Assembly (NCBI GenBank): GCA_034521975.1
Contig: JAXHLR010000005.1
Coordinates: 372,001-436,000, forward strand
Direction: 5' to 3'
Source: Acidimicrobiales bacterium
GTDB taxonomy: Bacteria; Actinomycetota; Acidimicrobiia; Acidimicrobiales; SKKL01
Length of the DNA: 64,000 nt
Shown: piece by piece, positions 1 through 64,000 of the stretch
Layout of the letters: each line of letters begins with the position of its first letter
How positions within the stretch are numbered: the stretch's first letter is position 1
The notes under the pieces: generated by a model
The model's database searches: none
Told to the model about the DNA's origin: nothing
The model's input: only the letters and a program-made list of their open reading frames with translations
Program-made: the position numbers and the translations under genes

Positions 1-399
1 CCCGGCGCCCTCGAGCATCATGATCAGCGGCACTCGTTCCTGCACGGCCAGCTCAGCGATGCGGTACCGCTTTGCATTGCTGCCCCCAGCGATGGTGCCC
101 GCCAGTGTGGTGAAGTCTTCGGCTCCCACCATGACAGGCCGAGCGTCGATCGTGCCGGTTCCTGCCACGAACCCGTCGGCGGGCACGTCGCCACCGACGA
201 GGGTTCCGATCTCTCGAAAGGTGCCGGGGTCGAGCAGTTCGCACACGCGGGCCCGGGCGTCGAGCTTGCCGGCTGCATGGTGGCGCTCGAGCCGTTCTGG
301 GCCGCCCATGGCCCGAGCCGCCGACCGACGCCGGTCGAGGTCCTCGAGAGACTCCTCCCAGCCATGCGACGATGTGGGCTGGTCGTTCGAGGTCGCCAT
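1..399 (-). CDS. Acyl-CoA carboxylase carboxyltransferase (beta) subunit, N-terminal part
   Basis: The frame is open from an ATG at 399 to the left edge of the window, giving 133 codons of a protein cut off by the window. The N-terminus has the layout of biotin-dependent acyl-CoA carboxylase beta subunits: a short polar leader, 'MGGPERLERHHAAGKLDAR', 'ELLDPGTFREIG', then 'GDVPADGFVAGTGTIDAR' and the crotonase-like start 'VMVGAEDFTTLAGTIAGGSN' ending in 'MLEGAG'. Family members move a carboxyl group from biotin to acetyl- or propionyl-CoA, or to a branched acyl-CoA. The substrate cannot be told from this piece. It lies about 100 nt downstream of the amidohydrolase on the same strand, with a hairpin between them. 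Confidence 0.85.
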   Translation of the reverse strand, partial: MATSNDQPTSSHGWEESLEDLDRRRSAARAMGGPERLERHHAAGKLDARARVCELLDPGTFREIGTLVGGDVPADGFVAGTGTIDARPVMVGAEDFTTLAGTIAGGSNAKRYRIAELAVQERVPLIMMLEGAG

Positions 400-435
400 G
401 TTTCCTTCAGAGTTCGCTGGCTGCACCTGATTCAT

Positions 436-484
436 CCTCGGGTTCAGAGGTGAGTGGGGGAAGCGATCACCCCTGAACCCGAGG
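436..484 (-). terminator. Strong hairpin between amidohydrolase and carboxylase
   Basis: Perfect 12-bp arms (CCTCGGGTTCAG at 436-447 and its complement at 473-484) are extended, after one mismatch, by GGTGA/TCACC, leaving a 13-nt loop. It lies just after the amidohydrolase stop and just before the carboxylase start, both read leftwards. It could be a terminator without a clear U-tract or a processing/attenuation hairpin. The structure is read directly; its role is inferred. Confidence 0.5.
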
Positions 485-500
485 CGAAGGGGACGTCGTG

Positions 501-1697
501 TCAGACGGGACGCCGTTGGGACAACGCGATCCCGTTGTCGCGCATGATCATCTGACACTCGTCTTCTGGGAAGCTGAAGTTCCGCAGATCCTTGATGTAG
601 GAAGAGGGTTCAGCCAGGCCCTCGGCATGGGGATAGTCCGACCCCATGAGGATGCGTTCGGAACCGATCAGGTCGCGGAGCCGGTCGAGCTGGTCCTCGT
701 AGAACGGCGACACCGAGACGTGACGCTTGAAGGTCTCGCGCGGATCCTCCGGATAAGCCTGAGGGGTTTGCCCGTATGACTTGGTGAGCTTCTCGTACAG
801 GTGGAAGACCCAGTCCGATCCGGTCTCGATCGAGGCGATCCGCAGGTTCGGGAACCGCTCGAACAGGCCCTGGGCCAGGTAGTTGGCCATGGTGTCCTGG
901 ATGGCGTTGCTCGACACCAGCGACCGGAACGGGTTCTGCCGGAAGGCCTCCATCTCCCGTGTCTCGCCCCAATCTCGGATGTAGCTGCTGTACCAGCTGT
1001 CGCCACCGTGTAGGACCACCGTGACGCCCGAGTCGTTGAGCAGCTGCCAGAGGCGGTCGTACTCGGGTCCGGCCGGGGACCTGCCACCGGCAGGGGTCAT
1101 GGCAGGCCCGGGCAGCATCAGGACGAAGCGGGCATCTTGTTCGAGCGCCCACTCGAGCTCGGCGACCGCGGCCTCAGGGTCGACGAGGGTGAGCAGCGGG
1201 GCGGCGAAGATGCGCTCCTGGTAGGCGAAGCCCCAGTCCTCGTCCATCCAACGGTTGAAAGCCCGGAACGCTGCAACCAGGGCCTCGGGGTCGTGGAGCA
1301 GGGGTTGCTCCATGCCCACACCGAGAGTGGGGAGGAAGATCGCTCCCTGCATGCCCTGTTCGTCCATCAACCGGAGCCTGGCCTCGCGATCGCGGTACTC
1401 GGGATGGTCTTCCATTCGATCGAGCTCGCCGAAGAGCTCACGGGTGTCGGAGCCCTTGGGATTGCGGCCCCGGAAGTACTCATCCAGCGCGCCCGGTTTG
1501 GAGATCGGGTCGAACGTGGGATTGGGGATGAAGCGGTTGACCTTCTCGGCGACGAGAAGACGAGTCTTGCCATCGCTCTCGGCCCATTGCATCGTGCGCT
1601 TCTTGAACTCGGGCTCGATGTGCCGGGTGAAGGCGTCGAGCGGCTCGTAGAAGTGGTTGTCGCAGTCGAAGTACTCAAAGTCCACGTGGGTAGCCAT
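501..1697 (-). CDS. Amidohydrolase family protein (amidohydrolase_2)
   Basis: A 398-residue metal-dependent hydrolase of the ACMSD-like amidohydrolase_2 family, TIM-barrel fold. The N-terminus has 'FDCDNHFYEP' (the D-x-D/N-x-H metal-binding strand, residues about 9-18). 'VVLHGGDSWY' follows at mid-length and 'GSDYPHAEG' near the C-terminus, where the late metal-ligand aspartate lies. Relatives in high-GC actinobacteria are abundant and usually sit with acyl-CoA, steroid or aromatic catabolism genes; the substrate is unknown. The ATG at 1697 follows a leader of about 75 nt with a palindromic promoter element. A small hairpin (GGGAACC/GGTTCCC, 1735-1753) lies in the leader. The carboxylase downstream suggests a lipid or aromatic catabolic unit. 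Confidence 0.85.
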   Translation of the reverse strand: MATHVDFEYFDCDNHFYEPLDAFTRHIEPEFKKRTMQWAESDGKTRLLVAEKVNRFIPNPTFDPISKPGALDEYFRGRNPKGSDTRELFGELDRMEDHPEYRDREARLRLMDEQGMQGAIFLPTLGVGMEQPLLHDPEALVAAFRAFNRWMDEDWGFAYQERIFAAPLLTLVDPEAAVAELEWALEQDARFVLMLPGPAMTPAGGRSPAGPEYDRLWQLLNDSGVTVVLHGGDSWYSSYIRDWGETREMEAFRQNPFRSLVSSNAIQDTMANYLAQGLFERFPNLRIASIETGSDWVFHLYEKLTKSYGQTPQAYPEDPRETFKRHVSVSPFYEDQLDRLRDLIGSERILMGSDYPHAEGLAEPSSYIKDLRNFSFPEDECQMIMRDNGIALSQRRPV

Positions 1698-1768
1698 GGC
1701 CGTCCTCTTTCATGTCGCGGGGTGCGTTCACGTTGGGAACCGGTCTGGTTCCCGTGCCCCGACCCAAC

Positions 1769-1806
1769 AGAATCAGATTCTAGTCACCTCGTCCGGTGTG
1801 TGGCAA
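1769..1806 (-). promoter_or_regulatory. Promoter with 13-bp palindromic operator for the amidohydrolase
   Basis: On the minus strand a -35-like TTGCCA (1806-1801) is followed after 18 nt by a -10-like TAGAAT (1782-1777). The -10 is embedded in the palindrome AGAATC-A-GATTCT (1769-1781). The same -35 hexamer and a related palindrome occur before the acyl-CoA ligase at 7774-7800. A repressor binding here would cover the -10 box. The size and half-site layout resemble TetR-family operators such as that of KstR, but no regulator is encoded nearby. Confidence 0.5.
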
Positions 1807-1886
1807 GGGCCGTCCTTCTACTTGCTGAAACTAGGATCTCGTCCTTGGGGAGTGCCTCTCCCCATCACGCGTCGGCGGCCGTGCCC

Positions 1887-2387
1887 TCAGCCACTGGACA
1901 GGGCCTGCATGATCACCACCTCGTCGACGCCGTCGGCTCGACAGGTCGCGGCAGCGTTCGTCGCCGAAAAGATCGACATGTGCGGTCGGAGTCGACCCTG
2001 CTCGTCGACCATCCGGAACCGGATCCCCGGGTACCGGCGGTCGAGATCGGTCAGCAGCTCGTCGCGGCGCCACACCTCGGTGCCGTCCATGGGAAACACC
2101 CATGCGGTGTCGGGGTCGCGGGGTGCACCTCGATGGGGAACTCGATGTCGCCGAACTCTCCGGGGCGCGTTCTCGCCGATGCGGGATCCAGGCGTCCGAC
2201 GACCGGTCGAGCCGGTAGATGCCGCAGTGGTTCTGCTGGTAGAGACGGTCGGGCATTGCCGGGTGCAGCCGAACGGTGTTGGGGAACATCGGGTCGGTAC
2301 TGGTCACGTGTCGCGGTCGGCGTCACCCGACAGCAACCATGCGCCCTTGCGGGTGCCGACCAGCAGGATGGGTGAGGTGTCGTCCAT
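1887..2387 (-). pseudogene. Remnant of a sialidase-like (BNR repeat) gene fused to a MoaD/ThiS-like gene end
   Basis: Three broken pieces read leftwards. An ATG at 2387 opens 'MDDTSPILLVGTRKGAWLL', the start of exo-sialidase/BNR-repeat proteins, but stops after 23 codons. A second frame gives 'MFPNTVRLHPAMPDRLYQQN' and 'CGIYRLDRSSDAW', a middle stretch of the same family. It continues by frame changes to 'GEFGDIEFPIEVHP' and 'VFPMDGTEVW', then joins directly to 'DLDRRYPGIRFRMVDEQGRL' and 'DEVVIMQALSSG', the second half of a MoaD/ThiS-like sulfur-carrier-type protein. Intact relatives are about 350 and 90 residues, so most of both genes is missing. The joins inside the retained parts are one-base changes in C or T runs. 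It is unlikely to be functional. Confidence 0.75.
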
Positions 2388-2433
2388 GGCTGTTGAGACC
2401 TCCCCCGAGCCGGGAACTCATCGCCGAGTGACG

Positions 2434-5400
2434 TTACCTGGCGATGAAGTACTTGGCCCGGGGGTGGTGGAAGATGACCGCGGACGTGGTCTGCTCGGGC
2501 TGGTACTGGTAGCCGGTCTCGGCGCTGACCTCGATGCCGAGGCGGTCGGCGCCCAACAGCTCGGCCACCGCCATGTTGTCCTCGAGGTCAGGGCACGCGG
2601 GGTAGCCCCACGAGTAGCGGCCACCTCGGTACTGCTGGCGGAACAGGCCCTGGAGGGTGGGACCGTCCTCGTCGGCGAAGCCCCACTCCTCGCGGATGCG
2701 GCGGTGCCACAGCTCGGCGAGGGCCTCGGCCATCTCGACCCCGAGTCCGTGCACCAGCAGGTACTCCTGGTACTCGTTGGCCTCGAACAGCTCGGCGGTG
2801 CGCTCCGAGACCGCCTCGCCCATGGTCACGATGTGGAACGCCACGTAGTCGGTCTCGCCGGAGTCGATCGGCCGCACCATGTCGGCGATGCACAGCCACG
2901 GCTCGGTCTGCTGACGGGGATAGGAGAACCGCACCCACTCGCTGGTGCGCGACTCGTCCTTCCAGATCACGAGGTCGTTGCCGTCGCCGTTGGCCGCGAA
3001 GTAGCCGTAGACGACCTGGGGGACGAGGATGCCGTCGGCCTTGGCCGCGGCCAGCTGCTCGCGCAGCACCGGGCGGATGCTGGCCTTGAACTCGTCGTCG
3101 GACTCGCCGCCTTGGGGACGGAACTGCCACTGGTTGCGGAACAGCGCCGTCTCGTTGATGTAGGTGGCGATGTCGTCGATGGCGATGCCCTTGATGACCT
3201 TGGACCCGAGGAACGGTGGTGTGAAGATCGGGTTGTCGGTGGCGACCTCGGGGGAGCGGGCGGGGATGGTCGAAGGGTCGATCTCGGTCTTCTCGCGCTT
3301 GGGCAGCACCCTGGAGGGCGGCTCGTGTCCGAACTCGGGATCGTCGAGTCCGCCCTTGCGGATCTCGAGGAGGCGGTCCATCACCCGCAGGCCCTCGAAG
3401 GCGTCCTTGCCGTAGAAGAGGCGACCGTCGTACACACCTCGCAGGTCGCTCTCGACGTAGGTGCGGGTCAGCGCGGCGCCACCGAGCAGCACGGGGATCT
3501 CGGCCAGGCCGCGCTGGTTCAGCTCCTCCAGGTTGTCGCGCATGATGAGGGTGCTCTTGACCAGCAGCCCGCTCATGCCGATGGCGTCGGCCATGATGTC
3601 TTGTGCGGTGGACACCATGTCGCCGATGGCCACCTTGGTGCCGAGGTTGTGCACCTCGTAGCCGTTGTTGGTGAGGATGATGTCGACCAGGTTCTTGCCG
3701 ATGTCGTGGACGTCGCCCGAGACGGTGGCCAGCACGATGCGGCCCTTGCCGGAATCGTCCTCGCGCTTTTCCATGTGGGGTTCGAGGTGGGCCACCGCGG
3801 CCTTCATGGTCTCGGCGGACTTGAGCACGAACGGAAGCTGCATCTCGCCGGAGCCGAACAGCTCGCCGACGACCTTCATGCCCTCGAGGAGCACGTCGTT
3901 GACGATGGCGAGCGCTGTCATGCCCGAGGCGAGGGCCTCGTCGAGCTCCTCGGTGAGGCCGGTGCGTTCGCCGTCGATGATCCGCTGCTTCAGCCGCTGG
4001 TCGACGGGCCAGCCGGACCGGTCCTCCTTCTCGACCGCGGCGGCCGACACATTCTCGAACGCGGCCATGAGCGCCTCGAGCGGGTCGTAGTCGGCGGTGC
4101 GACGGTCATAGATCAGGTCGAGGCAGACATCGATCTGTTCCTGGGGGATCTTGTTGAGCGGCATGATGCGGGCCGCGTGGACGATGGCGGCGTCGAGCCC
4201 CGCCTCCTGGCACTCGTGCAGGTAGACCGAGTTGAGCACGTGGCGGGCGGCGGGCTTGAGCCCGAACGAGATGTTGGACAACCCGAGCACCGTGTGGACG
4301 CCCGGCAGTTCGGACTTGATGAGGCGGATGCCCTCGAGGGTCTCGAGGCCGTCCTTGCGACTCTCCTCGATGCCGGTGGCGAGGGTGAGTGCCAGCGGGT
4401 CGAACATGAGGTCGCTGGGGGCGATGCCGTAGCGCTCGGTGGCGAGGTCGTAGATCGAGCGGGCGGCCCGCAGCTTCCAGTCGCGGTCGCGGGCCTGGCC
4501 CTCCTCGTCGATGCAGGTGCACACCACCGCCGCCCCGTACTCCTTGGCCAGCTCGAGGAACCGGGCGAGTCGGGTGCCGGGCTCGGCACCGTCTTCGAGG
4601 TTGACCGAGTTGAGGATGGGCTTGCCGCCGATCCACTTCAGGGCGGCCTCGACCACCGGCGGCTCGGTGGAGTCGACCATGATCGGCACGGTGGACTGGG
4701 TGGCGAACCGGCTGGCGATCTCGTCCATGTCGACCACGCCGTCGCGCCCCACGTAGTCGACGCAGACGTCGATGACGTGGCTGCCCTCCTTCACCTGCTC
4801 GACCGCCATGGCGACCGTGGTGTCCCAGTCGGCATCGAGCAGCGCCTCGCGGAACTTCTTCGAACCGTTGGCGTTGGTGCGCTCGCCCACGACGAGGAAC
4901 GACGGCGACTGGTCGTAGGGCATGTGGGTGTAGATGGAGGCCAGGCCCGGGTCGTCGACGGGGTCGCGAGGCGCGGGCTCGAGCCCGCGGACGCGCTCGA
5001 CCACCGCCCGCAGGTGCTCGGGGGTGGTGCCGCAGCACCCGCCGACGATGTTGACCCCCAGCTCGGAGATGAACCAGGCGTGGTGCTCGGCGAGCTGGTC
5101 GGGGTGAGGTCGTAGTGCATCTCGCCGTCGACGACCGAGGGCATGCCGGCGTTGGGGAGCACCGAGATGGGACGGACGCTGTGCTGGGACAGGTGGCGTA
5201 GGTGCTCGTTCATCTCGGCGGGGCCGGTGGCGCAGTTGATGCCGATGACGTCGACGTCCATGGCGTCGAGGGTCGTGAGCGCGGCGCCGATCTCGGTGCC
5301 GACCAGCATGCGACCGGTCGCTTCGATGGTGACCTGGACCTGCAGCGGCACCTCGACGCCGGTGGCGGCCATGGCCCGTCGGGCGGCGATGATGGCGGCC

Positions 5401-5900
5401 TTGGCGCCGAGCAGGTCGTACTGGGTCTCGATCAACAAGACGTCGACGCCACCTTCGAGCAGCCCCCGGCACTGGATCTCGTAGGCGTCGCGGAGCTCGG
5501 CGAAGGGGATGTGGCCGAGGGTGGGCATCTTGGTGCCCGGACCGATGGAGCCGGCCACGAACCGGGGGTGATCGGGGGTGGAGTGGCGGTCGGCCACCTC
5601 CCGAGCGATGCGGGCGGCGGCGATGTTGATCTCGTGGGCCTGATCGCCGGCGTCGTACTCGGCGAGGGGGATGGCGAAGGCCCCGAAGGTTGCGGTCTCG
5701 ACCACGTCGACCCCGACGGCGAAGTAGTCGTCGTGCATCTTGGCCACCAGGTCGGGGCGGGTGAGCACCAGCATCTCGTTGCAGCCCTCGAGCGCCTCGC
5801 CGCCGAAGTCGTCGGCGGTGAGCGCCTGGGCTTGCATGTAGGTGCCGAACCCGCCGTCGTAGACGAGTACCCGTTCGCGTGCGACGTCAAGGAATCCCAT
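2434..5900 (-). CDS. metH: Cobalamin-dependent methionine synthase, one-base frameshift
   Basis: Methionine synthase passes a methyl group from methyl-tetrahydrofolate through cobalamin to homocysteine. All modules are present, about 1155 residues after correction. They are the homocysteine-binding domain with zinc cysteines ('GINCATG', 'GGCCGTT'), the pterin-binding domain ('VVGERTNANGSKKF'), the B12 cap and B12-binding domain with the cobalt-ligand motif 'DVHDIGKN', and the AdoMet reactivation domain ending 'GYPACPDLEDN'. The first 265 or so codons read from the ATG at 5900. Near 5101-5107 the frame changes: 'MHYDLTP' should run into 'DQLAEHHAWFISELGVN', which needs one more C in a C run. 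This is either a sequencing error or a recent mutation; the rest shows no decay. It lies 66 nt after the acyl-CoA ligase, and I see no cobalamin riboswitch in that gap. Confidence 0.93.
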
Positions 5901-5966
5901 TGGCGTCAGGGTAACTGGCGTTTCCGGAGGCCCCGCACGCATTGGCTCGCCGGCCCGGATGGTCGC

Positions 5967-7700
5967 TCAGCTCTTCTGGGCGCGCTCCTCGGCCTCGAGC
6001 TCGTGCTTCAATACCTTGCCGGTCTCGGTGTAGGGCAGCGAGTCTCGGAACTCGACGTGGGCTGGCACCTTGAACGCAGCGAGGCCCTCGGCCACCCACT
6101 GCTTCACGTCGTTGGCTGCCATCGAAGCGCCGTCGCGCAACAGGACGAAGGCTTTGACCTCCTGGCCGAGTTCGACGTGGTCGACACCGATCACCGCGGC
6201 GTCGTCGATGTCAGGGTGCTCGACGAGCCGGTTCTCGATCTCGATGGGGTAGATGTTCTCCCCACCCCGCAGGATCATGTCTCGCATGCGGCTCTCGAGA
6301 TACAGCAATCCCTTCTCGATCCGTCCGTAGTCGCCGCTGGCATACCAGCCTTCGCCGTCCATGCAGGCTCGGGTGGCCTCGCCGTTGTCCCAGTATCCGA
6401 GGAACACGGGGGTGCCTCGTAGGTGGATCTCGCCTACCGCACCCTCGGGAAGAGGATTGCTGAGGCCGTCGCGGATCTCGATCTCCATCGTCGGATTGGC
6501 CGGACCGACCGAGTCTGGGTGCTGGATCATCAGCTCTCCGCCGATGCGGGTGCCGGCCCCCACGGTCTCGCTCATTCCGTAGCCGTTGCCGAGGGTGGCC
6601 CAGGGCATCTTCTCCTGGAACTCCCGGACCAGCTCTGGGGGGAAGACCGCTCCTCCGCCGCCCGCGTTGGTGACACAGGTGAGGTCGTGCTCTTCGAGCT
6701 CTGGGTCATGCAGGATGCGCCACCACTGGGTGGGCACGCCCGACCAGGTGGTGATGCGGTGCTTCGCTGTGAGGCGGATGTGCTCGGTGGAGCTCCAGCG
6801 CCCTGGCGGGGGGAACACGCTCTTGACGCCCATCCCAGCTGCGGTCATGAGCATGCCGAGCATCCCCGACACGTGGAACATGGGGCTGGCGAGGATCGAC
6901 GCGGGAGGGGTGGCGGGCTGGTCGTCGGAAGGGGATGGGTTGCGCATCATCTCCACTGCTCCGCTCAGCATGTTCATCCAGCCGAAGTGGACGATGTTGC
7001 GGTGCGAGAGGGTGGCGCCCTTGGGTCGCCCGGTGGTGCCGCTGGTGAAGAGGATCACCGCAGGGTCGTCGGGGTCGGCGTCGTTCACCGGGTCTACGTC
7101 GGCGGCATCGAGGGCTTCGGCGGCGGCGTGGGCCGCGGTCAACAGCACGGTAGGGACCTCGGAGATCTCGGTCTCGCCAGCGAGTCGCTCGAGGCGGCGC
7201 TCGTCGCCGAGCACCACCTTCGGTGACGTGAGCTGGATGCCATAGACGATCTCCGGGCCGGTCCACCAGCCGTTGAGACTGGTGATGATCGCGCCGAGGG
7301 AGAGCGTGGCGAGCATCACGAAGCCGTACTCCGGCGAGTTGGCGGCCACGATGCCGACCCGATCGCCGTGACTGACGCCGTGCTCCCGGGCGAGGTAGCG
7401 GGCCATGGCGTCGACCTCGTCTCGCACTTCGGTCGCGGTCCACGAGCGACCGGTCGCGGCGTCGACCAGCATGGGTGCATCGGGTTGGCGGGCGACGGTT
7501 GTCTCGAAGAGCTGACGAAGCGTGCGGGGCGCGTTCGGGAACACGGTGCGCCCGTATCCAGCGACGACTTGCTGGGCCATCTCGAAGGGCGCACCGGGGC
7601 CCATCAGACCCGCGCGTGCCTGCTCAGGCAGGTCGTCGGGTACACGCCACTCGAGGCGTGCTGGTGAGGTCGCCGTCTCCTGGGCGGTGTCGGTGGTCAT
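5967..7700 (-). CDS. AMP-dependent acyl-CoA synthetase / ligase
   Basis: A 577-residue member of the ANL adenylating superfamily, which activates a carboxylic acid with ATP and joins it to CoA. The phosphate-binding loop is 'FTSGTTGRPKGATLSH'. The A5 region is 'GNGYGMSETVGAG', the 'YASGDYGRIEKGLLYLESR' stretch holds the A7-A8 hinge, and 'GGENIYPIEIE' and the C-terminal lysine region 'YTETGKVLKHELEAEE' follow. The start chosen is the ATG at 7700; the long upstream open frame runs antisense to two real genes and is ignored. Acid specificity (medium/long-chain, cyclic or aromatic) cannot be read. Its promoter carries a palindrome related to that of the amidohydrolase, suggesting a shared catabolic regulon. 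Confidence 0.9.
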   Translation of the reverse strand: MTTDTAQETATSPARLEWRVPDDLPEQARAGLMGPGAPFEMAQQVVAGYGRTVFPNAPRTLRQLFETTVARQPDAPMLVDAATGRSWTATEVRDEVDAMARYLAREHGVSHGDRVGIVAANSPEYGFVMLATLSLGAIITSLNGWWTGPEIVYGIQLTSPKVVLGDERRLERLAGETEISEVPTVLLTAAHAAAEALDAADVDPVNDADPDDPAVILFTSGTTGRPKGATLSHRNIVHFGWMNMLSGAVEMMRNPSPSDDQPATPPASILASPMFHVSGMLGMLMTAAGMGVKSVFPPPGRWSSTEHIRLTAKHRITTWSGVPTQWWRILHDPELEEHDLTCVTNAGGGGAVFPPELVREFQEKMPWATLGNGYGMSETVGAGTRIGGELMIQHPDSVGPANPTMEIEIRDGLSNPLPEGAVGEIHLRGTPVFLGYWDNGEATRACMDGEGWYASGDYGRIEKGLLYLESRMRDMILRGGENIYPIEIENRLVEHPDIDDAAVIGVDHVELGQEVKAFVLLRDGASMAANDVKQWVAEGLAAFKVPAHVEFRDSLPYTETGKVLKHELEAEERAQKS

Positions 7701-7773
7701 CGGGCCCCCTCTGTGTGCGGATGTGGTGGCGCGAACGCGGGCGGGTCGCTGCCGGATGGCTCTTCGAGCTGAG

Positions 7774-7800
7774 ACTATAACCAGATTCTGGTATTGGCAA
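7774..7800 (-). promoter_or_regulatory. Promoter with palindromic operator for the acyl-CoA ligase
   Basis: On the minus strand, -35-like TTGCCA (7800-7795) and -10-like TATAGT (7779-7774) are separated by 15 nt. The palindrome ACCAGA-T-TCTGGT (7780-7792) fills nearly all of that spacer. In gene orientation the core AGAATCTGRTT is shared with the site at 1769-1781. Both sites are 70-80 nt upstream of their start codons. The site also lies about 65 nt ahead of the divergent adenosyltransferase and might affect both genes. Confidence 0.5.
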
Positions 7801-7856
7801 TTGGGATCGTCGATCGTGCGTCCGGGGCGAAACCGTGGCCGGTAGCCTCGACGCTC

Positions 7857-8402
7857 GTGAAGATCTACACGAAAGCCGGCGATGACGGCACCACCGGGCT
7901 CCTCTACGGGGGCCGGGTGCGCAAGGACTCCGAGCTGCCCGCCGCCTACGGCACCGTCGACGAGGCCCAGGCGGTGCTCGGCGTCGCCCGCGCCCAGGTC
8001 GAACCCGACAGCGAGCTCGACCAGATGCTGGTGCGGCTCGGGCGCGATCTGTACGTGCTCATGGCCGAGGTGGCCACCGCCCCTGCGAACCACCACAAGC
8101 TCACTGACGGCACCACTCGGGTCACCGCCGAGATGGTGCACGCCCTCGAGGTGCGGATCGACGACATCTCCGACCGCTTCGAGATGCCGACCGAGTTCGT
8201 CATCCCCGGTGGGAACGTCGTCGCCGCCCAGCTCGATCTGGCCCGCACCGTCGTGCGGCGGGCCGAGCGGGTCACCATGTCGGCCTGCGCCGACGATTCG
8301 CAGGTCGTGCCGTACCTGAACCGGCTCTCCGACCTGTTGTGGGCCATGGCCCGCTGGCAGGAGGGCGAGTCGCTCACCAGCCGGTCCACGCTCGACCCCT
8401 GA
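7857..8402 (+). CDS. Cob(I)alamin adenosyltransferase, PduO type
   Basis: A 181-residue corrinoid adenosyltransferase of the PduO/MMAB family, which transfers the adenosyl group of ATP to cob(I)alamin to make adenosylcobalamin. The diagnostic ATP-binding N-terminus 'KIYTKAGDDGTTGL' begins at residue 2 and fixes the GTG start at 7857. The conserved helix 'RRAERVTMS' and C-terminal 'YLNRLSDLLWAMAR' are present. The length is typical. The coenzyme form it makes is used by methylmalonyl-CoA mutase, whose accessory GTPase (MeaB type) is partly encoded at the far end of this window. It is followed 24 nt later by the aminopeptidase, probably on one transcript. Confidence 0.92.
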   Translation: MKIYTKAGDDGTTGLLYGGRVRKDSELPAAYGTVDEAQAVLGVARAQVEPDSELDQMLVRLGRDLYVLMAEVATAPANHHKLTDGTTRVTAEMVHALEVRIDDISDRFEMPTEFVIPGGNVVAAQLDLARTVVRRAERVTMSACADDSQVVPYLNRLSDLLWAMARWQEGESLTSRSTLDP

Positions 8403-8426
8403 CACCCTGGAAAGGAATTTGCCTTC

Positions 8427-9893
<1,467 letters not shown>

Positions 9894-9986
9894 CTCGATC
9901 GCCAGGGATACGGGACGTTCGGCCCTGTCGGCATGCGGTGTGCAATGCTGAGATGGGGGTCACAACATGAGTCGAGGAGACAGATG

Positions 9987-10481
9987 ATGTACACGGAGCC
10001 CCACGCCGATCGATCCGACAGCCATCGTGGCCCCGATCACGACCTGGAGCACCGGGTGATCTCGATGCTGAAGTCGCACGGTCCCCGTGAGGGCGAGGCG
10101 CTCGCGAGCTATGCGCGCCTGGCGGAGGAGACCGAGGACGGTGGGCACGCCTACCTGATGCGACTGATCCTCGAGGACGAGCGGCGCCACCACCGCACGA
10201 TCGATGAGATGCTCAACACGGTGCAGAGCTTCGTGTGGGATGTCGACGTCGAGCCGAGCGTTCCCAGCGCCGCCCGGTACCCCGATCGCCGAATCCATCA
10301 GGAGACCAAGCGCCTCCTCGCCTTCGAACGGGAGGACGCGAAGGAGCTCCGTCAGCTCAAGAAGGCGCTGCAGCAGGACAAGACATGGCCGTTCCTGGCC
10401 CTGTTGGTCGATCTGATGATCCAGGACACCAAGAAGCACATCGAGATCCTCAAGTTCGTCCAGAAGCTGACCAAGCCATAG
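9987..10481 (+). CDS. Ferritin-like / rubrerythrin-type helical protein
   Basis: A 164-residue, all-helical, cytoplasmic protein. The first helix pair has 'SYARLAEETEDGGHAYLMRL' followed by 'EDERRHH', and the second pair ends in 'MIQDTKKHIEIL'. The spacing of Glu and His pairs resembles the di-iron site of the ferritin-like superfamily, though no exact EX6Y or rubredoxin motif is seen. Two adjacent ATG codons (9984, 9987) could start it. GAGGAG at 9974-9979 is better placed for 9987. A possible role is iron or oxidative stress, but the metal content is not shown. It converges with the regulator downstream. Confidence 0.7.
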   Translation: MYTEPHADRSDSHRGPDHDLEHRVISMLKSHGPREGEALASYARLAEETEDGGHAYLMRLILEDERRHHRTIDEMLNTVQSFVWDVDVEPSVPSAARYPDRRIHQETKRLLAFEREDAKELRQLKKALQQDKTWPFLALLVDLMIQDTKKHIEILKFVQKLTKP

Positions 10482-10516
10482 GCCCTCTGGCCTGGGGCGA
10501 GGTGGCCCCCATGAGG

Positions 10517-12522
10517 TCAGGGTGAGGTTCGGGTCGCGTCGTAGCGCCGGCGTTCGGAGGCGGCCAGGCTTGCCGCCCCGATGCGTTCGAGCACCGTGAC
10601 CAGACTCGTGTGGGTGGCGTGGTCGAGGGGGTCGCTCTCGATGAGGCGCTGGAGTGCGTCGGCGGCCACCAGATCGTCGCCGGCGGCGAGCGCTTGGTCG
10701 GCCAGCGCCTTGAGCACCCGAAGCTGGGTGAAGGTCACCTCGCTCTGCAGCGCCGACGCCCACTCGGCGTAGGGCTCGTCGGGCAGCGCCGGCCCGCGGT
10801 GGGCGGCTGCGGCGTCCGCCAGCAGATCGGCGGCGTCGGCCCGATCGGTGGCGTGGGCGGTGAGGGCCTCGTGGGCGAGGCCGAGGTAGCGCTCGGCGTC
10901 GACGTCGACGCGGTCGAGTCGCAGCCACACCACCGAGCGGTCGGCGGCGATGAACGCCCCCGGTGGGAGCGACCGGTCGGGGTCGACGGTCCGTCGCACG
11001 GTAGAAAGGGCGACCGACAGCCGGTTTCCCAACGCCTCGGGCTCGACACCGGCCCAGAGCAGGTCCATGAGCACCTCCCGATGGATCGGGGTACCCCGGC
11101 GGGCGACGAGGATCTTCAACAGCTCCCGCGCCTTGCGGGACGACCACTTCGCCACCCGCCCGTCGGCCGAGGCCACCTCGAAGGTGCCGAGTACCGAGAT
11201 CGTGGGGCGCTGCGGGGGCGGGGAAGGAGCCCCCCGGGAGGATGGGCGCCCGACCTCGGTCATGAGGTGCTCGGCCCGTTCGAGGAACTGGGTGAGCCCG
11301 AGCTCGTCGGCGTCGGCCCGGGCCTCGGCGACCAGATCGGCGATCCGGTGATCGTCGGCCCTTCCGGTCTCCAGCAGTGCCGCTGCCAGCTCGAGTTTGG
11401 CTTCGACGAGCCGGGGACGCGAGCCGATGCGGGCGCTGACCTCGATCGCGTGGGCGAGGTGGGACAGCGCTTCCTCGGTGTGGCCGAGGCGCAGGGCCAG
11501 CAGGCCCAGGGGGCGCGCGACCGGTCCCCACACCGCGGCGCCGAGGGCCATGGTCACGAGCCAGTGCATCCCGTCGGGCACGGTGCCGAGGTCGCCGATC
11601 GCTGCCAGCGCCTCGCGTGCGGCGTCGAATCGACCGTCGCTCGACCGGAGGGAGGCGAGCACGGCCGCCCACATCGCCTCGTCGGGATTGGCCCGAGCCT
11701 GGTCCTCATACACCTGTTCGAGCTCGAGCACTCGGCCCTGGAGCCAGCGGATCGCGCCCAGCTGACCGCCGAACACCCGTGGGGCGTAGGGCTCGCCGTG
11801 GTCGATGGCCAGGGCCAGGTACCGCTCGGCGACCTCTTCGGCGCGGTCGGCGTCGCCCGCGAGGAGGGCACGACTGCAGGCGAGCCACAGCGCGAACCGG
11901 GCGTGGTTGCGGTCGACGAGGTGACCCGCGGCCTCGGGCGACTCGGTGATGCCGGCGTCGAGGCCGCGGATGTCGCCGCGTTCGAGCAGGGCGTTGAGCA
12001 GCAGGAATCGCCCCTGGACCGCCAGGGTCGGATCGCCGGCGCGCCGGGCGAGCACCAGGATCTCGCGTGCGGTCGCGGTGCGGCGGGCCAGGGTACGGGG
12101 GCCGAGGTCTGTCGCCTGTTGAGCGATGAGGGCGTAGCCGAGTGCGACCGGATCGCCGAGGCGTCGTGCCATGTCGACGGCCTGGGTCGCCAGCCGCCGG
12201 CTCTCTCCGGTCAGGGTCGAGGTGTCCAACCGGGCCGACAGGTCGGCCAGCAGTCGGGCCCGCAGCGCGCTGTCGCCCGGGGGCAGCCGGTCGAGGGCCT
12301 CCTGGCACCGTTCGGCGGGGGTCCCGTGGACATCGCCCCGAAAGTAGTGGTCTCCTGCACGCAGTCGGCGACGTCGTCGGGAGCGTGCACGTGGTCGCGC
12401 ACGACGGTGTGCAGCAGCCCCATGTGGCTGGTGACGAGTCGGGCGAAGGCGTCGCGGTCTCCGTCGCGAGCGGCGAGGACATCGGCGGTGCTCGAGGCGA
12501 TGGTGTCGGTTCGGTCGACCAT
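10517..12522 (-). CDS. SARP/BTAD-type regulator with TPR region and sigma-like N-terminus (frameshifted)
   Basis: From about 12350 down to 10517 one frame gives a TPR-like helical region ('AERCQEALDRLPPGDSALR', 'AVDMARRLGDPVALGYALI'). It ends in a winged-helix and BTAD module: 'ISVLGTFEVASADGRVAKWS', 'SRKARELLKILVARRGTPIH', 'LSVALSTVRRTVDPDRSLPP'. Placing the DNA-binding domain at the C-terminus is a known variant of AfsR/SARP-like regulators. The best start is the ATG at 12522, in another frame. It reads 'DVLAARDGDRDAFARLVTSH' and 'APDDVADCVQET', like region 2 of an ECF sigma factor. A one-base change near 12350 would join them as one protein. It is either a frameshifted fusion or two gene fragments. 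The start codon lies inside a perfect palindrome. Confidence 0.65.
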
Positions 12523-12539
12523 GGGCCCATGGTCGACCG
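12512..12539. promoter_or_regulatory. Perfect 28-bp palindrome over the regulator start codon
   Basis: The 14-nt arm CGGTCGACCATGGG is followed immediately by its exact reverse complement with no loop. It covers the ATG at 12522 and a second ATG at 12530, both on the minus strand. A loop-free 28-bp inverted repeat at the start of a regulator gene could be an autoregulatory operator for a dimer. It could also block ribosome entry if folded. Its function is not shown. Confidence 0.5.
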
Positions 12540-12595
12540 GGCGTTGAAAGCATCCTTAAAGGCACACGAGCCGGGCAGGCGAGCCAGGCCTGGGC

Positions 12596-13207
12596 TCAGG
12601 CGGCATCGCCCTGGTCGTGGCGCTCGACCGCCCACCGCAGGGCGTCGTGGGCCATGGCGGGGTGGAACCGGCACTGGTGGAGCCGGTGCTCGATGGTGTC
12701 GAGCGCCTCGCCGCTCGCGAGCAGCCCGAGGGCGAGACGGCGGGCACGTTGCTGGGCTTCGGCGGGTGAGCCCGACGACATGGTGCTGGCCTGCCAGGCC
12801 GCGTGCTCTGCTTGGAGCGACTCCGGGAGGCGGGCGAGCTGGCCCAGGTTGAGCGGTGGGACGCGGCGGCGGACGTCGAAGGTGTCGTGGTGCAGGCGGG
12901 CGAGTCCGAACTTGGTGGAGCGCGCCAGGGCCCGCATGAAGGGTGAGTTGCGCCCGCCCCTGGCGGCCAGACCCAACCCGCAAGCGGTCTCGGCGAGGTC
13001 GAGCTCGAAGCCGTCGGGGTCGATGTCGAACCCGGCAGCGACGCGGCGCAGGAGGAAGGTGGTCGAGGGGCCGAGCACGCTCAGCCAGTAGCGCTCGACG
13101 TAGTGCGAGCGGAGATCGAACCCCAGCTCGTCGACGACGGGATCGGTCCAGGGCCTGACCTGCAGGGTCGGGGTGTCGAAGGGCTGGGCGTTGGCGGGAA
13201 CGGGCAC
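12596..13207 (-). CDS. Conserved actinobacterial hypothetical protein
   Basis: A 203-residue soluble protein, no signal peptide, function not recognised. Visible blocks are 'LQVRPWTDPVVDELGFDLRS', 'HYVERYWLSVLGPSTTFLLR', 'DLAETACGLGLAARGGRNSP' and 'RVPPLNLGQLARLPESLQAE'. I recall this pattern from uncharacterised proteins of high-GC actinobacteria, especially Acidimicrobiia-like genomes. 'LGPSTTFLLRR' and 'RVPPLNLGQLARLP' look helical and may bind DNA or a partner; that is only a guess. The ATG at 13207 has CAGGAGG at a good distance. It is transcribed in the same direction as the SARP-like regulator, 73 nt upstream of it. Confidence 0.7.
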   Translation of the reverse strand: MPVPANAQPFDTPTLQVRPWTDPVVDELGFDLRSHYVERYWLSVLGPSTTFLLRRVAAGFDIDPDGFELDLAETACGLGLAARGGRNSPFMRALARSTKFGLARLHHDTFDVRRRVPPLNLGQLARLPESLQAEHAAWQASTMSSGSPAEAQQRARRLALGLLASGEALDTIEHRLHQCRFHPAMAHDALRWAVERHDQGDAA

Positions 13208-13329
13208 GGCGGGCCTCCTGAGGCGTTACGGGACAGGTCGGGGAGAAAGCGTCGGTATGTTTCAGTGTCTTTCATGTACTCACCTGTGTCAAGGGAGTCG
13301 GTGGCACCCCGCCCGGCGTGTGGCCGCGG

Positions 13330-13919
13330 GGCCCGGTGATGGGATCGCCCCCACCCGCCCGGCGCTCGATCCGGTCTGGGACACCCTGGCCGAGGCCGAC
13401 GTCCCCTTCGTCCTCCACGTACGACGGGCTGTTCGACCGGTTCCCCAAGTTGCGGGGCGCCAGCATCGAGCAGGGCGCGGGCTGGGTCGTCTCGTGGATG
13501 CGCCACCTCGACTACGGCCAGCGCGCCTTCCGCCGCACCGAGGAGCCCCTGCAGCGCCTCGAGCACGCGCCGAGTCCCGCAACCGCTTCTACTACGCCAA
13601 CATGGCCGAGCTGCTCGGCCGCGGGCACGCCCCGGTCATGGTCGGGCAGGGCGACGGCCAGGTCCTGGTGTTCACCAGCGCTACCGGAGCCAGACCGACC
13701 CCGGGCGCCCCGCTCTACTCGTCGGCTCGAGCCGGGGCCAACATGTTGGTGCGCAACGTCGCCGCCGAGGTCGCCGACCGCAACGTGCAGGTCAACGCGG
13801 TCGGCACCAACTTCATCGACTTCCCGGCGTTCCTGCGTGCGAGCCGGGCCGAAGACCCCGACGGCCGCAGCCGGTTCGCGACCGGCCAGTTCGTGGCCTT
13901 CGCCGGCGGGTGGGCCTGA
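13330..13919 (+). pseudogene. Remnants of an amidohydrolase joined to a short-chain dehydrogenase
   Basis: The stretch 13208-13982 has no intact gene. One frame carries 'ALDPVWDTLAEADVPFVLHV', typical of the middle of amidohydrolase_2 proteins. A one-base frame change then gives 'YDGLFDRFPKLRGASIEQGA' and 'WVVSWMRHLDYGQRAFRRTE', a later part of the same family, with the intervening 60 or so residues missing. Back in the first frame comes the C-terminal half of a short-chain dehydrogenase: 'LVFTSATGARPTPGAPLYSS', 'RAGANMLVRNVAAEVADRNV', 'QVNAVGTNFIDFPAFLRASR', without its NAD-binding N-terminus. Both are truncated and no plausible start exists. The amidohydrolase part is a different paralogue from the intact one at 501-1697. 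Confidence 0.7.
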
Positions 13920-13982
13920 AGGGGCTCCCATCGCCCGGAGCCCCACCGGGATGCGGAGCCGCTCGTCGCTAGGCTTGCGGGC

Positions 13983-14762
13983 ATGAGCGACCTCGTCCCC
14001 GACACCGATGCGGTCGAGCGGGCCCGCCGGATCCTGAGCGGGGCCACCTCGGTGACGGTGCTCACCGGCGCCGGAATCTCCACCGACAGCGGCATCCCCG
14101 ACTTCCGCGGCCCGCAGGGCGTGTGGACCAAGAACCCCGAGGCCGAGAAGCTGGCCACGTTGCAGCACTACCTCTCCGACCCCGACGTGCGCCGGCGGGC
14201 GTGGCGTTCGCGGCTCGAGAACCGCTCCTTCGGCGCCGAGCCCAATGCCGGGCACCTCGCGCTCGCCGACCTCGAGGCCCAGGGCCGGTTGCACACCCTC
14301 ATCACCCAGAACGTCGACGGGCTGCACCAGAAGGCGGGCAACAGCGCCGACCGCGTGGTGGAGATCCACGGGACCCTGCACGAGGTGATGTGTTTGTCCT
14401 GCGACGAGCGGGCACCCATGCAGCGTGCGCTCGACCGGGTGCGTGCGGGTGAGGACGATCCCGAGTGCCGAAGCTGTGGCGGCATCCTCAAGTCGGCCAC
14501 GGTCAGCTTCGGTCAGTCGCTCGACCAGCGGGCGCTGGCCAGGGCCGAGGTCGCGGCCCAGGAGTGCGAGGTGATGCTGGCCGTGGGCAGCACCCTGACC
14601 GTGTATCCCATCGCCGAGGTCGTCCCCGTCGCCAAGTCGGCCGGGGCCGAGGTCGTGATCGTGAACGGCTCCGAGACCGCCTTCGACCAGGTGGCAGACG
14701 CTGCGATCCGGGGCTCGATCAGCGAGGTGCTCCCCACCATCGTCGGCCGCGGGGCAGGCTGA
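13983..14762 (+). CDS. NAD-dependent protein deacylase, Sir2 family
   Basis: A 259-residue sirtuin that removes acyl groups from lysines with NAD. The NAD-binding signature 'GAGISTDSGIPDFRGPQGVW' lies near residue 25. 'TQNVDGLHQKAGN' and the catalytic histidine in 'EIHGTLHEVMC' follow. The zinc site is complete: C-x-x-C in 'MCLSCDER' and, about 20 residues on, C-x-x-C in 'ECRSCGG'. 'GSTLTVYPIA' and 'VIVNGSETAFD' complete the Rossmann fold. Length is typical for a bacterial sirtuin. Bacterial sirtuins often control acyl-CoA synthetases, and one is encoded in this window, but that link is only suggestive. Confidence 0.93.
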   Translation: MSDLVPDTDAVERARRILSGATSVTVLTGAGISTDSGIPDFRGPQGVWTKNPEAEKLATLQHYLSDPDVRRRAWRSRLENRSFGAEPNAGHLALADLEAQGRLHTLITQNVDGLHQKAGNSADRVVEIHGTLHEVMCLSCDERAPMQRALDRVRAGEDDPECRSCGGILKSATVSFGQSLDQRALARAEVAAQECEVMLAVGSTLTVYPIAEVVPVAKSAGAEVVIVNGSETAFDQVADAAIRGSISEVLPTIVGRGAG

Positions 14763-14866
14763 GCGACGTTTGTGACATCGGCCACGTCCCGGCGGCGCCT
14801 GCCGCTAGCCTTGCCGGTGAGACGAATGGTGCTGTTCCGTTCGCACTCGTGCCAGCAGGAGGCTCG

Positions 14867-16456
14867 ATGACCATCCACGATCCCGACGAGCTTGCCCCGG
14901 CAGTCGACGGCGAACGGTTCCGGCTCCTGTGCAACGCCACCAACGACGCGCTGTGGGACTGGGACCTGGTCGGTGGCGACCTGTGGTGGAGCGAGGGGAT
15001 GTCGACCACCTTCGGCTACCCGCTCGACGAGCTGGAGCCCACGATCGACGCGTGGGTGGAGTTGATCCACCCCGACGACGTCGACCGGGTCGTCGCCGAG
15101 CTGGACCGAGCCGTGCGCGTCGACTCGCCCTGGTCCTGCGAGTACCGCATGCTGCACCGTGACGGCACGGTGATTTGGGTGCACGATCGCGGCACCGTCG
15201 TTCGCGACGACGCGGGCGCGCCGGTGCGCATGGTCGGTGGCATCACCGACATCACAGCCAAGCGTCGGGTCGAGGACCGTGAGCTTCGGGCCCAGCGCCT
15301 CGAAGGGCTCGGGAGCCTCGCCAGCGGCATCGCCCACAACCTGGGAAACGTGCTGACCCCCATCCTGTTGTTGGCCGACCAGCTCGAGCCCGAGCTCGAC
15401 GGGTCGAATCGACAGGCGGTGGCCCAGATCCGCACCAGCACCCAGTTGGCCACCCGGATGTGCCGGCAGATCCTGACCTTCGCTCGGGGCGGCGGCGGTC
15501 GGCGCGAGCAGGTCGAGGTCGGTCCCCTGGTCGACTCGGTCCTGTCGATGGTGCGCGAGACGTTTCCGGCGACCATCCGCATCGACGTCGCGACCGCCGT
15601 CGAGCAGGTCAACGTGGTCGGTGACCACACCCAGCTCCAGCAGGTCCTGTTGAACCTGTTCGTCAACGCACGCGATGCCATGCCCGACGGCGGTTGGCTG
15701 AGCGTGGCGTCCGAGGTGGTCGAGGTGTCGCAGCACGTGCGTTCACCGGCGGCGCCACCCGACGATGCCGAGCACGAGGGACCCTACGTGCGGGTCCGCG
15801 TCGCCGACACCGGCACCGGCATCGATCCCCAGCACGTCGACGAGCTGTTCGATCCGTTCTTCACCACCAAGCCGCCGGGGGAGGGGACCGGACTCGGTCT
15901 TCCCACCTCGCTGGCGGTCGTCCAGGCCCACGGTGGCTTCATCGATGTCGACACCTCGGCCGAGGGCACCGTGTTCGACGTCTTCCTGCCGGTCGCGATC
16001 GTCGATGAGCACCCGCTTGTCGATGGCGCCGATGGCGTGGTCGTCGACGGCCGCTCGAACGGTCGGCCCCCGTCGCCGACCCGGGCCGAGGGCGGTGTGG
16101 CCACGGTGCTCGTCGTCGAGGACGAGGCCATGGTGGCCCGCCTGGTGTGTCGGGTCGTCGAGGGGGCGGGATACGAGGTGCTGATGGCGAGCGACGGTGA
16201 CGAGGCCCTCGAGCTGCTCGGTGCGAACTCGGTCGATGCGGTGCTCACCGACCTCAACGTCCCCGGCACCTCGGGCGAGGCGTTGCTCGACGCCATGCGT
16301 GGTCGTGACGAGCACCTTCCCATCGTGGTGGCCAGCGGTGGGATCGGCGCCGACGGGATGGACGGGGCGGGCGACCGCCACGGAGTCACCTGGTTGCCGA
16401 AGCCGTTCAGCAACGATGCGCTGCTGCACGCCGTCCACGGGGCGTTGGACGGCTAG
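14867..16456 (+). CDS. Hybrid histidine kinase: PAS - kinase - receiver
   Basis: A 529-residue soluble sensor kinase with no membrane segment. A PAS domain of the PAS_3 type occupies about residues 15-135 ('GYPLDELEPTIDAWVELIHP', 'MVGGITDITAKRRVED'). The dimerisation helix contains 'GSLASGIAHNLGNVLTPI'; the phospho-acceptor is its histidine, and the usual HDFNN is changed to HNLGN. The ATPase domain has the N box 'NLFVNARDAMPDGG', G1 'DTGTGID' and G2 'GTGLGLPTS'. A C-terminal receiver carries 'LVVEDE', the acceptor aspartate in 'VLTDLNVPGTSG' and the lysine in 'LPKPF'. GCAGGAGG precedes the ATG at 14867. It is first of three signalling genes on one strand. Confidence 0.9.
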   Translation: MTIHDPDELAPAVDGERFRLLCNATNDALWDWDLVGGDLWWSEGMSTTFGYPLDELEPTIDAWVELIHPDDVDRVVAELDRAVRVDSPWSCEYRMLHRDGTVIWVHDRGTVVRDDAGAPVRMVGGITDITAKRRVEDRELRAQRLEGLGSLASGIAHNLGNVLTPILLLADQLEPELDGSNRQAVAQIRTSTQLATRMCRQILTFARGGGGRREQVEVGPLVDSVLSMVRETFPATIRIDVATAVEQVNVVGDHTQLQQVLLNLFVNARDAMPDGGWLSVASEVVEVSQHVRSPAAPPDDAEHEGPYVRVRVADTGTGIDPQHVDELFDPFFTTKPPGEGTGLGLPTSLAVVQAHGGFIDVDTSAEGTVFDVFLPVAIVDEHPLVDGADGVVVDGRSNGRPPSPTRAEGGVATVLVVEDEAMVARLVCRVVEGAGYEVLMASDGDEALELLGANSVDAVLTDLNVPGTSGEALLDAMRGRDEHLPIVVASGGIGADGMDGAGDRHGVTWLPKPFSNDALLHAVHGALDG

Positions 16457-16535
16457 CCGTGTCCGCGCTCCGCCGTGGGCGACGGGGTATGTTGTCGGCG
16501 CTGCGCCGTCAGAACCCCCTCTGCAAGGACCGCGC

Positions 16536-18132
16536 GTGAACTCAGTCGACGAACCGACGATCCTCGTCGTCGACGACGACCCCGCGATTCGGCGCATGTT
16601 CGTTCGCGCGCTCGAACGGCGTGGATTCGAGGTCATGGAGGCCGACACCGGCCAGACGGCGCTCGAGACGATCGACCGTCACGACATCGATGTCGTCCTG
16701 CTCGACGACGGGCTCCCCGACCTGTCGGGCACGACGGTGCTGGCCCGGCTCCGTGCGGTGCCAGACACCGCGACGCTGCCGGTCCTGCTCGTCACCGGCC
16801 ACTCCGACCCCGACCGCCGCGTGTCGGGGCTCGAAGCGGGCGCCGACGACTTCATCGCCAAGCCGGTCGACCTCGACGAGCTGGTGGCGCGGGTGCAGTC
16901 CCACCTGCGGGGGCGCGATGCGTGGCGCTCGCACGTCGAGGAGTCGTTGCACGAGCGGGCCCGGCTGGCCGGGTCGATCGCCGGCATCGGTGCCGGCGGC
17001 TCACCGTCGCACATCGCGACCGAGGTGGCGAGCATGCTGGTGCGCCTTCCGGGCGTCAGCGCGGCGACGGTCCTCAGCATGGCGCCCGGCGGCTCGGCAC
17101 GGTTCCTGGCCGGCCTCGACCACAACGGGGTTGCGGTGCGCCAGCCGGGGCAGCCGGTCGAGCCACGGGCTGCGGCCGAGCTGGCGCAGGTGCTGGCCGG
17201 CGGGGCCGGGTTCCTCGACGGGGAGTCCGGCTGCGACCTGGTCGGCGAGACTCCCGGTGCTGCGGTGGTGGCGGGGCTCACCGGCGCCTCCGGGACGACC
17301 AGCGCGGCGCTGGCGCTGGGCACCGACCCCGGTCGCGACCGCACCGAGGATCTGCGGGGGATCCTCAGCTCGGCGATCGATCTGGCGCCGGTGGTCGAAC
17401 GGGTGCTCATGCCCAGCCTCGAGTCCGGCGACACCGCGGCGGCGCTGGCTGAGCTTCAGAGCGTGATCACCGAGGTCGCCTTCCACCCCGTCTACCAGCC
17501 CATCGTCGATCTCACCTCGGGCGAGGTGCGTGGGTACGAGGCGCTCACCCGCTTCGCCGACGGTGCCCGTCCCGACCTCCGCTTCGCCGAGGCCATCCGT
17601 GTCGGGCTCGGCATCGAGCTCGAGCTGGCCACACTGCACGCCGCGGTCTCGGAGGCCTCCCGGTTGGCACCCGGTCGCTACCTGTCGGTGAACGTGTCGG
17701 CCGAGCTGCTCACCCGCCACGACCTCACCTCGGTGGTCCGTCTGGCGGGCGAGCGGCCCCTGGTGCTCGAGGTGACCGAGCACGAGCGTGTCGACGACTA
17801 CGAGTTGGTGCGCGAGGCCGTGGCGAACCTGGGCCCGGGGGTTCGGATGTCGGTCGACGACGCCGGTTCGGGCTGGGCCAGCCTCCGCCACGTGCTGGCG
17901 CTGCGACCCCACTTCGTCAAGGTAGACCGCGGGTGGATCAGCGCCATCCACACCGACCCCGCCCGTCAGGCGCTGCTGCTGGGCATCGCCGGGTTCGCCG
18001 AGAGCTTCGGCGGCCACGTCGTGGCCGAGGGCATCGAGACCGCCGACGAGCTCGACACCTTGCGGGCCATGGGCATCAACCTGGGTCAGGGGTACCACCT
18101 GGGCCGCCCGGCACCGATCGGTCAGCACGTCG

Positions 18133-18140
<8 letters not shown>
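16536..18140 (+). CDS. Response regulator with EAL domain (c-di-GMP phosphodiesterase)
   Basis: 534 residues. An N-terminal receiver (about 1-120) has 'ILVVDDDPAIRR', acceptor 'VLLDDGLPDLSG' and 'AKPVDLDELVARV'. A middle region of about 160 residues looks GAF-like but is weakly conserved. The C-terminal EAL domain has 'YEALTRF', 'SVNVSAELL', 'LEVTEHE', 'VDDAGSGWASLRHV', 'VKVDRGWI', 'AEGIETADEL' and 'GQGYHLGRP'. All expected metal- and substrate-binding positions are occupied, so c-di-GMP hydrolysis is likely. The GTG at 16536 has an AAGGAC-type ribosome site. Its 3' end overlaps the next kinase by 8 nt, so kinase and output are co-translated. Confidence 0.92.
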
Positions 18141-20046
<1,906 letters not shown>

Positions 20047-20068
20047 CTTGTTCGGTAGGCTTTGTCCC

Positions 20069-21256
20069 ATGCCGAGTTTCCGTGAGCTGTTGAACCAGAC
20101 CAAGGCCCAGATCCGCGAGGTCGACACCGAGACCGCCGAGCTCGAACGGGCCGTCCCGGGCACCGTCCTGTTGGACGTCCGCGAGCCCGACGAGCACGAG
20201 CAGGGTGCCATCCCTGGGGCCACCCACATCCCCCGCGGCCAGCTCGAGAGCAACATCGAGCACCGCATCGCCGACAAGGACACCCCGGTGGTCATCTACT
20301 GCGCGGGCGGCACCCGGTCGGCCTTCGCCGCCAAGACCATGGAAGAGCTGGGCTACACCGAGGTCTCGTCGATGATGGGCGGGTTCAACCGCTGGAAGGA
20401 CGAGGGCCGCGCGTGGGTCACGCCTCAGGTGCTCACCCCCGAGCAGCGCAACCACTACCAGCGTCACCTCACCCTGCCCGAGGTCGGCGAGGAGGGCCAG
20501 CTCAAGCTGCTCGGCGCCAAGGTGCTGCTGCTCGGCGCGGGCGGCCTCGGTTCACCGGCGGCCATGTACCTGGCGGCTGCGGGCGTCGGAACGATCGGCA
20601 TCGTCGACATGGACGTGGTCGACCAGTCGAACCTGCAGCGCCAGATCCTGCACAACATGGATCGCATCGGCGAGCGCAAGGTCGACTCGGCCAAGAAGAC
20701 CCTCACCCTGCTCAATCCCGACGTCGACGTCATCGCCCACGACACCCGGCTCGACGCGTCCAACGTGGTCGACATCTTGTCCCAGTACGACATCGTCATC
20801 GACGGTGCCGACAACTTCCCCGTTCGCTACCTGCTGAACGATGCGTCGCTGAAGACCGGCACCACCGTGGTGCACGGCTCGATCTTCCGGTTCGAGGGCC
20901 AGGTCACGGTGTTCGCCCCCCACGACGGGCCGTGCTACCGCTGCATGCTCCCCGAGCCGCCTCCGGCCGAGCTGGCGCCGTCGTGCGCCGAGGCCGGGGT
21001 GTTGGGCGTGCTGCCCGGCATCATCGGTTCGATCCAGGCGCTCGAGGCCATCAAGATCATCCTCGACATCGGCGATCCGCTCGTCGGGCGCCTCCTGGCC
21101 TACGACTCGCTCGAGCAGTCGTTCCGCACCTTCAAGGTGCGCCGCGACCCCAACTGCCCGGCGTGCTCGGTCGACCCCGACCAGCTGGTCATCGCCGAGT
21201 ACGACGAGCTGTGCGCTCCGCACCCCGTCCAGGCGCCGGTCGGAGCCTCCGCCTGA
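20069..21256 (+). CDS. moeZ: Rhodanese-ThiF adenylyltransferase/sulfurtransferase (MoeB/MoeZ-like)
   Basis: 395 residues that adenylate the C-terminal glycine of small sulfur-carrier proteins (MoaD, ThiS, CysO) and deliver sulfur. The order is unusual: the rhodanese domain is at the N-terminus (about 15-115, 'VLLDVREPDEHEQGAIPGA', active-site cysteine in 'VVIYCAGGTRS'). The ThiF/E1 domain follows, with nucleotide loop 'LLLGAGGLGSPAAMYLA', 'GIVDMDVVDQSNLQRQ' and zinc cysteines in 'CYRCMLPEP' and 'NCPACS'. Mycobacterial MoeZ has the rhodanese at the C-terminus. Its start is the ATG at 20069, soon after the kinase gene. The only sulfur-carrier-like gene seen here is the decayed MoaD remnant at 1887-2100, so its partner must be elsewhere. 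Confidence 0.88.
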   Translation: MPSFRELLNQTKAQIREVDTETAELERAVPGTVLLDVREPDEHEQGAIPGATHIPRGQLESNIEHRIADKDTPVVIYCAGGTRSAFAAKTMEELGYTEVSSMMGGFNRWKDEGRAWVTPQVLTPEQRNHYQRHLTLPEVGEEGQLKLLGAKVLLLGAGGLGSPAAMYLAAAGVGTIGIVDMDVVDQSNLQRQILHNMDRIGERKVDSAKKTLTLLNPDVDVIAHDTRLDASNVVDILSQYDIVIDGADNFPVRYLLNDASLKTGTTVVHGSIFRFEGQVTVFAPHDGPCYRCMLPEPPPAELAPSCAEAGVLGVLPGIIGSIQALEAIKIILDIGDPLVGRLLAYDSLEQSFRTFKVRRDPNCPACSVDPDQLVIAEYDELCAPHPVQAPVGASA

Positions 21257-21353
21257 GCTGAGCGGTCCGGCCGAGCCGAGCCGAGCGTCCGGCCCGTCAC
21301 TCGCGGTCGGGGGCGCCGGCGGGTCTAGTCGACCCCCATTAGTCTCGCCGGCC

Positions 21354-22667
21354 ATGTCCACCGATGCGTCAGCGGGGTCGCTCCTCGAGCGTTTCCGCCG
21401 CGTCAACCCGCTGCCCGAGGGCACCTTCTCGGTGGGCATCGGGCTGCTGGCCAACGGCATCGGCGCCTACGCCTTCACCGTGCTCGCCGCGCGCGGGTTG
21501 GGCGAGGAGCGGTTCAGCGCGCTGGCGGTGCTGTGGGCGGCGGTGTTCCTGGCCGCGCCGGGCCTGTTCCTTCCCGTCGAGCAGGAGGTGAGCCGCACCG
21601 TCGCCGCCCGCCGGGCACGCGGCGAGGGGGCGTCGGCGGTCATTCGCCAGGCCGCGGTCCTCGGTGGCGCGCTGCTGATCGTGGTGAGCGTTGCCACCCT
21701 GGCCGCCACCCCGTGGATCTACGACCTGTTCTTCGACGAGCAGGCGTTGCTGCTCGCCGGGTTCGTCCTCGCGCTGGTCGGCTACTGCATCGCCCATCTG
21801 GTGCGCGGGGTGCTGGCCGGCGAGGGCCGCTTCGACGGCTACGCCACCTACTTCGCCACCGAAGGGGCGCTGCGGGTGGCGGTCGGCGTCGGGTTCCTCG
21901 CCCTCGGGGTCGCCACGGCCGGCCCCTACGGCCTCACCGTGGGGCTGGTGCCGTTCATCGCGGTGGCGGTGGCCTTGGCCCGCCAGCGTGGCCTGGTCAG
22001 CCCCGGACCACGGGCCCGCACCGGCGAGCTGACGGCGTCGCTCGGGGCGCTGCTCGCGGGGTCGATGCTCACCGCCCTGCTGCTCAACGCGGGGCCCCTC
22101 GCCATCGAGATCCTGGCCACCGACGGCCAGACCGCCGAGGCGGGCCGGTTCCTCGCCGGGCTGCTGATCGCCCGCGTGCCGCTGTTCCTGTTCCAGGCGG
22201 TGCAGGCGGCGCTGCTGCCCAAGCTGGCGTTGCTCGCCGGTGGCCACCGCTGGGACGACTTCCATGCCGCGCTGCGCAAGCTGTTGGTGGCGGTCGGCGG
22301 TCTGGGGGTGGTGGCCACGCTGGTGGCGTGGTCGATCGGGCCGACCGTGGTGCGGCTGACCTTCGGTGAGGGGTTCGTGCTCGGCAACCGCGATCTGGGC
22401 CTGCTGGCGTTGAGCAGCGCGGTGTTCATGTTGGCCGTGGCGCTCGGCCAGTCGCTCATCGCGCTGGCGTCTCCGGCCCGCATGGCCCTGGGCTGGGCGG
22501 CCGGGGTCGCGGTGTTCGCCCTCGTGACTGCGGCCGGAAGCGACCTGTACCTGCGGGTCGAGCTGGGCCTGGTCGCCGGAACGGTCACGGTGGCGGTGCT
22601 GCTGGCGGTGCTGCTGGCGGTCCGCCTGCGCGAGCAGCAGGCGAGCTCGGCCCCCTCCACGGCCTGA
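21354..22667 (+). CDS. Polysaccharide flippase-like membrane protein
   Basis: A 437-residue integral membrane protein with about 12 hydrophobic segments and no signal peptide. It resembles Wzx/MOP-type lipid-linked saccharide exporters: the first helix pair 'FSVGIGLLANGIGAYAFTVL' and 'LPVEQEVSRTVAARRARGEG' match the family pattern in which the second helix carries an acidic residue and arginines. 'HLVRGVLAGEGRFDGYATYF' is also family-like. In actinobacteria such proteins move sugar-lipid intermediates or lipid II-like units across the membrane. The envelope polysaccharide genes of this window fit that role, but the substrate is unknown. Confidence 0.75.
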   Translation: MSTDASAGSLLERFRRVNPLPEGTFSVGIGLLANGIGAYAFTVLAARGLGEERFSALAVLWAAVFLAAPGLFLPVEQEVSRTVAARRARGEGASAVIRQAAVLGGALLIVVSVATLAATPWIYDLFFDEQALLLAGFVLALVGYCIAHLVRGVLAGEGRFDGYATYFATEGALRVAVGVGFLALGVATAGPYGLTVGLVPFIAVAVALARQRGLVSPGPRARTGELTASLGALLAGSMLTALLLNAGPLAIEILATDGQTAEAGRFLAGLLIARVPLFLFQAVQAALLPKLALLAGGHRWDDFHAALRKLLVAVGGLGVVATLVAWSIGPTVVRLTFGEGFVLGNRDLGLLALSSAVFMLAVALGQSLIALASPARMALGWAAGVAVFALVTAAGSDLYLRVELGLVAGTVTVAVLLAVLLAVRLREQQASSAPSTA

Positions 22668-22778
22668 ACGCGCGGTCATCGGTCACATCGGCCCGGAAAG
22701 GGGGGCCGTTGGTCTCATCGTCCTCAAGTCGGCGTCGTCGGTGTGTCGATACCTCCAGTAGATCCAACGGAGGACACG

Positions 22779-23669
22779 ATGACCGAAGACCGCACACACG
22801 ACGAGACCCGGGCGGGAACCACCACTGGACGCCTCGGCGTCCGCCTGCTTGCGAGTGTCGTCGCCGTGCTGATGGTCGCCGCCATCGGGATCGCTCCGGT
22901 CGAGGCGCAGGACCGCCCGGCCGACCCGGCCACCGCCGAGACCCAGTTCCTGCAGCTGCTCAACACCGAGCGGTCCGATCGCGGGCTGGCCCCGTTGACC
23001 TCCCACAGCGGTCTCCGAGCCGATGCCCGCAACTGGTCGTCGGTGATGGCGGCCCAGGGCGAGATCTTCCACACGACCACCCTCGCCGCCGACACCGCCG
23101 CCCGCCTTCCGGATTGGCGACGGGCGGGCGAGAACGTGGGCTACGGCCCCGAGGTCGAGCGCCTCCACGACATGTTCGTGGCCAGCCCGGCGCACTTCGA
23201 CAACATCGTCGGCGACTTCAACTACCTCGGTGTCGGGGTCGTCTACGAGGGCAGCCGGATCTATGTGACCTTCCGCTTCGCCAAGGCTCCCGAGAGCGGT
23301 GCCGTCGCCTCGAGCACCACCCCGGTGAGCTACTCGGTCGCCTCGGCCCAGGTCCGGCGTCTGTACCTGGCCTTCTTCGAGCGTGAGCCCGAGACCGGTG
23401 GCCACACCTACTGGACCGACCGGGTGTCGGCAGGGTTCGCCCTCGGCGGGATCGCCGACCGCTTCGTCGACTCCTCGGAGTTCAACAACACCTACGGCCA
23501 CCTCGACAACCGGGGCTTCATCGACCTGGTCTACCGCAACGTGATGGACCGCTCACCTGACGCCGGTGGCTACCAGTACTGGCTGAACCGCATGGGTGGT
23601 GGCCTCAGCCGCGGCGATCTCATGGTCGAGTTCTCCGAGTCCTCGGAGTTCCGCCGGCTCACCGCTTGA
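22779..23669 (+). CDS. Secreted CAP-domain protein with C-terminal DUF4214
   Basis: 296 residues. A signal peptide (about 19-45, 'LLASVVAVLMVAAIGIAPVE', cleavage near 'VEAQD') leads into a CAP/SCP-like domain: 'FLQLLNTERSDRGLAPLTSH', 'WSSVMAAQGEIFHTTTL', 'RAGENVGYG', 'FVASPAHFDNIVGDFNYLGV'. From about residue 195 there are two DUF4214 units: 'RRLYLAFFEREPETGGHTYW' with 'FVDSSEFNNTYG', then 'LVYRNVMDRSPDAGGYQYWL' with 'FSESSEFRRL'. CAP proteins act outside the cell, some as peptidases or lipid binders; DUF4214 is thought to mediate surface or matrix attachment. The same pair occurs in reverse order at 41277-42845. AACGGAGGA precedes the ATG. Confidence 0.88.
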   Translation: MTEDRTHDETRAGTTTGRLGVRLLASVVAVLMVAAIGIAPVEAQDRPADPATAETQFLQLLNTERSDRGLAPLTSHSGLRADARNWSSVMAAQGEIFHTTTLAADTAARLPDWRRAGENVGYGPEVERLHDMFVASPAHFDNIVGDFNYLGVGVVYEGSRIYVTFRFAKAPESGAVASSTTPVSYSVASAQVRRLYLAFFEREPETGGHTYWTDRVSAGFALGGIADRFVDSSEFNNTYGHLDNRGFIDLVYRNVMDRSPDAGGYQYWLNRMGGGLSRGDLMVEFSESSEFRRLTA

Positions 23670-23796
23670 CATCTCCTCGCCCCGCTGGGGTTGGGACTCC
23701 AGACGGTGGGGTAGGCTGCCGATGGTTCTGGGGCAGGACCGGCTCCCGACGGGGACGGGCGTCTCACCACTCCCAGGTCCCCAAGTGAGGCAGACT

Positions 23797-24426
23797 GTGC
23801 AGGTGAGTCACGACGAGGCGGGTTTCGACGAGGTGCTGGCTGGGGCCAAGGCGGGCGACGAGCGCGCCTGGTCCGAGCTCTACCGCACCTTCGCCGGTCC
23901 GCTCCGTGGCTATCTCTTCTCCAAGGGCGGCCGCGAGCCCGACGACCTGCTCGGCGAGGTGTTCGTCGACGTCGCCCGGCGACTGCACGCCTTCGAGGGC
24001 ACCGCCGCCCAGTTCCGGTCGTGGATGTTCATGGTGGCCCACAACCGGGTGATCGACGAGCGTCGCCGGTTCGCCCGCCGCCCGGTCGATCCGGTCGAAG
24101 ACGCCGACCTCGATGGCGCCTCGCACGGCCACGACGTCGAGGCCGAGGTCATGAGCCGGCTCATGGTCGACGACGCCCTCGGTCTCATCGATTCGCTCAC
24201 CGGCGACCAACGGGCGGTGTTGCGCCTGCGCCTGGTCGACGGACTCACCATCGACGAGGTGGCCGAGGCCCTCGACAAGCCCGCGGGGGCGGTCAAGGCG
24301 TTGCAGCGCCGAGGGCTCGCGGCCGCGATCCGTGCCCGCGACCACAAATTGGGTACGTCGGCACGTACCCCTGCGGCTTCGCGCGTCGGTAACAACTTGC
24401 GAACGACCGAGCAGGATCATCGATGA
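23797..24426 (+). CDS. ECF-type RNA polymerase sigma factor
   Basis: About 209 residues with region 2 near 15-80 ('ELYRTFAGPLRGYLFSKGG', 'DDLLGEVFVDVARRL', 'QFRSWMFMVAHNRVIDERR') and region 4 near 125-180 ('LTGDQRAVLRLRLVDGLTID', 'EVAEALDKPAGAVKALQRRG'). The start is chosen as GTG 23797 because GAGG lies 6 nt before it; GTG 23785 and 23803 are alternatives. Its last 4 nt overlap the ATG of the next gene, a membrane protein that is the natural anti-sigma candidate. The regulon is unknown, but the chain continues into an envelope-sugar epimerase. Confidence 0.9.
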   Translation: MQVSHDEAGFDEVLAGAKAGDERAWSELYRTFAGPLRGYLFSKGGREPDDLLGEVFVDVARRLHAFEGTAAQFRSWMFMVAHNRVIDERRRFARRPVDPVEDADLDGASHGHDVEAEVMSRLMVDDALGLIDSLTGDQRAVLRLRLVDGLTIDEVAEALDKPAGAVKALQRRGLAAAIRARDHKLGTSARTPAASRVGNNLRTTEQDHR

Positions 24427-25265
24427 ACCTCGACCACCTCACCGACGCTGACCTCGACCGACTCGTCGACGGCGCGCGCCAGGGCCGGGGCGAGGGTGCC
24501 GAGCATGATGTGGTCCGCGAGCTGTCGGCCGAGCTGGCATTGGGTCCGGTTCCCGCTGCTCGCCAGGCGGCCACGGTCGCGGCGGCGGCCACCGCCGCCG
24601 GGGCGGCTGTTTCACCTCGCGCCGACAACGTGGTCGCCATGCGGCCCCGGGTGTCGAACCGGGCCAAGGCGGCGGTGGTGGCCTCGGTGGTCATGGTCGC
24701 CAACGTGGCGCCGCTGGCCGCCGACCCGCTGCCGATGAACGTCGCCGACCGCGGTGGGTTGCTCCACCACATCACGGGCCCGTTCGCCGACCCCGATCCT
24801 GGCTTCGATCACGGAGCCGGGGTGGGACGGGCCGTGGTGGTCAACACGACCGGAGAGTCCGTGCCGGCCGAGGCGCCCTCCACCACCGACGCTCCTGCTC
24901 CCACCGAGCCTCCGGTCACCGAGGCGCCCGACCCGACCGACGCGCCCGACCCGACCGAGGCGCCCGACCCGACCGATCCTCCGGTCACCCAGCCGGCCGA
25001 CGACTACGACTACTACACCGGCCCCGAGCTCAAGCCCGAGCTGCCCACCGACCCCGACGCCGAGCCGGTGCTGCCGCCGCCTCCGGCCGACGAGTGCTCC
25101 GACGGCGTCGAGGTCGATCCCGCCACCGGCGAGTGCCTGGTCGACGACGGCACCGGCAACGACGGCGACGGCCACGGTCAGGTGCTGCCGCCCCCGCCGC
25201 CGCCACCGGGCGACGACTCGGGTTCGGGCGACGACGAAGAGACGTCGGACACCACCGAGCCGTGA
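24423..25265 (+). CDS. Single-pass membrane protein with Pro/Thr/Asp stalk, putative anti-sigma factor
   Basis: 280 residues, coupled to the sigma gene by ATGA overlap. The cytosolic N-terminus (about 1-78) is helical and acidic ('MNLDHLTDADLDRLVDGARQ'). One membrane segment follows near 80-100 ('AKAAVVASVVMVANVAPLAA'). The outside part is very low in complexity: PDPT/APT repeats, then a small two-cysteine motif ('CSDGVEVDPATGECLVDD') and a proline run. The zinc-type HxxxCxxC anti-sigma motif is absent. Position and topology argue for a sensor or anti-sigma factor. A simple surface stalk protein remains possible. Confidence 0.7.
   Translation: MNLDHLTDADLDRLVDGARQGRGEGAEHDVVRELSAELALGPVPAARQAATVAAAATAAGAAVSPRADNVVAMRPRVSNRAKAAVVASVVMVANVAPLAADPLPMNVADRGGLLHHITGPFADPDPGFDHGAGVGRAVVVNTTGESVPAEAPSTTDAPAPTEPPVTEAPDPTDAPDPTEAPDPTDPPVTQPADDYDYYTGPELKPELPTDPDAEPVLPPPPADECSDGVEVDPATGECLVDDGTGNDGDGHGQVLPPPPPPPGDDSGSGDDEETSDTTEP
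24921..24974 (+). repeat. Three 18-bp tandem repeats encoding (E/D)APDPT
   Basis: Three adjacent 18-nt units, G-A-(G/C)-GCGCCCGACCCGACC, differ only at the third base. They lie inside the stalk region of the membrane protein and translate as EAPDPT, DAPDPT, EAPDPT. Near-identical units suggest copy-number slippage that would lengthen or shorten the extracellular stalk. Confidence 0.85.
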
Positions 25266-26381
25266 CCGCTGGCGGTGGCCGGCTGCACGTCTTCATCGGC
25301 ACCAAGGCCCAGTACATCAAGACCGCGCCGGTGCTGGCCCGCCTCGACGCGCGGGGTGTGCCCTACCGGTTGATCGACTCGGGCCAGCATGGCGCGCTCA
25401 GTGCGGGACTTCGCTCCGAGCTGGGGGTGCGCGACCCCGACCTGCTGCTGGGCGGCGACCGTGACATCACCTCCATCCCCCAGGCGATGATTTGGGCGGC
25501 GCGCATGGCCACCCGCCTGGTGTCGGGTCGCCGGGTGCGCGACGAGGTCTTCGGCGGCGACGGCGGCATCTGCGTGGTGCACGGCGACACCCCCTCGACC
25601 CTGCTGTCCACCTTGCTGGCCCGCCGGGCGGGGCTGACCGTGGCCCACCTCGAGGCCGGTCTGCGGTCGGGCAGCGTGTTCGACCCGTTCCCCGAGGAGG
25701 CGGTGCGGCTGGTGGTCATGCGGCTGTCGGGCCTGCTGTTCGCCCCCGACGACACCGCGGTCGCCAACCTGGCGGCCATGCGGGGGGTGCGGGGTCGGGT
25801 GGTGCCACTGGCGGGCAACACCTCGGCCGACGCGGTCGCCTGCCGCATCCGGCGGCGAAGCGGGGTCGGGTCCGGCGATCGTCACCATGCACCGGGTCGA
25901 GAACCTCCATCGCGCCGCCACCGTCGAGGCCCTCGTCGAGCTGGTGGTCGGGCTGGCCGCGGACCGTCCCGTCCGCTTCGTGGTGCACGGCCCCACCTGG
26001 GCCACGCTGCGGTCTGGCGGACACGACGTTGCGTTGCGCGACGCCGGGGTCGAGCTGGTCGATCTGGCGCCCCACGGCGAGTTCGTCGAGATGCTGCGGG
26101 CCGCTCCGCTGGTGATCACCGACGGCGGCTCGATCCAGGAGGAGTGCGCGCTGTTGGGGGTGCCCACGCTGTTGTGGCGGCGCCGCACCGAACGCTCCGA
26201 CGGGGTGGGCGACAACGTGGTGCTGTCGAACCTCGATCCCGGGGTGGCTGCCCGGTTCGTGGCCGATCCCGACCGCCACCGGCGCCCGCCCCGGTCGCGC
26301 GGCGAGGTCAGCCCGTCGGATCAGATCGTCGACGAGCTGGTGGCCGAGCTGGATGGAGCAGGTCGAGCACCTCGTCGTTGA
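25262..26381 (+). CDS. UDP-N-acetylglucosamine 2-epimerase-like (WecB family), one-base frameshift
   Basis: The first part, from GTG 25262 (overlapping the previous stop), shows 'LHVFIGTKAQYIKTAPVLAR', 'VVHGDTPSTLLSTLLARRAG', 'TVAHLEAGLRSGSVFDPFPE', 'GNTSADAV'. After an apparent extra base near 25841 the second frame gives 'AIVTMHRVENL', 'VITDGGSIQEECALLGVPTL' and 'TERSDGVGDNVVLSN', completing the epimerase fold at about 373 residues. The family makes UDP-ManNAc from UDP-GlcNAc for cell-wall polymers. UDP-ManNAc is a usual component of pyruvylated secondary wall polymers, which fits the convergent csaB-like gene. The last 74 nt overlap that gene on the other strand. Confidence 0.82.
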
Positions 26382-27405
26382 CCCGCTGGCGGGCCTGGAG
26401 ACGCCGGCGGGTCGTGGCCACCTGGTCGTGGTGGCCGGCGACCGCGGCGGCGGCGTCGGGGAGCGCGGTGGCCAGGGCGGGGTCGTCCCAGGCGAGTGTC
26501 CGGGCGCCGGCTCCCAGCTCGCCGGTCAGGGCGGCGACCTTCGGGTCATAGGAGAGGGCGACCAGCGGGCGGCCGGCCAGCACCGCGCCGATGGCGGCGT
26601 GGTAGCGCATGGCGATGACCACCTCGCCGGTGGCGATCTCGTCGAGCACGGTGTGCACGTCGGGTCGGGCCAGGGTGGCGGGTGCGCGCATGCGGGCGGC
26701 GACGGCCTGGTGGAGTGGGTGGTCGCGGACCGGGTCGAGGGCCACGAAGTGCACCGCCAGGCCGGTGCTGGCCGCGGCGGCGTCGACCCCGGCGGCCACG
26801 GCGTCGATGACGCGCTCGGGTGTCTGTTGGCGGCGGAGGTGCACGGGCAGGCGGCGCCGGGTCGAGGTCCAGGGGCGCAGCGACACCACCAGTCGCCCCT
26901 GGGGTGGGCCCGTGGGCGGTCCGAGGCCGAGGGCCAGGTCGGCGCCCAGGCGGGGGTGGGGGAGGCCGAGGCCGCGCAGAACGGTGGCGCTGGGCGCGTC
27001 GCGCACCGCGACCGCGTCGAGGCGGGGGAGCACCCGGCGCACGAGCGTGCGGCCGAGGTGGGTGTGGAGGGGTCCGGCGCCGAGGCCGACACCGACGGCG
27101 GGGATCGTGCGGGGTGCGGCCAGCAGGCGGGCGAGGTGGTAGGGGAGGTTGAGGTCGCTGGTGCGGTCCTGGAGCAGGCCGCCGCCGCCGAACACCACCG
27201 CCTCGCTGTGGCGCAGCGCGCCGAGGGCGTCGGGCCGGTGGGCGTCCACGGCATCCACCCCGTGGGTCGATTCGGTCGCCGCCGGGTCGACCGAGAGCAC
27301 GACGGGCTCGTGACCGTGGTCGCGCAACCGGGCGACGAGCGCGGCGAGGATGAGCTCGTCGCCGAGGTTGGTCGAACCGGCCCAGGCCGCGACGGTCACC
27401 CGCAT
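26308..27405 (-). CDS. csaB: Polysaccharide pyruvyl transferase, CsaB-like
   Basis: 365 residues of the pyruvyl transferase family. The N-terminus 'VTVAAWAGSTNLGDELILAA' holds the GDE(L/A) motif. 'AVVFGGGGLLQDRTSDLNLP' and the CsaB-like 'AVGVGLGAGPL' follow, then 'VAVRDAPSATVLRGLGL', 'LGADLAL', and 'VVIAMRYHAAIGAVLAGRPL' with the conserved RxHA segment. CsaB adds pyruvate ketals to the wall polymer that SLH domains recognise in Bacillus and other bacteria. Here it stands divergently next to four genes for SLH-like proteins, with a 173-nt shared promoter region. That is strong context for SLH-linked function; the acceptor sugar is unknown. Confidence 0.85.
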   Translation of the reverse strand: MRVTVAAWAGSTNLGDELILAALVARLRDHGHEPVVLSVDPAATESTHGVDAVDAHRPDALGALRHSEAVVFGGGGLLQDRTSDLNLPYHLARLLAAPRTIPAVGVGLGAGPLHTHLGRTLVRRVLPRLDAVAVRDAPSATVLRGLGLPHPRLGADLALGLGPPTGPPQGRLVVSLRPWTSTRRRLPVHLRRQQTPERVIDAVAAGVDAAAASTGLAVHFVALDPVRDHPLHQAVAARMRAPATLARPDVHTVLDEIATGEVVIAMRYHAAIGAVLAGRPLVALSYDPKVAALTGELGAGARTLAWDDPALATALPDAAAAVAGHHDQVATTRRRLQARQRVNDEVLDLLHPARPPARRRSDPTG

Positions 27406-27482
27406 CGGGCGGTGCTCCGCGGCTGGTGAGGTCGGTGGTCGGTTCTGGTGGCGTTGGCGTCGACGGCGATGCGCCGACGGTA

Positions 27483-27690
27483 CCCGCGTTGGTGTTCGGG
27501 CAGGTGTCCGGTAGCCGTGGGGAAGCCACGTCCTGGGCGTGGTGATCGAACGATCTTCGAGTGAGGAGCAGTTGTCCAGTGAGTGACGGATCCCCGATGG
27601 CGCGTTGGCGGCGCCGCACGGCGATGGTGATGGCGGCCATGCTCGCCGTCGCCCTGGTGCCGCTCGCCGGCCCCGCTGGTGCGCAGCCGG
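27483..27690 (+). repeat. 208-bp direct repeat, copy 1 (leader plus signal-peptide coding)
   Basis: It covers the region before SLH protein 1 and its first 37 or so codons. It starts CCCGCGTTGGTGTTCGGGCA, includes the ribosome site GAGGAG, and ends with GGTGCGCAGCCGG. Copy 2 is at 29137-29344; they differ at roughly a dozen positions, nearly all in the non-coding leader. Confidence 0.9.
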
Positions 27691-29123
27691 CGCCGCCGCC
27701 CGACATCGAGCCGTCGTGCGGGCACGTGGGCTCGGCGGGGTTCACCGACATCGGGGGCACCGGGTTCGAGGACGTCATCGACTGTCTCGCCGCCTTCGGT
27801 GTCACCACCGGCACCTCGGGCACCGAGTACTCGCCGGCGGTGCAGGTGCGCCGAAGCCAGATGGCGCTGTTCTACCACCGGGTCGGTGACGAGCTCGGAC
27901 TGGTCTTTGACACCAGCGACGCGGGCTTCAGCGACCTGGACGGGCTCGACCCGGCGTTCGTCGACGCGATCAACGCCATGGCCAACGAGGGGATCGTCCA
28001 GGGGACCTCGCCGGGCGAGTTCTCGCCCCAGGATCGCATCCGCCGCAGCCAGATGGCGCTGTTCATCGACCGGTTCCAGGACCGCGCGACCGGGTATGCC
28101 TACAGCGACGGTTTCTCCGGGTCCGACCTGTTCGACGACATCGGGTCGCTTGGCGCCGAGGCCCGTGGCGCAGTCAACGGGATCGGTTCGGTCGGCATCA
28201 CCCAGGGTGACGGCGCGGGCAGCTACGGGCCGTCGGGCTTTGTGTCCCGCCAGCAGATGGCGGCGTTCGTCGTGCGTCACCTGGCCGAGATCGGGCTGAC
28301 AGCGCCGGGTTCCGCGGTCTCGGGGAATCTCGTCGACTACGACTCCGGTGACAGCTACACGGTCTCCGACGGCGACCAGCTCGTCGACGTCGACATCGAA
28401 CCGGGCGACACCTTCTCGATCTCGGGCGGGGTGGTGTCGGAGGCCGACTTCGAGACGGCGCTCGCCTCGAGCACGACGGGTCTCGGCCACGTCATGGACC
28501 ACGATTCGGCGACCGGCGAGCACGACGTGACCCCACTCGACGACGACATGCTGGCCGCCCACGGGTTCGTGGTCGGTTCGGACCTCTTCCTGAACGTCGT
28601 GCCGATCGAGGCGAGCATCGACGAGCCGGTCTCGGGGGTGACGATGGTGGACTCGGCTGAGGTCGGCTGGGACGACATCGACGCCTACCGGGTGGACTCG
28701 GTGGACGCCACCGAGTCGGAGTTCCGCGACGAGGTCAGCTTCGGCGACACCGTGTCGATCGCCTACGTCGGCGGCGACCGGACCGTCTGGATCAACAACG
28801 GCGCGGTATCGGGGCCCATCGGCGACGAGACGAACATCGGATTCCTCGATCCAGGGGTCGAGATCGGGTTCCAGGTGGACTTCGGCGCCTTCGTCGGGGG
28901 CAACGACCTGGTCGCCGACGACTCGTTCGTGCTGACCCGCGACGGCTATGACGATGGTGTCCAGGAGTACACGGTGGACGGCAGTCTCTTCGACTATGAC
29001 GACATCGAGGATCTGCTGGTCAACGGGTACGGGGGCCAGACGATCGGCGAGCTCATCGATGACGGCCTCTCGGTCGAGTACTACCGCACCGGCGGGGTCG
29101 AGCACTTCGACTTCTCGTTCTGA
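27579..29123 (+). CDS. SLH-like repeat surface protein 1 (alpha type)
   Basis: 514 residues from GTG 27579, with GAGGAG 11 nt upstream. A signal peptide ('AMVMAAMLAVALVPLAGPAG', cleaved near 'GAQPA') leads into three SLH-like repeats (about 48-235). Each ends in a short hydrophobic box: 'VRRSQMALFYHRV', 'IRRSQMALFIDRF', 'VSRQQMAAFVVRH'. The rest is an acidic, beta-rich tail of unknown function with repeating elements such as 'IEPGDTFSISGG', 'VSFGDTVSIAYVGG' and 'LSVEYYRTGGVEHF'. The protein should bind wall polymer by its SLH part and expose the tail. It is most like protein 3 (31320), not its neighbour. Confidence 0.85.
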   Translation: MSDGSPMARWRRRTAMVMAAMLAVALVPLAGPAGAQPAPPPDIEPSCGHVGSAGFTDIGGTGFEDVIDCLAAFGVTTGTSGTEYSPAVQVRRSQMALFYHRVGDELGLVFDTSDAGFSDLDGLDPAFVDAINAMANEGIVQGTSPGEFSPQDRIRRSQMALFIDRFQDRATGYAYSDGFSGSDLFDDIGSLGAEARGAVNGIGSVGITQGDGAGSYGPSGFVSRQQMAAFVVRHLAEIGLTAPGSAVSGNLVDYDSGDSYTVSDGDQLVDVDIEPGDTFSISGGVVSEADFETALASSTTGLGHVMDHDSATGEHDVTPLDDDMLAAHGFVVGSDLFLNVVPIEASIDEPVSGVTMVDSAEVGWDDIDAYRVDSVDATESEFRDEVSFGDTVSIAYVGGDRTVWINNGAVSGPIGDETNIGFLDPGVEIGFQVDFGAFVGGNDLVADDSFVLTRDGYDDGVQEYTVDGSLFDYDDIEDLLVNGYGGQTIGELIDDGLSVEYYRTGGVEHFDFSF

Positions 29124-29136
29124 ACGCGTCGCGGTG

Positions 29137-29344
29137 CCCGCGTTGGTGTTCGGGCAGGTGTCCGGTACTTGTAGGGGAGCCACGTCGTGGGCGTGGTGAT
29201 CGCACGATCTTCGAGTGAGGAGCAGTTGTCCAGTGAGTGACGGATCCCCGATGGCGCGTTGGCGGCGCCGCACGGCGATGGTGATGGCGGCCATGCTCGC
29301 CGTCGCCCTGGTGCCGCTCGCCGGCCCCGCTGGTGCGCAGCCGG
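29137..29344 (+). repeat. 208-bp direct repeat, copy 2
   Basis: Second copy of the leader/signal-peptide block described at 27483-27690, again directly before an SLH-like gene. The coding half, from GTG onwards to the signal-peptide end, is practically identical to copy 1. The non-coding part has a cluster of changes around GTACTTGTAGGGG. Confidence 0.9.
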
Positions 29345-31194
29345 CACCCGCCCCCGACATCAGCGCGGCGTGCGCCGACGCTGAGAGCGCCGGGTTCACC
29401 GATACCGCCGGTACCGGTTTCGAGACCGAGATCGACTGTCTCGCCGGCTTCGGTGTCACCACCGGCACCACCGCCACCACCTACTCGCCTGCGGTGCAGG
29501 TGCGCCGCAGCCAGATGGCGCTGTTCTACTACCGGGTCGGCGTCGCCGCCGGTCTGACCTGGGACACCAGCGATGCCGGGTTCGGTGACCTTGCCGGTCT
29601 CGAGCCCGACTTCGTCGACGCCGTCAACGCGCTGGCCAACGCCGGCATCGTCCAGGGCACCTCGGCCACCGAGTTCTCGCCCCAGGACCGGATCCGTCGC
29701 AGCCAGATGGCGCTGTTCATCGATCGGTTCCAGGAGGAGCTGACCGGGTTCGGCTACAGCGACGGCTTCACCGGCTCCGATCTGTTCCCCGACATCGACA
29801 CCCTGAGCGCCGAGGCTCGCCTGGCGGTCAACGGCATCGGTTCGGTCGGCATCTCCCAGGGTGACGCCTCCGGCAACTATGTGCCGTCGGGGTTCGTGTC
29901 CCGCCAGCAGATGGCGGCGTTCATCGTCCGCCACCTGGCCGAGAACGGCCTCGAGGTCCCCGGCGCCGACGTCAGCGGTGTGATCATCGAGGCCAACGAC
30001 TTCGGTCCCGGCGATGCCGCGGCGACCGGTGACGAGTACATCATCTCCACCGGCGACGAGATCGTCACCGCCGAGGTCGGGGCTGATCCCGAGTTCTTCC
30101 TCGACGGCGTCTCGGCCACTGCCGCCGTGTTCGCCGGCAGCGCTGGCGTGGGCGACATGATCACCTGGAACGAGGATGCCGACACGCACGACGTCAGCCC
30201 GCAGGACGTGCTCACCGCCGGGTTCGTCGTCGGCGAGGAGCTGCACGCCGGTGGTGGTGGCTCGACCAACCTGATCGAGCCCTACTCCGGCGCGACGTTG
30301 GAGTTCAACACCGACCCCACCGACCCGACCGACTTCGGAGACTCGCTCGACCTCGACCGCAACACCAGCGGTGATTCCGCGGACGATCCGATCTATCGGG
30401 TCGGCAACCAGACCGTCGCCGACTACGACGCCTTCGCCGCCGAGATCAGCTTCGGCGACGTTCTCACCGTCGAGAACTACAACGACGCCGATGAGGCGGT
30501 CATCTACCGGCTCCAGAACGACAGCATCGTCGGCGGCTTCGCCGACACGGGCGACTACATCACCGGTCTCGGTAGCAACGACATCGAGATCCGCGTCGAC
30601 ACCGACGGTCGGGTCGAGTACGCCGCCGTCAGCCCCGCTGGCGTGACGCCCATCGGCAACGAGCCCGACACGTCCGACACCTGGTTCACCCTGACCGACA
30701 CGGGCTACGTGGATGGCGAGCAGCGCTTCACCGCCGAGGGCGCGCCCTACGACCACGACGGCATCGACGCCTGGCTCACCGGGGCACTCGACGACCTCGA
30801 GGGCGATGACTTCATCCGCTTGACCTACAGCCGCTCCGGCGGGGTCGAGCAGTTCGTCTTCACCGTGGTCGACGCCGAGGATCCCGCCGTCGAGCCCGGC
30901 AGCATCAGTGGCACCTTCGTCGCTGGCAGCGCCGTCTATCCGGGATCTGCCGGTGGCACCTCGGTGGACTTCCAGGTCCTGGTCGACGGTGATGTCTACG
31001 ACGTGATCGCGAGCTCGCCCGAGGCCGCCATCCTCGTCGACGGTGTCATCACTGCCGTCAACGAAGTGCCGACAGACGTCGATGCGGGTGCGTCGGTGAC
31101 CATCTCGGTCGAGGACGACAGCCAGATCAGCGACACCGCGACGCAGGTCGACGTCTACGCCGACGGCGATCTCGTCCTCATCACCAACCCGTAG
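29233..31194 (+). CDS. SLH-like repeat surface protein 2 (beta type)
   Basis: 653 residues from GTG 29233, same leader and signal peptide as protein 1. Three SLH-like repeats follow ('FTDTAGTGFETEIDCLAGFG', 'QGTSATEFSPQDRIRRSQMA', 'PSGFVSRQQMAAFIVRH'). The tail has the repeating elements 'DEYIISTGDEIVTAEV', 'PIYRVGNQTVADYDAFAAEI', 'ISFGDVLTVENYNDADEAVI' and 'IRLTYSRSGGVEQFVFTV'. It then has an extra C-terminal domain of about 100 residues absent from alpha types ('GSISGTFVAGSAVYPGSAGG' to 'GDLVLITNP'). It is very poor in cysteine and rich in Asp/Thr, as expected for an exported beta protein, perhaps calcium-dependent. It is paired with protein 4. Confidence 0.85.
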   Translation: MSDGSPMARWRRRTAMVMAAMLAVALVPLAGPAGAQPAPAPDISAACADAESAGFTDTAGTGFETEIDCLAGFGVTTGTTATTYSPAVQVRRSQMALFYYRVGVAAGLTWDTSDAGFGDLAGLEPDFVDAVNALANAGIVQGTSATEFSPQDRIRRSQMALFIDRFQEELTGFGYSDGFTGSDLFPDIDTLSAEARLAVNGIGSVGISQGDASGNYVPSGFVSRQQMAAFIVRHLAENGLEVPGADVSGVIIEANDFGPGDAAATGDEYIISTGDEIVTAEVGADPEFFLDGVSATAAVFAGSAGVGDMITWNEDADTHDVSPQDVLTAGFVVGEELHAGGGGSTNLIEPYSGATLEFNTDPTDPTDFGDSLDLDRNTSGDSADDPIYRVGNQTVADYDAFAAEISFGDVLTVENYNDADEAVIYRLQNDSIVGGFADTGDYITGLGSNDIEIRVDTDGRVEYAAVSPAGVTPIGNEPDTSDTWFTLTDTGYVDGEQRFTAEGAPYDHDGIDAWLTGALDDLEGDDFIRLTYSRSGGVEQFVFTVVDAEDPAVEPGSISGTFVAGSAVYPGSAGGTSVDFQVLVDGDVYDVIASSPEAAILVDGVITAVNEVPTDVDAGASVTISVEDDSQISDTATQVDVYADGDLVLITNP

Positions 31195-31235
31195 CCACTC
31201 TCGGGGATCGATCGGTCCCCGGTCGACCACGAGCA

Positions 31236-31271
31236 CGAGTGGGGGCCGGCCACGAGGCCGGCCCCCACTCG
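31236..31271 (+). terminator. Terminator-like hairpin after SLH protein 2
   Basis: A perfect 15-bp stem (31236-31250 with 31257-31271, including GAGTGGGGGCCGGC) closes a 6-nt loop CACGAG, 40 nt after the stop codon. There is no clear T-run. A related hairpin with the same loop letters follows SLH protein 4 at 35094, so the element travels with the beta-type genes. Confidence 0.7.
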
Positions 31272-31319
31272 CGCACTAGCGTGGGTGGGGCATCGACACG
31301 CGCGTGAGGGAGCGGGACG

Positions 31320-32874
31320 ATGAGCGGGTATCGAGCCCGGAGAACGACGGCGCCGATCGTGGCGGCCCTGGTCGCCGTCGTGTCGCTGTCGGCATCGGTG
31401 GTGGGGGTCGCGCCGGTCGGGGCCGACCCTGCGGCGCCGCCCGACACTGAGCCGGCCTGCGGTCACGTGGGATCGGCGGGCTTCACCGACACCGGGGGCA
31501 CCGGGTTCGAGGCGGTCATCGACTGCCTTGCCGCCTTCGGTGTCACCTCCGGCACCACCGCCACCACCTACTCGCCTGCGGTGCAGGTGCGCCGGAGCCA
31601 GATGGCGCTGTTCTACCACCGGGTCGGTGACGAGTTCGGCCTGCCCTGGGACACCAGCGATGCCGGGTTCGGCGACCTCGACGGACTCGACGCCGAGTTC
31701 GTCGACGCCATCAACGCGCTGGCCAACGCCGGCATCGTCAACGGCACCTCGGCCACCGAGTTCTCGCCCCAGGACCGCATCCGTCGCAGCCAGATGGCGT
31801 TGTTCATCGACCGCTTCCAGCAGCACGCGACGAGCGTCGCCTACAGCGACGGCTTCGCGGGCGACGACCTGTTCCCCGACATCTCGACCCTGGGCGCCGA
31901 GGCCCGGGCGGCGGTCAACGGCATCGGTTCGGTCGGCATCTCCCAGGGTGACGGCGACGGCGACTACGTGCCGTCGGGGTTCGTGTCCCGCCAGCAGATG
32001 GCGGCGTTCATCGTCCGCCACCTGGCCGAGAACGATCTGGCGGCGCCCGGCGCCCCGGTCGGGGGCGTCCTCGTCGCGTACACCTCGGGCAGCGGCTATG
32101 TCTTCTCCGACTGGAACAAGCTGGTCGAGGTCGACATCGAACCCGGCGACGCGTTCTTCATCGACGGGGAACCGGCGACCGAGGCCGCCTTCGAGGCCGC
32201 GCTGTCGTCGAGCACGACCGGGCTCGGCCACCAGATCGTCCACGAGGGGGCGAGCGACAGCCACGACGTGGTCCCTCGCGACGACGAGGAGCTCGCCCTC
32301 CACGGGTTCGTGGTCGGCCCCGACCTGGACCTGACGGCGTCGCCGATCGAGGCGAGCCTGGTCGAGCTGGTGTCGGGCATCACGCTGGTGGATTCGGCCG
32401 ACCTCGGCTGGGGCGACGTCGACACCTACCGGGTGGCGTCCACGACGGTCACCGAGTCCGAGTTCCTGGACGAGATCAACTTCGGCGACACCCTGGCCAT
32501 CGGTGACGAGGGCGGTGAGCGCATCGCCACCCTCAACAACCACAGCAGCAGGGCGTTCATCGGCGACGAGGCGAACATCGGTGCCCCGGACCCGGGGGTC
32601 CAGATCGCGGTGCAGGTCGACCACGGCGAGTTCGTTGGCGGCAACGACCTCGCCGGCGGTGACGCGTTCGTGCTCAGCCAGGCCGCCTACGACGCCGGTG
32701 AACAGGAGTTCAGCGTCGACGGCACGGCCTACGACTACACCGACATCGAGGACTTCCTGGTGAACGGCACCGGCGGCTCGACGATCGGCGAGCTGGTCGA
32801 CGGACGGGCTGTCGCTCCACTACCGCCGCGACGGCGGGGTCGAGCGCTTCGAGCTCTGGACCTCAGCGCCCTGA
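31320..32874 (+). CDS. SLH-like repeat surface protein 3 (alpha type), frameshift near 3' end
   Basis: About 517 residues after correction. The signal peptide is unlike its neighbours ('TTAPIVAALVAVVSLSASVV'), but the mature part is homologous to protein 1: three SLH-like repeats ('ACGHVGSAGFTDTGGTGFEA', 'VQVRRSQMALFYHRVGDEFG', 'ALANAGIVNGTSATEFSPQD') and the alpha tail ('STTGLGHQIVHEGASDSHDV', 'NFGDTLAIGDEGGER'). Near 32800 an extra G in 'gacggacggg' shifts the frame. The open frame then runs on to 32978 through arginine-rich nonsense. Removing it restores 'LSLHYRRDGGVERFELW' and a stop at 32872-32874, matching the end of protein 1. The ATG has GAGGGAG upstream. Confidence 0.82.
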
Positions 32875-33000
32875 AACCGTCCGAGAGAAATTCCGGCCGA
32901 GGTGGTACCCCGTTGCGATCCGGTGACGGTTACGGACGTGTGAGCCTCACCTGCGGGTGGGGCGAGCGGCGAGCGTGACGGTCCCGTGACGCCAGGGTCC

Positions 33001-33030
33001 TTGATCCTGGTTGTCGCAGGTCTGTAACGT
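33001..33030 (+). promoter_or_regulatory. Possible promoter of SLH protein 4
   Basis: TTGATC (33001-33006) and TAACGT (33025-33030) are spaced by 18 nt in the 277-nt gap before the TTG start at 33152. This would give an untranslated leader of about 115 nt. It differs from the 208-bp leader of proteins 1 and 2. Matches to consensus are partial, so this is tentative. Confidence 0.3.
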
Positions 33031-33151
33031 TCGCACCGACTGTGCTCGGGTGTTTCCCGTTGCAGTCAGATGGGCAGGGCTCATCGACCAGGCCGATCCG
33101 GCCGACATCGGAGCCCCTTGCCGGTTTCCCACCACAACGAGGAGAAATGCT

Positions 33152-35042
33152 TTGAGTCAACACTCATTTGCGACGTCACTGCGGCGCCGCATCGCGATCG
33201 TGATGGCGGCCATGCTCGCCCTCACGCTGGTGCCGCTCGCCGGCCCCGCTGGTGCGCAGCCGGCACCCGCCCCCGACATCAGCACCTGCGATGACGCACC
33301 TGATGCCGGGTTCACCGATACCGCCGGTACCGGCTTCGAGACCGAGATCGATTGTCTCGCCGCCTTCGGAGTCACCACCGGCACCACCGCCACCACCTAC
33401 TCGCCTGCGGTGCAGGTGCGTCGGAGCCAGATGGCGCTGTTCTACTACCGCGTCGGCACCGCTGCCGGCCTGACCTGGGACACCAGCGATGCCGGGTTCA
33501 CCGACCTCGCCGGTCTCGACGCCGACTTCGTCGACGCCATCAACGCGCTGGCCAACGCCGGCATCGTCCAGGGCACCTCGGCCACCGAGTTCTCGCCCCA
33601 GGACCGCATCCGTCGTAGCCAGATGGCGCTGTTCATCGATCGGTTCCAGGAGGAGCTGACCGGGTTCGCCTACAGCGACGGCTTCACCGGCGACGACCTG
33701 TTCCCCGACATCTCGACCCTCGACGCCGAGGCTCGCCTCGCCGTCAACGGCATCGGCTCGGTCGGCATCTCCCAGGGTGATGCCTCCGGCAACTACGTGC
33801 CGTCGGGCTTCGTGTCCCGCCAGCAGATGGCAGCGTTCATCGTCCGCCACCTGGTCGACAACGGCTTCGAGGTCCCCGGCGCCGATGTCAGCGGCGTCAT
33901 CATCGAGGCCTACGATCCCACGCCTGGCGCAGGGAATCCGAACTACATCTTCTCGACCGGCGACGAGGTCGTCGAGGTTGAGGTCGGCGACGATCCCACC
34001 TTCATGGTGACCGGTGTGCCCGCGACGGAGACCGTCTTCGGCGCCTCCGCCCAGCTTGGTGCGATGGTCACCTACAACGAGGACGCCGACACCCACGACG
34101 TCACCCCGCAGGACGTCCTGGCGGCGGGCTTCACCGTCGGTTACGGCCTCGACCTCACCGGCCCGACGACCAACCTGATCGAGCCCTATTCGGGTGTCGA
34201 GATGGGATTCCTCGCTGATCCAGACGACAACACCTCCGGCACCACCGTGCTTGAGCTGGACAACAACACCAGCGGCGATGCTGCGGACGCTCCGGTCTAC
34301 CGCGTCGGCAACAACACGGTGACCTATGCAGTGTTCGAGGCGAACATCAGCTTCGGCGACACTCTCACCGTCGAGAACTATGACGATGGCGACGCTGACA
34401 CCGACGTCATCTACCGGCTCCAGAACGGAGACATCAGCGGCGGCGCCGACGTGGTCGACGCCACAGATGATCCGATCCTCATGACGATCGAGACCAACGA
34501 GTGGAACGTCGGCAACGACTTGGCCGGCGCCAGCCCATTCCAGTTGGACTCCGGTGAATACACTGCCGGGACCCAGCGCTTCAGCGCCGACGGGACCCCC
34601 TACAACCTGGCAGGCATCGGTACCTGGCTCGACGACGCGATCGACGGCCTGGGCACAGACGACTACGTGCGGGTGACCTACACCCGGTCTAGTGGCGTCG
34701 AGGACTTCGCCTTCACCGTCGTCGAAGCCGACGAGGATGACGAAGCCGAGGCCGGCTCGATCACCGGCACCTACGTCGGTGGCACTGCCTCCAACGGCAC
34801 TCTGGGTGGAGCCGCCGGATCCTTCGACATCCTCGTCGATGGCGACGTCGTCACGGTCGAGGTTTCCATGCCTGATGCGGGCATCCTTGTCGACGGCGTC
34901 ATCACGTCGGTTGATGAGATCGCAGGCGCGATCGATGCTGGCGCCTCGGTCACTGTCATGGTCGAGGATGACGGTCAGCTTGAGACCGATCCCGTCACGG
35001 CATCCGCAGGACGGCGATCTCGTCCTCATCACCAACCCGTAA
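33152..35042 (+). CDS. SLH-like repeat surface protein 4 (beta type), frameshift near 3' end
   Basis: About 629 residues after correction. The TTG start at 33152 is set by GAGGAG 7 nt upstream and by alignment of the signal peptide ('AIVMAAMLALTLVPLAGPAG') with proteins 1 and 2. Three SLH-like repeats are followed by a beta-type tail close to protein 2: 'NEDADTHDVTPQDVLAAGF', 'TTNLIEPYSGVEMGF', 'PVYRVGNNTVTYAVFEANIS', 'VRVTYTRSSGVEDFAFTVVE', and the extra domain 'GSITGTYVGGTASNGTLGGA'. Around 35000 a one-base change moves the frame. The other frame gives the ending 'DGDLVLITNP' with TAA at 35040, identical to protein 2, so the open frame running to 35062 is wrong. Confidence 0.84.
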
Positions 35043-35093
35043 GGGAACCGCTACCAACGTGAAGGTCTGACCTTCACCGCATAGCAACACCCT

Positions 35094-35134
35094 CGAGGAG
35101 CGGGGGCTGGCCACGAGCTGGCCCCCGCTCCTCG
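35094..35134 (+). terminator. Terminator-like hairpin after SLH protein 4
   Basis: A 14-bp stem pairs CGAGGAGCGGGGGC (35094-35107) with its complement (35121-35134) around a 13-nt loop containing TGGCCACGAGCTG. The CACGAG centre and G/C-rich core resemble the hairpin at 31236-31271. It sits 51 nt after the corrected stop. Confidence 0.65.
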
Positions 35135-35223
35135 CGTCGGGATCGCAGCGGGCCGGCGACCCGGCGCAGCCACCTCCCCATCGACCGGCACCGCTGGTGT
35201 CTCCACGGAGGAACGTGCCCACC

Positions 35224-37080
35224 ATGACCCCCACCCCCAGATCTCGCCGCCGGGCCGCCACCCTCGGCCTCGCCGCGGCCCTCACCATCGCCCTCGTCGC
35301 CGCCGGAGCACCCCTCGCCCCGGTCGCCGCCGACGAGCTCGAGCCCTACGCCGACCCGGTCCCCCACGCCACCGGCTACCACGTCACCTCGCGCTCCGAA
35401 CCCACCCCCGGGATCGAGTACCTGCGCCTGCAGCGCGGCTCGCCCCAGGCCGAGGTCCACGCCCTGCGCCTCGCCCCCTCGGTGCTGGCCCGCCTCGAGA
35501 TCGTCACCGCGTCGGACCACCAGGCCCGCACCCCCACCCGCGAGACCACCACCTCGATGTGTCGCCGGGTCCGCTGCGTCGCCGCGATCAACGGCGACTA
35601 CTACCACCTCGCCGACGGGCTCCCCGCCGGGCCCGTCGTCACCGGCGGCGAGCTGCGCTTCGGCATCGGCGACATCACCCACGGCGCCGTGCTCATCGAC
35701 GGCGGCCGCCGCTTCAGCGCCGTCACCACCGACGAGCTCACCTGGACCGTGCGGGTCCAGACCGGCGCCGAGGTCGACCTCACCCTCGACCGGATCAACC
35801 GCAGCATCCGCGACGGTGGCACCGCGCTCTACACCAGCCGCTACGGCCCCAGCACCGGCACCCCGGCCGGCACCCTGGAGGTCACCGCCCGCCTCGCCGA
35901 CGGCGCCGACCATCCGGTGGGCCAGGCCCCACTCGAGATCGTCGACCGCAGCACCGACGGCGACAGCCCCATCCCGGCCGGCCACGTCGTCATCGCCGCC
36001 AGGGGCGACCGCACCCACGACCTCGAGCTGATGTGGGCCCACGGCGCCGCCGGGCTCGCCTCGGCGATCCTCACCGTCGACATCGGCCCCACCCACCACG
36101 CCATCGGCGGCTCGCCGGTGCTGCTGCGCAACGGCCGCTACCACTTCCCGTGGGAAGACCCCGCGCCGGCCACCCAAGGCCGCCGGCCCCGCACCATCAT
36201 CGGCTGGACCCCCGCCGGCGAGGTGCTGCTCGTCACCGTCGACGGCGACCGGCCCGGCTACAGCGTCGGCATCAACCTGCCCGAAGCCGCCCGGCTGCTG
36301 GCCCGCCTCGGCGCCATCGAAGGCGTCATGCTCGACGGCGGCGCCTCCTCGACGATGGTGATCGCCGGCCAGGTCCGCAACCGGCCCACCGGCGGTGAAC
36401 GGGCCGTCGGCGGCGCCGTGGTCGTGCTGTCGGAGTGGGGGCGCAACATCTCCACCGCCGCGGCCCGCAGCATCGACCCCGCCTGCCCCGACCCGGTGGT
36501 GCCCGCCAGCACCTTCGACGACCTCGGCACCGCCAACCCGCATGCCCCCGCGGTCAACTGCGTCGCCTGGTGGCAGATCACCCAGGGGGTCACGCCCCTG
36601 CGCTACGCACCGACCGGGGTGGTCACCCGCGGCCAGATGGCCACCTTCCTCGTCCGGTTCCTCGAAGCCTCCGGGGCCACCGTCCCCGACACCGCGCCCG
36701 CCGCCTTCCCCGACGCCGCCGGCCACTCCCACGCCCCCAACATCAACCGGCTGGCCGCCATGGGCATCGTCGGCGGGTTCTCCGACGGCCTCTACCGCCC
36801 CGACGCCCCCGTCACCCGGGCCCAGATGGCGTCGTTCATCGCCCGCACCTGGGAGCACCGCCTCGGCACCCCGCTGCCCGCCGACGCCGACTTCTTCGAG
36901 GACGACTCGCTCGACACCCACGAGCGCAACATCAACGGCATCGCCCAGGCCGGCATCGCCGCCGGGGTCACCGCCGTCGCCTACGACCCGGCCAGCCCGG
37001 TCCGCCGCGACCAGATGGCCACCTTCCTCGCCCGGTCCATGGCCGAGCTCGTCGCCGGAGGGGTCACCGCACTGCCATGA
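35224..37080 (+). CDS. Phosphodiester glycosidase (NAGPA-type) with three SLH repeats
   Basis: 618 residues. After the signal peptide ('LGLAAALTIALVAAGAPLAP') comes a phosphodiester glycosidase domain to about residue 410. It shows 'VAAINGDYYHL', 'AVLIDGGRRFSAVTTDELTW', 'AIGGSPVLLRNGRYHFPWED', 'RRPRTIIGWTPAGEVLLVTV' and the characteristic 'GAIEGVMLDGGASSTMVIAG'. The family includes the enzyme that removes GlcNAc from GlcNAc-1-phosphate diesters. Three C-terminal SLH repeats end in 'VTRGQMATFLVRF', 'VTRAQMASFIART' and 'VRRDQMATFLARS'. Outside the cell it could trim phosphodiester-linked sugars of the wall polymer. The ATG at 35224 was chosen with GGAGG upstream; GTG 35215 is possible. It is first of an overlapping operon. 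Confidence 0.87.
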   Translation: MTPTPRSRRRAATLGLAAALTIALVAAGAPLAPVAADELEPYADPVPHATGYHVTSRSEPTPGIEYLRLQRGSPQAEVHALRLAPSVLARLEIVTASDHQARTPTRETTTSMCRRVRCVAAINGDYYHLADGLPAGPVVTGGELRFGIGDITHGAVLIDGGRRFSAVTTDELTWTVRVQTGAEVDLTLDRINRSIRDGGTALYTSRYGPSTGTPAGTLEVTARLADGADHPVGQAPLEIVDRSTDGDSPIPAGHVVIAARGDRTHDLELMWAHGAAGLASAILTVDIGPTHHAIGGSPVLLRNGRYHFPWEDPAPATQGRRPRTIIGWTPAGEVLLVTVDGDRPGYSVGINLPEAARLLARLGAIEGVMLDGGASSTMVIAGQVRNRPTGGERAVGGAVVVLSEWGRNISTAAARSIDPACPDPVVPASTFDDLGTANPHAPAVNCVAWWQITQGVTPLRYAPTGVVTRGQMATFLVRFLEASGATVPDTAPAAFPDAAGHSHAPNINRLAAMGIVGGFSDGLYRPDAPVTRAQMASFIARTWEHRLGTPLPADADFFEDDSLDTHERNINGIAQAGIAAGVTAVAYDPASPVRRDQMATFLARSMAELVAGGVTALP

Positions 37081-37127
37081 CCGCCCCCGCCCTGCCACCC
37101 CGGACCCGATCGTGGGACCATTGGTCG

Positions 37128-38538
37128 ATGCGACCCCTGGCCAGGACACTGACCGCGGCCGTGGTCGCGCTGTTGGTGGTGCTGGCGACCGCGGCGGTCG
37201 CCCCGGCCGCCACCACCGACGCCGACCGCGACACCGTCACCGCCCAGGTGGTCGGCGGCACCGACGCCGAACCCGACACCGCCCCCTGGGTCGTGGCCGT
37301 CATGCGCGCCGGGCAGGCCAGCGCCTATGACCGTCAGGTGTGCGGCGGCACCCTCGTCGCCCCCGGGTGGGTCCTCACCGCCTCGCACTGCGTGGTCGAC
37401 CCCGCCACCGGGGATGCGCTCGCCCCCGCCCAGGTGGCCATCGGCGCCGGCAGCACCGACCTCGACGCCCCCGAGCTGGTCGAGCTGGCGGTCGACGAGG
37501 TGCTGGTCCACCCCGATTCCGCCGAGTGCGGACCCCTCGAAGGCCGCGAAGCCTTCGAGTGCCGGGCCCCGGTCGACGCCGCCCTCCTGCGGGTGGCCGG
37601 CACCGACGCCGTGGCATCGACCATCACCCTCGCCCGGCCCCACCAGCGCCACCTGCTCGCCGCCGGCACCACCGCCACCGTCTACGGCTGGGGTGCGCTC
37701 GACGCCGCCACCACCAGCTTCCCCACCCGGCTGCAGGCCGCCTCGGTGACCGATCCAGACCCACGAGCGCTGCGAGGGCGACTACCCCGGCGTCTACGAC
37801 CCCGCCACCATGCGCTGCACCGCCGCCCCCGACGAGGACGCCCCGGCCGACGCCTGCACCGGCGACAGCGGCGGTCCGCTCGTCACCACCGACGACCGTG
37901 GCCGGGCCCGCCAGGTCGGCATCGTCAGCTTCGGCACCGCCCTGCGGTGCGCCGAGACCCCCGCGGTGTACCTCACCACCGGCGCGGTGCACGCCTGGAT
38001 CGGCTCGGTCACCGGCATCGTCACCTTCTCCGACCTGGTCGGCACCCCCCACGCCGACGCCATCATCGCCCTCGCCGAGCGCGGCATCGCCTCCGGACGC
38101 ACCGACGGCACCTACGGGCCCAACCAGCCCATCACCCGGGCCCAGATGGCCACCGTGCTCACCCGGGCCCTCGGCCTGACCCCCACCCCCGCCGACTTCG
38201 ACGACGTGCCCGCCGACCACCCCCACAACGCCAGCATCGGCGCCGTGGTCGCCGCCGGCATCACCTCCGGGCGCGCCGACGGCACCTTCGGGCCCGACGC
38301 GGCGGTCAACCGGGGCCAGATGGCCACCTTCCTGCTGCGAGCCCTCAGCTTGGACCCCCAGCCCGCCGATGTACCCGACGTGGACATCAGTCACCCCCAT
38401 TACCACAGCATCGGAGCGATCATGGACGCCGGCATCTCCACCGGGCGCGCCGACGGCACCTTCGCCCCCGAGCTGACCGTCACCCGAGGCCAGCTCGCCA
38501 GCTTCCTCACCCGAGCGCTGGGAGTGCCCGTTGGCTGA
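37128..38538 (+). CDS. Trypsin-like serine protease (S1) with SLH repeats, one-base frameshift
   Basis: The first frame gives a signal peptide ('LTAAVVALLVVLATAAVAPA') and an S1 domain: 'AQVVGGTDAEPDTAPWVVAV', the catalytic His in 'VLTASHCVV', and Asp in 'APVDAALLRVAG'. Near 37750 a one-base change is needed to continue as 'HERCEGDYPGVYDPATMRC' and the catalytic Ser in 'ACTGDSGGPLVTT'. Three SLH repeats follow ('ITRAQMATVLTRA', 'VNRGQMATFLLRA', 'VTRGQLASFLTRA'). After correction it is about 469 residues with the triad intact. An in-frame ATG at 37077 overlapping the previous stop is an alternative start. It overlaps the subtilase gene by 8 nt. Confidence 0.85.
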
Positions 38539-40399
38539 CCCCGACCGTCCCACCCGCCGCACGACTGCCCTCGCCGCCACCACCGCGCTCCTGCTGGTGC
38601 TGGCCACCGTCGCCGCGTCGGCCCCGGCCACCGCCCAGTCCGGCCCCCCGCCCGCCGAGACCGGTCCGGTGGTGGCCCTCGTCGCCGGCCCCGACGGCAC
38701 CGCCACGATCGAACACACCCCCAACGGCCGACCCGGCACGCTCGCCCAGGGGCCCGAGGTCACGTACCAGGCCCTCACCGAGATGAGCAACGACATCATG
38801 CGGCCCATCCAGTGGTCGCTCGACCGGGTCGGGGCCGAGTCGGTGTGGACCCACGCCGACGGGCGCCGCCAGGACAACGGCTCCCCGATCCTGATCGCCG
38901 TGGTCGACAGCGGCGTCGACCGCGACCACCCCGACCTGGCCGGACAGATCCGCACCGGCGGCAACTTCGTCGGCTTCGTCCCCGTCGCCGGCGAGCCCGT
39001 CGCCCCCGTCGACTCCGACGTCAGCGACGGCCTCGGCCACGGCACCCACGTCACCGGCATCATCGCCGCCGTCGCCGACAACAACATCGGCATCGCCGGC
39101 ATGTCGCCCGGCGTGTCGATCCTGCCGGTGCGGGTCCTCGACGACTCCGGCCAGGGCACCAACACCCAACTCGCCGCCGGCATCCTGTGGGCGGTGTCCC
39201 AGGGCGCCGACATCATCAACCTCAGCCTCGGCACCACCAGCGAGGACCCGGTCGTGCAGGCCGCAGTGCAGCACGCCGTCGACCACGACGTGGCCGTGCT
39301 CGCCGCCGTGGGCAACTGCGGCTCCAGCGGCAGCGGCGTCTGCGGCGGCACGCTCAACGCCCCGGTGTTCCCCGCAGCCTGGCCCGAGACCGTCGCCATC
39401 GCCGCCACCTCGAGCCCCACCCGAAGCGACCCCTGGCTCGACGAGCGGGCCACCTTCTCCACCCAGGCCACATGGGTCGACCTCGCCGCCCCCGGCGTCG
39501 ACATCCACGGCACCACCCCCGGCGGGGCCTACTCCGCGGAGTCCGGCACCTCCATGGCCGCCGCGGTCGCCACCGGCACCGCCGCGCTGGTGTGGGCCCG
39601 CTATCCCGCCGACTCGGCGACCGGGCTGCGCGACCGTCTCTACCGCAGCGCCCTCGACCTCGGCCCCACCGGGTCCGACCAGTCGTTCGGACACGGCCTC
39701 GTCCAGCCCCTCGACGCCGTCACCGCCGCCGGCGAGGTGATCCCCCTCGCCGGTCTCGACCCCGCCGAACGGGCCGCCATCCTGCTCGACCAGGCGTGCC
39801 CCGCCGGACTCGCCACCCCCGGCTTCGACGACGTCGACCCCGACGCCCCCCACGGCGACGCCATCGGCTGCGTGGCCGCATGGAGCATCGCCCTCGGCGT
39901 CGGCGACGGCCTCTACGCCCCCAACCGGGCGGTCACCCGCGCCCAGATGGCCACCTTCCTCGACCGCCTCATCACCACCACCGACGGCCGGGTCCCCTCC
40001 CGCCGGGGCGCGGTCCCCGACGCCTTCGGCGACGACGACGGAGCCGACCACGAAGGGGCCATCAACCGCCTCGCCGCCGCCGGGATCGTCGCCGGGCGCG
40101 ACGACGGCACCTACGGTCCCGCTGACCCCGTCACCCGCGCTCAGATGGCCACCTTCCTCGACCGCACCGCCACCTACCGCGCCACCACCCCGCTGCCCAC
40201 CGCCGAGCACACCTACACCGACACCGACGGGTCGACCCACGAGCCGGCCATCGCCCGGGTCACCGCGGCCGGCATCGCCCTCGGGGTCGGCGACGGCCTC
40301 TACGCCCCCAACCGGGCGGTCACCCGCGCCCAGATGGCCACCTTCCTCGGTCGCACCACCGGGCGCCTGGTCGCCGAGGGCCACACCACCCACCCGTGA
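38531..40399 (+). CDS. Subtilisin-like serine protease (S8) with SLH repeats
   Basis: 622 residues from TTG 38531. After the signal peptide ('LAATTALLLVLATVAASAPA') the S8 domain has the triad Asp in 'IAVVDSGVDRDHPDLAG', His in 'GLGHGTHVTGIIAAVADNNI', and Ser in 'SAESGTSMAAAVATGTAALV'. The oxyanion-hole Asn is in 'LAAVGNCGSS'. The usual Pro after GTSMAA is replaced by Ala. Three SLH repeats close the protein ('VTRAQMATFLDRL', 'VTRAQMATFLDRT', 'VTRAQMATFLGRT'). It would be a wall-anchored surface protease, perhaps processing the SLH proteins encoded upstream. Gene overlaps on both sides indicate one co-translated operon. Confidence 0.92.
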   Translation: MADPDRPTRRTTALAATTALLLVLATVAASAPATAQSGPPPAETGPVVALVAGPDGTATIEHTPNGRPGTLAQGPEVTYQALTEMSNDIMRPIQWSLDRVGAESVWTHADGRRQDNGSPILIAVVDSGVDRDHPDLAGQIRTGGNFVGFVPVAGEPVAPVDSDVSDGLGHGTHVTGIIAAVADNNIGIAGMSPGVSILPVRVLDDSGQGTNTQLAAGILWAVSQGADIINLSLGTTSEDPVVQAAVQHAVDHDVAVLAAVGNCGSSGSGVCGGTLNAPVFPAAWPETVAIAATSSPTRSDPWLDERATFSTQATWVDLAAPGVDIHGTTPGGAYSAESGTSMAAAVATGTAALVWARYPADSATGLRDRLYRSALDLGPTGSDQSFGHGLVQPLDAVTAAGEVIPLAGLDPAERAAILLDQACPAGLATPGFDDVDPDAPHGDAIGCVAAWSIALGVGDGLYAPNRAVTRAQMATFLDRLITTTDGRVPSRRGAVPDAFGDDDGADHEGAINRLAAAGIVAGRDDGTYGPADPVTRAQMATFLDRTATYRATTPLPTAEHTYTDTDGSTHEPAIARVTAAGIALGVGDGLYAPNRAVTRAQMATFLGRTTGRLVAEGHTTHP

Positions 40400-41283
40400 G
40401 CCGCCGGTGGCGCGACCTCGCCACCCGGGCGCTCACCGCCCGCAGGGCCGGAGGCCACCGCGTGCTCTACCTGGTGGCCGCGGCCGCGTTCGTCGCCGCC
40501 GCGCTCATCGGCTGGAGCGCCCTACCCGACCTCGACCAGGATCCCCGCTGGTGGCTGATCGCGGTGGGGGTGGTGGCCGCCGCGCCGCTCACCGCCCTGG
40601 TCAACGGCGCCGAGTACGCCGTCACCGCCCGCCTCGTCGGCTACCGGGTCGGCACCGTCGAAGCCACCCGCATCGCCATCCTCGCCTCGGCCGCCAACCT
40701 GTTGCCCCTCCCCGGAGCGGTCGCGGTGCGGGCCCAGGCGCTGCGCCGCCGCGGGGCCACCACCGGCCGGGCCGTGTGGGCCACCGCCGTCGCCGGCGCG
40801 GTGTGGGTCGGGGTCGCCCTGCTCGCCGCCGGGATCCTGCAACTCGACGGCGACCACCGGGCTGCGGCGCTGACCGCCACGCTGCTCGGCGTGGTCGTCG
40901 TCGCCGGGGCCGCGGTGGCGGCCTGGACCCTCACCCGCGGTCTGCCCGTCGGCCCCGTGCTCGCCCTGGTGGCCGTCGAGGTCGCCTCGGTGGCGGTGGG
41001 GGCCGGGCGCTACCTGCTGGTCGTCCACGCCCTGGGTTTCGCCATCGAACCCCGCCAGGCCATCGCCCTGGCCGTCGCCGGGATCCTCGCCTCGCTCATC
41101 GGGATCCTCCCCGGCGGGCTCGGCGTCCGCGAGCTTCTGGCCGGCGCCATCGCCCCGCTGGTGGGCCTGGCCGCCTCGGTCGGGGTCATCGGCTCGGCGG
41201 TCGACCGCCTCATCGGCCTGCCCGCCCTGGCCGTCATGGCCCTGGCCGTCTCGGCCCGGCCCCCACCCGACGCCGATCAGTAG
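40396..41283 (+). CDS. Lysylphosphatidylglycerol synthase TM region-like membrane protein
   Basis: A 295-residue membrane protein with about eight hydrophobic helices, of the UPF0104/YbhN (LPG synthase transmembrane) group. Typical features are 'ATRIAILASAANLLPLPGAV', 'AGILASLIGILPGGLGVREL' and the ensuing 'AGAIAPLVGLAASVGVIGSA', the conserved glycine/proline loop of the family. The soluble aminoacyl-transfer domain of true MprF proteins is missing, so lipid flipping or transport is more likely than lysine transfer. It begins with GTG overlapping the subtilase stop, so it is made with the SLH enzymes. A paralogue is at 55091-56092. Confidence 0.75.
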   Translation: MSRRWRDLATRALTARRAGGHRVLYLVAAAAFVAAALIGWSALPDLDQDPRWWLIAVGVVAAAPLTALVNGAEYAVTARLVGYRVGTVEATRIAILASAANLLPLPGAVAVRAQALRRRGATTGRAVWATAVAGAVWVGVALLAAGILQLDGDHRAAALTATLLGVVVVAGAAVAAWTLTRGLPVGPVLALVAVEVASVAVGAGRYLLVVHALGFAIEPRQAIALAVAGILASLIGILPGGLGVRELLAGAIAPLVGLAASVGVIGSAVDRLIGLPALAVMALAVSARPPPDADQ

Positions 41284-42845
41284 GCGAAGACCCGCTGTGG
41301 GCTCGTTCCCACCCCGTTGGTGGCCCAGGTGCGGATCTCGAGCCCCGGCGCCGGTGGGCCGCCGTGGAGGAACACCAGCTCGGTGTCGGCGTCGGCCACC
41401 GCCCGCTCGACCAGCTCCCCCTCCTGCCACAGCTCGACCACCCGGTGCACGGGCTGGTCGTCGTGGCCGAGGTCGTCGCCGGGACCCAGGCGTAGGGCGA
41501 TCAGCCCCGACGGGGTGGTCGTGGAGCTGACCGTGGGCGCGGTGGGCGGTGTCGCCCCGACGTCGAAGGTCCACGCCGTGTCCTGGGACGCGGCGCTCAC
41601 CTCGGCCACCACCGTCGACCCCGAGGGCACGTGCCGGTCGAGCGAGATCGCCACCGTGCTGGCCGGATAGTTGCCGAACTGGACCCGCTCGGCGTCGGCG
41701 GGGATCGTCTGACCGTCGACGAGCACCTCGGCCTCGTAGGGGCCGGTCACCGGGACCGGGAAGATCACATACAGGTGGTTGGGACGGTGGTGCACGGTCT
41801 GGCCGTGCCCGGGGAACTGCACCAGGTCGGGCACCTGGGCCGGTTCGGCGGTGCCCCGCAGCACGTCGAGCACCGCCACCCACCGCAGCGGACCGGGCTC
41901 GGTCGGCTGGTGGTGCTCACCGAAGCCGGTGGCCAACCAGTCGGGGTTGAGCATCCACGCCGCGTGTCCCGGGCTGTTCAACCACCCCGAGATGGTCTGC
42001 TGGTTGGTCAGCGGCGCCAGCCCGCCGAACAGGTTGGACGCCTCGGCCGCGGCCTGGCCCTCGGGGGACGACAGCGGCAGCAACGGATCCTGGTCGTGGG
42101 TGAGCTCCTGGTTGCGGATCGCATAGCGGGCGTGGGCCTCGGCCCCCTGGCTCCACAACGGGTTCTCGGCCAGTGTGCCGAGCCCGGCGCCGTCGCGGTG
42201 CAGGTTGAGCCAGCCCAACCAGTCGTCGTGGTCGGGGAGCGGGTCGACCGGTGGCGCCGGTGCAGGGGCGACCAGATGCCCCGCCACCGACCGGGTGCGG
42301 CGCTGCATCTCGGTCGACTCGGAGAACCCGACCATCATCGCCCCCCGGCCAAGACCCCCCGCCAGCCGGTCCAGCCAGTAGACCTCGCCGCCACCGTCGG
42401 GCGGCCGGTCGAACACGTTGTGGTACACCAGGTCGACGAACCCGGCGTCGGTCAGCTCGCCGTAGCGGCCCCGGAACTCCGACGAGGTGGCGAAGCGCTC
42501 CGCGACCCGCCACAGGTCGACCCCCGCCAGGTGGTGGCGGGTCTCCCAGTGGATCAGGCCCGCCAGGTCGGGTTCGCGGAGGAAGAACGCCCGGTACAGC
42601 CGGTACACCGAACCCCGCTGGGGCAACGCCACCCCCGGCTCGGACCCGTCGGCGGCCAGCGGCTCGACCCCGCCCGAGCCCTCGGGCACCGGCTCGGCGG
42701 CGGGGGAGGGGTCGCCCGACTGGACCGTGGGCTGGGCCAGGAGCGGTGCCGGGGCCATCCCGAGGTCGACGCCGACGGCCACCCCGAAGGTGGTTGCCAC
42801 CAGCGCGGCCGCAGCCGCGGCTGCTCTGGCTGTGCGACGCCGCAT
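41277..42845 (-). CDS. Secreted DUF4214 - CAP domain protein
   Basis: 522 residues. The signal peptide ('RTARAAAAAAALVATTFGVA') and a Pro/Ser/Glu linker precede two DUF4214 units (about 78-185: 'VYRLYRAFFLREPDLAGLIH', 'FATSSEFRGRYGEL', 'LVYHNVFDRPPDGGGEVYWL', 'FSESTEMQRR'). A CAP/SCP domain (about 205-345) follows: 'WLNLHRDGAGLGTLAENPL', 'WSQGAEAHARYAIRNQELTH', 'SGWLNSPGHAAWMLNPDWLA'. The C-terminus is a beta-rich region that begins 'VPDLVQFPGHGQTVHHRPN' and carries a late Ig-like stretch. The domain order is the reverse of the protein at 22779. It converges with the membrane protein gene, overlapping it by 7 nt. Confidence 0.87.
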   Translation of the reverse strand: MRRRTARAAAAAAALVATTFGVAVGVDLGMAPAPLLAQPTVQSGDPSPAAEPVPEGSGGVEPLAADGSEPGVALPQRGSVYRLYRAFFLREPDLAGLIHWETRHHLAGVDLWRVAERFATSSEFRGRYGELTDAGFVDLVYHNVFDRPPDGGGEVYWLDRLAGGLGRGAMMVGFSESTEMQRRTRSVAGHLVAPAPAPPVDPLPDHDDWLGWLNLHRDGAGLGTLAENPLWSQGAEAHARYAIRNQELTHDQDPLLPLSSPEGQAAAEASNLFGGLAPLTNQQTISGWLNSPGHAAWMLNPDWLATGFGEHHQPTEPGPLRWVAVLDVLRGTAEPAQVPDLVQFPGHGQTVHHRPNHLYVIFPVPVTGPYEAEVLVDGQTIPADAERVQFGNYPASTVAISLDRHVPSGSTVVAEVSAASQDTAWTFDVGATPPTAPTVSSTTTPSGLIALRLGPGDDLGHDDQPVHRVVELWQEGELVERAVADADTELVFLHGGPPAPGLEIRTWATNGVGTSPQRVFAY

Positions 42846-43008
42846 GGCGGCACACTACCCGCCTGCCCGGTGCGCTACGGGTGCAGCCACGGAAGTCTCA
42901 AGTGTGTGCCCCACACTGCCGACATGACAGAGTAGTGTCGGCCATGTAGGGCGCGGGTGGAGATGGCCGCAGGCCGCTCCGGCAGTTAACCGACCTTGAG
43001 GTTGTCCA

Positions 43009-44778
43009 GTGCAGAACTCTTCGACCCGCCCGGCTCCCCGCACCAGCGCCGCCCTCGCGCGCCCCGTGCTCCTGGTGGCCGGACTGCTCTCGTTGCTGGG
43101 TGCCACCCTCGTGGCCGCAGGCCCCGCCGGCGCCCAAACCGAGTACGCCCCCGGCGACCACGTCGAGATCCCCGACACCCCGCCCGCCCCCGACGGCGAG
43201 GTCACCACCTTCAGCACCGGCGGCACCACCACCGCCCTGGCCATCGACGGCAGGGGCTGGGGCCACGGCGTGGGGCTCGGCCAGTGGGGCGCCTACGGCT
43301 ACGCCCGCGACCACGGGTGGAGCTACACCCAGATCCTCAACCACTTCTACGGCCAGACCACCGCCGGCTCGGTCGGCAACCAGCTCATCACTGTGCGCCT
43401 CGAAGCCCACACCGACGGCTACACCTCGGCCTATCTGGCCCAGGGCAACATGACCATCACCACCAAGGAAGGCCAGTCGGTCCAACAGCGCGACAAGGCC
43501 ATGCGCTTCCGCCGCTTCGCCCCCAACCGGTTCTACGTCGAGCACGCGCCCAGCTGCGCCGGCCCCTGGACCCGGGTCGACGGCCTCGAGATCGCCAGCT
43601 CCGAGATCCACATCAAGGCCCCACAGGTCACCAACCCCAGCCTCGACCAGACCCTCGCCGTGTGCACCGGTGGGTCCAACATGCGTTGGTACCGCGGCGA
43701 CATCCGCGCCGTGGCCGACCCTGGCGGCGTCCAGCGCACCGTCAACGCCGTGGCCCTCGAGTCCTACCTGCGGGGCGTGGTGCCCCGCGAGGCCCCCGCC
43801 AGCTGGGGCGACGTGCCCGGCGGCATCCACGCGCTGCGGGCCCAGGCGGTGGCCGCCCGCACCTACACCATCGCCGAGAACCGCTGGAGCTACGCCCGTA
43901 CCTGCGACACCACCTCGTGTCACGTCTACGGCGGCCGAGCCGAGCGCAAGAACGGCTCCACCGCCGTCCTCGAGCACGCCAACACCAACCAGGCCGTGGC
44001 CAGCACCGCGGGCGAGATCCGAGTCCGCGGCGGCGAACCCATCTACTCCCAGTACTCCGCCTCCACCGGCGGACACACCAAGTCCCAGGGGGCCACCGGC
44101 TCGCGTGGCTGGTTCCCCGCCGTGCCCGATGAAGGCGACAAGGTGTCGCCCCGCCACACCTGGACCCTCAACGTGCCGGTCAGCACCCTCGAGTCCCGCT
44201 ACGGCAAGGGGTCGCTGCAGGCGGTGACGGTGCTGTCCCGCAACGGGCTCGGCCCCGACGGTGGCCGCGTCGACCGGGTCCGGCTGGAGTTCAGCGGCGG
44301 CAACGTCGAGATCAGCGGCAACCAGTTCCGCCGCAACGCCGGCCTCTACTCCGACTGGTTCGTCCTCGGCCAGGTCGTGGCCGCACCCGCCCCGAGCCCG
44401 TCGCCGTCTCCTGGCTCGGTGTCCTGTCCCGCCGAGGGCCTCGGTTCGGTGCAGCGCCTCTACACCGCCTACTTCGGTCGTGCCTACGACAGCGCCGGCA
44501 TGGCCTTCTGGGCCGACCGGCGCGAGCGGGGCTGGGGCCTCGAACGCATCTCGAGCCACTTCGCCGCCTCGTCGGAGTTCAACCGCCTCTACGGCGAGCT
44601 CTCCGACGCCGACTTCCTCGACCGGGTCTACACCAGCGTCATGAACCGTCCCGCCGACCGCGAAGGCCGTGAGCACTGGATGCCACGACTCGAGTCCGGC
44701 GCGATCTCGCGGGGCCGGCTCATGCTGGTCTTCTCCGACACCTCCGAGTACAAGCGCCTCACCGGGAACTGCGCGTGA
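43009..44778 (+). CDS. SpoIID/LytB-domain protein with C-terminal DUF4214
   Basis: 589 residues from GTG 43009 (TGAGG upstream). A signal peptide ('LVAGLLSLLGATLVAAGPAG') and the segment 'AIDGRGWGHGVGLGQWGAYG' open a SpoIID-like domain. Conserved blocks include 'VNAVALESYLRGVVPREAPA', 'IHALRAQAVAARTYTIAENR' and 'PIYSQYSASTGGHTKSQG'. SpoIID proteins are peptidoglycan lytic transglycosylases; the catalytic glutamate position corresponds to the E in 'VALESYLRGVVPRE'. A Pro/Ser linker leads to two DUF4214 units ('VQRLYTAYFGRAYDSAGMAF', 'DRVYTSVMNRPADREGREHW'). It is the third protein in the window using that module. The next gene overlaps by GTGA. Confidence 0.87.
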   Translation: MQNSSTRPAPRTSAALARPVLLVAGLLSLLGATLVAAGPAGAQTEYAPGDHVEIPDTPPAPDGEVTTFSTGGTTTALAIDGRGWGHGVGLGQWGAYGYARDHGWSYTQILNHFYGQTTAGSVGNQLITVRLEAHTDGYTSAYLAQGNMTITTKEGQSVQQRDKAMRFRRFAPNRFYVEHAPSCAGPWTRVDGLEIASSEIHIKAPQVTNPSLDQTLAVCTGGSNMRWYRGDIRAVADPGGVQRTVNAVALESYLRGVVPREAPASWGDVPGGIHALRAQAVAARTYTIAENRWSYARTCDTTSCHVYGGRAERKNGSTAVLEHANTNQAVASTAGEIRVRGGEPIYSQYSASTGGHTKSQGATGSRGWFPAVPDEGDKVSPRHTWTLNVPVSTLESRYGKGSLQAVTVLSRNGLGPDGGRVDRVRLEFSGGNVEISGNQFRRNAGLYSDWFVLGQVVAAPAPSPSPSPGSVSCPAEGLGSVQRLYTAYFGRAYDSAGMAFWADRRERGWGLERISSHFAASSEFNRLYGELSDADFLDRVYTSVMNRPADREGREHWMPRLESGAISRGRLMLVFSDTSEYKRLTGNCA

Positions 44779-45077
44779 CCGCAGCCGACGGCGGCGGCCC
44801 GAAGCGGAAGCTGGCGGCGGTCGCCCGCAGCGTCCTGCGCCCGCTGGTGGTGCGCATCAGGTGGGTGGCCGGCAGGCTCGACCTCGGCGGCGTCGCCGAA
44901 GCCGACGCCGCCACCCGAGCGGTGGGCAGCCTGCGGGCCAGCCTCGCCACCCTCGAGGTCACCGTCGCCGAACAGGTCGAGGAGATCGCCGAGCTGCGCT
45001 CCGAGGTCGACGCCCTGCGGTCCCGCCTCGACGGCGGGGCGGTCCCGCCGGATCTGCCGGCACCATCGGCCCCCTGA
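44775..45077 (+). CDS. Small coiled-coil protein, unknown function
   Basis: 100 residues, starting at GTG overlapping the SpoIID stop by 4 nt. An N-terminal basic part ('GGGPKRKLAAVARSVLRPLV') is followed by a heptad-like stretch 'LRASLATLEVTVAEQVEEIA' and 'ELRSEVDALRSRLDGG', predicted as a coiled coil. There is no signal peptide. A similar short coiled coil occurs at the N-terminus of the methyltransferase at 62009-63244. It may be a scaffolding partner of the wall enzyme; no family was recognised. Confidence 0.6.
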   Translation: MTAADGGGPKRKLAAVARSVLRPLVVRIRWVAGRLDLGGVAEADAATRAVGSLRASLATLEVTVAEQVEEIAELRSEVDALRSRLDGGAVPPDLPAPSAP

Positions 45078-45140
45078 GGTCGTTTCCTGCCGGCAGAACA
45101 TGGTTTGGTGGGGCGCGGTGAGCCACGCCGGCAGAACGGG

Positions 45141-47183
45141 CTACTGGTTGCGGATCACCTCGTCTGGCTCTGCCTCGGGCTGGGTCTCGGTGAGGGTCGG
45201 ACGGTCGCGGCGGATGATCATGGCGCGGCCGATGCCGACGCCGCGCCAGGTCGAGCGGTGATACGGCGTGGGCGCGTCGCCGAAGGCGTGGATGAACCCG
45301 TCGCGGTCCATGACCCACCCGCCGTTGCCGTCGGGTGAGGCCACGACGCTGCGGGCGTGGTCGACGTCGCGCTCATAGGCCGGCGACGAGTGCCGCGGTG
45401 CACCGCCGAAGCTGTGGAGGCCACCCCAGGCGTCGAGGATCCACCCGCTGGTGCCGTCGGGTCGCAGGCAGAAGTCGCGGGCCATGTCCCAGTTGGGCCA
45501 GCGGGGCTCGGACCCCTCGAGCACCGGGACGTTGCCGAAGCGATGCAGCGCACCGAAGGCGTCGAGCACGTAGCCGCCGGTGCCCGCCCGGATCGTCTCC
45601 ACGGCCCGGGCGACGTTGCGAAACGGCCAGGTGGCCGACGGGGCGACCGCGGGGACGTTGCCGAAGGGGTGCAGCCCGCCCGACCAGTCGAGCACCCAGC
45701 CGGTGAAGTCGTCGGGACCGCGGGCCACATCGACACAGACGGCGTGGCCGGGCCGGTAGAACGACGGCTGCACCGCGGGCGTCCGCCCGAAGCCGTGCAG
45801 GCCGCCGTAGGCATCGAGGATGTAGCCGCCCACATCCATGCGCACCGCGCTGCGGGCGACCTCCCAGCCCGACCAGTAGTTGCGTTGCCGGGGATGCAGC
45901 ACGCCCTGGCCGCCCGCGGGATGCAGGCCGCCGTAGGCGTCGAGGGTGAACAGCGCCGGTTCGTCGGGAGCGGGCCGCCACTTGGGCAGCGGGAACGGCA
46001 TGCTGTGGATCACGTCGTGCTGGACCTGGTCGCGGAGCGAGGCGAGCTGGGTCTGCACGTGGTCGCCGGGACACGACGTGGCGCTCACGTCGCGGTGGCC
46101 CGACACCGTCGACAGCCACGCTCTGGTGTCTTCCGGGTAGCGGCTCGACCCCAGGCTCACCGCCGAGCGTGCCGCGCGTGCATCGAGGCCGTACTCGCCG
46201 CAGATCCAGGCCATCAGCCGGCGGAGGGCCTGGCGCTGGGCGGTGGAGACCGTGGCCGCAGGGGGGCTGGCCCCCGGGTGGTGCTGGCCCAGCAGGGCGA
46301 TGCCGACGCTGCCGGTGTTGAACCCCGCGGCATGACCGCCGATGACCGGCCCGTCGAGGCTGCCGGTGCGGCCCTCGTAGATGGTGCCGAAGCGGTCGAT
46401 GAGGTAGTTGTAGGCGATGTCGCACCAGCCGTTGTTGTTGACGTGGTGGTGGTAGATGCCCCGGATGAGCGACGGGGCCTCCGACGCCGAGTAGTCGTTC
46501 ACGTTCACCGTGTGGTGCACGATGAGGCGTTCGAGCCGGTCGGCGTGACGGGGGCCGGGACCGCAGTTGCCGTTCTCCGATGCCCAGTCGCCCGCGCCCC
46601 AGGTGCTGCGGCGGACGATGCCGGGCCCGGCTGGCGCCGCGACCGCGGCGGCGAGGCCGAACCAGCCCGGCGACGGGTCGCGGGGGCGCAGGGTGTCGAG
46701 GCGCACCGAGTGCATCTGCCCCCGCACCAGCTCGATCTCGACGGTCTCGGTGCCGTCGCCCACCCAGATGGGTCCGACGCCGGCCCGACCGTTTCCCTCG
46801 CCCGACCCGGGGTCGGGGGCCTCCTCGGGGTTGGCCACGGCGTGGACCCACGGCGACCAGCCGTCGGGGCCCCGTCCCCGGATCCGTAGCTCGGCGTCGT
46901 TGGCGCCGTCCCAGCCCACGGTGATCATCGGGCCGGGCAGCGGCAGGTCGACCGCGGTGGTCCACCCGGGACCGACCGTGATCGGTGTGGTGCCGTTGGT
47001 GGCGAAGGGGGTGACACCGTCGGTGAGGGCCATGGACTCGACGTCGAGTCCGGGTCGGGTCTGGCGGGCGAAGGGGAGGCCGACGCCCCCGATGGCGACC
47101 CAGGCCAGCGAGGTGCCTGCACCGGTGATGAAGGCACGACGGGAGGTGCCGGCGGCGGGGCGGGAGGAGGGTTCAGCGGTCAT
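45141..47183 (-). CDS. TAT-exported N-acetylmuramoyl-L-alanine amidase (PGRP-like) with six repeats
   Basis: 680 residues. A twin-arginine signal ('SRRAFITGAG' at 14-23) is followed by a beta-sandwich-like stretch and an amidase_2/PGRP domain (about 205-370). It shows zinc His in 'LIVHHTVNVNDYSASEAP', 'GWCDIAYNYLIDRFGTIYEG', 'GHAAGFNTGSVGIALLGQHH' and the second zinc site in 'VSGHRDVSATSCPGDHV'. The domain cuts the bond between muramic acid and L-alanine in peptidoglycan. From about residue 415 come six repeats of about 42 residues with the core '(Y/W)(V/I)LDA.GGLH.FG..P', probably a small beta-propeller-like wall or polymer binder. Surface-wall turnover fits the neighbouring polymer export genes. 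Confidence 0.88.
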   Translation of the reverse strand: MTAEPSSRPAAGTSRRAFITGAGTSLAWVAIGGVGLPFARQTRPGLDVESMALTDGVTPFATNGTTPITVGPGWTTAVDLPLPGPMITVGWDGANDAELRIRGRGPDGWSPWVHAVANPEEAPDPGSGEGNGRAGVGPIWVGDGTETVEIELVRGQMHSVRLDTLRPRDPSPGWFGLAAAVAAPAGPGIVRRSTWGAGDWASENGNCGPGPRHADRLERLIVHHTVNVNDYSASEAPSLIRGIYHHHVNNNGWCDIAYNYLIDRFGTIYEGRTGSLDGPVIGGHAAGFNTGSVGIALLGQHHPGASPPAATVSTAQRQALRRLMAWICGEYGLDARAARSAVSLGSSRYPEDTRAWLSTVSGHRDVSATSCPGDHVQTQLASLRDQVQHDVIHSMPFPLPKWRPAPDEPALFTLDAYGGLHPAGGQGVLHPRQRNYWSGWEVARSAVRMDVGGYILDAYGGLHGFGRTPAVQPSFYRPGHAVCVDVARGPDDFTGWVLDWSGGLHPFGNVPAVAPSATWPFRNVARAVETIRAGTGGYVLDAFGALHRFGNVPVLEGSEPRWPNWDMARDFCLRPDGTSGWILDAWGGLHSFGGAPRHSSPAYERDVDHARSVVASPDGNGGWVMDRDGFIHAFGDAPTPYHRSTWRGVGIGRAMIIRRDRPTLTETQPEAEPDEVIRNQ

Positions 47184-47273
47184 GGTGTGCCTCGGGAGAG
47201 ATGAACGCGTACGACCCCGGAGGGGGCACTCCGCCCGCCCACACAGTATGGCCGACCGACCGCGGCCGGTGGG

Positions 47274-48482
47274 TCACCCCCGTGGGGTGCCGGGCCGGTG
47301 GGTCACCTGCAGCGGGAACCAGACGCGGCCCTGGACGCGGGTGGGGTTCACCACCGCGATGCGCTCGAGCTGGTCGCGGTGGTCGTACTCGGTGCCACCG
47401 TCGTGGGTGTGGATCCCCAGGCTGACCGGATAGGACCCGTCGAGCAGCGGGACATCGGTCAGCTCGAACACGACCTCGCCGTCGCCGTCGAGCCGGTCGA
47501 TCGCCACGTCGAGGATGTCGGTGTTCACCCCGGTGAGCCGCTGCCCACGATCGTTGTAGATCTCGAGCGCGAACACCGCGTCGTCGACCGGACGGGTGGC
47601 GTGGTAGCCGGCGCGGACCAGCACCCGGCCACCGGGTTCGGCGTGGTCGCCACCGTCGGGGTACTCGACCGCGACCTCGGTGAACGACACCTCGCGGGTG
47701 ACCAGGTGCTCACCCGGCCGGGCGGGTTGGTCGGCGGCGGCCTCGACCCCTCTGAGTCGCAGCGCGTCGCGGAAGGCCCGGATCGCCTCGCCCGGGTCGG
47801 AGACGGTCACCAGCGACCCGCCGTCGAGCACCGCCACCCGGTCGCACACCTCGCGCATCACGTCGGCGGCGTGGCTCACCAACAGGATCGTGCGCCCCTC
47901 GCGCTGGAACCGTCGGATGCGGTCGAGGCACTTGCGTTGGAACGCCTCGTCGCCCACCGCCAGGACCTCGTCGACGAGCAACACGTCGGGTTCGATGTTG
48001 GTCGCCACCGCGAAGCCCAGCCGGGCGTACATGCCCGACGAGTAGTGCTTGACCTGGCTGTCGATGAACGGCGCCAGCTCGCTGAAGTCGACGATGTCGT
48101 CGAAGACCCGGTCGACCTCGCGAGCCGACAGGCCGAGGATCGAACCGTTGAGGTAGATGTTCTCGCGGCCGGTGAGGTCGGGATGGAACCCGGCCCCCAG
48201 CTCGAGCAGCGCCGCCAGCCGGCCACGGGTGCGGATGGTGCCCGACGAGGGCCGCAGGGTTCCGGCCACGCACTTGAGCAGCGTCGACTTGCCCGAACCG
48301 TTGTGGCCCAGCAGCCCCACCGTCTCGCCCTCGACCACCGAGAACGACACGTCGTCGAGCGCGAGGAACCGCTCGACCGGGCCCGACCGGCCGATGAAAC
48401 GCTCCTTCAGCGACTTCGAGCGGTCGGAGCGGAGGGCGAACTCCTTGGAGACCGAATCCACCTCGATGGTGACCGAACCCAT
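47274..48482 (-). CDS. ABC exporter ATPase for polysaccharide (Wzt-like)
   Basis: 402 residues from the ATG at 48482, which overlaps the permease stop by 1 nt. The nucleotide-binding domain has Walker A 'LGHNGSGKST' (residues 59-67), signature 'YSSGMYARLGFAVA', Walker B 'DVLLVDEVLAVGDEAFQRKC' and the switch His in 'LLVSHAADVM'. About 150 C-terminal residues form a Wzt-type carbohydrate-binding beta domain ('AGYHATRPVDDAVFALEIYN', 'LTDVPLLDGSYPVSLGIHTH'). It recognises the finished glycan in related O-antigen or teichoic-acid exporters. The matched permease is the adjacent gene. Confidence 0.93.
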   Translation of the reverse strand: MGSVTIEVDSVSKEFALRSDRSKSLKERFIGRSGPVERFLALDDVSFSVVEGETVGLLGHNGSGKSTLLKCVAGTLRPSSGTIRTRGRLAALLELGAGFHPDLTGRENIYLNGSILGLSAREVDRVFDDIVDFSELAPFIDSQVKHYSSGMYARLGFAVATNIEPDVLLVDEVLAVGDEAFQRKCLDRIRRFQREGRTILLVSHAADVMREVCDRVAVLDGGSLVTVSDPGEAIRAFRDALRLRGVEAAADQPARPGEHLVTREVSFTEVAVEYPDGGDHAEPGGRVLVRAGYHATRPVDDAVFALEIYNDRGQRLTGVNTDILDVAIDRLDGDGEVVFELTDVPLLDGSYPVSLGIHTHDGGTEYDHRDQLERIAVVNPTRVQGRVWFPLQVTHRPGTPRG

Positions 48483-49357
48483 CAGATCTCCTCGGCGAAG
48501 TCGTCTTCGAGGCGGGCGAAGGCCCACACCGACACCGCCAGGATCACCAGCGAGATGACCACCACCACCCCGAGGCGGGCGAGGTACCACCAGGCGCTCA
48601 CGTCGATGGGGACCACCCCCGCGGCATCGGGGTTGTAGAGCGTGCGCTGGAACGCGGTGACGACCGGAACCATGGGGTTGAGCAGGGTGAGCCACTCGAG
48701 ATCACCCAACCGGTCGGCCACCAGGTGGTACGGATAGACGATGGCCGACATCCAGAACCAGGCGAGCAGACCGAGCTCGACGAAGTGACCGGTGTCGCGC
48801 AGCGACACGTTGATGGCGCTGAGCCCGATCGCCAGCGAGGTGGTCAACAGCACCAGCACCACGAAGGCCGCCGCCAGCACCGGCAGGTAGGCGAGGTCGG
48901 GCGGATGACGCAGCACGGCCATGCCCGCCACCAGGACCACGAGCTGCAGGCCGAAGTTCACCACCGCCGCGCCGACCACCGCGATGGGCAGCACCTCGCG
49001 GCTGAAGCGCACCTTCTGCACCAGCGGGGCGTTGGCCACGATCGACGCCGCCCCACCGCTGACCCCGGCGCTGAGCAGGTTCCAGGCGAGCAGCCCGCTC
49101 AGCAGGAAGACCCCGAAGACCGGCACGTCGACCCGGATGATCTCGGCGAACACGAGCGAGAACACCACCAGGTACAGCAACGGGTTCAGCAACGTCCACA
49201 GAAATCCCAGGACGCTGTCCTTGTAGCGGACCTTGAGCTCCTTGCGGACCAGGTTCGCCAGCAGCTCGCGCGACCGCCACAGCGCCCTGACCCGGGCCGG
49301 GAGACTGGGGCGGGTCGACACGTCGACCAGCGGAGCGTCCTCGAGTGGGGTGACCAT
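48482..49357 (-). CDS. ABC-2 type polysaccharide export permease (Wzm/TagG-like)
   Basis: 291 residues, six membrane segments. The start of the family is visible in 'RELLANLVRKELKVRYKDSV' and 'LGFLWTLLNPLLYLVVFSLV'. The remaining helices ('LLTTSLAIGLSAINVSLRDT', 'LLNPMVPVVTAFQRTLYNPD') match ABC-2 permeases of teichoic acid and O-antigen exporters. It is chosen to start at ATG 49357; the reading frame extends further upstream without a good ribosome site. Together with the Wzt-like ATPase it exports a cytoplasmically made glycan, probably assembled by the glycosyltransferases encoded at 51-63 kb. Confidence 0.92.
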   Translation of the reverse strand: MVTPLEDAPLVDVSTRPSLPARVRALWRSRELLANLVRKELKVRYKDSVLGFLWTLLNPLLYLVVFSLVFAEIIRVDVPVFGVFLLSGLLAWNLLSAGVSGGAASIVANAPLVQKVRFSREVLPIAVVGAAVVNFGLQLVVLVAGMAVLRHPPDLAYLPVLAAAFVVLVLLTTSLAIGLSAINVSLRDTGHFVELGLLAWFWMSAIVYPYHLVADRLGDLEWLTLLNPMVPVVTAFQRTLYNPDAAGVVPIDVSAWWYLARLGVVVVISLVILAVSVWAFARLEDDFAEEI

Positions 49358-49443
49358 GGACCTCAGACGTTTGCGACGAGCGAGCAGGACCGGCCTATCG
49401 TAGAGCCTCCGCAGCGAACCGCTCGCTGCACCCGCGCCTCCTC

Positions 49444-51414
49444 GTGACCTCGACCGAGCCCTCCAGCCCCGACCGATCGGGTCCGACGAGCGCAGCACCG
49501 CAACCCTCGTCGCCCCGTGGCGGCACCGCCGAGCGGGCCAGGAGCTGGTGGCACGACCGGGGACGGTGGCTCGCCCTCGAGAGTGCCGGGCTGTTCGCCT
49601 TCTGCAGCGCCATCGCCATCTACCTGTACCGGGCCTGGCAGGCCAGCCTGCGGCTGCCGTTCTACCTCACCAACGACGCCCGCCTGGTGCAGGTCTATGT
49701 CCGCAACACCCTCGAGCACGGCTGGTGGCACCGCAACCCCGACCTGGGCGCCCCCTTCGGCGGCACCTACCTCGATCTGCCCCACGGCGGCGAGCAGCTC
49801 CAGTTCCTGGCGCTCAAGGTGCTGGGCACGATCCTCGGCAACGACGTGGGCCTCACCATCAACGTCTACTACCTGGTGGGGTTCGGGCTCACGGCGGTGG
49901 TTGCGCACCTGGTGTTGCGCCACCTCGGGTTCTCGTGGCCGGTGGCCGCCCTGGTGGCGGTCGCCTTCACCTTCCTTCCCTTCCACTTCGCCCACCACCA
50001 ACAGCACCTGTGGCGCTCGGTCTATCCCAACGTGGCGCTGATGGCGCTGCTCATCGTGTGGTGCGCCAGCGCCCGCCGCTCGTTCCTGCGCGACCCCGAC
50101 GCCAGAACCCCCCGCGGTCACCCCCGCCTGCGGAACAACCTGCGGACAGGGATGGTGGCCGCCGCCGGCATCCTCGTCGTGGTCGTCGGGTCCTGGGAGA
50201 CGATGATGGTCGCCTTCGGCGCCTCGGTGCTGGCGTCGCTCGGCATCGTCGTCGCCCTCCGCCAACGCGACTGGGTACCCCTGGCCGCCGCCGGCGCGGT
50301 GGTCGCGGCCACGATCGCGGTCTTCGCCGTCCAGACCGCTCCCTCGTTCCTGCACTGGGCATCGGAGGGCACCAACGACGACGGCGTCCGTCGACTGGTC
50401 ACCGAGAGCGAGTACTACGGGTTGAAGCTCAGCCGGGTGCTGCTGCCCGAGTTCAACCACCGTTCGGACACCCTCGGGGAGTACGGGCGCCTCACGATCG
50501 ACCGCAGCCCCGTCCCGAGCGAGAACGGCCAGTCACTCGGGCTGCTCGGCGCCGCCGGGTTCGTCGCTGCCGGTGTGATCGCCCTCGGCTGGGGGCTGGT
50601 CCGTCGCCCCCGACCCCCCGACGACCGGCGTCAACTGCTCGGCGTGTCGGCCACCAGCGCGATGATCGCCGTGCTGTTCGGCACCCTCGGCGGCCTGTCG
50701 GTCGTCCTCGCCATCGCCGGCTTCTCCCAGATCCGGGTGTGGAACCGCATCGTGGTGCTCATCGCCTTCTTCTCGCTGGTGATCGTGGCCGTCGGACTCG
50801 AACGGGCCGTCGCCTGGCTGCGGACCCGCCCCCGTCCCGGTGGCCGCGTCGTCGCGTGGGCGCTGCTCGGGTCCCTGCTGGTGCTCAACCTGTGGGACAC
50901 CGCCCGGGTCACCCGCCCCGACTACGAGGCGATCACCGCCGAGACCGAACAGCTCCGCGGCTTCGTCCGCGAGATCGAGTCCCAGCTCCCCGACGATGCC
51001 GCGCTCTTCCAGTACCCGGTGATCCCGTTCCCCGAGCACCCACCCGTGCACGGCATGGTCGACTACGACCACCTCGCCGGCTACCTCCAGTCCGAGTCGC
51101 TGCGCTGGAGCTACGGCGCGGTGAAGGGACGCCCCGAGGCCGACTGGCAGCAGACGGTGGGTGCCATGGCCGTGCCCGACGCCCTTCCGGTCATCGCCGG
51201 CATGGGCTTCGACGGCATCTGGGTCGACCGGGCCGGCTTCGCCGACGACGGCGACGCCCTGGTGGCAGAACTGATGGAGCTGGTCGGTGACCCGCAGATG
51301 AGCGGGCGCTACGTGTTCTTCGACCTGCGCGACTGGGTGGCCACCAGCGGCTACGACCGCGACGAGCTGGTGGCCGCCGCCCGAGACGCGCTCGAGGTCG
51401 AGCCGCCCTCCTGA
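49444..51414 (+). CDS. Large membrane protein, GT-C-type glycosyltransferase-like
   Basis: 656 residues from GTG 49444. Roughly 10 membrane helices are preceded by a Pro/Ser N-terminus and followed by a soluble C-terminal part (about 500-656). The first periplasmic loop carries 'LTNDARLVQVYVRNTLEHGW' and 'NPDLGAPFGGTYLDLPHGGE', an acidic loop placed as in lipid-phosphate-sugar-dependent GT-C enzymes. The C-terminal region ('DAALFQYPVIPFPEHPPVHG', 'DGIWVDRAGFADDGDALVAE') resembles YfhO-like or arabinosyl/mannosyl transferases of actinobacteria. The donor and acceptor are not known. It diverges from the exporter genes. Confidence 0.7.
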   Translation: MTSTEPSSPDRSGPTSAAPQPSSPRGGTAERARSWWHDRGRWLALESAGLFAFCSAIAIYLYRAWQASLRLPFYLTNDARLVQVYVRNTLEHGWWHRNPDLGAPFGGTYLDLPHGGEQLQFLALKVLGTILGNDVGLTINVYYLVGFGLTAVVAHLVLRHLGFSWPVAALVAVAFTFLPFHFAHHQQHLWRSVYPNVALMALLIVWCASARRSFLRDPDARTPRGHPRLRNNLRTGMVAAAGILVVVVGSWETMMVAFGASVLASLGIVVALRQRDWVPLAAAGAVVAATIAVFAVQTAPSFLHWASEGTNDDGVRRLVTESEYYGLKLSRVLLPEFNHRSDTLGEYGRLTIDRSPVPSENGQSLGLLGAAGFVAAGVIALGWGLVRRPRPPDDRRQLLGVSATSAMIAVLFGTLGGLSVVLAIAGFSQIRVWNRIVVLIAFFSLVIVAVGLERAVAWLRTRPRPGGRVVAWALLGSLLVLNLWDTARVTRPDYEAITAETEQLRGFVREIESQLPDDAALFQYPVIPFPEHPPVHGMVDYDHLAGYLQSESLRWSYGAVKGRPEADWQQTVGAMAVPDALPVIAGMGFDGIWVDRAGFADDGDALVAELMELVGDPQMSGRYVFFDLRDWVATSGYDRDELVAAARDALEVEPPS

Positions 51415-51442
51415 GCCGCGTTCGTGAGGTGCCCGGCGCCGG

Positions 51443-52399
51443 TCAGGCCGCGGGGTCGTCGGGTGCCAACTCGTGGGGCCTGGCCACCTCGACGGGAGAG
51501 TCGAGGTGGGTGCGGCGCCGGAGGTGCACGATCAGCTCGGCCAGCAGCCCGAAGAACACCATCTGCACCGCGATCACCACGAACAGCACGCCGGTGAGCA
51601 GTGCCGGCCGGCCACCGATCGCTTCGCCCTGGATCCGCAGCACCAGCATCCACCCGAGCAGCGCGGCGCCGGCTGCGCCGACCAGCACCCCCAGCCCGCC
51701 GAAGAGGTGGAACGGGCGGGCGGTGTAGGTGGTGAGGAACTTGACGGTGACCAGGTCGAGGAACCCCCGCCAGAACCGGGCCCGACCGAACTTCGAGCGC
51801 CCGTGTCGGCGGGCGTGGTGCTCGACGTCGACCTCGCCGACCACGAACCCGTTCCAGTGGGCGAGCACCGGGATGTAGCGGTGCAGCTCGCCGTAGATCT
51901 CCAGCGACACCGCGACGTCGCGGGTCATGGCCTTGAACCCGCTGTTGAAGTCACGTCCGGGGACGCCGCTGACCTTGGAGGTGGCCCAGTTGTAGACCTT
52001 GGACGTGTTGCGCTTGACGAACCGGTCGTTGCGCCGGGCCCGGCGCCCCGTGACCAGGTCGAGGCCGCCGTCGAGGGCGTCGAGCAGACGGGGGATCTCG
52101 TCGGGATCGTCCTGACCGTCGGCATCCATCAACACGACCACGTCGCCGTCGAGACGGGAGAACCCGGCGCTGAGGGCGGCGGACTTGCCCGAGTTCCGCC
52201 GCAGTCGCACGGCACGGATTCCGGGATCGTCGAAGTCCGCCACCGCGGTCGCGGTGTCGTCGGTGCTGCCGTCGTCGACCACCACGATCTCCCACGTGCG
52301 GTCGATCCGGTCGAGCACCTCACGGATGCGGGGGATCAGCTCGCGGAGGTTGTCGCGCTCGTTGTAGGCGGGCAGCAGGACAGAGACCTCGACACTCAC
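51443..52399 (-). CDS. Polyprenyl-phosphate glycosyltransferase (GT2, DPM/GtrB-like)
   Basis: 318 residues from GTG 52399, with GAGAGG 8 nt upstream. A GT-A domain shows 'VSVLLPAYNERDNLRELIPR', 'IVVVDDGSTDDTATAVADF', and metal-binding DxD 'VVLMDADGQDDPDEIPRLLD'. A C-terminal pair of membrane helices follows ('PFHLFGGLGVLVGAAGAALL', 'ALLTGVLFVVIAVQMVFFGL'). The group loads a sugar onto undecaprenyl or polyprenyl phosphate for use by GT-C enzymes; two such candidates (49444 and 56170) are nearby. Which sugar is carried is not visible. It diverges from the pyruvyl transferase gene. Confidence 0.88.
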   Translation of the reverse strand: MSVEVSVLLPAYNERDNLRELIPRIREVLDRIDRTWEIVVVDDGSTDDTATAVADFDDPGIRAVRLRRNSGKSAALSAGFSRLDGDVVVLMDADGQDDPDEIPRLLDALDGGLDLVTGRRARRNDRFVKRNTSKVYNWATSKVSGVPGRDFNSGFKAMTRDVAVSLEIYGELHRYIPVLAHWNGFVVGEVDVEHHARRHGRSKFGRARFWRGFLDLVTVKFLTTYTARPFHLFGGLGVLVGAAGAALLGWMLVLRIQGEAIGGRPALLTGVLFVVIAVQMVFFGLLAELIVHLRRRTHLDSPVEVARPHELAPDDPAA

Positions 52400-52498
52400 G
52401 GCGACCTCTCGGGGCGGGGGACCACAGGAGGGTAGAACCCCTGGCCCGAGCGCGCACGCACCGGAGGGGTCGCCACCGAGGGGTAGGATGACCCACCC

Positions 52499-53791
52499 AT
52501 GACCTTGCGGATCGCCACGCTCGGCGCGGCCTACTCGGCGAACAAGGGCGCGGCGTCGATGGTGCAGGCCCTGGTCGACCAGCTGCCGGCGCGCCTCGAC
52601 GACGTCGAGATCGACGTGCTGTCCACCTACCCCGGACCCGACGCCGACGCGCTGGCCCGGGCGAAGAGCCCGGCCCGTGCAGTGTCGCTGCGGGCACCCG
52701 AGCTGGCCACGATCGTCGTTCCCCTGGCCCTGGTCGCCGCCGTGCTGCGCCTCGCCCGGCTCCCCTGGGGGTGGGTGTGCCGACCACCGGCGTTGGCATC
52801 GCTGCGGCGGGCCGACCTCGTGGTCGACGTGTCGGGCATCTCCTACTCCGACTCGCGCCATGTCACCTTCGGTGTCTACGGCTTCCTGCTCAACCTGGTG
52901 CCGTGGCTGTTGGGCCGGCCCCAGGTGAAGGCCTCCCAGGCCATGGGTCCGTTCCGCACACCGCTCAACCGGGTGCTCGCCCGGTTGGCCCTGCCCCGCA
53001 TCGACTCGATCGTGTCCCGTGGCGACCAGACCGCCGCCCACCTCGACCGGTTCGGCATCGCCCACACCCCCGCCGACGACCTCGCCTTCCTCATGGCGGT
53101 CCCCGAGTCCGCCACCGCCCGCGCCGCCGAGCTGCTGCCCGACGGCGACCACCCGTGGATCGGCGTGGCCCCCAGCGCCGTGGTCGACGGGTTCTGCGTC
53201 GCCAACGACATCGACTACGTCGGCGAGCTGGCCGCCTTCGTCGACCGGCTCGTCGACGTCGGCGATCACCGCGTCGCCCTGTTCGCCCACTCCACCAGCA
53301 CCGCTCCACTGCCCACCCGCCTCGACGACCGCCCCGTCTGCCAGGCCGTGCTCGACCGCGTGTCCGACCCCGACCGGGTCACCTTCGTCGACCTCGACCT
53401 GTTGCCAACCGAGCTGCGGGCCGTCATCGCCCGCTGCGACCTGCTCGTCACCTCCCGGTTCCACGCCATGGTCTCGGCCCTGGCCGTCGCCACCCCGGTG
53501 GTGGTCGTCGGCTGGAGCCACAAGTACGGCGAGGTGCTCGACCGCTTCGGCCAGCACGACGTCGTCATCGACTACGCCGACCTCACCGCCGCCGGCATCG
53601 CCGAACGCGTCGAGCGGGTGCGCGACGAACACGGTGAGCGGGCCGACGCGATCGCCGCCGGCCTGCCTGCGGTGGTCGCCTCGGCCACCCGCAACCTCGA
53701 CGAGATCGAAGCGGTGCTGGCCACCACCTCCCGCCCCCGCCGACCGCCACCGACCAGCCCCGACGCCCCCGTCCAGGAGCGCACCCCTTGA
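52499..53791 (+). CDS. Polysaccharide pyruvyl transferase family protein (second copy)
   Basis: 430 residues. The N-terminus 'IATLGAAYSANKGAASMVQA' replaces the GDE motif of the CsaB-like protein with N-K-G-A, a common variant in WcaK-like members. 'ASLRRADLVVDVSGISYSD', 'KASQAMGPFRTPLNRVLARL', 'SIVSRGDQTAAHLDRFGI', 'WIGVAPSAVVDGFC' and 'LLVTSRFHAMVSALAVATPV' follow, the last holding the conserved RxHA. It probably adds a pyruvate ketal, or a related group, to a sugar of the exported glycan. The TTG of the next gene overlaps its stop, so the two act together. Confidence 0.82.
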   Translation: MTLRIATLGAAYSANKGAASMVQALVDQLPARLDDVEIDVLSTYPGPDADALARAKSPARAVSLRAPELATIVVPLALVAAVLRLARLPWGWVCRPPALASLRRADLVVDVSGISYSDSRHVTFGVYGFLLNLVPWLLGRPQVKASQAMGPFRTPLNRVLARLALPRIDSIVSRGDQTAAHLDRFGIAHTPADDLAFLMAVPESATARAAELLPDGDHPWIGVAPSAVVDGFCVANDIDYVGELAAFVDRLVDVGDHRVALFAHSTSTAPLPTRLDDRPVCQAVLDRVSDPDRVTFVDLDLLPTELRAVIARCDLLVTSRFHAMVSALAVATPVVVVGWSHKYGEVLDRFGQHDVVIDYADLTAAGIAERVERVRDEHGERADAIAAGLPAVVASATRNLDEIEAVLATTSRPRRPPPTSPDAPVQERTP

Positions 53792-55143
53792 CCACCATCC
53801 GTCACGACCTCAGCGGCGTCATCGCCTCGTCGATGTGCATCGGCTGCGGCGCCTGCGAGCTGGCCGACCCCACCGTCAAGGTCACCCTGCACCCCACCAA
53901 GCAGATCTTCGAACCCGAATCGGTGGGCGGGCCGGAGGCGGCGGCGGTGTGCCCCGCGGTCGCGGTCGACTACGCGGGCCTGCAGGAGAAGCTGTTCCCC
54001 GGCGCCGAGCAGACCGAGTTCGGGGTGGTCGAGGCCGTGATGCTGGCCCAGAGCACCGACCTCGAACGCAACCGCCGGGCCTCGTCGGGCGGTCTCATCA
54101 AGGAGCTGCTGCTCGAGCTGTTGGACCGCGACGACATCGACGGGGTCATCGCCCTCGGCCACGTCGCCGGGCTCGACTTCCAACCCCGCCTCGTCACCGA
54201 CCCCGACGGTGTCGACGAGCTGCCCGGCTCGATCTACCACAACCTGTCCCAGCCCGAGACCCTTCGCCTGCTCGAGGCCAACGAGGGCCGCTACGTGGTG
54301 GTGGCCATCCCGTGCCAGCTCGAGGGCATCTACCAGTACGTCTTCACCCACGCCCCCCACCTGCGCGACCGCATCGCGTTCACCGTCGGCCTGCTGTGCG
54401 GCTGGCAGTACAGCCACCACGCCCTGCGGGCCATCAGCCACTTCAAGAAGATCCCCTTCGACGAGATCACCGACATCGCCTACCGGGGCGAAGGTCCCAT
54501 CGGCAAGCTCCGCATCCGCACCGGCGACGAGGAGCACGCCATCGGCCGCCGGGTCGACTTCGGCTACCAGGTGGCCTTCGACCGCTCGTTCAACCTGCCC
54601 CGCTGCCACGTGTGCATCAACCACAGCAACTTCCTCGCCGACATCGTCGTCGGCGACGCCTGGCTCCCGGCGACGGTCACCTCCAAGACCGGCATCAGCC
54701 TCCTCACCTGCCGCAACGCCGAGGCCGAGGCCACCGTCCGCCGACTCGCCGCCGACGAGCGGATCGTCATCGCCGACGTCACCACCGCCGAGGTCGAGGA
54801 GTCCCAGAAGCGGCCCGTCGTCTACGGCGACGTCGCCTACGCCTACGCCGACCACCTCCGCGAGCTCGGCGTGCACACCCCCGACCTCCAGGGCCCCAAC
54901 CGCCCCGCCGCCCAGCTCGCCCCCCGGCGTCAGGTCGCCAAGTTCCACCGCGAGCTGGTGCGCAAGCTCGCGCTGCAGCGCGCCGGCCGCTACCGGTACC
55001 TGTACGTCCGCAAGGCCACCGTCGAGCTGCACCGCCACCTCATGCGCTACATCCGCTGGTTCGCCGTTCGGGTGCTGCGCATCAAGAGCCTCACCGGTCG
55101 TCGCCGCGAGGTGCCGAAGGAGCTGATGAAGGGCTTTCGCTGA
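53788..55143 (+). CDS. Coenzyme F420 hydrogenase/dehydrogenase beta-subunit family protein (FrhB-like)
   Basis: 451 residues, starting at TTG overlapping the pyruvyl transferase gene by 4 nt. The iron-sulfur/flavin N-terminus shows 'SSMCIGCGACELADP' (a CxxCxxC ferredoxin-like cluster), 'AAAVCPAVAVDYAG', then 'RRASSGGLIKELLLELLDRD', 'VVVAIPCQLEGIYQYVFTHA', 'LCGWQYSHHALRAIS', and 'CHVCINHSNFLADIVVGDAW'. In methanogens such subunits use F420. In bacterial polysaccharide loci, relatives often sit with pyruvyl transferases and act on an unknown redox step. The basic C-terminal part is long and unusual. Its 3' end overlaps a convergent gene by 53 nt. Confidence 0.85.
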   Translation: MTTIRHDLSGVIASSMCIGCGACELADPTVKVTLHPTKQIFEPESVGGPEAAAVCPAVAVDYAGLQEKLFPGAEQTEFGVVEAVMLAQSTDLERNRRASSGGLIKELLLELLDRDDIDGVIALGHVAGLDFQPRLVTDPDGVDELPGSIYHNLSQPETLRLLEANEGRYVVVAIPCQLEGIYQYVFTHAPHLRDRIAFTVGLLCGWQYSHHALRAISHFKKIPFDEITDIAYRGEGPIGKLRIRTGDEEHAIGRRVDFGYQVAFDRSFNLPRCHVCINHSNFLADIVVGDAWLPATVTSKTGISLLTCRNAEAEATVRRLAADERIVIADVTTAEVEESQKRPVVYGDVAYAYADHLRELGVHTPDLQGPNRPAAQLAPRRQVAKFHRELVRKLALQRAGRYRYLYVRKATVELHRHLMRYIRWFAVRVLRIKSLTGRRREVPKELMKGFR

Positions 55144-56092
55144 CCTCCGCGTCGCGGTCCGCTCGCAGGTCCGCCCGGGCCGCGGTTCGTGGCCGCAGCG
55201 GTCCGGCTGCCACCGCCGCCCCACCAGCATCGACCACCATGAACAGCAGTCGCGAGACCACCGCGACGGTGGCCGCCACCGGCGGGGCCAGCGACCCGGC
55301 CGCGGCCACGAACGCGGCCTCCCGAACACCGATCCCGCCCGGCACCGGGATGGCCACGAACCCCACGATCCACGAGAAGATGCCCGCCGCCACCACCGGC
55401 ACCAGCGGCGCGTCGGGGTCGAAGGCCAGTGCCACCAGCCAGGTGGCCAGCCCGATCGCCGCCCACCCCGGCAGGTGGCGGGCGATGAGACGGATCGAGA
55501 CCGTCCACGCGGGGATGCGGGGGTGGGCGCCGTCGCCCAGCACCCGCTCGGCGATCCGCAGCAGGCGGCCGAGCACGCTGGGGTGCAGCGCCGCGGCGCC
55601 CACCGGGACCGCCGCCAGCAGCCACCAGGTGCCACCTTCGCCCGCCGACGCGTTCACCGGCAACAGGACCACCACCGCCACCGCCGCGGCCAGGTAGGTC
55701 ACCGCCATCGACAGGGCGACGCTGTTGTAGGCGACCGGTCGGGCCAGACCGCTGCGGGTGGCCATCTCGCCGCGTCCCAGCAGTGGCCACAGGCCCCCCG
55801 GCAGGTACTTGCCCAGCTGGCCGAGGTAGTACCAGCCGATGACGGTCCGGATGGGGGCGTCGTCGCCGAGGGCCCGGATGCAGGACCTCCACGAGGTGGC
55901 GAACCAGGTCATGCCCGCGGCGGCGGCGAGGGTGGCGGGGACCAGCCAGCCCCACGCCGCGCCCCGCAGCGCCTCTCGGGCCTCGGGCCACTGGCCGGCG
56001 ATGCGGGTGGCGACGAACACCGCCCCGCCGAGCGCGACGAGCGCGCCGATGACCGTCGAGATCCGGGCCGCATGCTTCGAGTTGGTGGTCAT
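55091..56092 (-). CDS. Lysylphosphatidylglycerol synthase TM region-like membrane protein (second copy)
   Basis: 333 residues with about eight hydrophobic helices. Family features: 'IGWYYLGQLGKYLPGGLWPL', 'FSWIVGFVAIPVPGGIGVRE' and 'AAFVAAAGSLAPPVAATVAV', the last two comprising the P-x-P-G-G-x-G-x-R-E block. It resembles the paralogue at 40396-41283 but is diverged. In polysaccharide gene clusters these UPF0104-type proteins are frequent and may be lipid-carrier transporters. The polar C-terminus ('RADLRADRDAEVSESPSSAP') lies over the frhB-like gene on the opposite strand. The ATG at 56092 was chosen. Confidence 0.75.
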   Translation of the reverse strand: MTTNSKHAARISTVIGALVALGGAVFVATRIAGQWPEAREALRGAAWGWLVPATLAAAAGMTWFATSWRSCIRALGDDAPIRTVIGWYYLGQLGKYLPGGLWPLLGRGEMATRSGLARPVAYNSVALSMAVTYLAAAVAVVVLLPVNASAGEGGTWWLLAAVPVGAAALHPSVLGRLLRIAERVLGDGAHPRIPAWTVSIRLIARHLPGWAAIGLATWLVALAFDPDAPLVPVVAAGIFSWIVGFVAIPVPGGIGVREAAFVAAAGSLAPPVAATVAVVSRLLFMVVDAGGAAVAAGPLRPRTAARADLRADRDAEVSESPSSAPSAPRGDDR

Positions 56093-56169
56093 GGACAGGC
56101 TCCGCGCACGGTCGCGGACACTAGCCTCGGCCCATCACGACCGAGCCCGCGCCCACCGACCAGCCTGCG

Positions 56170-58275
56170 ATGCCCAACGCCACCGATGATGGCCAGACCC
56201 CGGTGTCGGGGCTGCGACGGGCCGTGGCCACGGTGGTCCTCGCCATCGCCGGCACCGCGTCCAGCGGGCTGGTGCTGGCCGTCATCGGGTGGTTCCGCCC
56301 ACTGCCGGCCACCGTGGCCGCGGTGGTGGCGAGCACCGCGCTGATCCTCGCCGTTCGGACCCCCACCGAGACCTCCGTCGGCCGAGGCCGGAGCCGAGAC
56401 CGGTCCGGCACCAGTGCCCGACTGGCGGCGGCCGCCGCGCTGGTGGTCATCGGCCTGGTGACGGTGAGCAACGTGGCATCCCACGGCGAGCACCTGCTCG
56501 CCGACCGCGACCCGGGGGTCTATGTCACGACCGGCCGCTGGCTGGCCGACGAGGGTCAGCTGCTCGTCACCACCCCCGACGACCCGTTCTCCCGCCACGA
56601 GACCGCGGAGCGCACCGACCTCGGCTTCCACCCCGTCGACGACCGTGCCGGCTCGGCCCGGGCCCCACAGTTCAGCCACCTGCTGCCGGTGCTGCTCGCA
56701 TGGGGCCACTGGATCGGCGGGACCACCGGACTGCTGATCGTCCCCGCGCTGCTGGGCGCGGTGGCCCTGGCCGCGGTGTGGAGCTTCGCCACCCGGATGC
56801 TGCGCCCCTGGACCGCGACTGCCGCGATCGCTGCCCTGGCGGTGAGCCCGGTCCAGGTGTTCTTCAGCCGCGACGCCTACTCCGAGCCCCTCACCCAGAT
56901 CCTGCTCTTCGCCGGTCTCGGTCTGCTGCTCGACGCGATGTCCCCGGCGTCGCCGCGGCCAACGTTGTCGCGGCCAAGGTTGTCGCGCCCGAGCCGGGCC
57001 CTCGCCACCGGCGCGGTGGCCGGACTGCTCCTGGGTGCCACCTTCCAGGCCCGCATCGACGGCGTGGGTCTGCTGGTGCTGATCCCGATGTGGCTCGCGC
57101 TGGCGCTGCGGACCGCGCCCGGCTCCGACCGTCGGGAGATGGTGAGGACCGCCGCCGCGGTCGCCGCCGGAGCCGCGGTCTCGATCTCGCTCGGGCTCGT
57201 CGACCTCGCCCTGCGCAGCCCCTCCTACCTCGAGCGCCTGACCCCCGAACTGCTGGCGCTGCTCGGCACGCTGGTCGTGGTGGCGATGCTCGCCGTCGCC
57301 GGTGTCGTGCTGGCCGACCGGGCACCGCCGTGGTGGGTCCGCGCCCGCGACCGCTGGAACGCCCCGCTGGGCGCGACCGCCGCGGTGCTGGTGGGCCTGG
57401 GGGCGGTGCTCGGGTGGTTGGTGCGGCCCGCCATCAGCACCGTGCGGGGGGACGACTCGGACTTCATCGCCGCCATCCAGGCCCGGGAGGGCTCGGTCGT
57501 CGACCCCACCCTGCGCTACGCCGAGCACTCCATCGAGTGGCTGAGCTGGTACCTGGGCCCGGTCGCCGTCGCCCTCGGGTTCGTCGGCATCGCCCTCGTG
57601 CTGTGGCGGGCGGGGCGCCGGTTCGAGCCGTCGGCGGTGACCCTGCTGGTGGCGGCGGGGTTCGGGGTGACCGTGCTCTACCTGTGGCGCCCGTCGATCA
57701 GCCCCGATCACCTCTGGGCCATGCGCCGCTACCTGGTCGTCACCCTGCCCCTGCTGGTGCTGCTGGCTGGGTGGGTCATCGACGCCGCCACCAGGCTCGC
57801 CCCGGTGCCGGCACGGGCGACGGTCGCGACGGCCGTCGCCTCCGTCGTGTTGGTGCTGCCGCCTGCCCTGGCCACCTGGCCGATCCGCGACGCCAGGCCC
57901 CACCCCGGCCTCGCCGACGCCGTCTCCTCGATCTGTGCGGAGGTCGGCGACGATGCCGCCATCGGCGTCATCCCCGAAGACAACCTCGGTCTCACCGCAC
58001 CCCTCGCGTTGCGGGCCTGGTGCGGTGTCCCCACCAGCGTCGTCCCGGTCGGCATCGGACCCGACGGCTGGCAGAGGCTGGCCGAGCAGTGGTCGGCCGA
58101 GGGCCGCGACCTCTACGCCGTGGCTCGCAGCCCCCAGGCGCTCGGTCTGGTGGGGGTGGCCCCCACGGTCGAGGCCGAGGCATCGGGGCCCGAGGTGGAA
58201 CAGACCCTCACCCGCCGCCCCGACGAGACCGTCGAGCGGACCACCACCCTGACCGCCGGTCCCGTCGGCCCCTGA
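56170..58275 (+). CDS. Large membrane protein, PMT/GT-C-like glycosyltransferase
   Basis: 701 residues from ATG 56170. About 12 helices, with an extracytoplasmic loop after the third: 'LLADRDPGVYVTTGRWLADE' and 'AQFSHLLPVLLAWGHWIGG' with an alanine-proline preceding it. This is the acidic RDPGVY loop typical of GT-C enzymes such as protein mannosyltransferase-like proteins. 'FFSRDAYSEPLTQILLFAGL' further matches the 4-amino-arabinose and mannosyltransferase group. A soluble tail of about 120 residues follows ('LADAVSSICAEVGDDAAIGV'). It most likely moves a sugar from a polyprenyl phosphate outside the membrane. The acceptor is unknown. Confidence 0.75.
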   Translation: MPNATDDGQTPVSGLRRAVATVVLAIAGTASSGLVLAVIGWFRPLPATVAAVVASTALILAVRTPTETSVGRGRSRDRSGTSARLAAAAALVVIGLVTVSNVASHGEHLLADRDPGVYVTTGRWLADEGQLLVTTPDDPFSRHETAERTDLGFHPVDDRAGSARAPQFSHLLPVLLAWGHWIGGTTGLLIVPALLGAVALAAVWSFATRMLRPWTATAAIAALAVSPVQVFFSRDAYSEPLTQILLFAGLGLLLDAMSPASPRPTLSRPRLSRPSRALATGAVAGLLLGATFQARIDGVGLLVLIPMWLALALRTAPGSDRREMVRTAAAVAAGAAVSISLGLVDLALRSPSYLERLTPELLALLGTLVVVAMLAVAGVVLADRAPPWWVRARDRWNAPLGATAAVLVGLGAVLGWLVRPAISTVRGDDSDFIAAIQAREGSVVDPTLRYAEHSIEWLSWYLGPVAVALGFVGIALVLWRAGRRFEPSAVTLLVAAGFGVTVLYLWRPSISPDHLWAMRRYLVVTLPLLVLLAGWVIDAATRLAPVPARATVATAVASVVLVLPPALATWPIRDARPHPGLADAVSSICAEVGDDAAIGVIPEDNLGLTAPLALRAWCGVPTSVVPVGIGPDGWQRLAEQWSAEGRDLYAVARSPQALGLVGVAPTVEAEASGPEVEQTLTRRPDETVERTTTLTAGPVGP

Positions 58276-58338
58276 CCGCTGGTTGTTGTCGGCGCAAGGT
58301 GGGACGCCGCGGCTCGGGCGGGCCCCGGGTCCGGCACC

Positions 58339-60813
58339 TCAGGTCGGTGAGCGACCCTCGACCCCCACCAGGGGAGCGACCGCGTCGGCGAAGCTCCGCC
58401 CCAGCGCGCTCCAGCTGTAGCGCTGCTCGATCAGGGCGCGCCCGGCTCGGGCCCGATGCTCCAACCCGTCGGTGTCGGCCATCATCCGATCGAGCGCGGA
58501 GGGCCAGTCGCCCGGTTCGGCCAGCACGAGATGTTCACCGTCGACGACCTCGAGCCCCCGCGCCCCGAACGGTGTCGACAGCACCGGTGCCCCGGCGGCC
58601 AGATACTCGAGGATCTTCAGGTTGGTGCCCGACCCGATCCGCATGGGGTTGAAGGCCACGTCGGCCGCCCGCAGCAGCGCCGCCTTCACCGGCGCGGTGA
58701 CCACCCCCATCGAGACCACGTTGGGCGGCAGGCGGCGACCGTAGAGGGCGAGGGTGTGGCTGCCGCACAGCAGCACGACCAGATGCGGCCGCTCGGCGGC
58801 GACGTCGCACAGCAGATCGACCGCGTCGAGGTTGGGCGGATGGTGGCTGCCGATGAACACCCCCATGGTGTCGGTGTGGGGACGGTTCGCATCGGCGAAG
58901 GCGGCGAAGCGGTCGAGCCAGGCCCGGTTGACCCGCCGGCGGGCAGCAGGCGCGGTGAACGGGGTCTGGTCGGGGTCGACGCCGTTGCCGACCACCAGCA
59001 CCTTGCGCTCGGTCCCGTCCGGGTACCGCTCAGCGAGCTCGGTGGCGTCCTGCGGGGAGCAGGCCACCACCAGCGTGGCCGCCCGCATCGCCGCCGCCTC
59101 GACGTCTTCCACCGCCGCCAGCAGCTCTCGCCCTTTGGCGGTGGGCGGGAACACCGAGCGCTTCAAGCCGGCCTCGACGTTGTAGGCGTCGTAGACGATC
59201 GGCAGGTCGATGCCGGCGGCCCGGACCGAGGGAAGCTGGTAGGGCTCGGCCAGCACCAGGGCATCGGCGCCCGCTGCAGCGCGTGCCAGCGCCTCGGGGT
59301 AGGCGGGGGTCCACTCGATCAGCTCGCCGATCATCACGTCGCCGGTGGGGACGCCGAGATCCTGGGACGAGGTGTTCTCCCGGCGCTGGTGCTCCCACGA
59401 GCGGGGCACAACGGTCTCGACGAAGCCCGGCGCCAGCTCCCGCGAGCCCGAGCGGGCGTCGGCGGGGGCCAGACACACGACCTCGACGTCGGCGAACTCG
59501 TTGAGCGCCTGGTAGAGGTTCCTCGCCCGGATCTGGCCGCCCCCCAGCGCCGGCTCGAGGGCGAAGGTGGTGGCGACGACCACCTTGGGGCGGGTCCCGC
59601 CCGGCGCCGCCGTGGTCGACGGCGCAACCGGTGGGGCGGTTGCCGGCGGCGCGGGCTCCTCGAGGCCGTCGAGCAGGCGTCGGGCGACCCGGTCCCACGA
59701 CACCAGGCGTCCCCGACGCCGGCCACGAGCACCGAGGTCGGTGGTGCGCTCGGGATCGGCGACCGCCTCCTCGATGGCCGCGGCCAGCGCATCGACCGTC
59801 GGCGGCACCACCCACCCGGTGGCGCCGTCGGCCACCAGCTCGGTGGGCCCACCCGAGTCGGTGCAGGTGATCACCGGTGCGCCCGCCGCCATCGCCTCGA
59901 GGGTGATGAGGCCCAGGTCCTCGTCGAGCGGTACGAACGGCACCGCGATGGCACGGCCGTAGAGCTCGGCCAGCTCGTCGTCGGAGACGAAGCCGGCGAA
60001 GCGGATCCGCTCGTCGCCCTCGGCCATGTCGCGCAACGCCGTCTCCTGGGGTCCGGTGCCGGCGATCACCAGCGGGACCTCGACGTCGGTCCGGCGGAAG
60101 GCGGCGATCAACAGGTCGAGGCGTTTCGGGCCGTCGAGGCGGCTGGCGGTGACGAGGTGGACCGGGTCGTGACGCTCGACGGTGGGCAGGTCCGAAGGCA
60201 GGTGCGCGACCAGCGGCATCACCCCGTGGGGCAGATACCCCGGACGGGCAGCCACCGTGCTCGACAACGTGAGGTGGCGTTCGATCGAGTCGGGCACCAG
60301 CGCCACCAGATCGAGGTGGTGGACCAGCGTGCGGGCCAGGGGTCCGGGAAGCGAGAAGCAGGGATGATCGGCACCGAGCTGGGCGACGGCGTCGTCGTAG
60401 GCTCCGAACAGCTCGTCGAGGCGGTCGCGGTCCGGTTCGCCCTCGGCAAGCTCGACCAGGCGGCGGACGGCCCGCTCGCCGGTGTCGACGGTGTAGGGCA
60501 GGCGGAAGGTCCGGTAGGTGTCGTACAGGCCGCGCAGGGGGTGGAACATGAGCAGCCGGTGATGCTCGTGGGGGGTGATCCACGCCGGGTACTTGCACGA
60601 GATGACGGCGTCGGAGCCCGACAGGTCGAGCCGGGAGAAGCGCCGGTAGCCGTCGATCACCTCGTGGAGGGTCGACTCGGGCACGGGGAGGCGCACCAGC
60701 TCGGCCTCGTGCCCGGCGTGCTCGGCCAGGTGGTGGACCAGCCCCTCGGTGGCGCGCTCGGCCCCGCCCCAGTTGGGCGGCACGGGTTGCGGAGCGACGA
60801 CGGTGATCTTCAC
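58339..60813 (-). CDS. Double glycosyltransferase: two GT4-type domains fused
   Basis: 824 residues from GTG 60813 (GTGA overlap with the gene before it). The first GT-B domain (about 1-400) has 'VVAPQPVPPNWGGAERATEG', 'LVTASRLDGPKRLDLLIAAF', 'VPLDEDLGLITLEAMAAGAP' and 'VITCTDSGGPTELVADG', the EX7E retaining motif. A Pro/Ala linker near 430 leads to a second GT-B domain (about 450-824): 'VVVATTFALEPALGGGQIRA', 'YDAYNVEAGLKRSVFPPTAK', 'GVFIGSHHPPNLDAVDLLCD', 'FNPMRIGSGTNLKILEYLAA'. One protein may add two consecutive sugars to the glycan. It lies last of three overlapping genes with the GT4 and the methyltransferase. Confidence 0.87.
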   Translation of the reverse strand: MKITVVAPQPVPPNWGGAERATEGLVHHLAEHAGHEAELVRLPVPESTLHEVIDGYRRFSRLDLSGSDAVISCKYPAWITPHEHHRLLMFHPLRGLYDTYRTFRLPYTVDTGERAVRRLVELAEGEPDRDRLDELFGAYDDAVAQLGADHPCFSLPGPLARTLVHHLDLVALVPDSIERHLTLSSTVAARPGYLPHGVMPLVAHLPSDLPTVERHDPVHLVTASRLDGPKRLDLLIAAFRRTDVEVPLVIAGTGPQETALRDMAEGDERIRFAGFVSDDELAELYGRAIAVPFVPLDEDLGLITLEAMAAGAPVITCTDSGGPTELVADGATGWVVPPTVDALAAAIEEAVADPERTTDLGARGRRRGRLVSWDRVARRLLDGLEEPAPPATAPPVAPSTTAAPGGTRPKVVVATTFALEPALGGGQIRARNLYQALNEFADVEVVCLAPADARSGSRELAPGFVETVVPRSWEHQRRENTSSQDLGVPTGDVMIGELIEWTPAYPEALARAAAGADALVLAEPYQLPSVRAAGIDLPIVYDAYNVEAGLKRSVFPPTAKGRELLAAVEDVEAAAMRAATLVVACSPQDATELAERYPDGTERKVLVVGNGVDPDQTPFTAPAARRRVNRAWLDRFAAFADANRPHTDTMGVFIGSHHPPNLDAVDLLCDVAAERPHLVVLLCGSHTLALYGRRLPPNVVSMGVVTAPVKAALLRAADVAFNPMRIGSGTNLKILEYLAAGAPVLSTPFGARGLEVVDGEHLVLAEPGDWPSALDRMMADTDGLEHRARAGRALIEQRYSWSALGRSFADAVAPLVGVEGRSPT

Positions 60814-62012
60814 GCCGCCACCTTCGCGATCGCGTCCCGCACCTCGTCGAGGGCACGGTCCCAGTTGTAGGCCAGCGCGGCGGAGCGGCCCGCCGCACCC
60901 ATCTCCGCCGCTGAGTCGGGGTCCGAGCAGAGCTGGTCGACCGCGGCGGCGATGGCCTCCCCGGTGGGGGCTACCACCAGACCATCGACACCGTCGCGCA
61001 CCAGCTCGGTGAGGCCGCCGCCGTCCTCGCACACGATCACCGGTCGGCCCGCCAGCATCGACTCGATGGCGGTGAGGCCGTAGTCCTCGTCGAGCGCGGG
61101 GGCCACGGTGCAGGTCGAGGCGGCCATCAGCGAGCGCAGCCGGTCGTCGTCGACCCGACCCCAGACGGTGAGTCGACGCACCGCTGCCGGATCGGGGCCC
61201 CCGGCCCCCGAGGGGATCCCCGGGTTGCACCACAGATCGGCTGGGCTGAAGGCGCCGGGATCGGGGGCGGCGGCGAGGCGACGGTCGAGCTCGTCGACCC
61301 AGCCGAGCCGGCCGCCACCGCCGACGAGGTGCGCGTCGACGGTCGACCCCGACCGTCCGAGCAGGTGCGCGGCCTGCACGAACAGCTCGGTGCGCTTGGG
61401 GAACTCCTGGCGGCTGATGCAGAGCGCCGCCGGCTGGTCGGGGATCGGTGCCGGTTCGCCGGGGGCCTCGACGCCGGCGTGGAAGATGCCGATCGCGTCA
61501 CGGTCCTGGAACCGGCGGATGCGCCCGGCGACGACCTCGGACCCGGCGAGGAAGCCGGTGACCCCGGCGAGGTGGGGGCGGTCCATGGCCCGCACCGCGG
61601 CGACCATGTGCCGGTGCACCAAGGGGTCGGCGAACCCCGCCTCGACGTAGATGTCGGCCAGGTCGTAGCAGACCCGCTGGTGGTGGAAGAACACCGAGAG
61701 GTGACGGTCGTGGCCCACGGCGAACGACGGCGGCTGGGTGGAGATCACCAGGTCGTACCGGGAGGCGTCGAGCTGCTCGAACCCTTCGAGCATGGCGGCG
61801 TAGGAGCAGAACTCGGCGTTGCGCTCCCACTGCCGCAGGTCGACCTCGAGGCCCCGGAGGGGGACGGGCCGGGCGGGCCGGGTCACCCCGACGCGCTCGA
61901 CCCGGTGCCCGTCGAGCTCCAAGCCGGCGACGACCCGGTCGACCACCCGCTCGAACCCGCCGTGGACACCGAAGTCGGGCTTGGCCAGGGCGATGTGCAA
62001 CCCGGCGGTCAC
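60810..62012 (-). CDS. Glycosyltransferase family 4 protein
   Basis: 400 residues from GTG 62012, four nt overlap with the methyltransferase stop. Nucleotide-sugar-binding C-domain: 'ICISRQEFPKRTELFVQAAH'-type block (read as 'LCISRQEFPKRTELFVQA'), 'HLVGGGGRLGWVDELDRRL', 'TVAPALDEDYGLTAIESMLA' with the EX7E motif, and 'CEDGGGLTELVRDGVDGLV'. The N-domain has 'KPDFGVHGGFERVVDRVVAG' and 'FHHQRVCYDLADIYVE', as in retaining GT4 transferases that build rhamnose- or mannose-containing chains. It shares an operon with the double GT4, and the two enzymes are likely to act on one glycan. Confidence 0.88.
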   Translation of the reverse strand: MTAGLHIALAKPDFGVHGGFERVVDRVVAGLELDGHRVERVGVTRPARPVPLRGLEVDLRQWERNAEFCSYAAMLEGFEQLDASRYDLVISTQPPSFAVGHDRHLSVFFHHQRVCYDLADIYVEAGFADPLVHRHMVAAVRAMDRPHLAGVTGFLAGSEVVAGRIRRFQDRDAIGIFHAGVEAPGEPAPIPDQPAALCISRQEFPKRTELFVQAAHLLGRSGSTVDAHLVGGGGRLGWVDELDRRLAAAPDPGAFSPADLWCNPGIPSGAGGPDPAAVRRLTVWGRVDDDRLRSLMAASTCTVAPALDEDYGLTAIESMLAGRPVIVCEDGGGLTELVRDGVDGLVVAPTGEAIAAAVDQLCSDPDSAAEMGAAGRSAALAYNWDRALDEVRDAIAKVAA

Positions 62013-63244
62013 CGGTCGGACCCACCGGCTCGGCGGGCGACGATCGCGTAGTCGAGTGGACCGAACAACGCCCAGTTGAGGTGACCGAGCGACTCGTCGA
62101 CCTCCCCGGCTTCGGCGTCGTCGGACGAAGCCCCGTCGGGCCAGTGGGGGAGCGGCCGGTGCTCGGACGGATGCACGTAGCGGACCTCGACCTCGGAGAA
62201 CCCCCGGTTGGCCACGAGGAACTCCAGGAACTGGGGGTGCAACGGCTTCAGGTGGGTGGGATCGAGGTAGAACGACGCGGCGCCGACCGACACGTTGGTG
62301 GGGTTCGGGGTCTCGAGCAGCAGCACCCCACCCGGTCGCAGGACCCGCAGCGCGGCGTCGATGAGGTCGATCAGGGTGTCGAGATCGAGGTGCTCGGCCA
62401 CGTGGAAGGCGGTGACCGCCCCGAGCGATGCATCGGGCAGGTCGTGGAGGTGGGCCAGCGCGTCGCCCCGGCGGACGTCGAGACCCCGGGCGCTGCAGTC
62501 GGCCACGAACGCCTCGTTGATCTCGATGCCGTAGGCCTCGATCCCGCGTGAGGCCAGCACGTCGAGCCACTCGCCCCGGCCGCTGCCGATGTCGAGCAGC
62601 GGGGCCGACTCACAGGCGGTCGCCACATCGTCCAGGTAGGCCGACACCAGGTCGCGGATCTGCTCCGCCGAGCCACGAAAGGTGGCTTCGAGGTCGCGGT
62701 ACAGCCGGTCGTGGCTGGCGTCGAGCTCGCGGCTGAGTTGGTTGCCGCGGGCTCCTCCACCCCCGCCACCGTCGTCGTCGGAGCCGGCGTCGCGGGCGAT
62801 CCTGGCCAGGCGGTCGATCTGGCCGCGCAGCACCGCGACCTCTTCGCGCAGCTCGTCGATCGCGGCCGCCTGTTCGGAGATGGTCACATCGGAGGTGGCG
62901 AGGGCCGCCTGGAGCCGGGCGGCGGATCGCTCGCGTTCCAGCAGCAGCTCTTCGACGGCCTGGAACATGCCCAGGTTGAACTGCACCTGGTGGCTGCTCA
63001 CCGGCCGGCTCACCGCCAGCAGCAACCGCTTCAGCGACCGCAACCGGGCCTCGGGAGGAAGCTGGGTGCCCATCATCAGGAACGGGCGGGCGGCGTCGAG
63101 GCCCTGCTGGGCCACCCCGAGCGACCCCATCGGGGGGTGGGCGGCCGCCGAGCCGACCTCGGCGCCCGATCGGCGCGCGACCTCGTCGATCAGTTCGATG
63201 TCGTTGCGGAGGTCGGGGTCCTCGGCCGAGCTCATGGGCGCCAT
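62009..63244 (-). CDS. SAM-dependent methyltransferase with N-terminal coiled coil
   Basis: 411 residues. The N-terminal half has a helical region and a heptad stretch ('VTISEQAAAIDELREEVAVL', 'RGQIDRLARIARDAG') followed by a Gly/Asp linker. The methyltransferase domain starts near residue 205 with motif I 'PLLDIGSGRGEWLDVLASRG', then 'YGIEINEAFVADCSARGLDV', 'VTAFHVAEHLDLDTLIDLID' and 'LRPGGVLLLETPNPTNVSVG'. A coiled coil joined to a Rossmann methyltransferase is known for chain-terminating WbdD-type regulators of O-antigen length, but no kinase domain is present here. It may cap the growing glycan. The start is ATG 63244 (63232 also possible). Confidence 0.82.
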   Translation of the reverse strand: MAPMSSAEDPDLRNDIELIDEVARRSGAEVGSAAAHPPMGSLGVAQQGLDAARPFLMMGTQLPPEARLRSLKRLLLAVSRPVSSHQVQFNLGMFQAVEELLLERERSAARLQAALATSDVTISEQAAAIDELREEVAVLRGQIDRLARIARDAGSDDDGGGGGGARGNQLSRELDASHDRLYRDLEATFRGSAEQIRDLVSAYLDDVATACESAPLLDIGSGRGEWLDVLASRGIEAYGIEINEAFVADCSARGLDVRRGDALAHLHDLPDASLGAVTAFHVAEHLDLDTLIDLIDAALRVLRPGGVLLLETPNPTNVSVGAASFYLDPTHLKPLHPQFLEFLVANRGFSEVEVRYVHPSEHRPLPHWPDGASSDDAEAGEVDESLGHLNWALFGPLDYAIVARRAGGSDR

Positions 63245-63283
63245 CTCGTCGGTGGGTCGGGCAGCGTCACAGACTACTGCCGG

Positions 63284-64000
63284 TCAGATGCCGGCTTGAC
63301 CGAGGATCTGGCGGGCACCGGCGGCCGGGGTGAGCTCGCCCCGCGACACCGCCGCCTCGGCGGCCTCGACGGCCGCGGCCACCCGGGGGTCACCCAGCAG
63401 CCGGTCGTGCAGCTCCTGGCGGACCTCGTCCCACATCCACGCGGTCGCCTGCCGGGCACGACGCCGGGTGCGTTCGCTCGCGGCCTCGGCCTCGCCGGCC
63501 AGCGCCACGATGGCATCCCACACCTCGGCGATCCCGTGGTTGGCCAGAGCCGACGCGGTGAGCACCGCGGGCGCCTCGCCGTCCCATCGGGGGCGCATGA
63601 GCCCGAGGGCGTTGCGGTAGTCGGCGGCGGTGCGGTTGGCGGCGTCGGCGAGCTCGCCGTCGGCCTTGTTGACCACCACCAGGTCGGCCAGCTCCATGAT
63701 CCCCCGCTTGATGCCCTGCAGGTCGTCGCCGCCTCCGGGGGCCACCAGCAGGAGGAACTCATCGACCAGGTCGGACACCGCGGTCTCGGACTGGCCGACC
63801 CCCACCGTCTCGACGAAGACCACCCCGAAGCCGGCGGCCTCGCACAGCAGCATCGCCTCGCGGGTGCGGCGAGCCACCCCGCCGAGGGTGGCTCCGGCGG
63901 GGGAGGGGCGGATGAACGCGGCATCGTGGCGAACCAGGTCGACCATGCGGGTCTTGTCGCCCAGGATCGACCCGCCCGAACGGCGGCTCGACGGGTCGAC
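63284..64000 (-). CDS. meaB: MeaB/ArgK-type GTPase (methylmalonyl-CoA mutase chaperone), C-terminal part
   Basis: The frame is open to the right edge, so the N-terminus with the Walker A loop is missing. Visible G-protein motifs are 'ILGDKTRM' (switch region), '[14 protein letters not shown]' with the G3-type DxxG position changed to ETVGVGQSE as in this family, and G4 '[18 protein letters not shown]'. The tail '[19 protein letters not shown]' is the dimerisation region. About 239 residues are present. MeaB protects and reloads adenosylcobalamin in methylmalonyl-CoA mutase, which suits the adenosyltransferase at 7857 and the carboxylase at the left edge. The distance to the methyltransferase gene is 39 nt. 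Confidence 0.9.

Follow-up and report, generated by a model that had tools for sequence, protein, structure and literature searches.

To our knowledge, the CsaB–SLH system is known from Bacillus and Paenibacillus and has hardly been studied in the actinobacterial lineage considered here. In P. alvei, csaB, tagA, tagO, slhA and spaA are clustered together, and pyruvylated wall polymers have been chemically described in several Actinobacteria, their function being not known (PMC6801904). A UDP-GlcNAc 2-epimerase, MnaA, is the ManNAc source in P. alvei (PMC11464976), and SLH-Gly29 and SLH-Arg43 have a role in pyruvate binding (PMC6081394). No paper combining "S-layer homology" with "Acidimicrobiia" was found in the literature searched, most subscription papers lying outside it.

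The island described here shares with the Bacillus and Paenibacillus systems the fold of the SLH trimer, Gly29 and Arg43, the same PEP site and the adjacency of csaB to SLH genes, and with P. alvei the epimerase as a likely source of ManNAc. It differs from them in having the epimerase and an LPG_synthase_TM protein as neighbours with no tagA or tagO seen adjacent, in the acceptor loop of its CsaB, in SLH-Trp13, in a Cys pair predicted in SLH1, and in being a single island with all the SLH genes of the genome. We consider it quite likely that the island is the complete SLH display system of the organism and a lineage variant of the CsaB–SLH wall-polymer anchor.

Organisation of the island

The window, i.e. 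the whole stretch of 64,000 nucleotides analysed, contains the features listed in Table 1. The run of seven exported SLH proteins beside a divergent CsaB-like gene, as described in the first-pass annotation, was confirmed by profiles, with three SLH repeats per protein at 27561–40399. The cluster is 13 kb in size and holds every SLH-domain gene of the 3.30-Mb genome, since a genome-wide SLH profile search found none outside it. Short overlaps of neighbouring genes are present as proposed, at 37077–37080 (4 nt), 38531–38538 (8 nt) and 40396–40399 (4 nt), and the NAGPA, Trypsin, Peptidase_S8 and LPG_synthase_TM domains each score above the Pfam cut-off. An Rfam search of the window gave no match.

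Table 1. Features of the SLH island and its flanks
Feature	Coordinates	Strand	Remarks
Polytopic membrane protein, ~12 TM	21354..22667	+	Possibly Wzx-like; no Pfam match
CAP + DUF4214 exported protein, flanking	22743..23669	+	CAP 37.4 bits, DUF4214 94.7 bits
Non-hydrolysing UDP-GlcNAc 2-epimerase-like, frameshift-split	~25160..26381	+	Epimerase_2 79.4 bits, N-terminal part
CsaB-like polysaccharide (ketal) pyruvyltransferase	26308..27405	-	PF04230 120.8 bits
P1: signal peptide, 3 N-terminal SLH, acidic C-terminal region	27561..29123	+	SLH 77.9 bits
P2: signal peptide, 3 SLH, acidic C-terminal region	29215..31194	+	SLH 61.0 bits
P3: 3 SLH, C-terminal region P1-related, 3′ frameshift	31320..32978	+	SLH 66.3 bits
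P4: 3 SLH, C-terminal region P2-related, 3′ frameshift	33011..35062	+	SLH 65.3 bits
P5: phosphodiester glycosidase (NAGPA), 3 C-terminal SLH	35197..37080	+	NAGPA 106.6 bits, SLH 61.9 bits
P6: trypsin-like protease, 3 SLH, frameshift-split	37077..38538	+	Trypsin 60.6 bits, N-part
P7: subtilase (Peptidase_S8), 3 C-terminal SLH	38531..40399	+	S8 167.6 bits, SLH 102 bits
Flippase-like membrane protein LPG_synthase_TM (PF03706)	40396..41283	+	37.9 bits, cut-off 33.4
DUF4214 + CAP exported protein, flanking	41277..42845	-	DUF4214 80 bits, CAP 27.4 bits
SpoIID-like + DUF4214 protein, flanking	43009..44778	+	SpoIID structure matches; DUF4214 at 44554–44760

Four frame changes fall within ~12 kb, in the epimerase, P3, P4 and trypsin genes. 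The epimerase reported beside csaB is indeed there, but it lies outside the interval originally assigned to the island and carries a frameshift near 25855–25880. Similarly, both parts of the trypsin–SLH protein are present, with the His, Asp and Ser protease motifs distributed across two frames and the three SLH repeats in ORF 37810–38538, but no single ORF spans them because of a frameshift near 37745–37765. Alternative frames at the 3′ ends of P3 and P4 stop near 32875 and at about 35042, respectively, and the true start of P4 is probably downstream of 33011. Such a density of frame changes could mean that the island is in part degenerating or silenced, which we regard as decidedly unlikely given that both sides of each break keep coding sequence and motifs (the protease triad; epimerase halves with 51–72% identity). 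Recognisable coding sequence flanking the breaks is what base-calling errors left standing in a draft genome would be expected to give, and assembly error is the probable cause of the broken frames of the epimerase, the trypsin-like protease and the two S-layer-like genes.

SLH repeats and the CsaB-like enzyme

A local profile finds three SLH repeats in each of the seven proteins, and 15 of the 21 single repeats reach the Pfam cut-off for SLH (PF00395), which bears out the earlier description of the repeats as SLH-like. For P7, AF2 predicts the pseudo-threefold SLH trimer fold (pLDDT 93.4, pTM 0.90); Foldseek aligned this model with 3pyw (TM 0.82, E 1.8e-10), and its only PDB matches at E<1e-3 were the SLH domains of Sap and SpaA, including pyruvyl-ManNAc complexes. 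Gly29 and Arg43 of the pyruvate pocket are kept in all 21 island repeats. SLH-Trp13, whose counterpart in Sap and SpaA stacks against the sugar and which is not universal in the family, is mostly not kept; in most island repeats His or Phe occupies this position or an adjacent one, and SbsB has a Tyr at the aligned place.

The CsaB-like protein scores above the PF04230 cut-off of 25.3 bits. Against TIGR03609 it reaches 200.8 bits, ~12 below the equivalog cut-off of 213.1, and it is therefore named CsaB-like rather than filed as a member of TIGR03609. It resembles the equivalog in a full-length alignment (7–293 of 301) and in the R, R, H and K of the PEP site: R135, R267, H269 and K289 align with R148, R306, H308 and K328 of P. 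alvei CsaB, which are its PEP-binding residues (PMC10435577). Besides the score, the difference from the equivalog lies in the acceptor site, where A9 and S11 take the places of Y14 and F16 in the P. alvei enzyme, the numbering being derived from an alignment that included Paenibacillus and Pontibacillus homologues. Since the acceptor-loop residues differ from those of Paenibacillus, the pyruvylated sugar is one that we infer. The enzyme probably adds the pyruvate gripped by the SLH domains.

The csaB neighbourhood in relatives

In the order, represented by 148 genomes, six have both SLH and CsaB, three have SLH alone, none has CsaB alone and 139 have neither (Fisher p=6e-9); the corresponding counts in the phylum sample are 32, 16, 15 and 333 (p=6e-24), and within the family the two are either both present or both absent. 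For the CsaB scan of the genome collection, a two-sequence alignment served as the query, a five-sequence one being too divergent. The coupling is not absolute. Three genomes with SLH genes (G008, G048 and G099) contain no PF04230 protein, and 8 of the 48 genomes with SLH in the phylum sample lack a TIGR03609 match at 1e-5. The first-pass annotation had argued that relatives keeping SLH proteins on the cell without any pyruvyltransferase would contradict its proposal; the three genomes correspond to this in part, as judged from genes alone. The same-genus genome G003 is without the island, but it is a 91% complete draft in which a single island may have been missed.

SLH genes adjoin csaB in nine genomes or loci (G002, G037, G086, G119, L046, L047, L048, L051 and L052), so that the linkage does recur in relatives, and the recurrent neighbours of the CsaB homologues of Acidimicrobiia and Nitriliruptoria are SLH genes, a UDP-GlcNAc 2-epimerase and LPG_synthase_TM. 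A CsaB-type pyruvyltransferase is tied by genomics to SLH proteins across both classes, which opens the anchoring function to direct testing in Actinobacteria, and two conserved csaB partners can be named, the epimerase and the flippase-like protein.

The epimerase gene converges with csaB and overlaps its tail. Its N-terminal half scores above the Pfam cut-off of Epimerase_2 (PF02350), and the protein is 51–72% identical to the epimerases adjoining csaB in eight other loci. An epimerase adjoins csaB in 10 of 20 loci, with an arrangement in L047 identical to that of the island, and is fused to CsaB in L052. The intact epimerases of L047, L048 and L052 score 131–149 bits for wecB, below the TIGR00236 equivalog cut-off of 210 bits. 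The product of UDP-GlcNAc 2-epimerase is UDP-ManNAc.

The LPG-synthase-like protein, at first placed in the enzyme operon, is more plausibly a flippase-like partner of csaB. It resembles the LPG_synthase_TM/flippase-like UPF0104 family (PF03706) in scoring above the Pfam cut-off and in having several TM segments, but a tree places it in a separate, csaB-linked clade, whose members stand only beside csaB in the loci examined. Similar genes are present in 14 of the 20 csaB loci, with 4-nt overlaps in four. The membrane protein at 21354–22667 may be a Wzx-like polymer flippase; its homologues (38–42% identity) lie within ~10 kb of csaB in L024, L025 and L026, accompanied in L024 and L025 by a homologue of the neighbouring ThiF/rhodanese gene (20009–21256).

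Proposed anchoring model and displayed proteins

We propose that the UDP-GlcNAc 2-epimerase would supply UDP-ManNAc, and that the CsaB-like enzyme would take pyruvate from PEP and attach it as a ketal to a ManNAc-type sugar within a wall polymer still linked to lipid. Export would be helped by the flippase-like LPG_synthase_TM protein, the Wzx-like transporter or both, and the exported polymer would presumably be linked to the wall. The seven secreted proteins would then dock non-covalently, the grooves of their SLH trimers holding the pyruvate via Gly29 and Arg43, and P5, P6 and P7 would expose on the surface a phosphodiester glycosidase, a trypsin-like protease and a subtilase, respectively. 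The earlier proposal of a pyruvylated-polymer anchor is well supported by the SLH fold, the binding residues, the PEP-site residues, the co-occurrence and the gene neighbourhood.

It is conceivable that the CsaB-like enzyme pyruvylates the anchor on a sugar other than ManNAc, such as a hexose or a uronic acid, with the epimerase serving another step. An acceptor loop unlike that of P. alvei CsaB and the His or Phe in place of Trp13, which stacks on the ManNAc ring, would agree with this, and the pyruvate of known actinobacterial wall polymers is on Gal, Kdn, GlcA, GalNAc or ribitol (PMC6801904). Given, however, that the UDP-ManNAc-making epimerase recurs beside csaB and is even fused to CsaB in one genome, we consider another sugar unlikely. 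Very improbable is a more radical departure, in which the ligand of the SLH proteins is peptidoglycan or a polymer without pyruvate, the CsaB-like enzyme modifies another polysaccharide and the linkage of the two is incidental. The three relatives with SLH genes and without any PF04230 protein would fit it, and the SLH domains of diderm proteins (OmpM, Deinococcus SlpA) are reported to tether outer membranes to the wall (PMC10628300, PMC9388160). Against it stand the co-occurrence in the order and in the phylum, the repeated adjacency and the complete Gly29/Arg43 set of the island, whereas 16 of the 24 repeats of G008, the clearest pyruvyltransferase-free relative, have lost Gly29, as compared with 6 of 167 in csaB-positive genomes. 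With many SLH genes, no pyruvyltransferase and an eroded pyruvate-binding glycine, G008 is a natural test of the Gly29 model. A general rule that loss of Gly29 tracks loss of csaB is not claimed because G008 alone supports it (8/24 kept versus 161/167); other csaB-poor genomes, several with weaker PF04230-type matches, keep Gly29 in 26 of 28 repeats.

With the pyruvylated anchor as the preferred reading, P1–P4 would be the best candidates for the coat itself. None of them contains a recognised enzyme, SLH is the only Pfam family that they match, and as paralogues they alternate in the order ABAB; P2, in its upstream and N-terminal stretch, has 85% DNA identity to P1 over 825 nt. P1, whose acidic C-terminal region has a pI of 4.05 and no lysine, is a candidate S-layer subunit. 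Whether these proteins form an S-layer is finely balanced, the chance that they are instead a set of four diverged adhesins or structural proteins of the cell surface, all using this anchor, being only a little short of even. A lattice cannot be inferred from sequence, the Pfam searches recognise nothing beyond SLH, and the full-length AF2 model of P1 (with four paralogues) has a pLDDT of 44, too poor to identify the C-terminal fold, so that no fold is claimed for these regions. On the other hand, the four are tandem ABAB paralogues in which N-terminal SLH repeats precede a large acidic region, an anatomy that SpaA and Sap, both known S-layer proteins, also have.

P5 matches solved NAGPA-family structures (PDB 6ozd, 3ohg and 6pku) as well as Sap, and its score likewise agrees with the NAGPA/DUF2233 phosphodiester glycosidases (PF09992), from which it differs in being fused to SLH. 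NAGPA was discarded as a conserved csaB partner, being absent from every related csaB locus examined, and for this reason the role of P5 as a polymer editor, suggested by its domain, is speculation. The "dedicated trimming and processing" of the first-pass annotation was read from domain names only and is not well supported, though S8 and trypsin domains joined to SLH do occur. A defence role for the P7 subtilase was also rejected, PADLOC giving only generic subtilase and weak IetS matches.

The DUF4214 domains of the flanking genes look like an uncharacterised alternative surface module. Replacement of SLH by DUF4214 through exclusion was rejected, as 2 of 9 SLH genomes and 19 of 139 others have DUF4214, with no clear anticorrelation. 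Unlikely, in our estimate, is the wider proposal that, in Acidimicrobiia and Nitriliruptoria, the csaB-specific LPG_synthase_TM clade is dedicated to translocating the pyruvylated precursor of the wall polymer, constituting with the epimerase an anchor-making module unlike that of Bacillota, and that the flanking DUF4214 is a second attachment module interchangeable with SLH. In the relatives L022 and L052, proteins combining SpoIID with SLH are found beside csaB.

Layout of the island

The ORF list and Pfam/NCBIfam scans confirmed the arrangement described in the first-pass annotation, in which seven SLH-repeat genes (P1–P7) run divergently from a CsaB-like gene and are followed by an LPG_synthase_TM gene (PF03706, hereafter flippase-like). 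The neighbour overlaps, claimed as 4–8 nt, are 4, 8 and 4 nt. The epimerase said to head the island is present, but lies outside the interval originally assigned (26308–41283) and is frameshifted; the trypsin-like protease with SLH repeats was likewise found, but its gene is frameshifted, as are the 3′ ends of P3 and P4. These four breaks (near 25860, 32800, 34995 and 37755) interrupt genes that are otherwise intact, over some 12 kb, and are probably assembly errors because expected-family sequence continues on either side of each. Across the whole genome, SLH is confined to this island and PF04230 to two genes, the CsaB-like and a WcaK-like one. Just upstream of the epimerase, an ECF-type sigma factor, possibly a regulator of the island, is encoded together with a small gene that overlaps with it.

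Features of the island and its surroundings (window positions)
Feature	Position	Strand	Remark
DUF4214 proteins (CAP, SpoIID)	22743–23669, 41277–42845, 43009–44778		flank island
ECF-type sigma factor and small gene	23596–25265		
Epimerase	about 25160–26381		frameshifted
PF04230/CsaB-like gene	26308–27405	minus	
Seven SLH-repeat genes	up to 40399	plus	
P1–P4	27561–35062	plus	two paralogue pairs, ABAB order
LPG_synthase_TM gene	40396–41283		downstream of SLH genes
Second polysaccharide locus	49444–58275		
WcaK-like pyruvyltransferase	52499–53791		in second locus
Second LPG_synthase_TM gene	55091–56092		in second locus

The CsaB-like enzyme and its neighbourhood in relatives

Aligned with Bacillota homologues, the CsaB-like protein keeps counterparts of R148, R306, H308 and K328, the PEP site of P. 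alvei CsaB (PMC10435577), which do not vary among the five actinobacterial homologues of the initial alignment. The acceptor residues Y14 and F16 (P. alvei) are substituted. Its TIGR03609 score of 200.8 is below the cut-off of 213.1, and it is therefore named CsaB-like rather than placed in the equivalog. Its named relatives are mainly MAGs of Acidimicrobiia, Nitriliruptoraceae and Egibacteraceae. In an Egibacteraceae MAG (L052:8903-11062), CsaB forms an in-frame fusion with a UDP-GlcNAc 2-epimerase, the CsaB part containing a stop and a local frame disturbance. A 1189-aa protein in G014 (L023:9350-12919), adjoining a wecB-type epimerase, begins with a CsaB-like domain, and its remainder resembles, by eye, two glycosyltransferases. 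In a deltaproteobacterial MAG (L059), a CsaB-like protein is encoded at most 10 kb from SLH-repeat genes.

Twenty csaB loci were compared (the window, five genomes and 14 contigs), many of them incomplete. A survey of csaB–SLH adjacency had been proposed; SLH genes are part of the locus in 10 of the 20, the epimerase in 10 and the flippase-like gene in 14. The locus epimerases are 51–72% identical to that of the window, and one contig (L047) has the same gene order, with SLH divergent from csaB and the epimerase convergent with it. A 4-nt overlap joins csaB and the flippase-like gene in L045, L049, L054 and L056. The window's flippase-like protein and eight other csaB-linked ones form one clan (support 0.989) with no paralogue from G000, G001, G002, G003 or G014, some distant paralogues having been left unplaced under the profile threshold. 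In G037 and G119, the csaB-linked gene is the sole PF03706 match in the genome. Near csaB, three relatives also carry a Wzx-like gene and two of them a ThiF/rhodanese gene, homologous to window 20009–22667.

SLH trimers and the proposed anchoring

The SLH identity of the repeats was borne out by profile and by predicted structure. Searched against the PDB, the trimer profile matched SbsB and Sap, with E-values as low as 3e-21; the AlphaFold2 model of the P7 trimer, built with 47 related trimers added, has a pLDDT of 93.4 and a pTM of 0.90. Foldseek gave 15 matches to it at E<1e-3, every one an SLH structure of Sap or SpaA and many of them complexes with pyruvylated ManNAc. The residues with which SpaA binds pyruvate, SLH-Gly29 and SLH-Arg43 (PMC6081394), are kept in 21/21 island repeats, and SLH-Trp13 is usually His or Phe. 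Six of the seven proteins share with csaB-positive relatives a conserved pair of Cys residues, one on either side of the point where the first repeat begins (P1 C53/C75, P5 C430/C455, P7 C423/C447), a predicted disulfide stapling SLH1.

In the family, SLH and a strong CsaB occur together in G000 and G002, and neither in G001 and G003. Among 148 genomes of the order, six have both, three SLH only, none CsaB only and 139 neither (p=6e-9); among 396 of the phylum, the counts are 32, 16, 15 and 333 (p=6e-24), both tests ignoring phylogenetic relatedness. The expected dependence of SLH proteins on a pyruvyl transferase stands as a strong association with notable exceptions: G008, G048 and G099 carry SLH genes and lack PF04230 proteins altogether. 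In G008, which has many SLH genes (L061–L069), Gly29 is lost in 16/24 repeats, mostly to Pro or Ala, against 6/167 in csaB-positive genomes; G048 and G099 retain it.

Most likely, the epimerase would supply UDP-ManNAc, the CsaB-like enzyme would add the pyruvate ketal, the polymer would be exported with the aid of the flippase-like and/or Wzx-like protein, and the seven secreted proteins would dock via their SLH trimers; the sugar, the export step, the lattice and the enzyme roles we infer. P1–P4 (pI 4.05–4.15, SLH at the N-terminus) are candidate coat subunits; P1 and P2 have in common a stretch of 825 nt, upstream region included, that is 85% identical. P5–P7 would be wall-displayed enzymes. 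The island would work like the B. anthracis/P. alvei system, but differs in its partner genes, the acceptor loop of its CsaB-like enzyme, the Trp13 change and the Cys pair in SLH1. Actinobacterial pyruvylated wall polymers have so far been mainly chemotaxonomic markers with no known function (PMC6801904).

DUF4214 and a second polysaccharide locus

Where the window has DUF4214 on CAP and SpoIID, relatives have CAP-SLH and SpoIID-SLH beside csaB. Elsewhere in the order, in SLH-free genomes (L081–L100), exported proteins combine DUF4214 with trypsin, Amidase_2, M23 and metallophosphatase/phosphoesterase domains. DUF4214, which the literature barely mentions, may serve as a second module for surface attachment. 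Two members of a single genus have opposite content: G001 (L081–L088) lacks SLH and has at least 13 DUF4214 matches, G002 lacks DUF4214 and has 66 SLH matches.

The WcaK-like second pyruvyltransferase belongs to a polysaccharide locus separate from the island, which also encodes an FrhB-type protein and another LPG_synthase_TM protein.
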